DNA from: Burkholderiaceae bacterium
GTDB taxonomy: Bacteria > Pseudomonadota > Gammaproteobacteria > Burkholderiales > Burkholderiaceae_C
NCBI GenBank assembly: GCA_004299095.1
Contig: SCQQ01000023.1
Coordinates: 1 to 45,636 of the forward strand
Reading direction: 5' to 3'
Length of the DNA: 45,636 nucleotides
Below are positions 1 through 45,636 of this stretch, piece after piece; position 1 is the stretch's first letter; each line of letters starts with the position of its first letter. The position numbers and the translations under genes are program-made. The notes beneath the pieces are model-generated. The model ran no database searches and was not told the DNA's origin. It was given only the letters and a program-made list of their open reading frames with translations.

Positions 1-25
1 TGGGATCTGAACCAAATACTGCGGT

Positions 26-463
26 TCAAGGCTTCGGTGACGGACTGAAAGAGTAGGCCTGATCTTGCGCACGCATAAACGCGCGGCGAAAGGCCAGCGG
101 ATCGGAGATGCCGGGAATCGGCGCCTGCTGAACGCCGGTGCCGGAAATCACCAGCGAGCCAAAGTTGAAAATGCGGCCCAACACGCTCTGGAGCACCTCC
201 ACGCCTTCGACCTTGTGGATGTTCAGCTCCACGGTGCGCCGGCTGATGAAGCCGAATTTCGCGATCATCCGCTTGTTCGTGACGGCCAGTTCGGTGGTCT
301 TGTAGCGGATGAATGCGGTCAACCAGAACAGCAGCCCGACACCGAACACGGGCAGCAGCACGAGCCCCACCCCGATGAGATGCGTCAGCGGCCACAAGCT
401 GATGTGACCGACATAGAGCACGTGCTCGTCGTCGATGAGCACGCTATCGATGTAGCTGGGCAT
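26..463 (-). CDS. PH domain-containing membrane protein (bPH2/YdbS-like)
   Basis: A 145-residue protein with a hydrophobic stretch at about residues 23-52, followed by a bacterial PH-like (bPH2) fold. The typical 'ELAVTNKRMI' strand, the segment 'RRTVELNIHKVEGVEV' and the downstream 'GSLVISGTG' strand are all visible. Such proteins are small inner-membrane proteins of unknown exact role. The ATG has a strong ribosome binding site just upstream (GGGAGGGG on the minus strand, about 464-475). The gene stands alone, with decayed DNA upstream of it. Family assignment is confident; no function beyond membrane association can be given. Confidence 0.85.
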   Translation of the reverse strand: MPSYIDSVLIDDEHVLYVGHISLWPLTHLIGVGLVLLPVFGVGLLFWLTAFIRYKTTELAVTNKRMIAKFGFISRRTVELNIHKVEGVEVLQSVLGRIFNFGSLVISGTGVQQAPIPGISDPLAFRRAFMRAQDQAYSFSPSPKP

Positions 464-832
464 GTGCCCCTCCCTCGAGAGTCAAGAAGAGAAGATCTGA
501 CGTTCCGGCGATGTATCCAGCCGGTGTGCAGTATGCAGGCGCTTGCTAAGTGGCCCCATCGCACCCAGCGTGTAGCCACCTGCCTTCGACTGAGAAGCGG
601 TGACAAGTCGTGCGTGCTCGAATCGTGATGCCAATCGTACTTTGGATTGCGGACGCACTCTGCGCGGCGGACTTTAGCCTACCTGTCGGGTCGCCCGCAG
701 ACACAGTTCCGCGACTGGCCCCAATAAGTCCGAAAACCCCAATACCAGCATTGTTCAGCGCTCTTCCTGCGCTTTACTGCCTGCCGCGTATTGCGCCGTG
801 ATCCGCTTGGCACGGTTTCGGACTTTTGCGAC
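464..832. other. non-coding or degraded stretch
   Basis: No convincing gene is seen here. The open frames present lack recognisable motifs and read across each other on both strands. The segment nearest 464 carries the ribosome binding site of the PH-domain gene. The rest looks like decayed accessory DNA continuous with the pseudogene region that follows. Confidence 0.4.
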
Positions 833-1185
833 TCAGTCGGTCTTCAGAGTTGCGCCGATCTCGGCATCTTCTCTTTCAGTGTTGTACTCGGCGTATCGCG
901 CCACCAGGACGGTCCACTGATTCACCTTGTTCTCGCGCATCGTGAGCGTCAGGCGCTCGCTACTGCCGATGTCGCCACGGCTCGACGTTCTGCGCAGCGC
1001 CGCGTGCTGGCGTTCGTGAAAGAATATCTCTTCAGCTTCCGCCTCGGAGTGAATGCTCTCTTGCACCAGATATATCTTGCCGCCGTGAACTTCCCCATAG
1101 ATGCGGTCTTGGGGATCGGTTCCGTCGTGGCCTTGCTGCTTCACGGACTCAACGATCGGCGCCGGAACCTCGCCTGACACGCAAC
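833..1185 (-). pseudogene. fragment of a large polyvalent-type protein with an HExxH motif
   Basis: The open frame from 1396 to 833 becomes protein-like only in its C-terminal part. That part contains 'GGKIYLVQESIHSEAEAEE' and then 'FFHERQHAALR', an HExxH zinc-protease-like signature. From memory, 'GKIYLV...E..HE..H' resembles domains of the large polyvalent proteins found in phages and integrative elements. There is no plausible start of its own, and the upstream half of the frame is a shadow of another decayed coding frame. I read it as a remnant of a much larger mobile-element gene. It is low in confidence as a functional protein. Confidence 0.45.
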
Positions 1186-1667
1186 GGGGCGACGAGGTAG
1201 TTGCGAAAGATCGTCGCCGCACCGCAGGCCATTGCACAGGCCGGGCCCTGGACGTGATCCTGCGCGTAGTTGGTAACGCCTTGCTCGGGCGTGACTGACG
1301 GATTAGGCATCTCAAGCGCGTTGAACTGACTCGCAACCTGGAAGAGTGCGCCGTGTATTCCAGAGCCGCGTGAAGGGCTCGTGCATCACCCCGCAATCTC
1401 GACCCGCAAACGCCCTAGCGCAGGCCGCACACGAGAGCGCAGCCCCGAAAATGATGGCGTTTTGAACCGGCCGATGCCCCAGTCCATACCGTTGACTCGG
1501 GAGCGTAATCGCCCGCCATCAGCGAACATCGCTCGCCGGATCTCGGCGTAGCTCTGTTCACGGAAACCAACGAGTGTCCAAACCAGTCCATCACGGCGCT
1601 TTCGTCGTGCGTCGAATTCACAATCACGGGCGTCCCGTTTCAGCAGACACGCAGACCAAATCGGCAT
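1186..1667 (-). pseudogene. frameshifted remnant of an uncharacterised conserved protein
   Basis: On the minus strand a frame without its own start, at about 1361-1186, reads 'GALFQVASQFNALEMPNPSV', then 'TPEQGVTNY', 'QGPACAMACGA' and 'TIFRNYL'. This resembles, from memory, a widespread family of unknown function. The frames on its upstream side (to 1667) are discontinuous: a different frame carries 'NSTHDESAVMDWFG', and no single reading frame joins them. It is therefore a broken gene with at least one frameshift. It lies directly against the HExxH fragment, which is in a different frame, so two unrelated remnants may be juxtaposed. I cannot assign a function. Confidence 0.5.
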
Positions 1668-1727
1668 AGCCGCGCCGCAACGTATCTGCTTTCGCCGGGG
1701 CGCAACGGCCCCGCATTGGCAGCGCCA

Positions 1728-2357
1728 TCAACCGAGGACCCGCACATGCACTCGTTCGATACCGGCATCCTGCCAGGCATCTTTGCGGAATTCAGGGCGC
1801 GAACGTAAGTTGCCGCGCACGTCGGACGAGTTGTCGAGAATTCTCCTCTTCCAAATTCGCTGGGTCATCCGGCCGTCGTTGAAGTAGGTCTCGATTTCGG
1901 CCCTGCCGGTTTGCAGGAACCGATCCCTGAAAGCGTCCTCGGACTCTGGATCAAGCGTGATCGGCAGCACCTTTGGTTGACTTGTTGCGACGGCGCGCGG
2001 CTTTGCCCGCTTCTGCGGTGCAGCCTGGCCCCGTCCGTCGTACTTGTCGTGGCACGCGCGGCACAGGAACTTGACGACCTTGGACAAAGGTTCGTGCGCC
2101 GCTCGGAACTGCGTTTCAAAGTGCTTCAGGTCGATCCGGAAAGAAGACCCGTCTGTCGGGTTACCGAGTATCTGGTGAATGATGTCGTTGCGCTCGCTCT
2201 CATGAATGTGCGCGGCTTCCAGCGTCGTTTCAGCGCCGCAATCTTCGCATCGCCCAATGACCGTCTTGCTCTTGGCCGTGAGCTGCTGCACCAGGTTGCG
2301 TGCGAACGGCACGATGTAGCGGCGAAACTCTTTTTCGGTGCCCACGAACTCAGCCAT
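1728..2357 (-). CDS. HNH endonuclease-like protein coupled to the restriction gene
   Basis: A 209-residue protein with a zinc-binding HNH-type core: C-x2-C near residues 37-40, 'LEAAHIH' at about 46-52, and 'LCRACHDKYDG' at about 98-108. The C-terminal part has 'GNLRSRPEFRKDAWQDAGI', a small domain I associate with HNH proteins in restriction contexts. It starts with ATG behind a good AGGAG. That site lies inside the 3' end of the type ISP gene, whose stop overlaps this start by 8 bases, so translation is likely coupled. It is probably an accessory nuclease of the same locus. HNH assignment is good; the role is inferred. Confidence 0.75.
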   Translation of the reverse strand: MAEFVGTEKEFRRYIVPFARNLVQQLTAKSKTVIGRCEDCGAETTLEAAHIHESERNDIIHQILGNPTDGSSFRIDLKHFETQFRAAHEPLSKVVKFLCRACHDKYDGRGQAAPQKRAKPRAVATSQPKVLPITLDPESEDAFRDRFLQTGRAEIETYFNDGRMTQRIWKRRILDNSSDVRGNLRSRPEFRKDAWQDAGIERVHVRVLG

Positions 2358-5300
2358 TGGTGTCTCCTATTTGAAGTGCAGGCAGCGCCCGCACGATCTT
2401 CATCGTCTCAAGGCTGACCGTAATGACCCGCAGGAAGAGTTCCAGCGGGTAGCGCGGGTTGTGCATCGTCTCGATGGCCCAGTCGTTGGCGTCGTTGACG
2501 ATGCCGCTGGCCTTATCGGTCTTGAGGCATTGGCGCTCAATCACCCAGTCCAGCGCGGGCTTGCCGTTGACGACGTAATCGTAGGCTTCGGGCGGGATGC
2601 CGGTGACGGTGATGTGGGCGTTGTAGATGAGGCGGGTGAGGTCTTTGTCCTTGCCGGATTTGGGCACCTTCATTTTTTCGACACGGAAGGTGGCGGCTTC
2701 GTCGACGAGCTTGCCGGCGGCAATGCCTTTGGACGTGACGGTTAGCGTCTTGCCGTTGGGGCCGGTGACGGTGGCGCTGGTGTATGCGGCCACAGTTTCG
2801 TAGTTGAGGTGCAGATCGGCCAACGCGCAGCCGGCCTTGGAGAACGCCCAGAAATCGGCGGCGGTTTTCACGCGCGGGATGCGCGGCAGTTCCTTGGCGA
2901 GGTTGTCGGCGTAGCTCTCGCGGTAATCGGGCGAGTGCAGCAGGCCGTAGATGTAATAGAACAGGTCTTCCTTGCTGATCTTCTCGCCCGGATAGGCACC
3001 CGCGAAGTGCGCAAGGCCGGCATCGGTGATGGCGTCGCGGCGCTTGCGCGTAGCCGGCGCAGCGGGCTGGTCGAACAGGCCGGATTGCGGCGCGTCGGCG
3101 TCGGCTCGCGCGGCTTCGTCGTAGAGGTAGAGCGGGAATCCTTGCCCGTTAAACATCAGCTGATAGTCCACAACGTTCTTTGAAATTAGAGCAGAGAAGT
3201 CATTCTTTGCTCCAGTTCCGGACACACAGATAATTCTGTTTTCCGCCTCAGAATCAGGAAAAACCTTTGGCATTTGATAGACAACCTCATTGAGGCGCCG
3301 ATTGAAATAGAGCCATTGCTTGTGGAACGGTCGATACTGGCCTCGCACGACACTATTTGCCCCAAATGACAAGACTCGACCCCTGACGAGGTCTTGCTTG
3401 AGGGCCCGCGACCAGCTGATCCGCCCTGGATCGTTATCAACCCAGTCGTCCACCAGCGCGGCACGCTTACTTCTATCGAGAAAAGCAAACGACCTTTCAA
3501 ACCTTTCCAACTCCGAACTGTACTTTTTAAGCATCGCGACGACGTTCGCGGAGAGTTTGTTCGCGCTCGCGTTGTAGCACCATGAGTCCCGACTGGTGGA
3601 AACTCCTTGAGAGAAATTTTCGAATAGCTTGAGTGCATCGCCTCTCTTGTCACCAACGACAACGAACCGATTGAAGCTGTCGTCACGCTGCTTTAGCCAG
3701 TCGCCGTGAGCGTCCGGGGTGATGGCCCGCCAACCGTTGGCCTTGGCGATGCCGTCGATGGAGCCGAATGTGGCAACGGTGGCGAGTTTTTCCTCACGGC
3801 TCAGGTAATCACCGATGTCGTGGAACCGAATCTGGCCGTGCTGCTCGGCCTTGGGGTTCTTCACCAGCAGCGAGATGGCGATGGGCGCGCGGCTGCCGCC
3901 ACCAAAAATCTTGCCGCCTTCCCGCCGTGACGTTTCCCCGCTGGTGCGCTGATTGCCGCGCAGGTGGAACACGTAGATGTTCGAGAACTCGTCCGCAAGA
4001 CACTGGCGCAAGCCGTCTGCGGTGTTGGCGTCCAGCCAACCAGCATTGGTGACATAGCCGACCACACCCTGTTTGCCGACGCGATCACTGGCCCAGCGGA
4101 TCGCGCGGATGTAGCTGTCGTACAGGCCCTTGGCCAGCGTCGCGGTGGAGCGCGCCGCGTAGGTTTGGCGAATGTGCTCGTCGAGACTGGGGTATTCGAC
4201 GTTCTGGTTGTTGTCGTTCTCGCTACCTTGCCCGATGGAGTAAGGCGGGTTGCCGAGGATGACCCGGATGTCCAGCTTCTTCTGTCGCTTGCGTCGCGCG
4301 CTGTTGTCCACCAGCAGCGCATCCACCAGATCATCCTTCTCGTACATCTGGAACGTATCGGTGAGGCAGATGCCGGGGAACGGCGTGTAGGCGCCGGCGT
4401 CGGCCTGCTGCGCCTCGCCCGGCGGGTGCATGAGGTCGTGGTAGGCAGTTTCGATGTTGATGCTGGCGATGTAGTAGGCCAGCAGCACCAGCTCGTTGGC
4501 GTGGATTTCGTTTTGGTATTTGTACGGAAGCCGATCCTTCGAGATGAAGCCCGATTGCAGCAGGCGGGTGATGAAGGTGCCGGTACCGGTGAAGGGGTCA
4601 AGGATGTGCACGCCCTGGTCGCCCAAGGATGTGCCGAACTCGTCGCGCAGCACGTCCTGCACGCTCTTGATGATGAAGTCCACCACTTCCACCGGCGTGT
4701 AGACGATGCCGAGGCGCTTGGAGAGTTCCGGGAAGGCGCCGTTGAAGAACTTGTCGTATAGCTCCTTGATGATCTTCTGCTTGCCGTCGGCACTGGTGAT
4801 GCCTTCGGCGCGCAGTTTCACGCTTTGGTAGAACGCGGTGAGGGTGTCGGCCTCCTTGCCCAGGTGATGCTGCTCCAGCGTGTCCAGCACCTTTTGCATG
4901 GCGCGGGACATGGGGTTTTGTTTGGCGAAGTCGTAGTGGTCGAACAGGGCCTCGAACACCGGCTGGGTCACGAGGTGCTGGGCCAGCATCTCGATGATTT
5001 CGGCGTCGGTGATTTCATCGTTCAGGTCATCGCGCAGTTCGGCCGCGAATTCGTCGAACGCCTTGCGTTCCTTCTTGCTGGCAGGGTTTTCAAGGATGGC
5101 CTTGATGCGGTCGATGTGGGTGTTGGCAATCTTGGCGATATCCGCCGCCCATTCTTCCCAGTGGTGGCGGTTGCCGACCTTCTGCACGAGCTTGGCATAG
5201 ATCGCGCGCTCGATGTCGCCGATCTCAAACGCGATTTCGGATTGCTCTGGGAGCGTTTGCGATGCGCTGCCGATAGCATGGCTGCCACGCGCGAGCGCCG

Positions 5301-6318
5301 CTTTCTTTTGCGCTGCAGTCATGCCGGCCGCCATCGCCCGGCGCTGCACCCTGTCGGTGATGGCGATCACTTCCATCTTGCTCGGGTCCTGGCCGATCAG
5401 GTCGAGCTTGTTGACCATCGCATCGAACCGGTCATCGTGCGACCGAAGCGCCTGCAGCACTTGCCACACGATGCGATACGTTTTGTTGTCGTTCAGGGCC
5501 ACGTGCGGCTCGACGCCAGCGGGCACCACGACCGGCAGCACGATGTAGCCGCGCTGCTTGCCCGGCGCCTTGCGCATCACGCGGCCCACCGACTGCACCA
5601 CGTCCACTTGCGAGTTGCGCGGCGTCAGAAACAGCACCGCGTCCAAAGCCGGCACGTCAACGCCCTCGGAGAGGCAGCGCACGTTGGAGAGGATGCGACA
5701 GGTGTTTTCGCCCGCGTCCGCCTTGAGCCAGGCGAGCTTCTCTTCCTTGGTGGGCGCATCCATGCCGCCATCGACGTGCTCGGCTTCGCACTTCAAGTTG
5801 ACGGCGATTTCTTCGGGATCGGTTGCGGTGCGCTGGTACTCCTCGACCACCGCCTGGAACATCGACTTGATGTTCTTGGAGCCCACTTGGTGCGTGCGGG
5901 CGCCCTGGCGCGCTTCAATCACTTGGCAGAACGCGACGGCGCGGCGCATGGGATGGTCGTCGTCTTGCAAGTCCGTGGTGAGCCCTTGTTTGGATAGCGC
6001 CTTCCAGCAGCCGACGATGCGCGCGGCGTCGTCCATCTTCAGGTCGTTGTCACCGCTTGCAAGTAGGTTTTGCAACCTGCGGTTGATGAGCGATTCCTCG
6101 ACGGAGAGCACGATCACCTTGTAGTCAACCAGCAAGCCGCTGCACAGCTTCGCGGTCTGCAGCGACCAGAAGATCGGCAAGAAACGCATGGCGGCCGAAG
6201 ATGACTTCGAAATGCTCACGCACGAGTTGCAGTACCCGGCAACGACCGATGCGGTATCTCTTGCTCTCGCGATGCAGAAGCGCTCGGACGCCACGCACAT
6301 GAGCGTGGTCTTCGCCAC
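2350..6318 (-). CDS. type ISP-like restriction-modification enzyme, C-terminal fragment (helicase C, N6-adenine methyltransferase, target recognition)
   Basis: Native sequence begins at about 6135 with 'LLVDYKVIVLSVEES'. The 61 or so residues before that are the reverse complement of an inverted segment and are not genuine. It holds the second helicase lobe ('LSEGVDVPALDAVLF', 'QSVGRVMRKAPGK'), then methyltransferase motif I (DPFTGTGTF, about 4600) and motif IV (GNPPY, about 4250), and a long C-terminal target-recognition region. This order (nuclease, helicase, adenine methyltransferase, recognition) is that of single-chain type ISP enzymes such as LlaBIII. Without the N-terminal part it would be a methyltransferase lacking nuclease and helicase motor. 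The start shown at 6318 is an artefact of the inversion. The HNH gene follows with an 8-base overlap. Confidence 0.85.
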   Translation of the reverse strand: MAKTTLMCVASERFCIARARDTASVVAGYCNSCVSISKSSSAAMRFLPIFWSLQTAKLCSGLLVDYKVIVLSVEESLINRRLQNLLASGDNDLKMDDAARIVGCWKALSKQGLTTDLQDDDHPMRRAVAFCQVIEARQGARTHQVGSKNIKSMFQAVVEEYQRTATDPEEIAVNLKCEAEHVDGGMDAPTKEEKLAWLKADAGENTCRILSNVRCLSEGVDVPALDAVLFLTPRNSQVDVVQSVGRVMRKAPGKQRGYIVLPVVVPAGVEPHVALNDNKTYRIVWQVLQALRSHDDRFDAMVNKLDLIGQDPSKMEVIAITDRVQRRAMAAGMTAAQKKAALARGSHAIGSASQTLPEQSEIAFEIGDIERAIYAKLVQKVGNRHHWEEWAADIAKIANTHIDRIKAILENPASKKERKAFDEFAAELRDDLNDEITDAEIIEMLAQHLVTQPVFEALFDHYDFAKQNPMSRAMQKVLDTLEQHHLGKEADTLTAFYQSVKLRAEGITSADGKQKIIKELYDKFFNGAFPELSKRLGIVYTPVEVVDFIIKSVQDVLRDEFGTSLGDQGVHILDPFTGTGTFITRLLQSGFISKDRLPYKYQNEIHANELVLLAYYIASINIETAYHDLMHPPGEAQQADAGAYTPFPGICLTDTFQMYEKDDLVDALLVDNSARRKRQKKLDIRVILGNPPYSIGQGSENDNNQNVEYPSLDEHIRQTYAARSTATLAKGLYDSYIRAIRWASDRVGKQGVVGYVTNAGWLDANTADGLRQCLADEFSNIYVFHLRGNQRTSGETSRREGGKIFGGGSRAPIAISLLVKNPKAEQHGQIRFHDIGDYLSREEKLATVATFGSIDGIAKANGWRAITPDAHGDWLKQRDDSFNRFVVVGDKRGDALKLFENFSQGVSTSRDSWCYNASANKLSANVVAMLKKYSSELERFERSFAFLDRSKRAALVDDWVDNDPGRISWSRALKQDLVRGRVLSFGANSVVRGQYRPFHKQWLYFNRRLNEVVYQMPKVFPDSEAENRIICVSGTGAKNDFSALISKNVVDYQLMFNGQGFPLYLYDEAARADADAPQSGLFDQPAAPATRKRRDAITDAGLAHFAGAYPGEKISKEDLFYYIYGLLHSPDYRESYADNLAKELPRIPRVKTAADFWAFSKAGCALADLHLNYETVAAYTSATVTGPNGKTLTVTSKGIAAGKLVDEAATFRVEKMKVPKSGKDKDLTRLIYNAHITVTGIPPEAYDYVVNGKPALDWVIERQCLKTDKASGIVNDANDWAIETMHNPRYPLELFLRVITVSLETMKIVRALPALQIGDTNG

Positions 6319-6643
6319 CTACCACTCGATCGACGTGCTGAGCCAGGCGCAAGAAGAGCACGGCCTCGCTGACTTCGACCTCATCATTTGCGACGAGGCG
6401 CATCGCACCACCGGCGCGACGTTCGCGGGCGACGAAGAAAGCAATTTCGTTCGCGTGCACGATAACGACTTCATTCGGGCTACCAAGCGGCTCTATATGA
6501 CGGCGACGCCGCGCATCTATGGCGAGAACGCCAAGGCCACCGCCCAGCAAGACAACATCGCCTTGTGCTCGATGGACGATGAAGCGATCTACGGCCAGGC
6601 GCTTTACACACTCACGTTCTCCGAAGCCGTCAAGCGCGACTTG
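6133..6643 (+). other. inverted internal segment of the restriction gene (helicase DEAH core)
   Basis: Read on the plus strand, opposite to the gene on both sides, this segment encodes without a stop the missing middle of the helicase: 'KPLHSFAVCSDQK', 'VVFATYHSIDVL', the DEAH box in 'DLIICDEAHRTTGATF' (DEAH at 6392-6403), 'LYMTATPRIYG' and 'LTFSEAVKRDL'. The left end carries CAAG (6133-6136) and the right end CTTG (6640-6643), a 4-base inverted repeat inside an imperfect 12-base one (9 of 12 matching). Flipping it gives 'EADK|PLHSF' on one side and 'KRDL|LVDY' on the other, both in frame and both as expected for the family. The open frame from 6188 is therefore a gene piece, not a separate gene. 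Confidence 0.85.
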
Positions 6644-7434
6644 TCGGCTTCCTGTGTCCATTCGGTGAGCGCTTGCGACAAGAGCGCGAGGCTGGGCACG
6701 AGGAACAGCACGCGGCCGCCCGCGCCGGCCACAGCTTCGGCAATCTTCAGGGCAACGAACGTCTTGCCCGAACCGCACGCCATGATGAGCTTGCCGCGGT
6801 CGGCGCTCTGGAGTCCCGCCTGCACGCGGTCGAGCGCGGTTTGCTGGTGCGGTCGCAGCGTCTTGCGTGGCTTCAGAACGACGGGCGCTGCAGTCTGGTA
6901 TTGCGACCAGTCGATCTGGCTCGCTTCCAGCTCCAGCAGCGTCACGAGGCTCACGGGCGGGTTCTGGTCCTGCACTGCATCGCGCAGGTGCCGCGTGCTC
7001 TTGGTGGCGGTGAGGAAGATCAGGCGGTGCGCGAACTGCTTCTTGCTGGACGCGATGAAGAAGGTTGCCAGTTCTCCCAACGTGAGCCGGGCGCTTTCGT
7101 CGTAAAACTTCGCCTGGATCGCGTGCAGCTCACCCGTGGTGGTCTCGGCCACGAGGTCGATGCCGGCGTCGCTGCCCACGTTACCCTGGCCGCGCCGCGC
7201 GGCTTCAGCGCGCCATTCCTCCCAGAGCCACACGCGGCCGCCGTACAGGTCGGCGTAATACGGCTCGTTCAGCAGGTACGCCTTCACGAGGCGTTCGAAG
7301 TAGGTGCCTTTTTCTCGTTCGGTGGCGGCGGTCGTTCGAAACGTGTCGAGCAGGTGGCTCAGTGCGGTCACGGTGATGGGTGCTCCCTCGGGTATCGGCT
7401 CTGCGGGTTGTAGCAGAGTCGGCGAGATCACCAT
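6604..7434 (-). CDS. type ISP-like restriction enzyme, N-terminal fragment (Mrr-like nuclease and helicase motif I)
   Basis: Native up to residue 265 ('TQEADK'); the last 11 residues come from the inverted segment. An Mrr-like PD-(D/E)xK nuclease lies at about residues 35-150 with D93 in 'GSDAGIDLVAE' and Q107-x-K109 in 'AIQAKF'. It is followed by the first helicase lobe with Walker A 'MACGSGKT' at 218-225 and 'LFLVPSLALLSQ'. It ends before the DEAH box, so it cannot hydrolyse ATP or translocate. The start at 7434 has no clear ribosome binding site; family proteins usually begin near residue 22-25, so a later start is possible. The distance from 7434 to the stop at 2350 is an exact multiple of three (1695 codons), as expected for one gene disrupted only by inversion. 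Confidence 0.85.
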   Translation of the reverse strand: MVISPTLLQPAEPIPEGAPITVTALSHLLDTFRTTAATEREKGTYFERLVKAYLLNEPYYADLYGGRVWLWEEWRAEAARRGQGNVGSDAGIDLVAETTTGELHAIQAKFYDESARLTLGELATFFIASSKKQFAHRLIFLTATKSTRHLRDAVQDQNPPVSLVTLLELEASQIDWSQYQTAAPVVLKPRKTLRPHQQTALDRVQAGLQSADRGKLIMACGSGKTFVALKIAEAVAGAGGRVLFLVPSLALLSQALTEWTQEADKSRLTASENVSV

Positions 7435-7656
7435 GAATCGGCTCGAACGAAGACGCTATGTACTTAACACCAACACGTCGACCGACCGGAATGATCACTT
7501 GGTTTCTCCAGTATTCGGCTTCGGCATTCGTAGGCGACGCGACGCCCTAGGACGTCACATCCATCTGTTGCCAGTCATGGGTGCCGGCTCACGGCTCGAT
7601 CTCAAACTTACTGTAAAAGCTGGCGACGCGGCGCCAGGGTGCGATGAAGCCAGCGT

Positions 7657-7768
7657 GACGCAGCACGAAACATCACGGGAGGTACCCTGCGCTGCGCGCG
7701 CTGGCGCAGGCGCTCACCGACAAGCTGCGCAAGTCCGCCACGATCAACTGGCAACGGCGCAAGGATGC
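7657..7768 (+). repeat. hsdR-derived direct repeat, copy A
   Basis: About 112 bases starting with GACGCAGCACGAAACATCAC that recur in the same orientation at 18211-18316. Copy A lacks nothing obvious; copy B has a few substitutions and a small deletion. Both end in the shared run through CAACGGCGCAAGGATGC. The repeat covers the beginning of the hsdR C-terminal fragment. Two homologous direct copies about 10.5 kb apart bracket the pilus cluster, the IS and the BrnTA module. Confidence 0.8.
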
Positions 7769-7907
7769 GCGCGCGAAGATGGTTGCGATGATCAAGGTGC
7801 TGCTCGCCATCCACAAGTATCCGCCGGACAAGCAGCCCGAAGCGACCGAGCGCGTGATTGCGCAGGCGGAGTTGCTGGCGGATACGTGGGCGACGGAAGC
7901 GGCGTGA
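7683..7907 (+). pseudogene. hsdR: C-terminal remnant of type I restriction subunit HsdR
   Basis: A 74-residue open frame without a start, ending in TGA at 7905-7907. It reads 'LTDKLRKSATINWQRRKDAR', then 'MIKVLLAIHKYPPDKQ' and 'VIAQAELLADTWA'. This is the characteristic C-terminal helical end of HsdR proteins (DUF3387 region). The remaining roughly 900 residues of HsdR, and hsdM and hsdS, are absent from the window. It is therefore the last scrap of a second restriction-modification system next to the type ISP locus. It reads on the strand opposite to that locus. Confidence 0.8.
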
Positions 7908-7955
7908 TCGGCAGAGGAACACGGCGCGCGCTCATGGTCATCGCGGGCAACGCAC

Positions 7956-7986
7956 AAAAAAGCCACCGGCATTGCTGACGGTGGCT
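7956..7986 (-). terminator. rho-independent terminator of the small secreted protein gene
   Basis: On the minus strand a perfect 8-base stem, AGCCACCG and CGGTGGCT with a 10-base loop, is followed directly by six T. It lies 45 bases downstream of the stop at 8031, as expected for that gene's terminator. Confidence 0.85.
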
Positions 7987-8030
7987 ATTCGGGGTGCCTG
8001 GGTTCAGGCACTCACGCAGCTTGAATCCAA

Positions 8031-8333
8031 TTAGGATTGATATGGCGCATTGCCCGCGGCCGGCCGTTGCGCGACCGCTTCAGCAACAACCCCAGAGCGC
8101 GCCGCGACCTGCACGTCGCTCGAAGCCGTCCGAGCAATAAACGGAATGTTCCCAGCCACTGGCCGTTGCGCCGCAGCTTGCGCTTCGACTGCGCTGCGCG
8201 CCGTCGCGCTGCTGGTGTTCACCGTTTGGTTGTACGCCGGCAGGTTGCCCGCCAGCGGTTGAATGGAAGCCGCCATGGCGCTGCCCGAAATCAGAAGAGC
8301 GGCGGCAACGAGCGCGGTGTTGAACTTGATCAT
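8031..8333 (-). CDS. small secreted protein with three AGN-P repeats
   Basis: A 100-residue protein with a clear Sec signal peptide (hydrophobic 'ALVAAALLISG', cleavage probably after 'SAMA'). The mature part repeats a short motif three times: 'QPLAGNLPAY', 'QRPVAGNIPF' and 'QRPAAGNAPY', separated by Ala/Ser/Thr-rich spacers ('VEAQAAAQR', 'VVAEAVAQR'). It resembles the many small periplasmic proteins of unknown function in Burkholderiales; I do not recognise a named family with certainty. It is monocistronic, with its own perfect terminator downstream. The codon usage is coding-like and the frame is intact, so I consider it a real gene. Confidence 0.75.
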   Translation of the reverse strand: MIKFNTALVAAALLISGSAMAASIQPLAGNLPAYNQTVNTSSATARSAVEAQAAAQRPVAGNIPFIARTASSDVQVAARSGVVAEAVAQRPAAGNAPYQS

Positions 8334-8437
8334 GATGTTTCTCCCTACTAAAGCACCGATCCAAAGTTCTCGACGAGTCGCTCAATGCCCCCAGCTTCGA
8401 GGTTGAAGGCTGATCGGTATGGCCTTCACTACCTTGG

Positions 8438-8698
8438 ATGGGACTGGGCTCGGCGGCGTTACGCGTTTACGCGGCGCGTTCCGCAATGCACTCTTGCAGG
8501 AACTGCAACATCGGCCGCCATGCGCCGCAGCACGCGCGGGCAGGTGCACTCACGTGTGGCCTCGTGCGCAACCGCTGCGAGATGCCCGCGGAAGTCGAAA
8601 TCGAGCGCTACTGGAACATCGTCCGAGCAAACCCGATTCGCCGCAGCGACAAGGTGCGCTTCCTGCCGACCAAGGCCATACCGCAGGCAGCGTCGTGA
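8438..8698 (+). pseudogene. possible remnant of a small cysteine-rich (zinc ribbon-like) protein
   Basis: From about 8503 the frame reads 'CRNC', then 'LTCGLVRNRCEMPAEV' and 'YWNIVRANPIRRSDKVRF', ending in TGA at 8696-8698. The four cysteines in C-x2-C ... C-x6-C spacing suggest a zinc ribbon. The upstream part of the frame looks non-coding, and no start with a ribosome binding site is seen. It could be a small real gene or a decayed one. Confidence is low. Confidence 0.25.
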
Positions 8699-9007
8699 AC
8701 GGCTTGTGGCACGTGAAATCGTTAACGTGATTATCTTGTGCACCCCTGGATTCAATGGTGGCCCGGGTTCACGTAGCGCGACACAAGCTCGTGCAGAAAA
8801 CCCAACTGCCACCGGCAAAAACCCCAGCCGTCTCGGGTATTAAGGCGGCCGTCTAAAACGTGCGTCCAGTAAACTTCGTCGCCAGTCACGCGGCCGTTTT
8901 CTCTGCTCGTTGGATCCCATGCAGCGCTGACATGCGGTCCTCATCAATAATCGCCCCCGAGCGCGGTGAGTTCGAGGGGCTCAAAACTCGCCAACAAGCC
9001 CAGATTC
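8699..9007. other. intergenic region upstream of the minor-pilin operon
   Basis: No gene is supported here. The promoter of the pilin operon presumably lies in this stretch, but I see no convincing -35/-10 pair. The operon's first ATG (9008) has no strong ribosome binding site. Confidence 0.35.
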
Positions 9008-9430
9008 ATGAGATCCCACAGCCTTTCAGACGCGGGCTTCACGCTCATCGAATTGATGATCGTGGTGGCGATCGTGGCGATTCTGGCGGCCGTTGCCTAT
9101 CCCTCCTACATCAACTACATCGTCCGTTCCAACCGGGCAGCGGCCGAATCATTCATGCTTGAAGTCAGCAACCGGCAGCAGCGCTACCTGCTGGACGCCC
9201 GCAGCTACGCCGCCGACCTAGCGACGCTGCAAATCGGCGCGCCCAGCGAAGTCAGCAACAACTACGCCATCACCACGGCGCCCAAGGCTGGCACCACACC
9301 GCCCGGCTTCACCGTGACCGCCACCCCACAGGGCGCCCAAGCGACACGCGATGCAGGCTGCGGCACTCTTTCCATCGACGAAGCCGGCGCCAAGACCGCG
9401 GGCGCCAAGGGCGTGTCCGCATGCTGGTGA
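9008..9430 (+). CDS. pilE: type IV pilin PilE-like (pseudo)pilin
   Basis: A prepilin of about 141 residues. The leader 'MRSHSLSDAG' is cleaved before the classic 'FTLIELMIVVAIVAILAAVA' (Glu at mature position 5), followed by 'YPSYINYIVRSNRAAAES'. The C-terminal pair of cysteines, in 'DAGCGTL' and 'VSACW', would form the pilin disulfide loop. I chose ATG 9008 because it gives a 10-residue leader; an upstream GTG at 8966 would give 24. It is the first gene of a tightly overlapping minor-pilin operon: the next gene starts 10 bases before its stop. It is probably a minor pilin that primes pilus assembly with FimT, PilV, PilW, PilX and PilY1. Confidence 0.88.
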   Translation: MRSHSLSDAGFTLIELMIVVAIVAILAAVAYPSYINYIVRSNRAAAESFMLEVSNRQQRYLLDARSYAADLATLQIGAPSEVSNNYAITTAPKAGTTPPGFTVTATPQGAQATRDAGCGTLSIDEAGAKTAGAKGVSACW

Positions 9431-9924
9431 GTCCCGCCGTTCCATTCGCATGCAGTTGGCGCCGCGCCAGTGCCCGCGGCTTCACCCTGATCGAGCTGAT
9501 GACCACGATCACGGTGCTGATAGTTCTCGTGATGGTGGCCGTCCCGTCGTTTCGCGAATTCGTCGCCAACCAGCGCGTGCGCAACGCCTCGTTCGATCTG
9601 ATGGCGGCGCTCACGCTGGCGCGCAGCCAAGCCATCACGCAAAACGGCAGCGTCGACCTGAAGCAGTCCGGCGGTGGATGGAATGGCGGCTGGACGGTCA
9701 CCGACGGCACCAACACCTTCGGCGCGCATGAGGGGCTGAGCAACCTGAGCATCACCGACAGCAGCAACCTGAGCACGATCACCTACGGTCGCGACGGCCG
9801 CCTCACCACCGTCCCCACCAAGTTCAGTGTCAAGCCCGCGACCGACTTGGGCAGCGTGAAGCCACGCTGCATCACTATTGGTCTCAGCGGCCTGCCGACC
9901 AGCGCGGAGGGCGCTTGTTCATGA
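9421..9924 (+). CDS. fimT: minor pseudopilin FimT/GspH family
   Basis: A 167-residue prepilin: a basic leader ending in 'RRASARG', then 'FTLIELMTTITVLIVLVMVA'. After the N-terminal helix comes 'VPSFREFVANQRVRNASFDL' and 'LARSQAITQNG', the hallmark of the GspH/FimT domain, which forms the tip-proximal minor pilin. The C-terminal 'CITIGLSGLPTS' matches the family's last strand. The ATG overlaps the preceding pilE by 10 bases, and the stop overlaps the next ATG as ATGA, so the operon is translationally coupled. Confidence 0.88.
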   Translation: MLVSPAVPFACSWRRASARGFTLIELMTTITVLIVLVMVAVPSFREFVANQRVRNASFDLMAALTLARSQAITQNGSVDLKQSGGGWNGGWTVTDGTNTFGAHEGLSNLSITDSSNLSTITYGRDGRLTTVPTKFSVKPATDLGSVKPRCITIGLSGLPTSAEGACS

Positions 9925-10532
9925 ACCGCCGTCAAATCCCGACGCCGCGCGCACGCCATGACGCCAATCAACGCGGCGACACGCTGATCGAGATCCTGGT
10001 GACTTTGATGATCCTGCTGTTCGGCCTGCTGGGACTGGTGGGGATCATCGGCCGCGCCAACATGGCGGAATTGGAGTCCTTCCAGCGCATCCAGGCTCTG
10101 GAAATCGTTCAAGACATGGCTGCCCGCCTCAACGCCAACCGCAAGGTCGCAGCGTGCTATTCCAACTTCAACGCCGGCGTCACCCTGGGCAACGTGGATC
10201 CTCCGGCCAGCGTGCCGGCCTGCCCGCTGGGCAGCGTCCAGCAGCAAACCCGAGCCGCGGCCGACCTCACGGCGTGGAACACCTTGCTGAAGGGCGGCAT
10301 CGAGGTCTTGAGCAGCAACGCCCAAGTCGGCGCCGCGCAAGGCGCTATCGGCTGCATCACGCAGGAGTCGGCCAACGTCTATCTCGTCGCCGTCGCGTGG
10401 CAGGGCCTCGCGAAGACCGCCGCACCCACCTTGAGCGATGGCACCGTATTCCCCTGCGGTTCGGGCTATTTCGGGGACAACACCTTGCACCGCGTGGTGA
10501 CCACCAAGGTGCAGATCGGCAAGCTGTCATGA
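9921..10532 (+). CDS. pilV: minor pilin PilV
   Basis: A 203-residue type IV minor pilin. The N-terminus is 'NQRG' followed by 'DTLIEILVTLMILLFGLLGL', and then 'FQRIQALEIVQDMAARLNAN', typical of PilV. The residue after the prepilin-peptidase glycine is Asp, where almost all pilins have Phe or Met; Glu5 is kept. ATG 9921 is preceded by GGAGG at 9906-9910 and shares ATGA with the fimT stop. Its own stop shares ATGA with pilW. PilV, PilW, PilX and PilY1 are thought to form the pilus tip/priming complex in the inner membrane. Confidence 0.87.
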   Translation: MNRRQIPTPRARHDANQRGDTLIEILVTLMILLFGLLGLVGIIGRANMAELESFQRIQALEIVQDMAARLNANRKVAACYSNFNAGVTLGNVDPPASVPACPLGSVQQQTRAAADLTAWNTLLKGGIEVLSSNAQVGAAQGAIGCITQESANVYLVAVAWQGLAKTAAPTLSDGTVFPCGSGYFGDNTLHRVVTTKVQIGKLS

Positions 10533-11593
10533 CATTTGCGACCACGCCTCGGCGGCCTCTGGCGCAGCGCCCGGCACACGGCTTCACGCTAGTGGAGCTG
10601 ATGGTCGCCATGGCGCTCGGCCTGCTGCTGCTTGCTGCGCTCGTCGCACTGCTGGTTTCCACCACCACCGGCCGTAGCGAACTGGACAAGAGTTCACGCC
10701 AGATCGAGAACGGTCGCTACGCACTGCAAGTGCTTACCACCGACATCAAATCGGCCGGCTTCATCGGTACCACGGGCGTGCAGTCATGGGACCGCGCGGC
10801 GCCTGTGGCTTGTCCGGCCACCGTCGCTGATCTGGCCTACGACGCCGCCGGCACCGGCCAACTGCCCCTGGCCGTGCAGTTGCTCGACCCCGCAGCGCCG
10901 CCGGCCTGCCTCGACCACTATCAGACCGGCACGGGCATCCTGCTGATTACGCGCGTCTCATCGCAGACCACGACGACCGCTACCGCCGCTGCGGCCGAAA
11001 CCTATGTGCAAGTCTCGACCTGCAAGTCGGATGCTGCCCCTTACGCCGTCGGTTCGGGCGCTGGCGGCAGCTTCCCTCTGCGGCAGAAAGACTGCACCGC
11101 CGTCGCACCTCTGCGCAAAGCCATCCAGCGCATCTATTACATCAGCAGCTGCAACGAATGCGGCAAGGACTCCGTTCCGACGCTCAAGGTGGCCGAATAC
11201 GTCAACGGCGTCATGACGGTCGCCGCTCTTGCGGACGGCATCGAGAACATGCAGTTCGACATGGGCATCGACATGGACAACGACGGCGCTCCCGACTGCG
11301 ACGTCAGCAACCCCGATGCACCGCCGGCCACCCAGACTGACGTTGCCAGATGCCCGCAGCCCGCGGGCGCCTACGACTGGACCCAGATGGGCGTCAACCG
11401 CCAGAACGTCATGACCGTGCGCGTCAACCTGCTGGCGCGCAACACCGAACCTTCGGGCGGCTGGAAAGACGACCGCACCTACGATCTGGGCTTGGCGGGC
11501 ACCGTCGGGCCCTTCAACGACGCCTACAAGCGCCACGCCTACAGTGGCGTGGCCCGCGTCATCAATGTTTCCGCACTCAGGGAGCTGCCGTGA
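10529..11593 (+). CDS. pilW: minor pilin PilW
   Basis: A 354-residue protein starting at the ATG that overlaps the pilV stop (ATGA). Leader 'QRPAHG' is followed by 'FTLVELMVAMALGLLLLAAL', then 'ALQVLTTDIKSAGFIG', the signature of PilW minor pilins. The large C-terminal domain has several cysteines ('VACPATV', 'ISSCNECGKDS') and ends 'NVSALRELP'. Length fits the family (about 330-380). The frame stays open for 125 codons upstream, but that extension only shadows pilV. The stop overlaps the GTG of pilX by 3 bases. Confidence 0.87.
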   Translation: MTFATTPRRPLAQRPAHGFTLVELMVAMALGLLLLAALVALLVSTTTGRSELDKSSRQIENGRYALQVLTTDIKSAGFIGTTGVQSWDRAAPVACPATVADLAYDAAGTGQLPLAVQLLDPAAPPACLDHYQTGTGILLITRVSSQTTTTATAAAAETYVQVSTCKSDAAPYAVGSGAGGSFPLRQKDCTAVAPLRKAIQRIYYISSCNECGKDSVPTLKVAEYVNGVMTVAALADGIENMQFDMGIDMDNDGAPDCDVSNPDAPPATQTDVARCPQPAGAYDWTQMGVNRQNVMTVRVNLLARNTEPSGGWKDDRTYDLGLAGTVGPFNDAYKRHAYSGVARVINVSALRELP

Positions 11594-12138
11594 AGTCGTC
11601 GCACCGCCCATCCCGCCGGCCACAGCGCGGCGCTACGCTGATCGTGACGATGATCTTCCTGATCATCCTGATGCTCGTCGTTGCCTCGGCCATCAAAGTC
11701 ACCAACGTCAACACGCGCGTGGTGGGCAACATGCAGACGCAGAGCGAGGCCTTCGCCGCTGCGCAGCAGGCCATCGAGCAGGTCATCAGCTACGACTTCA
11801 CCAAGCTACCGCAGGCCTCCACCACCACGGTGGACATCAACAACAGCGGCAAGGCGGGGTCCACGTACAACGTCAGCGTGGCCCAGCCGGTGTGTCTGAT
11901 GGTGAAGCCAATCAAGCAGCTTGATCTGGACATCAGCAACCCCGATGACCGGTCGTGCTTCGCGACTGGCTCGGCACAGAACAGCGGAATCATTGGCGGC
12001 ACGCCCTCCGGCAACTCGCTTTGCTACAACTCGATGTGGAACGTCCAGGCGTCGGCAGTTCCGCCGGGTTCCTCGCAGCCGGCAGCGGTGATCAACCAGG
12101 GCGTGACGCTGCGCAGCGACCCGGGCGCCAATTGCTGA
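11590..12138 (+). CDS. pilX: minor pilin PilX
   Basis: A 182-residue protein. The GTG start at 11590 overlaps the pilW stop (GTGA) and is preceded by AGGGAG with 5 bases between. After 'RRPQRG' comes 'ATLIVTMIFLIILMLVVASA', the PilX N-terminal helix, which lacks the usual Phe1 and Glu5; this is normal for PilX. It is followed by 'VVGNMQTQSEAFAAAQQAIE', the conserved PilX helix. The C-terminal domain is short with four cysteines. It acts with PilW and PilY1 in tip assembly. Confidence 0.86.
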   Translation: MKSSHRPSRRPQRGATLIVTMIFLIILMLVVASAIKVTNVNTRVVGNMQTQSEAFAAAQQAIEQVISYDFTKLPQASTTTVDINNSGKAGSTYNVSVAQPVCLMVKPIKQLDLDISNPDDRSCFATGSAQNSGIIGGTPSGNSLCYNSMWNVQASAVPPGSSQPAAVINQGVTLRSDPGANC

Positions 12139-12172
12139 CAACCGATCAGAGGCGCTCAACGGAGGGAGAGTC

Positions 12173-15100
12173 ATGACCGCAAATAAAAGAACGTCACACC
12201 TGCTCGGCGCGCTGCTGCTGGGATCGGTGGCGTTCCTCGCCTGGCCCGCGCACGCGGAAGACATCGACATCTACGGCTCGACAAGCGGCGGGGGCAGCTC
12301 GAACCTGGTCATCATTCTGGATAATGCGGCCGCCGCCAGCGCCAATTCGACGTATTCGTGCCCCACTGACGGATGGCCTGATTCGGACAAGACCTTCAAG
12401 CCAAACGATCCAACGGCCAATTTCGGCTTCGAGCAATGCGGTTTGTACGGTGCTCTGGCGGGGCTGAGCACCATGCTGGCCAACCAGCAGGTTCCTGGTC
12501 AACCAGCGACGAGTCTTCCGCTCAAACTCGGTCTCATGTACTTTCCCGGCAATGGTGATGGCGGGCAGTTTGTCAAACCGGGCAACGCAAAGAGCCCTGA
12601 TGACCTGATCGAGATGGACGATGCCGGCATCACTGACTTCAAGGCTCGCGTCAAGCTATTAAGCCTGGCCAACGACAAAAGCAACAACAACCAGTTCAGC
12701 CAGACGCTGCAGGAAACGTTCGCTTTTTACAACGGCCTCAAAGGGCTGTCCGGTACGCAGTACACGTCGCCGGCCAACCCGGATTCGTGCGGGCGTAACT
12801 ATGTGGTCTACATCACGCTGGCCACCAACAACCAGAAACCGCAAGATGGCGGCAAAGCTGCGGCCAATGCGTTATCGGCTACCTCGGGCTCTTACACCGA
12901 GCTGACGCTACCGCCTTATAAGCAATCGTTCTCGCCGTTTGCGTCAGCCAAACAGAATGGGAACTACCAGAGTGATCCGTCGGATGAGTGGTCTCGCTTC
13001 ATGTACACCGGCAAGGGCAGCAACGGCACTCAGTACAACCCGGTCACCGCTTACACCATCATCTTGTACGACGGCAGCAACCCGGAATACGAGCAGTTGA
13101 TGCAGAACGTCGCGGTGCAAAGCAACTCGACTCCTCTTTTCGTCAAGCTGGGCGACACCAAGGGGTTGACCGACGCGATCGGCCGCGTGATGCGCCAGGT
13201 GATGGCCACCAACAGCGTGTTTGCCGCGCCGGTGCTGCCGGTGAGCGCCAACACCCAGGGGACTTACGCCAACCAGGTGTTCATGGGCATGTTCCGCCCC
13301 GACGGGCACGGCCTGCCGCGTTGGGTTGGCAACCTGAAGCAGTACCAGTTCGGCGCGAACGTGGACGACATCAGCAACCCGGTGCTGTTCCTGGCCGATG
13401 CCACGGGCACGGCGGCGCTGAGTTCAGCCGGCACAGGCTTCCTGGACCCAAGCGCGTTGAGTTTCTGGACTTCGAAGAACACGGGTACGCTGCCCGACAA
13501 GGCGGGCGGTTTCTGGAAAAACGCAGCGGTCCTGCAGAGCGCTGCGGACGGCTATGACAGCGTCGACGGACAGGTGGTCGAGCGTGGCGGCGTGAGTCAG
13601 CAGATTCGTCTGGCTCGCCTGCAGGACGCGATCAACACCGCGGCGAGTCCGGCCACTTACGCCAGCAAGCGCAACATCTTCACCTGTCTGGGCACTTCGT
13701 GCACTGGTGGCGCGGCCTTGAGCAGCATGAAGTTCGACGCCGCCAACAATGCCATCACTGATACCTTGCTGGTCACGGGCGGCATGAGCGGCGTGACCCG
13801 GGAGAACCTCATCAACTGGACGCGCGGCGCCGACGTGGCCGCCAAGGTGGTCAACTCGAACGCGGGCGGTGAAAGCAGCGCGCCGCCTGACGCCACTATC
13901 ACCGTGCGCGGGTCGGTGCATGGCGACGTGCTGCATTCGCGCCCGGCCGTGGTCAACTACGGTGGCCAATATGGCACCGTGGTTTTCTACGGCGCCAACG
14001 ACGGCCTGTTCCGCGCCATCAACGGCAACCAACCCAACAACAAGAACGACGCAACCAGGCCTTACGGCAACTGCACGATGTCCTCGGACTGTGCGATCGC
14101 CACCCAGGATTCAAGTGGGATAGCAATCACTGTGCCCCCAGGCGGCGAGTTGTGGAGCTTCATCCCGAGCGAGTTCTACGGCAAGCTGATGCGCATTTAC
14201 CAGAACAGCGTGCAGCTCACACTGGGTCAGCCCGCCAGTTCCACGATGCAGCCCAAGACGTATTTCTTCGACGGATCGCCGGGCGTCTACCAGAACGGCG
14301 GTACGGCCTACTTGTTCATCCCTGCGCGCCGTGGTGGCCGCCTGCTGTATGCCTTGGACGTGAGCGACCCGACAAAGCCAAAGTTCATGTGGAAGATCGA
14401 CAGCACCACGCCCGGCTTCGCCGAACTCGGCGAGACCTGGTCGCAGTCCAAGGTTGCCATGGTCAAGGGCCACACCGGCCCAGTGCTGATTTTTGGCGCC
14501 GGCTATGACACCAACCAAGACAACGACCCGCCGACGCCAGCCGACAGCATGGGCCGCGGCATCCTCATCGTCGACGCTACGACCGGCAAGCTGCTGTGGA
14601 GCGCGACGGGAGGCGGCGCGGGCACAAGCTGCACCGGCAATCCCTGCACGCTGGCCGGCATGACGTATTCGATCCCGGGCGACATCACCCTGATCGACCG
14701 CGACGCCGACGGCTATATCGACCGCCTGTACGCGGGCGATACCGGCGGCAACCTGTGGCGCGTCGATCTGCGGCCCGAGCCTATCGGCAGCGTCACCCCG
14801 GATGGTGTGTCGCAGTGGCAGGCCAGCCTGTTCGCGGCCCTGGGAGGCACGGGATCGCCGCGGCGCAAGTTCTTCTTTCCGCCGGACGTGGTGGTGACCA
14901 AGACCTTCGACGCCGTGGTGGCGGTGACCGGCGATCGCGAGCACCCGCTGAGCGGCAGCCCCGCCGACGACGTGAAGAATCGCTTCTACATGATCAAGGA
15001 CACCAACGTTGGTAACGATGGCAGCGGCTGGACACCGGTGCGCGACGACACCGGCACGACCGTGGACGTCAAGCCGGACGGCCTGTTCAACGCCACCAGT

Positions 15101-15520
15101 ACGCCTTACGACAACAGCGGCAGCGGCTACTACGTCACGCTGGAGGGCGAGGGTGAGAAGGGCGTCAACGCGCCGACCTCGTTTGGCGGTTCAGTCTATT
15201 TCGGCACCAACCGGCCGCTGACCAACAACCCTCTCACCTGCAAGGTGGACCTGGGCGAAGCGCGAGGCTACACGGTCAACTTCCTGAGCGGTGCCAAGGT
15301 GTGGAATCATTTTGACGGCGGTGGTCTGCCGCCTTCGCCCGTGGTCGGCATCGTGGCGATTGAACTTAACGACGGCACCAAAATGCAGCAGCCCTTCATC
15401 ATCGGCGGCGGCGGCGGCCAAGCGGCTGACGGTACTTCGGCTCTGGGTGTGGAACGCGCCAAGATTCCTATTCCGACCGCGAAGCGCCGGACCTTCTGGT
15501 ATCAGGCGACAGACCGGTAG
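12173..15520 (+). CDS. pilY1: pilus tip-associated adhesin PilY1
   Basis: A 1115-residue secreted protein, behind a strong GGAGGGAG. The signal peptide is 'LLGALLLGSVAFLAWPAHA'. The N-terminal half is von Willebrand A-like, starting at 'NLVIILD' (D50). It lacks the DxSxS metal site, since D50 is followed by 'NAAAAS'. The C-terminal half is the PilC/PilY1 beta-propeller (about residues 560-1090), with 'SRPAVVNYGGQYGTVVFYGA', 'LYALDVSDPTKPKF' and 'DTGGNLWRVDL'. An EF-hand-like calcium site 'DRDADGYID' sits near residue 842. PilY1 sits at the pilus tip, promotes pilus extension and mediates adhesion. It is the last gene of the operon; an insertion sequence begins 35 bases after its stop. Confidence 0.9.
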   Translation: MTANKRTSHLLGALLLGSVAFLAWPAHAEDIDIYGSTSGGGSSNLVIILDNAAAASANSTYSCPTDGWPDSDKTFKPNDPTANFGFEQCGLYGALAGLSTMLANQQVPGQPATSLPLKLGLMYFPGNGDGGQFVKPGNAKSPDDLIEMDDAGITDFKARVKLLSLANDKSNNNQFSQTLQETFAFYNGLKGLSGTQYTSPANPDSCGRNYVVYITLATNNQKPQDGGKAAANALSATSGSYTELTLPPYKQSFSPFASAKQNGNYQSDPSDEWSRFMYTGKGSNGTQYNPVTAYTIILYDGSNPEYEQLMQNVAVQSNSTPLFVKLGDTKGLTDAIGRVMRQVMATNSVFAAPVLPVSANTQGTYANQVFMGMFRPDGHGLPRWVGNLKQYQFGANVDDISNPVLFLADATGTAALSSAGTGFLDPSALSFWTSKNTGTLPDKAGGFWKNAAVLQSAADGYDSVDGQVVERGGVSQQIRLARLQDAINTAASPATYASKRNIFTCLGTSCTGGAALSSMKFDAANNAITDTLLVTGGMSGVTRENLINWTRGADVAAKVVNSNAGGESSAPPDATITVRGSVHGDVLHSRPAVVNYGGQYGTVVFYGANDGLFRAINGNQPNNKNDATRPYGNCTMSSDCAIATQDSSGIAITVPPGGELWSFIPSEFYGKLMRIYQNSVQLTLGQPASSTMQPKTYFFDGSPGVYQNGGTAYLFIPARRGGRLLYALDVSDPTKPKFMWKIDSTTPGFAELGETWSQSKVAMVKGHTGPVLIFGAGYDTNQDNDPPTPADSMGRGILIVDATTGKLLWSATGGGAGTSCTGNPCTLAGMTYSIPGDITLIDRDADGYIDRLYAGDTGGNLWRVDLRPEPIGSVTPDGVSQWQASLFAALGGTGSPRRKFFFPPDVVVTKTFDAVVAVTGDREHPLSGSPADDVKNRFYMIKDTNVGNDGSGWTPVRDDTGTTVDVKPDGLFNATSTPYDNSGSGYYVTLEGEGEKGVNAPTSFGGSVYFGTNRPLTNNPLTCKVDLGEARGYTVNFLSGAKVWNHFDGGGLPPSPVVGIVAIELNDGTKMQQPFIIGGGGGQAADGTSALGVERAKIPIPTAKRRTFWYQATDR

Positions 15521-15551
15521 CGCGCTGCCTCTCGGGCGCGTAGCGCAGAGT

Positions 15552-16402
15552 CTAGTTGTGTAAACCCAGCACGTTGTTCAGCGCCGAGGGGATGCGGCTC
15601 ATGGGGGAAACGTAGTCCAAGCTCGCATGCGGGCGGTGCCAGTTGTACTCGCGCAGCCACGGGTTCAGATGCAGCGCACGCTGGCCTGAGGTGTCGTAGC
15701 TGCGCGCATAGGCCCACTCGCGCAGCGCCGTTTGGATGAGGCGCTCGGCCTTGCCGTTGGTGCGCGGCGTGTAAGGGCGTGTGTACACATGCTTGATACC
15801 CAGGCGACGGAGCAGTCGCCGGAAGACCCTCGAGCGGTAACACGCGCCGTTGTCCGTGAGCACGCGGGTGAAACGCACCCCGAGTGTTCAGTAGTAACGC
15901 AAGGTATCCACGAGAGCGTGCACGGCGCTGCGTGCGGACTCATCGGGCCAGATGGTGGCGAAGGCCTCGCGCGAGTGGTCATCGATGGCCACGTGCATGT
16001 ACTCCCAGCCAACACCACGGGACGTGCCTTGCTGTGGGTTGCCTGTGATCCGATGGCCCGGTCTGCGGAAACGCCCCAGGCGCTGCATCCAGCGTCCTGT
16101 GGTGCTCACCGTCACACCCTGCGTCCGAGCAATCGGCGGTAACTCCTGCGCTCACGCCGCAGGGCCGCCATCTGCTCGACCACTGCGGGCGATGTCTGGT
16201 GTGGGCAGCACCGTGGCCGCGACGAGCGATTGAGCAGGCCTGCGGTGCCTTCGGCACGGAAGCGGATGAGCCATTTGTAGGCGGTGCGCACGCTGACGCC
16301 AGCGGCGTGTGCTGCTTCTTCGACCCGCAGGCCATCTTCCGTGATGCGTTTGACCAGTAAGGGATTGTGGGGCGTCAATCTGGCACCCTTGTGGTTGTTC
16401 AT
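15552..16402 (-). pseudogene. IS481-family transposase, inactivated
   Basis: Reconstructed from three pieces. An N-terminal helix-turn-helix part begins at 16402 ('MNNHKGARLTPHNPLLVKRI', 'AAGVSVRTAYKWLIRFRAEG') and runs to a frameshift near 16138, where one base appears lost. The catalytic part follows ('RPGHRITGN', 'MHVAIDDHSREAFA', first Asp) up to an in-frame TGA at 15888-15890. The last part continues in the same frame ('RVLTDNGACYRSR', second Asp; 'PRTNGKAERLIQTALREW', Glu). The DDE residues themselves are intact, but two lesions destroy the frame, so the element is dead unless helped in trans. Confidence 0.87.
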
Positions 16403-16486
16403 CCGGGGTCTTCTGAAGGCTGTTTGGGCTCGCACCTCCAGTGTTCTGGATTTACTTCGGATGAACAACCTACTCGGAGATCACAC
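15556..16486 (-). mobile_element. IS481-type insertion sequence
   Basis: About 931 bases, flanked on each side by CTAG (15552-15555 and 16487-16490). Reading inward, both ends start N-TGTG and share a CC at the same distance. CTAG is the target described for Bordetella IS481 (NCTAGN, duplicated). The right end also carries GTTCATCCGA, seen in Bordetella IS481. Insertion is immediately behind pilY1, without breaking it. Confidence 0.75.
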
Positions 16487-16544
16487 CTAGCTCTGTCACT
16501 TGCACCGCACCATCGCACGACAGATTGAAAAAGAGCTGGCGCAA

Positions 16545-16584
16545 ACGTGATGAACCCGCTCGTTACGTGATGAACCCGCTCGTT
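16545..16584. repeat. perfect 2 x 20 bp tandem repeat
   Basis: The 20-mer ACGTGATGAACCCGCTCGTT occurs twice without a spacer, between the IS and the brnA stop. It probably arose by slippage or is part of a decayed sequence. Confidence 0.9.
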
Positions 16585-16591
16585 GCGTGCT

Positions 16592-16891
16592 TTACCGGCG
16601 GTGCGAACGCAGCATCGCATCGCGTAGGATGATATTGATGCGAGTTTGGTAGCCTTTGCCCTGACTCTTGAGCCACGCCAGCACATCCGCGTCAATGCGG
16701 ATCGACGTGGCAGTCTTGATCGGCTTGAAAAACGGATTTGGGGTTGCGCGGGACCAGAACTGATCGTTCAACGGCGCGATGTCGCTGGTGTCAATCTCGC
16801 TGTCTGGCCGGCTCGCCAGCGCCTTGAGTGCCGCCTTGCGCTCGGGCGTCAGCGTCGGAAGTTCGCCCTGTTTGAATCTAACCGTGCTCAT
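16592..16891 (-). CDS. brnA: BrnA-type antitoxin
   Basis: A 99-residue protein with 'IKTATSIRIDADVLAWLKSQ' and 'GYQTRINIILRDAML', the C-terminal ribbon-helix-helix DNA-binding region of BrnA antitoxins. It is preceded by the 'ALKALASRPDSEIDTSDIAP' linker that clamps the toxin. It starts 14 bases inside the 3' end of brnT, the usual toxin-first order of this system. BrnA neutralises BrnT and represses their common promoter. The frame is intact and the length is normal (about 80-100). Confidence 0.88.
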   Translation of the reverse strand: MSTVRFKQGELPTLTPERKAALKALASRPDSEIDTSDIAPLNDQFWSRATPNPFFKPIKTATSIRIDADVLAWLKSQGKGYQTRINIILRDAMLRSHRR

Positions 16892-17168
16892 AACGTCTTT
16901 TCTCCTGTCGGGTAGCGCGGCGAGCGCTGATGATGCGCACCACTTCTATGCCGTCGTCGGTTTCCCCGATCGTGTGCGCCACCAGCAGCAGCAGCACGCC
17001 ACCGACCATGCCGAAGGTCTGCCAGCGTCGTTCGCCGCCTTCGATGCGATCCTGGTGCGACATGGCCAACGGGTCATCGAACACCAATGCCGCTTCTTCG
17101 AATCGGATACCGTGCTTGCGATAGTTGATCTCTGCCTTGCGGTCATTCCATTCGATGTAGCGATCCAT
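16878..17168 (-). CDS. brnT: BrnT-type ribonuclease toxin
   Basis: A 96-residue RelE-fold toxin: 'IEWNDRKAEINYRKHGIRFE' at the N-terminus, then 'EEAALVFDDPLAM', 'RRWQTFGMVGGVLLLLVAHT' and the C-terminal 'VVRIISARRATRQEKRRYE' with the catalytic Arg region. These are the typical BrnT blocks. I chose the ATG at 17168 because the family begins 'M...EWDxxKxxxNxxKHGI'. The same frame stays open for another 140 codons upstream, running into a truncated partition gene; that extension is not part of BrnT. Both toxin and antitoxin look intact, so the pair may be active. Confidence 0.88.
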   Translation of the reverse strand: MDRYIEWNDRKAEINYRKHGIRFEEAALVFDDPLAMSHQDRIEGGERRWQTFGMVGGVLLLLVAHTIGETDDGIEVVRIISARRATRQEKRRYEHG

Positions 17169-17178
17169 GTGACCTTGT

Positions 17179-17207
17179 ATTGTGTATTGGTATATACGAA
17201 ATTGCAA
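17179..17207 (-). promoter_or_regulatory. candidate brnTA promoter/operator
   Basis: An AT-rich patch in a GC-rich region, 11 bases upstream of the brnT ATG. On the minus strand TTGCAA (17207-17202) and CACAAT (17184-17179) are 17 bases apart. An 8-base palindrome GTATATAC (17190-17197) lies between them and could be part of a BrnA operator. Confidence 0.4.
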
Positions 17208-17389
17208 GTCCAATCGAAGCAAGCGCCCGCGCGTCGCAGGCATGCATGGTCGAGCTGTCGCTGTGCTGGGTGTTGCGCGCCGCAAGCGTGACGGCGCTTG
17301 CCTGCCAACGCGGAGGGGCGCATGAACATGTACTCCTTCGGATGATCGGAGACGTCGCCAGTGCGGATTGTTCAGCGGTTTTCCCCCGC

Positions 17390-17588
17390 TCCACTGACGG
17401 ATCAGGTCGGTCATCGGCATCCCGAGATTGAGCGCCTTGATCTTCATGCGGCGATGCAGCTCCGGCGTGAGATCGATCGTGATGCGCAGGGTCTTTGACG
17501 ACGCGTCACTCCCCCGTTGACCAGCCCGCTTGACGAAGGCATCGGCGCTGGGCTTGAGCGCTGGCGCAGCGAACGATGTTTTGCTCAT
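17390..17588 (-). pseudogene. truncated ribbon-helix-helix partition protein (ParG-like)
   Basis: From ATG 17588 it reads 'MSKTSFAAPALKPSADAFVK', then 'LRITIDLTPELHRRMKIKAL' and 'MTDLIRQ', a ribbon-helix-helix protein of the kind paired with small ParA ATPases on plasmids. After 'LIRQ' the expected last 8 or so residues are replaced by unrelated sequence that runs in frame into brnT. It is therefore truncated at the C-terminus, near a junction at about 17392. The start overlaps the ancestral parA stop as ATGA, the normal arrangement for a parA-rhh operon. Confidence 0.65.
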
Positions 17589-18209
17589 GAATAAATCTCT
17601 TTCTGCAGTGCCTAAATCTCTTTTGCCGCAGTTGAATTGCGCAGGCCACGACCTCCAAGCCGACAGTCATGGCATCGTGGCACGCCTTGCGTTCGTGGAT
17701 CAGTGTCTTGGTCAAGCCCATCTGCGTGAACTCGGCGAGGTACTCCTTTGCCCCTGCAGCTTCCGTGCTCATGTGATGAGTTTTGGGCACTGGCTCAGCG
17801 CGGCGAACGCTTGTGTGCCGCCATCGATGCGGCTCGCCGCAGCCGCTTCCATCAACTCGTCGATGTGCAGTGCCGTTTCGAGATTAAGCTATGACGGCCG
17901 CGCGGGCATATAAACCTTGTGTGAGGTGAGCATCGCCGAGCGCAGATCCTTCGAATCCCTGCCGCCGGCGTCGATGATCGTTTCCTCGTAGCGCTTGGTC
18001 AGGCCGGGCACGGTCTGAAAATGTTGCCTGTGCGCTGCACGCAGTGGACGGGAGGACGGTCCCCTTGCGCAGCGCCGCGCCGCTCGACCCATTGCGCTGC
18101 CGAGGCTTGCGGGTCGGCATCAATGATCACGACGTCGCGGCCTGCGGTGGGCAACCACCAGATTGCAGGCAAGGGTAGTCTTGCCGATGCCGCCTTTTCT
18201 ACCGCCGCG
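17585..18209 (-). pseudogene. parA: decayed ParA-type partition ATPase
   Basis: Pieces of a small plasmid-type ParA are recognisable in order but in different frames. They are Walker A 'GGRKGGIGKTTLACNLVV' at about 18209-18155, 'IDADPQASAAQWVERR', then 'TKRYEETIIDAGGRDSKDLR', 'AMLTSHKVYMPARPS', and 'MGLTKTLIHERKACHDAM' near the C-terminus. Lesions include a frameshift near 18140, another near 18015, a CAG-to-TAG-like stop near 17889, a further frame change before 17770 and a TAG at 17612-17614. The original start region is replaced by hsdR-derived sequence. The gene is dead. It marks an old plasmid or integrative element partition module. Confidence 0.75.
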
Positions 18210-18210
18210 C

Positions 18211-18316
18211 GACGCAGCGCGAAACATCACGGAAGATGTCCTGCGCCGCGCGCGCTAGCGCTCACTGATAAGCAGCGCAAGTCCGCCACGATCAACTGGC
18301 AACGGCGCAAGGATGC
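18211..18316 (+). repeat. hsdR-derived direct repeat, copy B
   Basis: About 106 bases matching 7657-7768 in the same orientation, with a 4-6 base deletion and some substitutions. It encodes 'LTDKQRKSATINWQRRKDA' of the HsdR C-terminus and then diverges. It abuts the broken 5' end of parA, so a recombination joint lies at about 18210. Confidence 0.8.
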
Positions 18317-18456
18317 TCAGCGCAGGTCAGTCGTGAGTGCCGCGAAAAGCAAAACCGCGACCGTTTGCGGCGTCTTCACCTCTTTCGGCGCGTGGCAGAC
18401 ATCTTCATGGGGTGGCACTTTACCGGGCGCTGGGTGCGTTAGATTTCCGCGCAGGT

Positions 18457-18477
18457 TTTCCGTACCGTTTCCGTACC
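18457..18477. repeat. short direct repeats next to the tRNA
   Basis: TTTCCGTACC occurs at 18457-18466 and 18468-18477, one base apart, about 50 bases from the tRNA 3' end. Such repeats could be arm sites of a former integrase, but no integrase gene is visible. Confidence 0.35.
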
Positions 18478-18483
18478 AGCAAG

Positions 18484-18515
18484 AAAAAAGCACCTGCGCT
18501 TTCGCGTAAGTGCTT
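18484..18515 (-). terminator. rho-independent terminator after tRNA-Val
   Basis: On the minus strand a stem AAGCAC...GTGCTT with an inner GCG-GAAA-like hairpin is followed by six T. It lies 8 bases past the CCA end of the tRNA. Confidence 0.8.
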
Positions 18516-18523
18516 GATTTGAT

Positions 18524-18598
18524 TGGTGGGTGGTACAGGGATCGAACCTGTGACCCCTGCCGTGTGAAGGCAGTGCTCTACCGCTGAGCTAACCACCC
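18524..18598 (-). tRNA. tRNA-Val (anticodon CAC)
   Basis: The cloverleaf reads well on the minus strand: acceptor GGGTGGT/ACCACCC, D-arm AGCTCAGCGGTAGAGC, anticodon stem CTGCC/GGCAG with loop TTCACAC (anticodon CAC, reading GUG), and T-arm with GGTTCGATCC. An encoded CCA is present. Its 3' end faces the accessory region; dnaQ lies upstream on the same strand, as in other Burkholderiales. The 3' end of a tRNA is a common integration target. Confidence 0.95.
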
Positions 18599-18621
18599 AA
18601 TTCGTCGGTGGAAAGCGCGCA

Positions 18622-19335
18622 TTATAGGTGGCGGCGGTCGGCGGCCCAGACGGTCTTGCCACCGCTGGACTGGTCGATTTGTGCGAGCACGTCCTGGTGA
18701 GCCGCCAGCTCCTCTTCGGTCGCCCGAACCACGGGCAAATCAAAGCGGCGCAAGTCGACCGACGCAACGGCCACGCTGGCGGTCCCGTGGTCGGAAAAAC
18801 CGATTTCCAGCGCCTCCTGGCCGCGCGTGAGGTTGATGTACACGTCGGCCAACAGTTCCGCGTCGAGCAAGGCGCCGTGCAGCGTGCGGCTGGAGTTGTC
18901 GACGCTCAGGCGGTCGCACAGCGCATCCAGGCTGTTGCGCTTGCCGGGATACAACTGCTTGGCCATGACCAGCGTGTCGGTCACTTGATCGACGAACGTA
19001 TCCAGCTTGAGGCGGCCGGCGCGCTCGAGCTCGGAATTCAGGAACCCCACGTCGAACGGCGCGTTGTGAATGATGAGTTCGGCGCCGCGCAGGTAAGCGA
19101 TCAGGTCCTCGGCCACTTCGGCAAACTTGGGCTTGTCGCGCAGGAATTCGTTGCTGATGCCGTGCACCTTGAGCGCATCCTCATGGCTGTCGCGCTCGGG
19201 GTTGACGTAGATATGCAGGTTGTTGCCGCTCAGTTTCCGGTCGAGCAGTTCGACGCAGCCGATTTCGATCACGCGGTCGCCGGTTTCAAACGACAGGCCG
19301 GTGGTTTCAGTATCCAGAACGATCTGGCGGCTCAT
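18622..19335 (-). CDS. dnaQ: DNA polymerase III epsilon subunit (proofreading 3'-5' exonuclease)
   Basis: A 237-residue DEDDh exonuclease: Exo I 'IVLDTETTGLS' at residues 5-15, Exo II 'IIHNAPFDVGFLN' near 88-100, and Exo III 'HGALLDAELLADVY' near 153-166 with the catalytic His. The C-terminal tail carries the weakly conserved segment that binds the alpha subunit. It removes mismatched 3' ends during replication as part of the pol III core. Length is typical. It lies 23 bases upstream of tRNA-Val on the same strand and may be co-transcribed with it. In related genomes rnhA precedes dnaQ; here the gene upstream is iscA. Confidence 0.95.
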   Translation of the reverse strand: MSRQIVLDTETTGLSFETGDRVIEIGCVELLDRKLSGNNLHIYVNPERDSHEDALKVHGISNEFLRDKPKFAEVAEDLIAYLRGAELIIHNAPFDVGFLNSELERAGRLKLDTFVDQVTDTLVMAKQLYPGKRNSLDALCDRLSVDNSSRTLHGALLDAELLADVYINLTRGQEALEIGFSDHGTASVAVASVDLRRFDLPVVRATEEELAAHQDVLAQIDQSSGGKTVWAADRRHL

Positions 19336-19468
19336 TCGTCGGTATCTCCGGTTTCGCTTTGGATCGCCACCCGACCCCGTTCAAGCGACGCCAACGAGCG
19401 CCGATTTACGCCGCACGACACGAAGCAAACGGACAGCGAGGAAGCGCTCAAGAAACGACGGCGCACCA

Positions 19469-19792
19469 TTAAACCCGAAACGATTCGCCGCAGCCGCAGC
19501 GATCGCGCTCATTCGGGTTGTTGAATTTGAAGACGTCGTTCAGCCCGTTGCGGCCGTAGTCGATTTCGGTGCCATCCACCAGCGCCAGATCTTTGGGGTC
19601 CACCATCAACGTGACGCCGTGCTGCACGAAGACCGAATCACTTTGCAGCGGTTCGTCCACATAGTCCAGCCGATACGAGAACCCCGAGCAGCCCGCGGGT
19701 TTGATCGAAAGGCGAACGGCGGCAGTGCCTGCGCGCTTGGCGAGCGACGCGGCCAGATGGCGCGCTGCCGCCTCGGAAAGTGTGATGGCCAT
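19469..19792 (-). CDS. iscA: A-type iron-sulfur cluster carrier IscA
   Basis: A 107-residue HesB/IscA-family protein. Three ligand cysteines are visible: in 'KPAGCSGFSYRLDY' (about residue 36) and in 'DRCGCGESF' near the end. 'GTEIDYGRNGLNDVFKFNNP' is closer to IscA than to ErpA. I chose ATG 19792 ('MAITLSEAAA', the family start); a TTG six codons upstream is the alternative. It carries Fe-S clusters or iron to target proteins. It follows iscR on the same strand, but iscS and iscU are not between them. A 12-base-pair hairpin sits just upstream of its start. Confidence 0.9.
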   Translation of the reverse strand: MAITLSEAAARHLAASLAKRAGTAAVRLSIKPAGCSGFSYRLDYVDEPLQSDSVFVQHGVTLMVDPKDLALVDGTEIDYGRNGLNDVFKFNNPNERDRCGCGESFRV

Positions 19793-19802
19793 GAAACCGG
19801 AT

Positions 19803-19837
19803 GACTCCAAGCTCAGTCAAGAAACGAGCTTGGAGTC
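19803..19837 (-). promoter_or_regulatory. strong hairpin in the iscA leader
   Basis: Perfect 12-base inverted repeat, GACTCCAAGCTC and GAGCTTGGAGTC, with an 11-base loop, ending 10 bases upstream of the iscA ATG. The promoter-distal arm contains GGAG, the only Shine-Dalgarno-like sequence there. The folded RNA could hide the ribosome binding site or stop transcription leaving iscR; there is no T-run. Confidence 0.6.
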
Positions 19838-19996
19838 TATGCGATGCAGCCCATCCGCGTTGGCACGCTCGTGCGCATTGGAGTGCGATGCTCGGGTATC
19901 ACGCACGCGCTGCAACGCAAACGGTGGCGCGCAGGTCGATGCCAACGATGAAACGATACGGCGCCGCTGGTGCGCGTACGCCGCGCTTCGGGCGAT

Positions 19997-20530
19997 CTAC
20001 TTGCCGAGCATGCCGCCCAGCGCAAACACCGAGTTGGGTGCCGTTATGCGCACAGGCTTGACCACGGGCGTGGCCGAAATGGCGCGGCGCGCGATCGGGC
20101 GGTCTTCGATCTCGATGCCGTTGGCGTGCTGTTCATCGACCAGCTTTCGCAATGAAACCGACTGGAGGAACTGAAGCATGTGTGCATTGAGCGATGTCCA
20201 GAGCTCGTGCGTCATGCAGCGCGTGCCGTCGATGCCGCAGTTCTTTTCATCGCCGCAGCAGGTCGCGTCCAGGGGTTCATCCACCGACAGGATGATGTCG
20301 GCCACCGTGATGTCATCGGCGTCGCGCCCGAGCGAATAGCCGCCTCCGGGCCCGCGCGTCGATTCGACCAGCTCGTGCCGCCGCAACTTGCCGAACAGTT
20401 GCTCGAGATAAGACAGCGAGATCTGTTGCCGCTGACTGATGGCTGCCAGCGTGACCGGGCCGCTGCCCTCGCGCAACGCAAGGTCAATCATGGCAGTGAC
20501 TGCAAACCGGCCCTTGGTGGTAAGACGCAT
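19997..20530 (-). CDS. iscR: Rrf2-family iron-sulfur regulator IscR
   Basis: A 177-residue regulator starting 'MRLTTKGRFAVTAMIDLALR' behind AGGAG. The winged helix 'ISQRQQISLSYLEQLFGKLR' is followed by 'RGPGGGYSLGR'. The cluster ligands are in 'CCGDEKNCGIDGTRC', matching the three-Cys/His [2Fe-2S] site of IscR. IscR senses Fe-S status and represses the isc operon when loaded with cluster. It has a longer tail than E. coli IscR, as usual in betaproteobacteria. An intergenic stretch of 204 bases separates it from iscA, where iscS and iscU would be expected. ATG 20530 was chosen over an upstream frame extension. Confidence 0.93.
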   Translation of the reverse strand: MRLTTKGRFAVTAMIDLALREGSGPVTLAAISQRQQISLSYLEQLFGKLRRHELVESTRGPGGGYSLGRDADDITVADIILSVDEPLDATCCGDEKNCGIDGTRCMTHELWTSLNAHMLQFLQSVSLRKLVDEQHANGIEIEDRPIARRAISATPVVKPVRITAPNSVFALGGMLGK

Positions 20531-20656
20531 GACAAACTCCTGGCAGTGAACGAATGAGTCAAGAAAAGGGCGCCGAAATTCTGGGTGCAAGCGGAAACCG
20601 ATATTTCATTTGCCTGTTTCAGGCCGCATGCGCTCCATTCCTGACTGATTTCATCA

Positions 20657-20686
20657 AGTATACCAGCGTGCAAAGCCGTCAAGCAA
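20657..20686 (-). promoter_or_regulatory. candidate iscR promoter
   Basis: On the minus strand TATACT (20662-20657) forms a good -10. TTGCTT (20686-20681) lies 18 bases upstream as a possible -35; a better TTGACG (20682-20677) is only 14 bases away. The unusual spacing would suit a regulated promoter. This is a weak prediction. Confidence 0.35.
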
Positions 20687-20748
20687 CGCTGTTGCACGCA
20701 CACGACTGGCGCCCGGAGAGCCGCTGATCGGCCCTGGATGTGGCGAAT

Positions 20749-22869
20749 TTATCCCGCCACCACGTCGCCTTTGGCGTCGGCGCCAAAGGCCTGTGCACGC
20801 AGCGCCGCCAGTTGGTCGCGCACGCGTGCGGCCTGCTCGAACTCCAGATTCCGGGCGTGTTCGCGCATCAGTTTTTCCAGGCGCTTCAGTTCTTTCGACA
20901 AATCCTTTTCCGACAGATCGAATTCGATCGGTTCTGCCACGCGCGCATTCGACGCGGCGCGCCGGCGCGGCCCGGACTCCGATCCGTAGACACCATCGAT
21001 CAGGTCGCGCACTTCCTTGACGATGCCGCGCGGCGTGATGCCATGCTCGGCGTTGAACGCGATTTGCCGGGCACGGCGCCGTTCGGTTTCGCCGATGGCT
21101 TTTTTCATCGAATCGGTGATGCGGTCGCCGTACAGGATGGCCTTGCCGTGCACGTTGCGGGCGGCACGCCCCACCGTCTGGATCAGGCTGCGCTCGGCGC
21201 GCAGGAAACCTTCCTTGTCGGCGTCCAGGATGGCCACCAGCGAGACTTCGGGAATGTCCAGCCCCTCGCGCAGCAGGTTGATGCCCACCAGCACGTCGAA
21301 CGCGCCCAGGCGCAGGTCGCGGATGATCTCCACGCGTTCCACCGTGTCGATGTCGCTGTGCAGGTAGCGCACGCGCACGCCGTTATCGTCCAGATACTCG
21401 GTAAGTTGCTCGGCCATGCGCTTGGTGAGCGTGGTGATGAGCACGCGCTCGTGCTTGTCGGCGCGTTCGCGGATTTCCTGCAGCACGTCGTCCACTTGCG
21501 ACGTGGCCGGGCGCACTTCGATTTCCGGATCCACCAGCCCGGTCGGGCGCACCACCTGCTCCACCACCTGGCCCGAATGCTGCTTCTCGTAATCGGCCGG
21601 TGTGGCGCTGACGAAAATCACCTGACGGATGCGGCGCTCGAATTCGGCGAACTTGAGCGGCCGGTTGTCCATGGCCGACGGCAGGCGGAAGCCGTAATCC
21701 ACCAGCGTCTGCTTGCGCGCGTGGTCGCCGTTGTACATGCCGTTCAACTGGCCGATCATCTGGTGGCTCTCGTCCATGAACATCAGCGCGTCTTTGGCCA
21801 GATAGTCCATCAGGGTCGCGGGCGGTTCGCCCGGCGCGGCGCCGCTCAAATGGCGCGAATAGTTTTCGATGCCTTTGCAGTGACCCAATTCGGAGAGCAT
21901 TTCCAGATCAAACCGCGTGCGCTGCTCGAGCCGCTGCGCTTCCACCAGCTTGCCCGCTTCGTGGAAGTACTTGAGGCGATCGGCCAGTTCCAGCTTGATG
22001 GTCTCGACCGCGCGCAGCGTCTTGTCGCGCGGCGTGACGTAATGGTTCTCGGGGTAGATCACGAAGCGCGGGATCTTCTGCTGCACGTGGCCGGTGAGCG
22101 GGTCGAACAGCGAAAGCGCTTCCACTTCGTCGTCGAACAGTTCGATGCGCACCGCCAGTTCCGAGTGCTCGGCCGGAAACACGTCGATCACGTCGCCGCG
22201 CACGCGAAACGTGCCGCGCTCGAAATCGATGTCCTGGCGCCGGTACTGCATGCGCACCAGTTGCGCGATGGCGTCGCGCTGCGCCTGCTTGCTGCCGACC
22301 TTCAGGATCATGCGCATTTCCAGGTAGTCCTCGGGCGCGCCGATGCCGTAGATGGCGCTGACCGAAGCAACGATCACCACGTCGCGGCGCTCGAGCACGC
22401 TCTTGGTGGCCGAGAGGCGCATCTGCTCGATGTGCTCGTTGATCGCACTGTCTTTCTCGATGAACAGGTCGCGCTGCGGCACGTAGGCTTCGGGCTGGTA
22501 GTAGTCGTAATAGCTGACAAAGAACTCGACCGCGTTCTTCGGGAAGAACTCGCGGAACTCGCTGTAGAGCTGCGCCGCCAGCGTCTTGTTGGGTGCGAAC
22601 ACGATGGCGGGCCGGCCCAGGCGCGCGATCACGTTGGCCATGGTGAAGGTCTTGCCCGAGCCGGTCACGCCCAGCAGCGTCTGGAACGCTTCGCCGTCGT
22701 GCACGCCCTGCACCAACTCGTCGATGGCCGTGGGCTGGTCACCCGCCGGCGGGTAGGGTTGGTAGAGATCGAAAGGCGAATCCGGATAGGCGACGAAGCG
22801 CCCCGGTTTTTGCGGCTCGACGACCGCATGAATGGTGTCCGTCACACCCACTGATTTTGGGCGGCGCAT
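20749..22869 (-). CDS. uvrB: UvrABC excinuclease subunit B
   Basis: A 706-residue helicase-like repair protein. Walker A '[14 protein letters not shown]' lies near residue 65, the damage-probing beta-hairpin '[20 protein letters not shown]' near 115-135, '[10 protein letters not shown]' near 360, and helicase motif VI '[15 protein letters not shown]' near 565. The C-terminal UVR motif '[20 protein letters not shown]' contacts UvrC. Full length for the family. It loads at lesions delivered by UvrA and positions UvrC for incision. ATG 22869 fits the family start better than a GTG at 22914. Divergent from the aminotransferase gene, with 78 bases shared as promoter region. Confidence 0.97.
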
Positions 22870-22947
22870 TAAAATTTCCAGCTCAGTGCGTTCATGCGGC
22901 ACGCCGCCCTCCACGATCCGCGCGCGCTTTTTTCCAGGAATTCTGTC

Positions 22948-24147
22948 ATGTCATCACCGTTTTCATCCGCTGCCTTGGCGCCCAAGGATCCTATTTTCGG
23001 CATCAACGAGCAGTTTGCGGCCGATACGCGTGACGGCAAAGTCAACATGTCGATCGGCATGTACATGGACGAAAACGGCAAAGTGCCGCTGCTGCAGTGC
23101 GTGCGCGCAGTGGAAAAAATGCTGGCGGAAACACCGAAGGCACGCGCCTACCTGCCGATCGACGGCTTGCGCGTCTATGACCAGAATGTACAGAAGCTGG
23201 TGTTTGGTGTCGATTCCGACGCCGTGAAAGCCGGGCGCGTCGCCACCGTGCAGGCGCTCGGCGGCACGGGCGCCATCAAGGTCGGCGCCGATTTGCTGCA
23301 CAAGCTGATGCCCGGCGCGCGGGTGCTGGTATCCGACCCGACGTGGGGCAACCACCGCGGCATCTTCACGCAAGCGGGCTTCCAGGTCGGCACCTATCGC
23401 TACTACCACGCCGCCCGGCGCACGCTCGATTTCGACGGCATGCTGGCCGACCTGCGCGCGGCACCCGTGGGCAGCATCGTGATCCTGCACGCCTGCTGCC
23501 ACAACCCGACGGGCTACGACTTGAATGCTGCGCAATGGGGCCAGGTGATCGAGGTCGCCAAGGAGCGCGGCCTGACGACCTTCCTCGACATGGCGTACCA
23601 GGGCTTTGCGGATGGCATTACGGAAGACGGTGCGGTCATCGGCCAGTTCATCGCGGCCGGCGTGAATGTGCTGGTGTCGAATTCGTTTTCCAAGAACTTC
23701 AGCCTGTACGGCGAGCGCGTGGGCGCACTCTCGGTGGTGTGCACCGACAAGGAAGAAGCCGGCCGCGTGCTGAGCCAGTTGAAACTCGTGGTGCGCGCCA
23801 ACTACTCCAACCCGCCCACGCACGGCGCCACCATCGTCGCCCAGGTGCTCGCCGATCCGAAACTGCGGGCCCAGTGGGAAGGCGAGTTGGCGGCGATGCG
23901 CCAGCGCATCAAGTCCATGCGCCAACAGCTCGCCGATGGCCTCAAGGCCGCAGGCGTGAAGCAGGACATGGGTTTCATCACCACCCAAGTGGGCATGTTC
24001 AGCTATTCGGGTCTGTCCAAGGAGCAGATGCAACGCCTGCGCCAGGACCACGCCGTGTACGGCCTCGACAGCGGACGCCTGTGCGTGGCCGCGCTCAATC
24101 CGCACAACATCGCGCACGTTTGCAAGAGCATTGCTGCGGTCATGTGA
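22948..24147 (+). CDS. class I amino acid aminotransferase (aspartate/aromatic type)
   Basis: A 399-residue PLP-dependent transaminase of the AspC/TyrB group. The PLP lysine is in '[16 protein letters not shown]' (about residue 249), with '[12 protein letters not shown]' holding the Asn/Pro loop and a final '[12 protein letters not shown]' strand. It interconverts aspartate or aromatic amino acids with their 2-oxo acids. ATG 22948 has AGGA upstream and gives the usual start; the open frame upstream is non-coding. Divergent from uvrB, an order common in Burkholderiales. Whether it prefers aspartate or aromatic substrates cannot be told from the sequence. Confidence 0.93.
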
Positions 24148-24276
24148 CTTCGTGCCGACAAGCGCAGCGCGTGGATCAAGGCGCGGCGCAAAGCCGGTCA
24201 GCAAGGCCGGGGCACTCCTCCGTAAGCCGTAAAGGCCGCCGGCGTTGCCTGGACCAGCATGCCACGGCCCAGGCGC

Positions 24277-25698
24277 TTACGAGAAATCGTCCTCGCTGCC
24301 GGCCGCCAGATTCTCGAAGCGCGTCAGCGGCTTGACGAAAGTCAGCTTGACCACGCCAGTGGGTCCGTTGCGCTGCTTGCCGATGATGATTTCAGCCACG
24401 CCCGGCTCGCGCGACTCCTTGTTGTAGTAGTCGTCGCGGTAAATGAACATGATGACGTCGGCATCCTGCTCAATGGCGCCCGATTCGCGCAGATCGCTCA
24501 TCATTGGGCGTTTGTCGGTACGCTGCTCCACGCCACGGTTCAACTGCGACAGCGCCAGCACCGGGCACTGCAGCTCCTTGGCGAGGGCTTTCAGGCCGCG
24601 CGAAACTTCGCCCAGTTCAGTGGCGCGATTTTCTTCGCTGCCGTGGCTGCCGCTCATGAGCTGCAAATAGTCGACCACGATCAGCCCGAGCCGGCCGCCG
24701 TATTGCCGTGCCAGGCGGCGCGCGCTGCTGCGCAGCTCCGATGGTTTCAGCGCCGGCTGCTCGTCGATGTGCAGGCTCACGCCGCGCAGGCGCTCGATGG
24801 CTTCGGTCAGGCGCGGCCACTCTTCGTCGGTCAGGCGACCGGAGCGCAAATGGCTCTGATCGATGCGGCCGATTGATCCGACGATGCGCACGGCCAATTG
24901 CGATGCGCCCATTTCCATCGAAAATACCGCCACCGGCAGCCCTTCATTGAGCGCCACGTGCTCGGCAATGTTGATGGCCAGCGCCGTCTTGCCCATGGAA
25001 GGCCGCGCCGCCAGCACCACCAGATCGCCGCCCTGAAAGCCGGACGTCATGCGGTCCAGATCGTAAAAGCCCGTGGGCACGCCGGTGATGTCGTTGGGGT
25101 TGTCGGCCATTTCCTGCACGCGATCGAGCAGTTGGACCACCAGTGAATCCATGCCCTGGAAACCCTGCTTCAGGCGCGCGCTTTGTTCGCCGATCTTGAA
25201 AATCCTGGTTTCAGCTTCGTCCAGGATCTCGGCCACCGGCTTGCCTTGCGTCTGGAACGCGCTCGTGGCGATTTCGTCGCTCGCGCTCACCAGTTGGCGC
25301 AGGATGGAACGCTCGCGCACGATCTCGGCATAGCGCCGGATATTGCTCGCGCTCGGCACGTACTGCGCGAGCGAATTGAGGTAGCCCAGCCCTCCCACGT
25401 CGTCGGCCTTGCCCTGGCGCTCGAGTTCTTCGTTGACGGTGATCACGTCGGCCGGCTTGTTGCCGCCGATCAGCTCGCCCAACACGCCATAAATCAAGCG
25501 GTGCTCGTAGCGGTAGAAATCTACATCTGACAGCACGTCGGCGACGCGATCCCAAGCCTCGTTGTCGAGCAGCAAGCCGCCCAGCACGCTCGACTCGGCC
25601 TCCACCGATTGCGGCGGCACGCGCAGCGCCGTAACCTCATTCAACGGCGGCATGTGGCCGCCCGATTTCACAGGGAGTACTTCGACGGTGGTTGGCAT
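24277..25698 (-). CDS. dnaB: replicative DNA helicase DnaB
   Basis: A 473-residue hexameric helicase: N-terminal domain from 'PPQSVEAESSVLGGLLLDNE', linker, then a RecA-like domain with Walker A 'ARPSMGKTALAINIAE' (about residue 234), Walker B 'LIVVDYLQLMSG', and 'QRNGPTGVVKLTFV' near the end. It unwinds the fork and recruits primase. No intein is present. It lies downstream of rplI on the same strand, separated by a hairpin terminator. The ATG at 25698 has no clear Shine-Dalgarno; an internal ATG at 25653 is an alternative start. Confidence 0.96.
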   Translation of the reverse strand: MPTTVEVLPVKSGGHMPPLNEVTALRVPPQSVEAESSVLGGLLLDNEAWDRVADVLSDVDFYRYEHRLIYGVLGELIGGNKPADVITVNEELERQGKADDVGGLGYLNSLAQYVPSASNIRRYAEIVRERSILRQLVSASDEIATSAFQTQGKPVAEILDEAETRIFKIGEQSARLKQGFQGMDSLVVQLLDRVQEMADNPNDITGVPTGFYDLDRMTSGFQGGDLVVLAARPSMGKTALAINIAEHVALNEGLPVAVFSMEMGASQLAVRIVGSIGRIDQSHLRSGRLTDEEWPRLTEAIERLRGVSLHIDEQPALKPSELRSSARRLARQYGGRLGLIVVDYLQLMSGSHGSEENRATELGEVSRGLKALAKELQCPVLALSQLNRGVEQRTDKRPMMSDLRESGAIEQDADVIMFIYRDDYYNKESREPGVAEIIIGKQRNGPTGVVKLTFVKPLTRFENLAAGSEDDFS

Positions 25699-25806
25699 GG
25701 ATCAGTGCGATGACAAACCTGTATGGTACGGAGCGCGCGCCAGCCTGTCACCGCACAACGCTGTGGATAACGTGTTCATACCCAGTGAAAAGCGACTTTC
25801 GAAAAT

Positions 25807-25835
25807 GAAAAAACCGCCCCCAGGCGGCTTTTTCA
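25807..25835. terminator. bidirectional hairpin terminator between rplI and dnaB
   Basis: CCGCC and GGCGG around a short C/A loop, with A-runs on the left and T-runs on the right. On the minus strand the stem is followed by a run of seven T, which would end the rpsF-priB-rpsR-rplI transcript. Confidence 0.8.
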
Positions 25836-25848
25836 GGGCGCGTGTGGC

Positions 25849-26301
25849 TCAGTTCGTTTCGCCGTAGACCGAGACATTGACTTCCGCTTCCACATCGGTG
25901 TGCAGCGCAATGGTCAAGGTGCTGTCGCCCACGGTTTTGATCGGGCCGTTGGGCATCATGATCTGCGACTTGTGCACGTCGAAACCCTGCTTCTTCAGCT
26001 CTTCGACGATGTCGTGGTTGGTGACCGAGCCAAACAGGCGCCCATCAACCCCTGCTTTTTGCGTGAGCTTGATGGTCTGGCCCGTGAGTTTGGCCGCCAC
26101 CGCCTGTGCGGTCGTGAGCTTCTCGGCCGCGAGTTTTTCAAGCTCGGCGCGGCGCGCTTCGAATTCGGCCTTGGCGGCCGCCGTCGCACGGCGGGCGCGG
26201 CCGGTCGGCAACAGGAAGTTGCGTGCGTAGCCGTCTTTCACCTTGACGATATCGCCGAGTGAACCCAAGTGGGTCACTTTGTCCAAAAGAATGACTTGCA
26301 T
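25849..26301 (-). CDS. rplI: 50S ribosomal protein L9
   Basis: A 150-residue L9 of normal length: '[20 protein letters not shown]' and '[16 protein letters not shown]' form the N-terminal RNA-binding domain. A long charged helix (residues 40-75) links to the C-terminal domain with '[18 protein letters not shown]'. It binds 23S rRNA near the L1 stalk. A strong AAGGGGGGA overlaps the rpsR stop region, so it is the last gene of the S6-PriB-S18-L9 operon. Confidence 0.97.
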
Positions 26302-26314
26302 CGTGAATCCCCCC

Positions 26315-26599
26315 TTACACGCGGTGTTGATCGGTGTAAGGCAGCAATGCCAAAAACCGTGCGCGCCGAATGGCTCGGTTGAGCTGGCGCTGATAAATGG
26401 AACGCGTGCCCGTCAGGCGCGCCGGAACGATCTTGCCGTTCTCGCCAATGAAGTCGCGCAGCGTGTCGACGTCCTTGTAATCGATTTCTTCCACGCCAGC
26501 CGCGGTAAAGCGGCAATAGCGCTTGCGCTTGAACAACAAGGACTGCGTCTTGCGCTTGTTCCCGTTTCGGTTGTTGGTGAACTTCCTGAATCCGGCCAT
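26315..26599 (-). CDS. rpsR: 30S ribosomal protein S18
   Basis: A 94-residue S18: '[20 protein letters not shown]' and '[20 protein letters not shown]', the conserved core that packs against S6. The single Cys is in place. GGGAGG precedes the ATG. It pairs with S6 on the 30S platform. It sits between priB and rplI. Confidence 0.97.
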
Positions 26600-26614
26600 G
26601 AGGCCTCCCTTTGA

Positions 26615-26902
26615 TCAATTCGGTTGAAAATCTTGAATGTGAAGAGCTACTTGCTTGCTGCGCCGCCAATTCACGAGGAAACCCTGGAACAGCCATTCCG
26701 ACCCAGTTGCCTGGGTACTCAATCGCTCCGCCACCGCGCCAAACGCGATGGCCCGCAATGCGGCATTGACCTGGCGCTTGGCGCCGCTTTCTTCCACGGT
26801 GGACTGGTGCGCAAGCCAGACATCCAGCGCCGGTAAGCCGGCGGGGGTGTAACGCAATGGCTTGGACTCCTCGATGCGAGCACTCAGGCGGACCACGTTC
26901 AC
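26615..26902 (-). CDS. priB: primosomal replication protein N (PriB)
   Basis: A 95-residue single-stranded-DNA-binding OB-fold protein: 'VRLSARIEESKPLRYTPAGL' followed by 'PALDVWLAHQSTVEESG' and a C-terminal 'FQGFLVNWRRSKQVALHIQD'. It helps PriA restart collapsed forks. The start is uncertain: GTG 26902 matches the family N-terminus, while a TTG at 26932 directly follows the rpsF stop and would add 10 residues. Position between rpsF and rpsR is the classic one. Confidence 0.9.
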   Translation of the reverse strand: MNVVRLSARIEESKPLRYTPAGLPALDVWLAHQSTVEESGAKRQVNAALRAIAFGAVAERLSTQATGSEWLFQGFLVNWRRSKQVALHIQDFQPN

Positions 26903-26932
26903 GGTCGCCGCGCGCTCACGCTCCAATGGCAA

Positions 26933-27304
26933 TCAGGCGCCTCCCGTGCCGGTGGCCTGTTGCGCCTTGCGTGCTTCCTCGCGCTCGACGCTCTTCATCA
27001 TCGGCGATGCGCCGGTATCAGCGGTGCGGCGCAACACGGTCAGGTGGCGCAGCACCGCGTCATTGAAGCGGAACGCATGTTCCAGCTCGTCCATGATGGG
27101 CTTGTCGGCCTCGATGTTGAGGCAGATGTAGTGCGCCTTGGTGAGCTTGTTGATGGGGTAAGCCAGTTGCCGGCGACCCCAGTCTTCCAGCCGGTGAATC
27201 TGGCCGCCGCCCTCGGTCACCATGCCCTTGTAACGTTCCAGCATGGCCGGAACCTGCTCGCTCTGATCCGGATGGATCAGGAGCACGATCTCGTAATGAC
27301 GCAT
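26933..27304 (-). CDS. rpsF: 30S ribosomal protein S6
   Basis: A 123-residue S6: '[20 protein letters not shown]' at the start, '[20 protein letters not shown]' and 'YICLNIEAD' in the ferredoxin-like fold, and a charged C-terminal tail. ATG 27304 is preceded by AAGGAG at a good distance; a GTG two codons upstream is less likely. It binds S18 and 16S rRNA. First gene of the operon. Its leader contains a 7-base-pair hairpin (27330-27346) that might be the S6-S18 feedback site. Confidence 0.96.
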
Positions 27305-27329
27305 GAACACTCCTTGTGGATGACAAAGC

Positions 27330-27346
27330 CGAGCCTTTCAGGCTCG
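27330..27346 (-). promoter_or_regulatory. leader hairpin upstream of rpsF
   Basis: CGAGCCT and AGGCTCG with a 3-base loop, ending about 25 bases before the rpsF ATG. S6-S18 is known to bind a structured rpsF leader in many bacteria. I cannot confirm the diagnostic motif here. Confidence 0.35.
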
Positions 27347-27349
27347 ACC

Positions 27350-27385
27350 AAAAAAGCTGCCTCTCGCGTCAACAGAGAGTGCAGC
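27350..27385 (-). terminator. terminator of the tolB-pal-cpoB operon
   Basis: On the minus strand GCTGC-A-CTCTC pairs with GAGAG-GCAGC (10 base pairs with one bulged A) and is followed by six T. It lies 41 bases past the cpoB stop and before rpsF. A perfect TATAAT (27403-27398) lies just upstream of it, so it could also act as an attenuator of rpsF. Confidence 0.75.
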
Positions 27386-27397
27386 AAGGAACTGCGG

Positions 27398-27403
27398 ATT
27401 ATA
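27398..27403 (-). promoter_or_regulatory. candidate -10 element of the rpsF promoter
   Basis: A consensus TATAAT on the minus strand in the gap between cpoB and rpsF. No good -35 is seen at 17 bases. Transcription from it would cross the hairpin at 27350-27385. Confidence 0.4.
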
Positions 27404-27425
27404 GGCGGAGCGTGCGCCCGCCGGG

Positions 27426-28259
27426 CTATTTGGATTTGTCCAGGCGCTCGCGCGCGGCCTGCGCGGCCTTCGACTGCGGATACTGCTTCAGCAGCGATTG
27501 CAGCGTCGTGCGTGCAGCACTCTTCTCGCCCAGTTCGGTTTGGCAACTGGCGATCGACAGCAGCGCTTCGGGCGCTCGCGAGCTGTTGGGCGAGGCCGTC
27601 AACAGCGAGCGGAAATTGGTAATGGCTTGTTTGTAATCACGCGTGGCATATTGCGAATTGCCCAGCCAGAACAGCGCCTCGGGCGCCAGCGTACTGCCGG
27701 GATGGCGCTTCACGAACCCCGCGAAGTCGCTTTGCGCGCCGCGGAAATCGCCACTCTGGAATTTGCCCAGCGCCGCGTTGAATTCCTGCCGCTCAGCCGG
27801 ACTGCCCGGAGGCGCCGCGCCAGCGCCCGCGGCGCCCGCAGTTCCCTGGGTATCGGTGCCGCCGCTCGTGCCAGGTGCACTCGGATTGGAACCGTCATCG
27901 GTCGAACCGCCTGGCGGTTGCGTCTGGGCCTGAGCCGCATTCGCCAATTGGGCCTGCTGGGCCTTGATTTGCGCCAACTCGTGCTCGAGTTCGTCCTCCC
28001 GACCGCGCTGCTGCGCCAAATCGTCGCGCAGCGACTGGATGTCGCTTTGCAACTGCAACATGCTGCGGCGCAAGGTCGTGTTTTCATCAACCAGGCGATT
28101 CTGGGCGATCACCGCCTGGTCGAAACGCTGACGCAATTCCAAAATGGCCCGCCGGGCATCATCGTCGCCAAAAAGCTGTGCCTGCGAAACCGCAGGCCCA
28201 AACAGGCAAATCAACGCCAGTGCGACGGACCAAATTGAATTTCTCGAGATCACGATCAC
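27426..28259 (-). CDS. cpoB: cell division coordinator CpoB (YbgF)
   Basis: A 277-residue periplasmic protein. Signal peptide 'LALICLFGPAVSQA' is followed by a coiled-coil trimerisation region (about residues 35-105, rich in Leu, Gln, Arg). A Gly/Ser/Thr/Pro-rich linker (about 115-155) leads to three TPR repeats ('FNAALGKFQSGDF', 'EALFWLGNSQYATRDYKQAI', 'ASCQTELGEKSAARTTLQSL'). CpoB tunes PBP1B activity and links it to Tol-Pal during constriction. It starts 12 bases after pal, probably with GTG, and is the last gene of the tolB-pal-cpoB operon. Confidence 0.93.
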   Translation of the reverse strand: MIVISRNSIWSVALALICLFGPAVSQAQLFGDDDARRAILELRQRFDQAVIAQNRLVDENTTLRRSMLQLQSDIQSLRDDLAQQRGREDELEHELAQIKAQQAQLANAAQAQTQPPGGSTDDGSNPSAPGTSGGTDTQGTAGAAGAGAAPPGSPAERQEFNAALGKFQSGDFRGAQSDFAGFVKRHPGSTLAPEALFWLGNSQYATRDYKQAITNFRSLLTASPNSSRAPEALLSIASCQTELGEKSAARTTLQSLLKQYPQSKAAQAARERLDKSK

Positions 28260-28271
28260 GCGATGTCAATC

Positions 28272-28775
28272 TCAGCGATAGTGGAATTCGACACGCCGGT
28301 CTTTGGCGTAATCGGCTTCCGTGTTGCCAGGGCTTGCCAGATTTTCCTTGCCGAAGCTGACAGCTTCAACTTGGTTCGCTTGTGCGCCCACGAGTTCCAA
28401 GGCGTGCGCGACGGCGTCGGCACGCTTTTGGCCCAGCGCGAGGTTGTACTCGGCACTGCCACGCGGGTCGGTGTTGCCTTCCAGCGTCACGTGACGTCCA
28501 GCGTGCGTGGCCAGGAAACGGCCTTGCGCATCCACCACGTTCTGGTATTCCGGTTTGATGTTGTACTTGTTGAAGTCAAAGTAAATGACGCGCGGCACGC
28601 CCACTGGACCTTGCGCTTCGGCACCCGCACCTGCGGCCTGCACCGGCGCCACGGCGCTTTGCGCACCTTGATTGGCCGCACCGGCGCCGGTACCGGAACC
28701 TTCGACGGGAGGGTTGCTGCTGCAACCGGCCAAGAACGCCGCTGCCGCGGCAAGGATCAAATAACGTTTCAACAT
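28272..28775 (-). CDS. pal: peptidoglycan-associated outer-membrane lipoprotein Pal
   Basis: A 167-residue lipoprotein: lipobox 'FLAGC' with Cys18, an Ala/Gly/Gln-rich linker, then the OmpA-like domain with 'IYFDFNKYNIKPEYQNVVDA', 'HVTLEGNTDPRGSAEYNLAL' and 'KRADAVAHALELVGA'. The conserved Asp and Arg of the diaminopimelate-binding site are in the 'TDPRGSAEYN' and 'DRRVEFHYR' regions. It anchors the outer membrane to peptidoglycan and binds TolB. ATG 28775 has GGAGAGG upstream; the longer open frame is spurious. Confidence 0.96.
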   Translation of the reverse strand: MLKRYLILAAAAAFLAGCSSNPPVEGSGTGAGAANQGAQSAVAPVQAAGAGAEAQGPVGVPRVIYFDFNKYNIKPEYQNVVDAQGRFLATHAGRHVTLEGNTDPRGSAEYNLALGQKRADAVAHALELVGAQANQVEAVSFGKENLASPGNTEADYAKDRRVEFHYR

Positions 28776-28818
28776 AACTACCTCTCCAAACCTCCGTAAC
28801 ATACGGATTTTCAAAAAA

Positions 28819-30111
28819 TCATTTCTGATAAGGGCCCCAGACGGGCTGGTGCACGCTGCCACCTTGTACCGCGAGCCGGGCCTTGATCTTCCCATCCAGC
28901 GTCGTGGTCACCAGCGAACGCTCGTTCGAGGCGTAAAGAATCAAGCGGCTGTTGGGTGCAAAACTGGGGTGCTCGTCATTGCTCGTATCGGTAATCGACG
29001 CCACATTGCCACTGGCCAACTCCATCACTTGCAAACGCAGCGCGCCGCCGGAGCGCGAAATATACGCCAACCAGCGGCCATCAGGGCTGATCGCCGGCGA
29101 AACGTTGTAATTTCCGCTAAACGTGATGCGCGTGGCCGCGCCGCCGCTGGACGACATGCGATAAATCTGCGGCCCGCCCGTACGGTCACTGGTGAAATAA
29201 ATAGACGCACCGTCCGCCGAAAAATTCGGCTCGGTATCGATGCTTTGCGATTGCGTGATGCGGCGCGGCTCGCCGCCGGACGAACTGATCAGAAATATCT
29301 GCGATCCACCGTCGCGCGAGAGCGTCACCGCCAAAGTGCGACCGTCTGGTGACCAGGCCGGAGCGCTGTTCGATCCCTTGAAATTGGCGATCAAGCGGCG
29401 GCCGCCGCGCGATACGTCCTGCACGTACACCACCGGTTTGCGCGATTCAAACGACACGTACGCCAGGCGCGTTCCGTCCGGCGACCACGCCGGTGAAATG
29501 ATCGGCTCGGGGCTGACCAGTGCCGGTTGCGCGTTTTCACCATCGGCGTCCGCAACCCAGAGCGTGTAGCGCTTGCCCGTCTTGGTCACGTAAGCGATGC
29601 GGGTGGAGAAAATGCCTTTCTCGCCGGTGATTTTCTCGTAGATGTAATCGGCGATGCGGTGCGCCGCAAGGCGCAAATCGCCTTTCGCAACCACGTAGCC
29701 TTGGCCGCCCAAATCCTGATCGCGCACCACGTCCCAGAGGCGGAAGCGCACGTCATAACGACCGTCGCCGGTGACCGTGACGTGGCCTGCGGCCAAATCG
29801 TCCGCCTGGCGATCGCGCCACGTGGCCATGTCCGGATGCGTGGTTTCATCCATCGTGACGCCGCCCGCCGGGATCAAGCGAAACTGGCCGCTGCGTTCCA
29901 GATCGGCACCGACAATAGCGCTGATTTTCTGCGGTGAAGACGCCTCGCCGGTGAACGGCACCAGGGCAATCGGATATTGCGTCAACCCGACACCCGTGAC
30001 CTCCACGCGAAATTGCGCGAAAGACGGCAGCGCGGTCAAACCCAAACCTGCAAAAACCAAACTCCGGCGGCGAATGGCACGAATCAAGTAATCGTCGTTT
30101 TTATCAGTCAT
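28819..30111 (-). CDS. tolB: Tol-Pal system periplasmic protein TolB
   Basis: A 430-residue periplasmic protein. Signal peptide ends 'LTALPSFA' before 'QFRVEVTGVGLTQYPIALVP'. The N-terminal domain is followed by a six-bladed WD40-like propeller with repeated 'SPAWSPDGTRLAYVSFES', 'APAWSPDGRTLAVTLSRDG', 'EPNFSADGASIYFTSDRTG' and 'SPAISPDGRWLAYISRSG'. TolB shuttles between TolA and Pal. I chose ATG 30111 over a longer frame (30168). It heads tolB-pal-cpoB; tolQ, tolR and tolA are not upstream, and a divergent transporter gene is there instead. Confidence 0.95.
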   Translation of the reverse strand: MTDKNDDYLIRAIRRRSLVFAGLGLTALPSFAQFRVEVTGVGLTQYPIALVPFTGEASSPQKISAIVGADLERSGQFRLIPAGGVTMDETTHPDMATWRDRQADDLAAGHVTVTGDGRYDVRFRLWDVVRDQDLGGQGYVVAKGDLRLAAHRIADYIYEKITGEKGIFSTRIAYVTKTGKRYTLWVADADGENAQPALVSPEPIISPAWSPDGTRLAYVSFESRKPVVYVQDVSRGGRRLIANFKGSNSAPAWSPDGRTLAVTLSRDGGSQIFLISSSGGEPRRITQSQSIDTEPNFSADGASIYFTSDRTGGPQIYRMSSSGGAATRITFSGNYNVSPAISPDGRWLAYISRSGGALRLQVMELASGNVASITDTSNDEHPSFAPNSRLILYASNERSLVTTTLDGKIKARLAVQGGSVHQPVWGPYQK

Positions 30112-30342
30112 ACAGCAAAGAATTTCATCTGATCGGAACGCGGCCGATGGACCTATGCAGATGCACATCTGGCGGTCATACGATCAGACATCAAGGCGGC
30201 CACTCCGGCGCATCCACCCACCGACTCCGGCAGGCGGTGCGCTGGGCCATCCATCTAGAATCGGCCCATCGCCTTCACGCGGCACACGTTCACCGGGCAG
30301 ACCCCCATTTCCGATACTTCCAATTCCTCTCTGACCCAGCGC

Positions 30343-32094
30343 TTGCGCCGCTTGTGGCCATACTTTCAGCACTACCGCGCAGGTTGGGTGATCGCGCTGG
30401 CCGCGATGCTGACCAGTGCACTGACCGAGCCGGCCATTCCGGCGCTGCTCAAACCTCTGCTGGATCGGGGTTTCACGCAAGGAGCACTCCCGATCTGGAT
30501 CGTGCCGGTCGTGATTATCGTTCTATTTACGGTCCGCGGCATCGCCCAATTTGCCAGCAAGTACGCACTCTCCCGGGTGGCCGCCGACGGCATGGTTGCC
30601 GTACGGCAACAGTTGTTCGATCGGCTGCTGCACGCGGACTTGTCGCTTTTCGGTCAACAATCCGCCAGCCAATTGGCCAATACCATCGTGTACGAGGTAC
30701 AAATCGGCTCGTCGCAACTGGTGCAGGCTTTCCTCAATCTCGCGCGCGACGGCCTCACGGTGGTGGCGCTGCTGGCCTACCTGATCTACCTCAACTGGAA
30801 ATTGACGTTGATCGTGCTGGTGCTGGTGCCAGTCGTCGCCGTGGTGCTCAAAGTCCTGTCACGACGCCTGTACAAGGTCACGCGCGAGAGCCAGACCGCC
30901 ACCGATGAACTGGCCTACGTGGTGGAAGAAAACGTCCTGGCGCATCGCATGGTGCGCCTGCACGCCGCGCAGGCGCAGCAGGCGGCGCGCTTCGAAGTGC
31001 TCAGCCGCCAACTGCGCAACCTGGCGCTGAAGGCCACGCGCGCGTCGGCCGCCAGCATGCCGATCGCGCAGATCATCACGGCGCTCGCGCTCTCCATCAT
31101 CATCGCGATTGCGCTCTCGGAAGGCCAGGGCAATCCGACCGACGGCGTGACGGTGGGCGGCTTCGTCGCTTTCATCGGCGCCATCCTGATGCTGGTCGGG
31201 CCCACGCGCCGCCTGGCAGACATCATCAACCCGATCACGCGCGGCGTGGCGGCACTGGAGCGCGGCATCGAGCTTATGGATTCAGTGCACCGCGAAGTCG
31301 ACGCCGCGCCGTCCCATGCGCGTACGCCCGAGCGCGCCCGCGGCGACGTGACGCTCAAGCGCGTGGACGTCCACTACAACGACGACACCGCGCCAGCGCT
31401 CGACGCCGTCGACTTGCACGTCAGCGCCGGTGAGACGGTCGCGCTGGTGGGGCCCTCGGGCGCCGGCAAGACCACGCTGGTCAACCTGCTGCCGCGCTTC
31501 GTGCAGGCGTCATCCGGGCAGGTTCTGCTGGATGGCACCGACATCGCCGACTGGCCGCTCGCGGCGCTGCGCAACCAGTTCGCGCTGGTGAGCCAGGAGG
31601 TCACCATGTTCGACGACAGCGTGGCGGCCAACGTGGCGCTGGGCGCGCGCGAAATCGACCGCGCGCGGGTGCAGCGCTGCCTGGAACAGGCCAATCTTGC
31701 GGAACACGTCGCCGCCCTGCCGCACGGCATCGACACGCACGTGGGGCACAACGCCACGACTTTTTCCGGCGGCCAGCGGCAGCGCCTGGCGATCGCCCGC
31801 GCCCTGTACAAGGACGCCCCCATCCTGCTGCTGGACGAAGCCACGTCGGCGCTCGACACGCAAAGCGAGCACTGGGTGCAGGAAGCGCTGGAGCAGGCGA
31901 TGAAAGGCCGCACCACGCTGGTCATCGCGCACCGGTTGTCGACGATCAACCATGCCGACCGCATCATCGTCATGGACCATGGCCGCATCGTCGAGCAGGG
32001 CACGCACGTCGAACTGATGAAGCTGGGCGGCCTTTACGTGCGCCTGCATGGCAGCGCGGCGGCCGTAGCCGCCAGCGCAACGGCCGCCGAGTAA
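30343..32094 (+). CDS. msbA: lipid A export ATP-binding/permease protein MsbA
   Basis: A roughly 583-residue half-size ABC exporter: six transmembrane helices in residues 1-300, then a nucleotide-binding domain with Walker A '[17 protein letters not shown]' (about residue 370), signature '[15 protein letters not shown]', Walker B '[12 protein letters not shown]' and the switch His in 'VIAHRLSTI'. MsbA flips lipid A-core across the inner membrane. '[11 protein letters not shown]' and '[17 protein letters not shown]' are typical of MsbA over other exporters. No ATG is available: the frame is open back to a TAG at 30256, with TTG 30343, CTG 30331 or ATT 30307 as possible starts. Divergent from tolB. 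Confidence 0.88.
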
Positions 32095-32237
32095 CGCCGC
32101 GCGCCCCGGCCCGCCGGCGCCGTGCCATTCCGCGCACCGGCGCCAAGCGCGCAACCGGCACCCGCTTGGCCGAAGCAGCGGCCCTCGCAAGGCCGTATTG
32201 CATACTTCACGCTTTCCACTCCGACGCCAACGCCGCC

Positions 32238-33446
32238 ATGAACGCACCCCTTCAAGCCCAGCTTCCCGATGCCAACGGCTACTTCGGCAAATACGGCGGG
32301 CAACTGGTGCCGCCACACCTGAAAAAGGCCATGGACGACATCGCCCGGGCCTACGCCGAGATTCGCGAGCGCAAGGACTTCCAGGACAAGCTCGCCGGCC
32401 TGTTGCAGGACTACGTCGGTCGCCCGAGTCCGATCTTCTATGCCCGGCGCCTGTCAAAGCAGCTCGGTGGCGCGCAGATCCACTTGAAGCGCGAAGACCT
32501 GAACCACACCGGCGCGCACAAGATCAACCACTGCCTGGGCGAAGTGCTGTTGGCCAAGTTCATGGGCAAGACCAAAGTGATTGCGGAAACCGGCGCGGGC
32601 CAGCACGGCGTGGCGCTCGCAACCGCTTGCGCCTTGATGGGCATCCCGTGCGAAATCCACATGGGCCAGGTCGACATCGAAAAAGAGCACCCGAACGTCA
32701 CCAAGATGCGCATCCTGGGCTGCACGGTGGTGCCGGTCACGCGCGGCGCGGCCACGCTGAAGGAAGCGGTCGACAGCGCATTCGAGGAATACCTGAAGGA
32801 CCCCGAGCATTTCTTCTACGCCATCGGCTCGGTGGTCGGGCCGCACCCGTTCCCGATGGTCGTGCGCGACTTCCAGGCGGTGGTCGGGCGCGAAGCGCGC
32901 CAGCAGTTCCAGGACAAGCACGGCAAGCTGCCGGATTACGTGGCGGCCTGCGTGGGCGGCGGCTCGAACGCCATCGGCCTGTTCACCGCGTTTCTGAATG
33001 ACGCATTGGTGCGCCTGGTGGGCGTCGAGCCCGCGGGCGAAGGCGTGGACAAGGCTGGGCGCCACGCGGCCACGCTCACCAAGGGCAAACCAGGCCAGAT
33101 CCATGGCATGGAAACCTATGTGCTGGCCAATGCGGCGGGCGAGCCCGACGCGGTGCACTCCATCGCGTCGGGGCTGGATTACCCCGGCATCGGCCCGGAA
33201 CACAGCTACCTGAAGGACATCGGCCGGGTCGAATACGTGACTGCGGACGACCAGGAATGCCTGGACGCGTTCATGAGGCTGTCACGCATCGAAGGCATCA
33301 TCCCGGCGCTGGAAAGCGCGCACGCCGTGGCCTGGGCCATGCGCACGGCGCCGACCCTGCGGGCGGACCAGAACATCCTGATCAACCTGTCGGGCCGCGG
33401 CGACAAGGACGCCGACTACGTAGCGAAAAACCTCGGCCTGGACTGA
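32238..33446 (+). CDS. trpB: tryptophan synthase beta chain (TrpB), stand-alone copy
   Basis: A 402-residue PLP enzyme that joins serine and indole to make tryptophan. The PLP lysine is in '[16 protein letters not shown]' (about K95), with '[11 protein letters not shown]', the phosphate loop '[12 protein letters not shown]' and '[16 protein letters not shown]'. Starts at ATG 32238 ('MNAPLQAQL'); the upstream open frame is not coding. No trpA or trpF is adjacent: msbA lies upstream and rng convergent downstream. This separates it from the usual trpFBA cluster; several motif positions (for example '[20 protein letters not shown]') differ slightly from the classic TrpB1. It may be a second, indole-salvaging copy. 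Confidence 0.9.
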
Positions 33447-33473
33447 AAACCCGGATCGGGCGCCGGGGCGCGC

Positions 33474-34952
<1,479 letters not shown>

Positions 34953-34961
34953 GGCGCGAGA

Positions 34962-35582
34962 TTACTGCGCTTGACGCCGTGCTTGCGCCGCCCGCAGCAA
35001 ACCTGCGGTTTCGAACAGCGGCAACCCCATCACGCCGCTGTAGCTGCCGCTCAGGTGCGCGATGAACGCGGCGGCGCGCCCTTGGATGGCGTAGCCGCCG
35101 GCCTTGCCGCGCCATTCACCGCTCGCAACGTAGGCGACGACGTCGGCCGTCCGGAGGACCGCAAAGCGCACGTGCGAAACGCTGAGCGCGCGGCCACGCC
35201 AAGCACCCGCACCCACGGCAACCGCCGTGAGCACGCGGTGCGTGCGGCCGGAGAGCGCGTGCAACATGCGGGCCGCATCGGCTTCGTCCGCCGGTTTGCC
35301 CAGAATTTGCCGATCCAGCGCGACCGTGGTGTCGGCGCACAGCACGGGCACGCCGTCATCGCCTTGCAGCGCCAGCCGCGTCAGGGCGACTTCCAGCTTC
35401 AACCCCGTCACGCGCCGCACGTACGCGCCCGCGGCCTCGCGCGGGTGCAGCGCTTCCAGCGCCTCCGCGGCGACCGTGTCGGGCGGCAACAACACCTCGA
35501 ATTCGACGCCGAGCTGCCGCAACAACTCGCGCCGGCGCGGACTTTGCGAAGCGAGATAAACGAACGGAGGGTGAGTCTGCAT
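34962..35582 (-). CDS. maf: Maf/YhdE nucleoside triphosphate pyrophosphatase
   Basis: A 206-residue Maf protein: '[20 protein letters not shown]' at the N-terminus, then '[18 protein letters not shown]' and '[18 protein letters not shown]', and a C-terminal '[20 protein letters not shown]' with 'VMGLPLFET'. The pattern fits the dTTP/UTP subgroup (YhdE) and not the m7GTP subgroup. It hydrolyses modified or excess nucleotides to monophosphates and affects septum formation. First gene of maf-rng. In relatives rlmH precedes it directly; here two plus-strand genes intervene. Confidence 0.93.
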
Positions 35583-35848
35583 GGTGGCGCTGGGAAATCA
35601 GTCGGGTGCCCCCAGCATTGTCGGCTGCACCTCCGCGCGATCGGGTTCCGGTCGCCGAACGGCGGCCCCGTTCGGACACCCAACGGCGCGGCGCGCACGC
35701 GCGCGACACGGGCACACGCCGCAGGATCCGGGCATCGACCATTCCGTTGTTCGCGCGGGAACACGCCTTTTGACGTGGGCCAACTTCGTGCCGCCGGTCT
35801 TCGCCACAAGGTTACATTTGCGGCTTCGCACGTCCACAACGCCTCCCG

Positions 35849-36697
35849 GTGAGCATCCTTCTCTTCTCCCTGCTGGTCGCACTCGGCTCGTTTGTCGCCG
35901 GCGGCCTGGGCGCATTGACCGGACTGGGCGGCGGCGTGGTGATCGTGCCGCTGCTCACCGTGGTTTTCGGCGTCGACATCCACTACGCCATCGGCGCCTC
36001 GCTGATCTCGGTGATCGCGACCTCGTCCGGCGCCGCCGCCGCTTACGTGCGCGACGGCTACACCAACGTGCGCATCGGCATGTTCCTGGAAATCGCCACC
36101 ACCTGCGGCGCGCTGCTCGGCGGCGTGCTGGTGGCTCTGCTGCCGACGCACATCGTGTCGGCCATCTTCGGCGTCGTGCTCATTTTCTCGGCGCTCTCGT
36201 CCGCGCGGCGCCACGACCCCGGCGCCTACCAGCCTGCGGCGAACCACCAAAGCTTGGCGCAGCGGCTGCGGCTCACGGGCACGCTGCCGGTCCCGGGCAA
36301 GGCGGGCATCGCCTACGTGGCGCATCGCGTGCCGCTCGGCTTTGCGGTGATGATCCTGGCGGGCATGTTGTCCAGCCTGCTCGGCATCGGCTCGGGCGCC
36401 TTCAAGGTGCTTGCGATGGACAACGCCATGCGCCTGCCATTCAAAGTCTCGACCACCACCAGCAACTTCATGATCGGCGTGACTGCGACCACGGGGGTCG
36501 GCGCCTACCTCGGCCACGGTTACATCGATCCGGCGCTCGCGATGCCGGTGATGCTGGGGGTGCTGGCCGGCTCGCTGCTGGGTGCCAAGGTGCTGGTGCG
36601 CACGCCGTCGAAGTTCCTGCGCTACGGCTTCATGGGCGTGCTGCTGGTGCTCGGGGTGCAAATGATTCTTGCGGGCGTGGGGATAACGTATGTCTGA
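35849..36697 (+). CDS. TauE/SafE family membrane transporter
   Basis: A 282-residue protein of eight predicted membrane helices in two repeated halves, each starting with a Gly-rich motif: 'GALTGLGGGVVIVPLL' in the first and 'MLSSLLGIGSGAFKVL' in the second. That is the TauE/SafE (TSUP) family, exporters of sulfite, sulfonates or other organic anions. The start is GTG 35849; an earlier one is not excluded. The stop overlaps the next gene by 8 bases. Substrate unknown. The pair sits between maf and rlmH. Confidence 0.85.
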   Translation: MSILLFSLLVALGSFVAGGLGALTGLGGGVVIVPLLTVVFGVDIHYAIGASLISVIATSSGAAAAYVRDGYTNVRIGMFLEIATTCGALLGGVLVALLPTHIVSAIFGVVLIFSALSSARRHDPGAYQPAANHQSLAQRLRLTGTLPVPGKAGIAYVAHRVPLGFAVMILAGMLSSLLGIGSGAFKVLAMDNAMRLPFKVSTTTSNFMIGVTATTGVGAYLGHGYIDPALAMPVMLGVLAGSLLGAKVLVRTPSKFLRYGFMGVLLVLGVQMILAGVGITYV

Positions 36698-37079
36698 TCA
36701 CGCGCGCCCCGACTGGGACGACACCCGCGTCGACCACGCGATCGGCATGATCCTGCGCCTGGGCGTCATGATCGCGGCGTTCATCGTGCTGGTCGGCGCC
36801 GTCCTGTACCTGTGGCAGCACGGCGGCCAACTGCCGGACTACACGGTCTTCCACAAGTCCGCCAACGGCATCCTGAACCCGCAGGCGCTGCTGTCGGGCG
36901 TGCTGGCGCTCAATGGCGTGGCCATCATCGAACTCGGCTTGCTGGTGCTGATTGCCACGCCGATGTCGCGCGTGGTGCTGGCCGCGTACGCCTTCCATCG
37001 GCAACACGACACGCTGTATGTCGTCGTGAGCATCGTCGTGTTCGCGATCGTGCTGTTCAGCCTGTTCGTCGTGCGCTGA
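36690..37079 (+). CDS. DUF1634 family membrane protein
   Basis: A 129-residue protein with three hydrophobic segments: 'LGVMIAAFIVLVGAVLYL', 'AIIELGLLVLIATPMSRVV' and a C-terminal 'VVVSIVVFAIVLFSLFVV'. The segment 'LNPQALLSGVLALNGVA' also fits. DUF1634 proteins are often encoded right behind TSUP transporters, as here (8-base overlap). They are thought to be partner subunits; the function is not established. Confidence 0.82.
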   Translation: MSDHARPDWDDTRVDHAIGMILRLGVMIAAFIVLVGAVLYLWQHGGQLPDYTVFHKSANGILNPQALLSGVLALNGVAIIELGLLVLIATPMSRVVLAAYAFHRQHDTLYVVVSIVVFAIVLFSLFVVR

Positions 37080-37142
37080 CCTCGCGGCACGGCCGGCCGC
37101 CGAAGCACGTCCGCACCGAAGGCGGGCTTTCCCAACCCGACA

Positions 37143-37613
37143 TCACCCACGGTGATAGGGGTGCCCGGCGTTGATCGACCAAGCGCGGTAGAGCTGCTCG
37201 ATCAGCAGGATGCGCGCCATGGCGTGCGGCAAAGTCAGGTTGGAGAGGCGCAGGCACTCGTGCGCTGACTCACGCAGGGCCGGGTCCAGTCCATCCGGGC
37301 CGCCAATCAAAAACACCAGATCCGAGCCCAGCGTTTTCCAGTGCGCCAGGCGCACCGCCAATTGCAGCGTGGCCGGCGCCGCGCCGTGTTCGTCCAACGC
37401 CACGACATGCGCGGATTTGGGCATGGCCTGCTCGATGTGCAGCCGCTCCGCCGCCATCGCCTGGGCCGCCGTTTTTCCGCCGGTGCGCGAATCGGTCTTG
37501 ACCGCCTTGAGCTCGACCTTCAACTCGCGCGGAAAGCGCTTGGCGTAATCGGCCCACGCCAGGTCGGCCCAGCGCGGCAGGCGCTGGCCCACGGCAACGA
37601 TGATGAGTTTCAT
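37143..37613 (-). CDS. rlmH: 23S rRNA (pseudouridine1915-N3)-methyltransferase RlmH
   Basis: A 156-residue SPOUT methyltransferase: '[20 protein letters not shown]' at the start, the AdoMet loop '[19 protein letters not shown]', and the C-terminal trefoil knot '[20 protein letters not shown]' ending 'NAGHPYHRG'. It methylates pseudouridine 1915 of helix 69 once the 70S ribosome is assembled. It follows rsfS by 51 bases. Confidence 0.96.
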
Positions 37614-37664
37614 GGTGCGAACGCAGGCCGTGACGCGGGAACTCGGCCCACCGCTACTGCGTGC

Positions 37665-38156
37665 TCAATCCGCTTTGGGCGCACCGGACCGCGTCTTGGC
37701 AGCGGTTCGCGTCCGCTCCTTGGTGACTGCAGCGGTTTTCCTGCGGCGCGCGGGCGCGCGTTTTTTCGGCGCATCCGTTGCCTTTTCCGATGCCGCCAAA
37801 CGCAGGCGCACGGGTTTGTCGCCCCAGATTTCTTCCAGGCGGTAGTAGTCGCGAATCGCCGGCTGCATGACGTGCACCACCGCCGCGCCGCAGTCGACGA
37901 TGATCCATTCGCCCGTGTCTTCGCCCTCGACGCGCGGTTTGTCAAAACCGGCCGTGCGCACCTTGTCGCGCACGCTCGCGGCCAGCGCCCGCGTCTGGCG
38001 ATTGGAGGTGCCGCTGGCGATGATCACGCGCTCGAACAGCGGCGTCAGGTGGGTGGTGTCGAACACCTGGATCTCCTTGCCGCGAACGTCCTCCAGACTG
38101 TCGACGATGGCGCGCTGCAGCTTCTGCAAGGCTCTTTTCTCGGTGGCTTCACTCAT
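37665..38156 (-). CDS. rsfS: ribosome silencing factor RsfS
   Basis: A 163-residue protein: the conserved RsfS/DUF143 core (residues 10-115) with 'VIIASGTSNRQTRALAASVR', 'EWIIVDCGAAVVHVMQP' and 'RDYYRLEEIWGDKPV'. It is followed by a lysine/arginine- and alanine-rich tail of about 45 residues that is unique to this group. RsfS binds L14 and keeps the 50S subunit from joining 30S in starvation. ATG 38156 shares ATGA with the nadD stop; the longer open frame continues only into nadD's shadow. Confidence 0.93.
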   Translation of the reverse strand: MSEATEKRALQKLQRAIVDSLEDVRGKEIQVFDTTHLTPLFERVIIASGTSNRQTRALAASVRDKVRTAGFDKPRVEGEDTGEWIIVDCGAAVVHVMQPAIRDYYRLEEIWGDKPVRLRLAASEKATDAPKKRAPARRRKTAAVTKERTRTAAKTRSGAPKAD

Positions 38157-38785
38157 GCGATGGTTTGGTAGAGGTGATGATGGGCAATATACGCGGCGAC
38201 CGCGGGCGGGGTCCAATGGCTGATCGAACGCCCTTCGGCCACGCGCCGGCGCACGGCGGTCGCGCTCAACTCGATCGGCGCCAGACGCAGGATGTGCAGG
38301 CGCGTCGGGTCGGGTTCCAGGCCGGGCAGCGGGTGGGCGGCATCGAAAACCGGCGGCGTCGCAGCGGCGGGTTCCTGCCGGACGGCGATGACCAGATCGG
38401 CCAGTTGCAACACCTCGGACGCGCGGTGCCACGTCGAAAACGCCGCGGCTTGATCGGTGCCGATGAGCAGATACAGGTCGGCCAGCGGGTTCTCGTCGTG
38501 CAGCTCGTGCAGCGTGTCGGCGGTGTAGCTCGGGCCCGCGCGCCGCAGCTCGCGCGCATCCACCCGGGTGCGCGCCATGCCGGCAAACGCCAGTTGGCAC
38601 ATGGCGAGACGCAGCGCCGAATCGGTCAACGCGCGCTCCTTGTGCCAGGCGTGGCCGGTCGGGACCACCTGCAGGCGATCCAGCTTCAACTCGGCGATCA
38701 CCGCTTGCGCCAGCGCGAGATGGGCGTTGTGCGGCGGGTCGAACGCGCCGCCGAACAGACCGATGCGCGCGGGCCTCACACCCAT
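38153..38785 (-). CDS. nadD: nicotinate-nucleotide adenylyltransferase NadD
   Basis: A 210-residue nucleotidyltransferase. '[20 protein letters not shown]' carries the (H/T)xxH site, '[20 protein letters not shown]' the substrate loop, and '[14 protein letters not shown]' the SxTxxR motif. It makes nicotinate adenine dinucleotide, the common step to NAD. ATG 38785 begins 10 bases before the hemF stop and is therefore coupled. The larger frame that covers both genes is spurious. Confidence 0.95.
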
Positions 38786-39693
38786 GCGCGCGGCACCAGG
38801 TAACGCTCGACCAGCGCCGCCTCGGGCGACCCCTTGGCCGGCCGGTGCTGGTACGACCAGCGCGCCAACGGCGGCATGGACAGCAAAATCGACTCGGTGC
38901 GCCCGCCCGATTGCAGACCGAAATGCGTGCCGCGGTCCCACACCAGGTTGAACTCGACGTAGCGCCCGCGCCGATGAAGCTGGTGCTGGCGCTCGCGCTC
39001 GCCCCAAGGCATGGCCATGCGGCGCTGGACGATGGGCAGGTAAGCCGGCAGCAGCCCATCGCCCACGGCGCGCAGCAGCGCAAAGTCCTGCTCGCCGCCG
39101 AGTTCGGCAAAGTCGTCGAAAAAGACCCCGCCAATGCCGCGCGCTTCGCTTCGGTGGCGGTTGTAGAAATACTCGTCGCACCACTTCTTGAAGCGCGGAT
39201 ATTTGTCGTCGCCGAACGGCGCTAGCGCATCGCGGCAGGTGGCGTGAAAATGCACGCAATCCGCGTCGAAGCCGTAGTACGGCGTGAGATCCATGCCGCC
39301 ACCAAACCAGCGCGCCGGTTCGCTCCCTTCGGGCTCGGCCGAGAGCATGCGCACGTTCATGTGCACCGTCGGCACGTAGGGATTCAGCGGATGAAACACC
39401 AGCGACACGCCCATCGCGCGGAACGGCGCGCCGGCCAGTTCCGGGCGGCGCTGCGTGGCGGCCGGCGGCAGGCGATCGCCATTCACCACCGAGAACCCCA
39501 CGCCCGCCCGTTCGAACACCGCGCCACCTTCCAGAATCAGCGTGCGGCCCTGCCCGCGCAGTTTTTCCCCGGCCTGCTTGTGCCACTCGTCGTGCAGGAA
39601 GCGGCCGTGGCCATCCAGCGCTTCGATCGCGTCGGCGATGCGCGTTTGCAAGCCCATCAGGTAGTCGTGCACGCGGGTATTGAAAGGGGTCAA
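38776..39693 (-). CDS. hemF: oxygen-dependent coproporphyrinogen III oxidase HemF
   Basis: A 305-residue enzyme converting coproporphyrinogen III to protoporphyrinogen IX with O2. Blocks '[19 protein letters not shown]', '[11 protein letters not shown]', '[18 protein letters not shown]' and '[14 protein letters not shown]' are diagnostic, with '[20 protein letters not shown]' near the C-terminus. TTG 39693 gives the normal N-terminus; it lies inside the stop (TTGA) of a 32-residue micro-ORF. Upstream of that the next gene is yebC, and the usual purD neighbour is missing. Confidence 0.94.
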
Positions 39694-39788
39694 CTCGGAG
39701 GTTCTTTCAGATCGATCGGAACGTTGAAATCGGCGGTGTCGCGCGGCCAAACCGCCGGCGTGTTCGGCGCCCGCAACCGCGCGTTCAC
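39690..39788 (-). CDS. micro-ORF of 32 residues coupling yebC and hemF
   Basis: From GTG 39788, inside the yebC stop (GTGA), to the TGA at 39690-39692, inside the hemF TTG start (TTGA). The peptide begins '[14 protein letters not shown]' and continues '[16 protein letters not shown]'. It fills the entire gap between the two genes. The exact overlaps on both sides suggest a coupling leader peptide or the worn-down remnant of a gene such as purD. I do not recognise its sequence. Confidence 0.45.
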
Positions 39789-40513
39789 TCCAGATTGAGA
39801 TTGGCGTTGTGATAGACCGCCTGCACGTCGTCCAGTTCTTCCAGCGCGTCGACCAGTTGCTGCATCCGGCTGGCGTCGCCCGCGGCCAGGTCGATGGTGG
39901 CGTTGGGGCGCATCGTGATTTCGGCCATTTCGGCATTCAGGCCGGCGGCTTCCAGCGCTTTTTTCACGCTTTCGAACGCGCCCGGATCGGTGATGACTTC
40001 GATGCTGCCGTCGTCGTCGCTCACCACATCGTCGGCGCCGGCTTCGAGCGCCGCCTCCAGCACCTTGTCCTCGCTCGTGCCGGGCGCAAAAAACAGTTGG
40101 CCGACGTGCTGGAACTGGTAATCCACCGAGCCGTCGGTGCCCAGGTTGCCGCCGCCGTGCGTGAGGATGTGGCGCACGTCGGCCACGGTGCGCACGCGGT
40201 TGTCGGTGAGCGTGTCAACAATGATGGCCGCACCGCCAATGCCGTAGCCTTCATAGCGCACCTCTTCGTAATTCATGCCTTCCAGCGCGCCGGTAGCCTT
40301 CTCGATGTTGCGCTTGATGGTGTCGGCCGGCATGTTCACGGCCTTGGCCTTGTCGATCGCCAGGCGCAAGCGCGGGTTGCCCGCCGGGTCGCCGCCGCCG
40401 GCACGCGCGGCGGTCATGATCTCGCGCACCACCTTGGTCCAGACGCGCTGGCGCTTTTCATCCTGACGGCCCTTGCGATGCTGGATATTGGCCCATTTGC
40501 TGTGACCTGACAT
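39785..40513 (-). CDS. yebC: YebC/PmpR family regulatory or translation protein
   Basis: A 242-residue TACO1/YebC protein: '[20 protein letters not shown]' at the start, '[19 protein letters not shown]', '[20 protein letters not shown]', and '[15 protein letters not shown]' in the middle. Members act as transcriptional regulators, and some relieve ribosome stalling at proline runs. ATG 40513 is the family start; the larger frame extending to 41542 only shadows the divergent ATPase gene. Divergent from the HerA-like gene with 69 bases between. Confidence 0.94.
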
Positions 40514-40582
40514 GGTGCGCTGGCTTTCATGAAAAGTGGCTTGTGATAATCGATTCATTTTACTTTTGACCCCACCGCGACC

Positions 40583-42094
40583 ATGGCCGATCCCCTGCTC
40601 ATTGCCCAACGCGACGCCATCCACGCGTTCCTCCTGCCCGGACTCACCAACCGCCACGGCCTGATCACCGGCGCCACCGGCACCGGCAAGACGGTCACGT
40701 TGCAAAAAATGGCGGAATCGCTCTCGGCCATCGGCGTGCCGGTGTTCATGGCCGACGTCAAGGGCGACCTGACCGGCATCAGCCAAGCGGGCCGCATCGA
40801 AGGCAAGCTGGCTGAAGTGATCACGGCGCGCAAGCTGCCGGCGCCCGCGCCGCAGGCCTGCCCGGTCACGCTCTGGGACGTGTTCGGCGAGCAGGGCCAC
40901 CCGGTGCGCGCCACCGTGAGCGGCATGGGGCCGCTGCTGCTGGGCCGCATGCTGGACCTGAACGACACGCAGGCCGGCGTGCTCAATCTGGTGTTCAAGA
41001 TCGCCGATGACAACGGCCTGCTGCTGCTCGACCTGAAGGACCTGCGCGCCATGCTGCAGTTCGCGGCCGACAACGCCAAGCAGTTCACCACGCAATACGG
41101 CCACATCAGCGCGGCCAGCGTGGGCGCGATCCAGCGCGGCCTGATGCAGTTGCAGACGCAGGGCGCGGAGCACTTCTTCGGCGAGCCCGAACTGAACGTC
41201 GAAGACATGCTGCAAAGCGTGCAGGGCAAAGGCGTGGTCAATGTCCTGGCGGCCGACCGATTGATGGCGGCGCCCCGCCTGTACGCGACGTTCCTCCTGT
41301 GGTTGCTCTCCGACCTGTACGAGCGCCTGCCCGAAGTGGGCGACCTGGAAAAACCGAAGTTCGTCTTCTTCTTCGACGAAGCGCACCTGCTTTTCAACGA
41401 GGCGCCCAAGGTGCTGCTGGAGCGCATCGAGCTGGTGGTGCGCCTGGTGCGCTCGAAAGGCGTAGGCGTGTACTTCGCCACGCAAAACCCGATGGACGTG
41501 CCCGACACCGTGCTGGCGCAACTCGGCAACCGCGTACAGCACGCGCTGCGCGCGTTCACGCCGCGCGACCAGAAAGCGGTGAAAGCCACCGCGCAGACTA
41601 TGCGCAGCAACCCGGACCTGAACATCGAAACGGCCATCACCGAACTCGCCACGGGCGAAGCACTGGTGAGCTTCCTGGACGAGAAAGGCCGGCCCGGCGT
41701 CACGGAGCGCGTGTACGTGATTCCGCCCGGCAGCCAGATCGGGCCGATCACGGAAGAGCAGCGCGCGGCGCTCATCAAGGGTTCGCTCGTGGGTACCGTC
41801 TACGACCAGATGATCGATCGGGAGTCAGCCTACGAAAAACTGGCGCAGCGCGGCATGCAGGGGACCGCAGCCACAGGCGATGCCACCGCGCCAGCCGGCA
41901 CGGGAAATGGCGGCATATTGGGCGAGGTCGGTACAGTGCTCAAGGACACATTCTTCGGCCGCTCCGGCCCGCGCGGCGGCCAGTACGACGGCATCGTGCA
42001 AAGCGTGGTGAAAGGCGAGCTGCGCCGCATGGGGCGCCAGTTGCTGCGCGGCGCACTCGGCGGCCTGCTGAGCGGCAAGCAGCGCCGGGATTGA
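40583..42094 (+). CDS. HerA-like ATPase, DUF853 (YjgR) family
   Basis: A 503-residue P-loop ATPase: Walker A '[19 protein letters not shown]' near residue 30, Walker B '[19 protein letters not shown]', '[21 protein letters not shown]' sensor region and '[14 protein letters not shown]' near the C-terminus. It belongs to the DUF853/YjgR group of FtsK-HerA-like motors, whose physiological role is unknown. Length is normal. Divergent from yebC. Confidence 0.9.
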
Positions 42095-42249
42095 CGGCAT
42101 CGCATTTCTCGCCGTCGCACGTGCCTGAATGCAAAATGGCCTCGCTGCGCTGACGGCGCTGCGCGCCATGATGGGTCGCAGGATCTGTCAGGCCATCATT
42201 GCAACCGCGCAAGCGGCAAAGTCATTTCGTCATTTCATCATTTCCATCC

Positions 42250-42885
42250 GTGACCCACGCCCAAGTCCACCACATCACCCACCCCCTGGTGCAACACAAA
42301 CTCACGCTGATGCGCGACAGGAACGCCAGCACCACCACGTTCCGCACGCTGCTGGGCGAGCTCTCGATGCTGATGGCCTACGAAGTCACGCGCGACATGC
42401 CGACGCAGATGGTCGAGATCGAGACGCCGCTGGAGAAGATGCAAAGCCCGGTGATCGACGGCAAGAAGCTGGTGTTTGCCTCCATCCTGCGCGCGGGCAA
42501 CGGCATGCTCGACGGCCTGCTGCGCGTGGTGCCGAACGCGCGCGTGGGCTTCGTGGGCCTGTACCGCGACCCGGCTACGCTGCAGGCGGTGCACTACTAC
42601 TTCAAGATGCCGGCCGACATGGACGAGCGCGACGTGATTGCGGTCGACCCGATGCTGGCCACCGGCCACTCGGCAGTGGCGGCCATCGACAAGATCAAGA
42701 GCGTGCGTCCACGCTCGATCAAGTTCCTGTGCCTGCTGGCTGCGCCGCAAGGCATCGCGACGCTGCAGGCAGCGCATCCGGACGTGGCCATCTACACCGC
42801 CGCCATCGACCGCGAGCTGAACAGCCACAGCTACATCCTGCCCGGCCTGGGCGACGCGGGCGACCGGATTTTCGGCACCAAGTAA
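42250..42885 (+). CDS. upp: uracil phosphoribosyltransferase
   Basis: A 211-residue type I PRTase: '[13 protein letters not shown]' at the N-terminus, '[20 protein letters not shown]', the PRPP loop '[18 protein letters not shown]', '[19 protein letters not shown]' and '[17 protein letters not shown]' at the end. It salvages uracil to UMP with PRPP. GTG 42250 is the best start; the open frame reaches upstream to 42199 without a conserved sequence. Confidence 0.95.
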
Positions 42886-42903
42886 GCGCGGCGGGTACGG
42901 CCG

Positions 42904-44331
42904 TCAGCGCGCCACCCAGCAGCCGTGGAAGCTGAGCGGCACCGGCTCGCCCAAGTCGACGTGCGCGACCGGTCCGTCGGCCACGTGCTCGGCGTCCAGC
43001 AGCACAAACCCGGAGGCATTGCGCCGGGTGTCGAGCGTTTCGGTGACGAGCCAGCCCTGATCGGGCGCCCCTCCCTGCCGCGGCACGAACACCGGTTCGC
43101 CCGCATGCATGTGTGCGCCAAAATCGAACGCATCCGTGGTCGCGCGCTCCACGTCGATCGCGGCAACACCCGAATGCAAAGCGCCTGCCCACGGCGCGCT
43201 GCTGTTGACGTAAACCCGGCGATGGCGCTTGCCGCCCAGGGCGCCATCGACCGACGGGAATTCGACATTGCCGCGCGCAATCACCGTTTCTTCCACGTGG
43301 TCGGCTCCAGGCTTGAGCACCTGGCGGCGCAACACACCCGGCGCACCCGGCACACCGATGTGTCCCTGCATCACTGCGGTGAGCTGCGCGTCAGGCCCGA
43401 GGAAATGCCCGGCGTCGTCATAGCCGACGAAATCCACCACCACCGCATCACCCTCCTCCCAGGCGTTGGCGAAGTGCCAGATCCAGGCAGTGGGCGCGCG
43501 GTACCGCGTGGCCTGGCCGGTCGCAAGGTCGATCAGCAGCACGAGATTTCCCGCCTGCGGCCGCCAAGCCAGCGAATCGGTCAAGCTCGTGAATCCAGTC
43601 AGAAAACGCAGCGGCCGCATGAACGCCGGGTGCAGCGCAACGATGGCATAGCGTTCGGTGGCAGCGAAATCGTGCACGTACACCATGCGCGGCGCAGGCA
43701 CCGTGGGCGTGGCCACGCGCGTGCCGTCGCGCCGGTGGCGCATGAAGTCGATCTGCATGCCGCCGCGCCCCATGCGGGTGGAAACGAACAGGCAGTCGCC
43801 ACTGGCCGCGAGATGACGCGTGTGCGCTTTCAAACCGTCGTCCCGATCCGGCAAACCGACACCGAACGGCGCGCGCGTTTCCAGGCTCACGGGGTCGATT
43901 TCGAAGCGCGGCGCGACTTCGTCGGACGCGCTCAGCACGCCGTTCGCCATCTCGACGGTCACGCCAGCTTGCGACGGAATGTTCCCACCCCAGTTGCGCC
44001 GCCAGGCGGATGCGCGCGTGGTCCATGTCGGATGCATGAAGCACCCGGCCGCCTGTTCCGCGATGAACTTGGGCGTGCGCACGAAGCGGCGCGCGTAACG
44101 CGCCTGGCCATTTGCCAGTTCGAGGCGCTGCACCACGCCGTCGCCATCGAGCAGCGAGTGCTTGACCTGCGCGCCACGGCGGAACAGGCCGGGCCCGTTG
44201 CGGTACAGCACGCCGTTCAACTCGGCCGGTAACGTGCCCGACACGATGACGGCGGCGTCTGCCCGATCCGAAGTGTTGTGGCGCAGACCGGCGTAGTCGG
44301 TGAGCAGGGGGTGGGACTGTTCGATGTTCAT
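42904..44331 (-). CDS. carotenoid oxygenase (RPE65 family)
   Basis: A 475-residue protein of the carotenoid cleavage/lignostilbene dioxygenase superfamily, with the four Fe-binding histidines in the expected blocks: 'LKAHTRHLAASGDC', 'VYVHDFAATERYAI', 'IWHFANAWEEGD' and the C-terminal 'LSFHGCWVAR'. The N-terminus has 'LNGVLYRNGPGLFRRG', diagnostic of the family. It cleaves double bonds of carotenoids or stilbenes; the substrate is unknown. It is divergent from a TetR regulator that probably controls it. ATG 44331 is preferred over 44343. Confidence 0.9.
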   Translation of the reverse strand: MNIEQSHPLLTDYAGLRHNTSDRADAAVIVSGTLPAELNGVLYRNGPGLFRRGAQVKHSLLDGDGVVQRLELANGQARYARRFVRTPKFIAEQAAGCFMHPTWTTRASAWRRNWGGNIPSQAGVTVEMANGVLSASDEVAPRFEIDPVSLETRAPFGVGLPDRDDGLKAHTRHLAASGDCLFVSTRMGRGGMQIDFMRHRRDGTRVATPTVPAPRMVYVHDFAATERYAIVALHPAFMRPLRFLTGFTSLTDSLAWRPQAGNLVLLIDLATGQATRYRAPTAWIWHFANAWEEGDAVVVDFVGYDDAGHFLGPDAQLTAVMQGHIGVPGAPGVLRRQVLKPGADHVEETVIARGNVEFPSVDGALGGKRHRRVYVNSSAPWAGALHSGVAAIDVERATTDAFDFGAHMHAGEPVFVPRQGGAPDQGWLVTETLDTRRNASGFVLLDAEHVADGPVAHVDLGEPVPLSFHGCWVAR

Positions 44332-44349
44332 GGCATCATCCATTCAATG

Positions 44350-44389
44350 TTGACGATGTCAATATACCGTCCTATGTTGACGCCGTCAA
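44350..44389. promoter_or_regulatory. paired palindromic operators overlapping two divergent promoters
   Basis: TTGAC-N3-GTCAA occurs at 44350-44362 and at 44377-44389, with centres 27 bases apart. On the plus strand TTGACG (44350-44355), 17 bases and TATGTT (44373-44378) form a promoter for tetR. On the minus strand TTGACG (44389-44384), 17 bases and TATATT (44366-44361) form one for the oxygenase gene. Each -35 box is one arm of an operator, so a bound TetR dimer would block both. Confidence 0.75.
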
Positions 44390-44418
44390 GATACAATCGT
44401 GAAAAGACCCGACCTGCC

Positions 44419-45018
44419 ATGCCGCGCAAACGCACCGACCATTACCACCACGGCGACGCCCACGCCGCGCTGCTTGACGCCGCGCTCAGGCTGCTGCCGG
44501 AAGTCGGCGCGCAAGGCCTGTCGCTGCGCCAAGTCGCGCAGGAAGCGGGTCTGTCGCGGCAAGCGCCCTACAACCACTTTGCGGACAAGGAAGCGCTGCT
44601 AGCCGAGGTGGCGGCGGTCGGTTACGGCCGGCTCGAAGCGCGCATTCGCGCGAGCAGCGACTACCCTGCCGGCGCCCACGCGTTGCGCGACGCGTTCAAC
44701 GCCTACGTGGACACCGCCCAGGATTCACCCGCGCTGTTCCGCCTGATGTTCTCGTGCGAACTGGTCGATTTGTCGCGCTTTCCGGAAGCGCACGGCGCGG
44801 CTGAACGCTCGTTCCACAGCCTGGTGGACGTGGTGGCAGCATTTGCCCCGGCGGCGCGCGTCGAGGAATTGAGCCTGGCCGCCTGGAGCCTGGCGCACGG
44901 CTACGCGACGCTGTTGATCGAGATCGGAATCAGCGATGACGGCGCGCAGCGCGCCCGCCGTTCGGCCCTGTACGCGCGCATGCTGCACCAGCAGGCTGCG
45001 GCGTCCTGGCCGAACTGA
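44419..45018 (+). CDS. TetR/AcrR family transcriptional regulator
   Basis: A 199-residue repressor: N-terminal helix-turn-helix 'LSLRQVAQEAGLSRQAPYNH' and 'FADKEALLAEVAAVGYGRL', then a helical ligand-binding region ending in 'AAWSLAHGYATLLIEIGISD'. The C-terminal domain looks like the WHG/TetR_C group. ATG 44419 is the family start. The two palindromes in front of it (44350-44389) are its likely operators. It is expected to repress itself and the divergent carotenoid oxygenase. Confidence 0.9.
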   Translation: MPRKRTDHYHHGDAHAALLDAALRLLPEVGAQGLSLRQVAQEAGLSRQAPYNHFADKEALLAEVAAVGYGRLEARIRASSDYPAGAHALRDAFNAYVDTAQDSPALFRLMFSCELVDLSRFPEAHGAAERSFHSLVDVVAAFAPAARVEELSLAAWSLAHGYATLLIEIGISDDGAQRARRSALYARMLHQQAAASWPN

Positions 45019-45024
45019 CGGGCC

Positions 45025-45579
45025 TCAGGCGCGGGCCGGCTCGGTTCGGGTCCATTCGCGAAACGTCTGGCGGAATTTCTCCACCTTCGGCAGCGACACG
45101 AACATGCAGTAGGGCTGCGTGGGGTGCTGTTCGACGTAATTCGCGTGGTAGTCCTCGGCCGGCCAGAAATGCGCGACCGGCTTCACTTCGGTCACGATGG
45201 GCGCGCCGTACATCTGCTCGCGCGTCATTTCGGCAATCAAGTCGTTGGCGACCTTTTCCTGCGCCGGCGTCGTGGTGTAAATGCCGCTGCGGTATTGCCG
45301 GCCGACGTCGTTGTCCTGGCGGTCGAGCTGCGTCGGGTCGTGCACCACGAAGAAAATTTCCAGGATCTGGCGCAAGCCAATCTGCGCCGGATCGAACGTG
45401 AGCTTCACGACCTCGGCGCAATCGGTGCTGCCACTGCAGACCTCCTCGTAGGTCGGGCGCTCGGCTTGCCCATTGCTGTAGCCGGATTCCACTTTCAGCA
45501 CGCCGCGCACTTCCTTGAACACCGCTTCGGTGCACCAGAAGCAGCCGCCCGCCAGAACAATCACTTCGGTTTGAGCCAT
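45025..45579 (-). CDS. msrA: peptide-methionine (S)-S-oxide reductase MsrA
   Basis: A 184-residue MsrA: the catalytic 'GGCFWCTEAVFKEVRGV' at the N-terminus, 'GYSNGQAERPTYEEVCSG' and 'HDPTQLDRQDNDVGRQYRSG' in the middle. It reduces methionine-S-sulfoxide with thioredoxin. ATG 45579 has AAGGA upstream; a start 15 codons earlier is unlikely. No msrB is fused. Convergent with tetR, 6 bases between stops. Confidence 0.95.
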   Translation of the reverse strand: MAQTEVIVLAGGCFWCTEAVFKEVRGVLKVESGYSNGQAERPTYEEVCSGSTDCAEVVKLTFDPAQIGLRQILEIFFVVHDPTQLDRQDNDVGRQYRSGIYTTTPAQEKVANDLIAEMTREQMYGAPIVTEVKPVAHFWPAEDYHANYVEQHPTQPYCMFVSLPKVEKFRQTFREWTRTEPARA

Positions 45580-45636
45580 TTCGCATCCTTCAAAAACTGC
45601 CGGCGCGCCTGCCAGCCGGTTCACATTCGCCGGCCA

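Follow-up and report, generated by a model that had tools for sequence, protein, structure and literature searches.

A putative inversion of the helicase core within a type ISP restriction-modification gene of a Burkholderiaceae bacterium

Introduction

The type ISP restriction-modification (R-M) enzymes LlaGI and LlaBIII (PDB 5ffj, 4xqk) are uninterrupted polypeptides, in which an N-terminal Mrr-family nuclease precedes an SF2 helicase-like ATPase of two lobes, a coupler, an N6-adenine methyltransferase and the type ISP specificity domain. The window analysed here (the whole stretch of DNA, 45,636 bases) holds a gene with the same domain order and family matches distributed over three pieces. 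However, its coding sequence is interrupted by an apparently inverted segment that corresponds approximately to residues 254-421 of LlaBIII.

Inversion wholly inside a coding sequence was reportedly described by Chanin et al. in Nature in 2024 under the name of intragenic invertons. The window gene shares this location of the inversion, but it has no proper terminal inverted repeats and has been seen in one orientation. Ordinary pseudogenes also arise by small inversions at microhomology; the window gene shares with them a short inverted end match, occurrence in a single lineage and loss of function, but it is unusually clean, with its length kept and no stops yet. The invertible hsdS loci of type I R-M systems, as presented in the available parts of PMC5903667, PMC11892184 and PMC11868660, are likewise R-M genes altered by DNA inversion. 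There, inverted repeats and a recombinase serve to switch specificity; in the window gene it is the motor domain that is interrupted, at a match of 4 bases. The same available parts give inverton repeats of 10-40 nt (PMC11892184), typically 10-20 nt and often mismatched (PMC5903667), and state that invertases need not adjoin their sites (PMC5903667) and that, of 1837 invertons in a single gut community, 952 intersect a coding sequence (PMC11892184). The literature searched, which lies mostly outside subscription papers, yielded no report of an inversion in a type ISP gene, no paper joining phase-variable pglX with inversion, and none on microhomology-driven short inversions in bacterial genomes. 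PMC10073500 and PMC8262939 mention phase variation and inversion too; in their available text, the term 'Type ISP' is confined to the titles of cited references.

Organization of the disrupted gene

Two stretches of the type ISP gene, 7434-6644 and 6132-2350, read on the minus strand. They are separated by 511 bases (6133-6643) in which the helicase core that they lack is encoded on the plus strand, with no stop. The three pieces were read separately and never joined. The N-terminal piece (6644-7434, minus strand) carries the Mrr-type nuclease domain and, with the P-loop (GSGKT), the beginning of the SF2 ATPase; it comprises 263 whole codons without a stop and ends in TEWTQEA plus two bases of a further codon. 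In the segment, the plus-strand frame from 6134 is open over 170 codons, starts with KPLHSF and encodes what remains of the first lobe of the helicase, with motif II (DEAH) and the TATP motif; one of the three frames on its minus strand (frame 0) is open too, by chance. The C-terminal piece (2350-6132, minus strand) starts with LVDYKVIVL and runs through 1260 codons to its stop, covering the second helicase lobe, the coupler, the N6-adenine methyltransferase and the type ISP specificity domain. The initial annotation had proposed that the pieces fit a single frame, and the lengths agree (791 + 511 = 1302 = 434 x 3, then 1260 codons and the stop). As assembled, the frame of the N-terminal piece crosses the joint and meets a stop at 6604-6606 after 12 extra codons, and that of the C-terminal piece is open backward only as far as the stop at 6319-6321. 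In the assembled sequence both joints interrupt the reading frame, and the gene is a disrupted, non-working member of the type ISP family.

Pfam searches with the N-terminal piece revealed the Mrr-family nuclease expected at this end (Mrr_cat_2, 1.2e-33) and ResIII (5.9e-16, profile positions 2-87 of 164). The segment matched ResIII positions 92-163 of 164, so that this profile is divided between the two, and Helicase_C (3.3e-8) in the C-terminal piece supplies the second lobe of the SF2 ATPase. The C-terminal piece also matched ISP_coupler (PF22240, 1.8e-49), Type_ISP_C (PF18135, 9.7e-109) and, for the methyltransferase, Eco57I (1.7e-5; 25.4 bits, where the cut-off is 25.3), with N6_Mtase at 20.0 bits slightly below its cut-off of 20.4. 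Against the PADLOC profile PDLC03597, the N-terminal piece, the segment and the C-terminal piece cover positions 3-243, 262-412 and 413-1642, respectively; against LlaBIII (PDB 4xqk), they cover residues 17-253, 278-421 and 422-1576. In the Pfam, PADLOC and LlaBIII comparisons the segment query began at 6188, omitting its first 18 codons, and the N-terminal query included a short tail beyond the joint. The three pieces follow one another without overlap along a single family profile and along a single solved relative. Thr376 of LlaBIII is the mutated motif III residue according to the available part of PMC7049714; because the segment spans LlaBIII 278-421, including Thr376, it carries helicase motifs II and III. 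The profile and LlaBIII coordinates continue from one piece to the next, confirming the annotated plus-strand helicase core of 511 bases within a minus-strand gene. At the level of sequence, these results support an in-gene inversion of the type ISP helicase core.

Borders of the inverted segment

The segment starts with CAAG (6133-6136) and ends with CTTG (6640-6643), as annotated. The annotation had also placed these ends in an imperfect 12-base inverted repeat. The left 12-mer CCAGCAAGCCGC (6129-6140, plus strand) indeed matches the reverse complement of the right one (6636-6647) at 9 of 12 positions, but the exact run is only 4 bases, and a gapped comparison of the borders with 40 bases on either side (80 bases) is not unusual (P = 0.25). 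Among random end pairs within the gene, an exact run of at least 4 bases has P = 0.021 (200,000 draws) and a 9-of-12 match P = 0.004 (40,000 draws). The latter exceeds what a blind break usually leaves and counts against an accidental inversion. At the equivalent positions of 112 distinct homologues the exact 4-base core was never found and the 9-of-12 match once, indicating that the border site is not a conserved feature.

The residue preceding PLHSF is lysine in the window. The 112 homologues have threonine (66), isoleucine (23), valine (12), leucine (5) or one of six singletons, one of which is lysine, and in a smaller homologue set lysine occurs in none of 80. Because lysine is so rare here, the border may conceal a further change or an error. 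Either the ancestral residue had drifted to lysine, or the exchange itself transferred the four bases from one border to the other. In addition, a hairpin spans the right border after the inversion (6623-6651, plus strand), with 12-base arms, 11 of 12 bases paired and a loop of 5. Of 3000 inversions simulated at random, 0.6% produced an equally good match at one or the other joint, and the hairpin gives a post hoc hint of a fold-back or template-switch step.

Orientation in homologues

From 132 loci, with the window's own copies, recombinase loci, pilus loci and the plasmid record L097 omitted beforehand, 126 distinct segment sequences were obtained, 123 of them with at least one flank matched. 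In their best matches, none of these 123 distinct homologues, a set that reaches distant helicases of about 27% identity, has the segment and a flank on opposite strands. Among plasmid records, 679 match the segment and 671 match the first 400 residues of the C-terminal piece; within the matches listed (60 of each, 51 records in common), none of the 51 has the two on opposite strands. Two distant phage records are related to the gene, and three of four viral contig loci have both the N- and C-terminal pieces, each on a single strand.

Two of 29 genus members, the window's own genome among them, have a match, and on this patchy occurrence the type ISP gene was probably acquired horizontally. 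We rejected replacement of this part of the gene from another homologue, since the segment exists in one copy in the genome and is about as close to the relatives as the C-terminal piece is (dN 0.211 for the segment vs 0.190 for the C-terminal piece against the relative L007, and 0.191 vs 0.198 against L008). On the circular 12.2-kb Acinetobacter cumulans plasmid NZ_CP035938.1 (L082 and L097), a type ISP gene seemingly crosses the start of the record and is absent from the distributed gene table.

Age of the event and signs of selection

No internal stop was found in the 263, 170 and 1260 codons of the N-terminal piece, segment and C-terminal piece, respectively; to this extent the annotated absence of other breakage in the gene holds. 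About 3.3% of single-base changes would yield a stop, and zero stops would place the event within about 1.8% neutral change (95% bound; about 3 expected stops / 0.033 / 5080 bases), assuming that the whole gene has drifted freely since then. Of the relatives, L008 and L007 are the two nearest. The dN/dS values against L008 are 0.167, 0.193 and 0.197 for the N-terminal piece, segment and C-terminal piece. Against L007, whose contig has no N-terminal piece, they are 0.253 and 0.210 for the segment and C-terminal piece. Across 14 piece comparisons with five relatives dN/dS ranges from 0.13 to 0.35, and the segment (0.13-0.25) is not relaxed relative to its flanks. The recency suggested at annotation gains support from the lack of stops and from dN/dS values that stay far below 1 in each of the pieces; the three look recently functional.

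With L010 and L011 as outgroups, amino-acid changes confined to one lineage (window:L008) number 11:16 in the N-terminal piece, 13:9 in the segment and 59:66 in the C-terminal piece; against L007 the ratios are 13:10 in the segment and 56:50 in the C-terminal piece. Neither comparison reveals a clear excess of changes in the window. Against L009 the window does have an excess (62:6, 19:7 and 72:56 for the N-terminal piece, segment and C-terminal piece), which we attribute to older divergence, since neither L008 nor L007 gives such an excess and L008 is much closer to the window in the N-terminal piece (74% identity vs 58% for L009).

Origin of the inversion

We propose, as a fairly likely account, that a recent and physically real inversion at microhomology inactivated restriction, accidentally and not through a dedicated invertase, and that it is fixed or dominant. 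A small inversion with its ends at the CAAG/CTTG match would have reversed the part encoding helicase motifs II and III, probably by an accidental exchange at microhomology. The full-length enzyme would then no longer be made, and judged from the family, ATP-driven translocation and cutting would be abolished. The inverted form may be fixed or dominant in the sequenced population. If the inversion is fixed, it would add one more case of R-M loss, of some interest as a clean inversion at four matching bases in a gene that has yet to decay.

The inversion is likely to be physically present in the sequenced DNA. An assembly or scaffolding error, in which a short contig or a group of reads was placed reversed and the genome carries the uninterrupted gene, is unlikely. 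Both joints are known from a single assembly, a draft of 122 contigs, in which no SSU rRNA gene was found; this fits a metagenome bin but is weak evidence, as the same search succeeded in only 9 of 14 control genomes. The arrangement of the pieces, unique among the homologues examined, and the unusual lysine (1/112) exactly at the border would also fit such an error. Against it, the contig, which is exactly the 45,636-base window, contains no N, and both ends abut exactly with the reading frame of the gene preserved. An identity of 4 bases is shorter than assembler k-mers and should not confuse a k-mer graph. No inverted repeats of at least 20 bases (12-base seed) were found in 1-12000, and no tandem repeats in 1-10000 at a score of 50. 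With borders that share only four exact bases, no N and no such inverted repeats, reads should span the joints, and a short-read misassembly would be awkward to explain. Six conserved genes elsewhere on the contig are whole: of 10 further open reading frames scanned in the window, 6 align with conserved families across practically the full profile (UvrB, DnaB, TolB, RNase G, HemF and YebC), and the remaining four have weak or no family matches.

A true intragenic inverton, in which recombination at the borders flips restriction ON and OFF, perhaps through a recombinase encoded elsewhere in the genome, is very doubtful. Stop-free pieces with low dN/dS and the 9-of-12 border match (P 0.004) would suit it. 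The contig itself has no match to the resolvase (PF00239), tyrosine-recombinase (PF00589) or IS110 (PF01548) families, bearing out, for these three families, the annotated lack of an invertase gene. Other contigs of the genome yielded one PF00239 match, nine PF00589 matches and one partial PF01548 match, and invertases may be remote from their sites (PMC5903667, available part). However, the border repeats are short and mismatched, with an exact run of 4 and a best match of 9/12 against the terminal inverted repeats of about 10-40 nt that invertons have. The exact core recurs in 0/112 and the 9-of-12 match in 1/112 homologues, and the opposite orientation in 0/123. The ON/OFF reversibility suggested at annotation thus finds no support, as the short mismatched repeats are not conserved, no homologue examined is inverted and the contig lacks the recombinase families searched. 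Its most specific form, a reversible motor-domain inverton at a minimal, degenerate 12-base site served by a remote recombinase, with restriction dropped and methylation perhaps kept, is very unlikely. If the gene were such a switch, motor domains would join the phase-variable parts of R-M systems, with cutting turned off and modification perhaps left; if the event were reversible, cells could drop restriction and admit DNA.

The putative resolvase-family serine recombinase among these matches (197 aa; 1489-2082 of locus L087, contig C38 of the same genome) has a tyrosine recombinase match (C38:42880-43356) at a distance of about 5.2 kb on that contig, and this part of C38 is possibly a mobile region.

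It is hardly credible that the inverted form was selected as a modification-only state, with the methyltransferase and specificity domains made from an internal start in the C-terminal piece. In its favour, this piece by itself has the coupler along with the methyltransferase and specificity domains, its residues 356-1252 match a solved chain of an adenine methyltransferase (7lo5, 1029 residues), and two in-frame ATG/GTG starts (5655 and 5376) with a weak ribosome-binding match precede the coupler. Against it, two such weak matches do not demonstrate translation, a promoter-like site was not found in 5800-7700 and nothing indicates selection.

Neighbouring genes

A 209-aa gene (1728-2357, minus strand) overlaps the type ISP gene by 8 bases, its start lying within the terminal part of that gene, and is probably co-transcribed with it. 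Its cysteine pairs give it a zinc-finger or HNH look. It matched no Pfam family at E 0.001, with two weak hits at E 0.05-0.1, and gave two weak PADLOC hits (E about 0.0004-0.001); the remaining type ISP loci retrieved contained no homologue of it at E 1e-4.

On the other side of the type ISP gene, positions 8966-15520 hold an operon for minor pilins of a type IV pilus (part of the labelling is inferred) that ends in a PilY1/PilC-like protein. This protein finds a match in 3 of the 29 genus members, counting the window's own genome. The best PilY1-like match in the genus is that of G007, where the 19.9 kb examined around the pilus operon contained no match to R-M genes. The DnaB gene of the window (24277-25698) is uninterrupted. 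In 4 of the 24 genomes searched (those behind the loci L007, L029, L046 and L067), DnaB appears as two or three matching pieces within an open frame of 762-958 aa, with a break near query residue 237, which looks like an intein.
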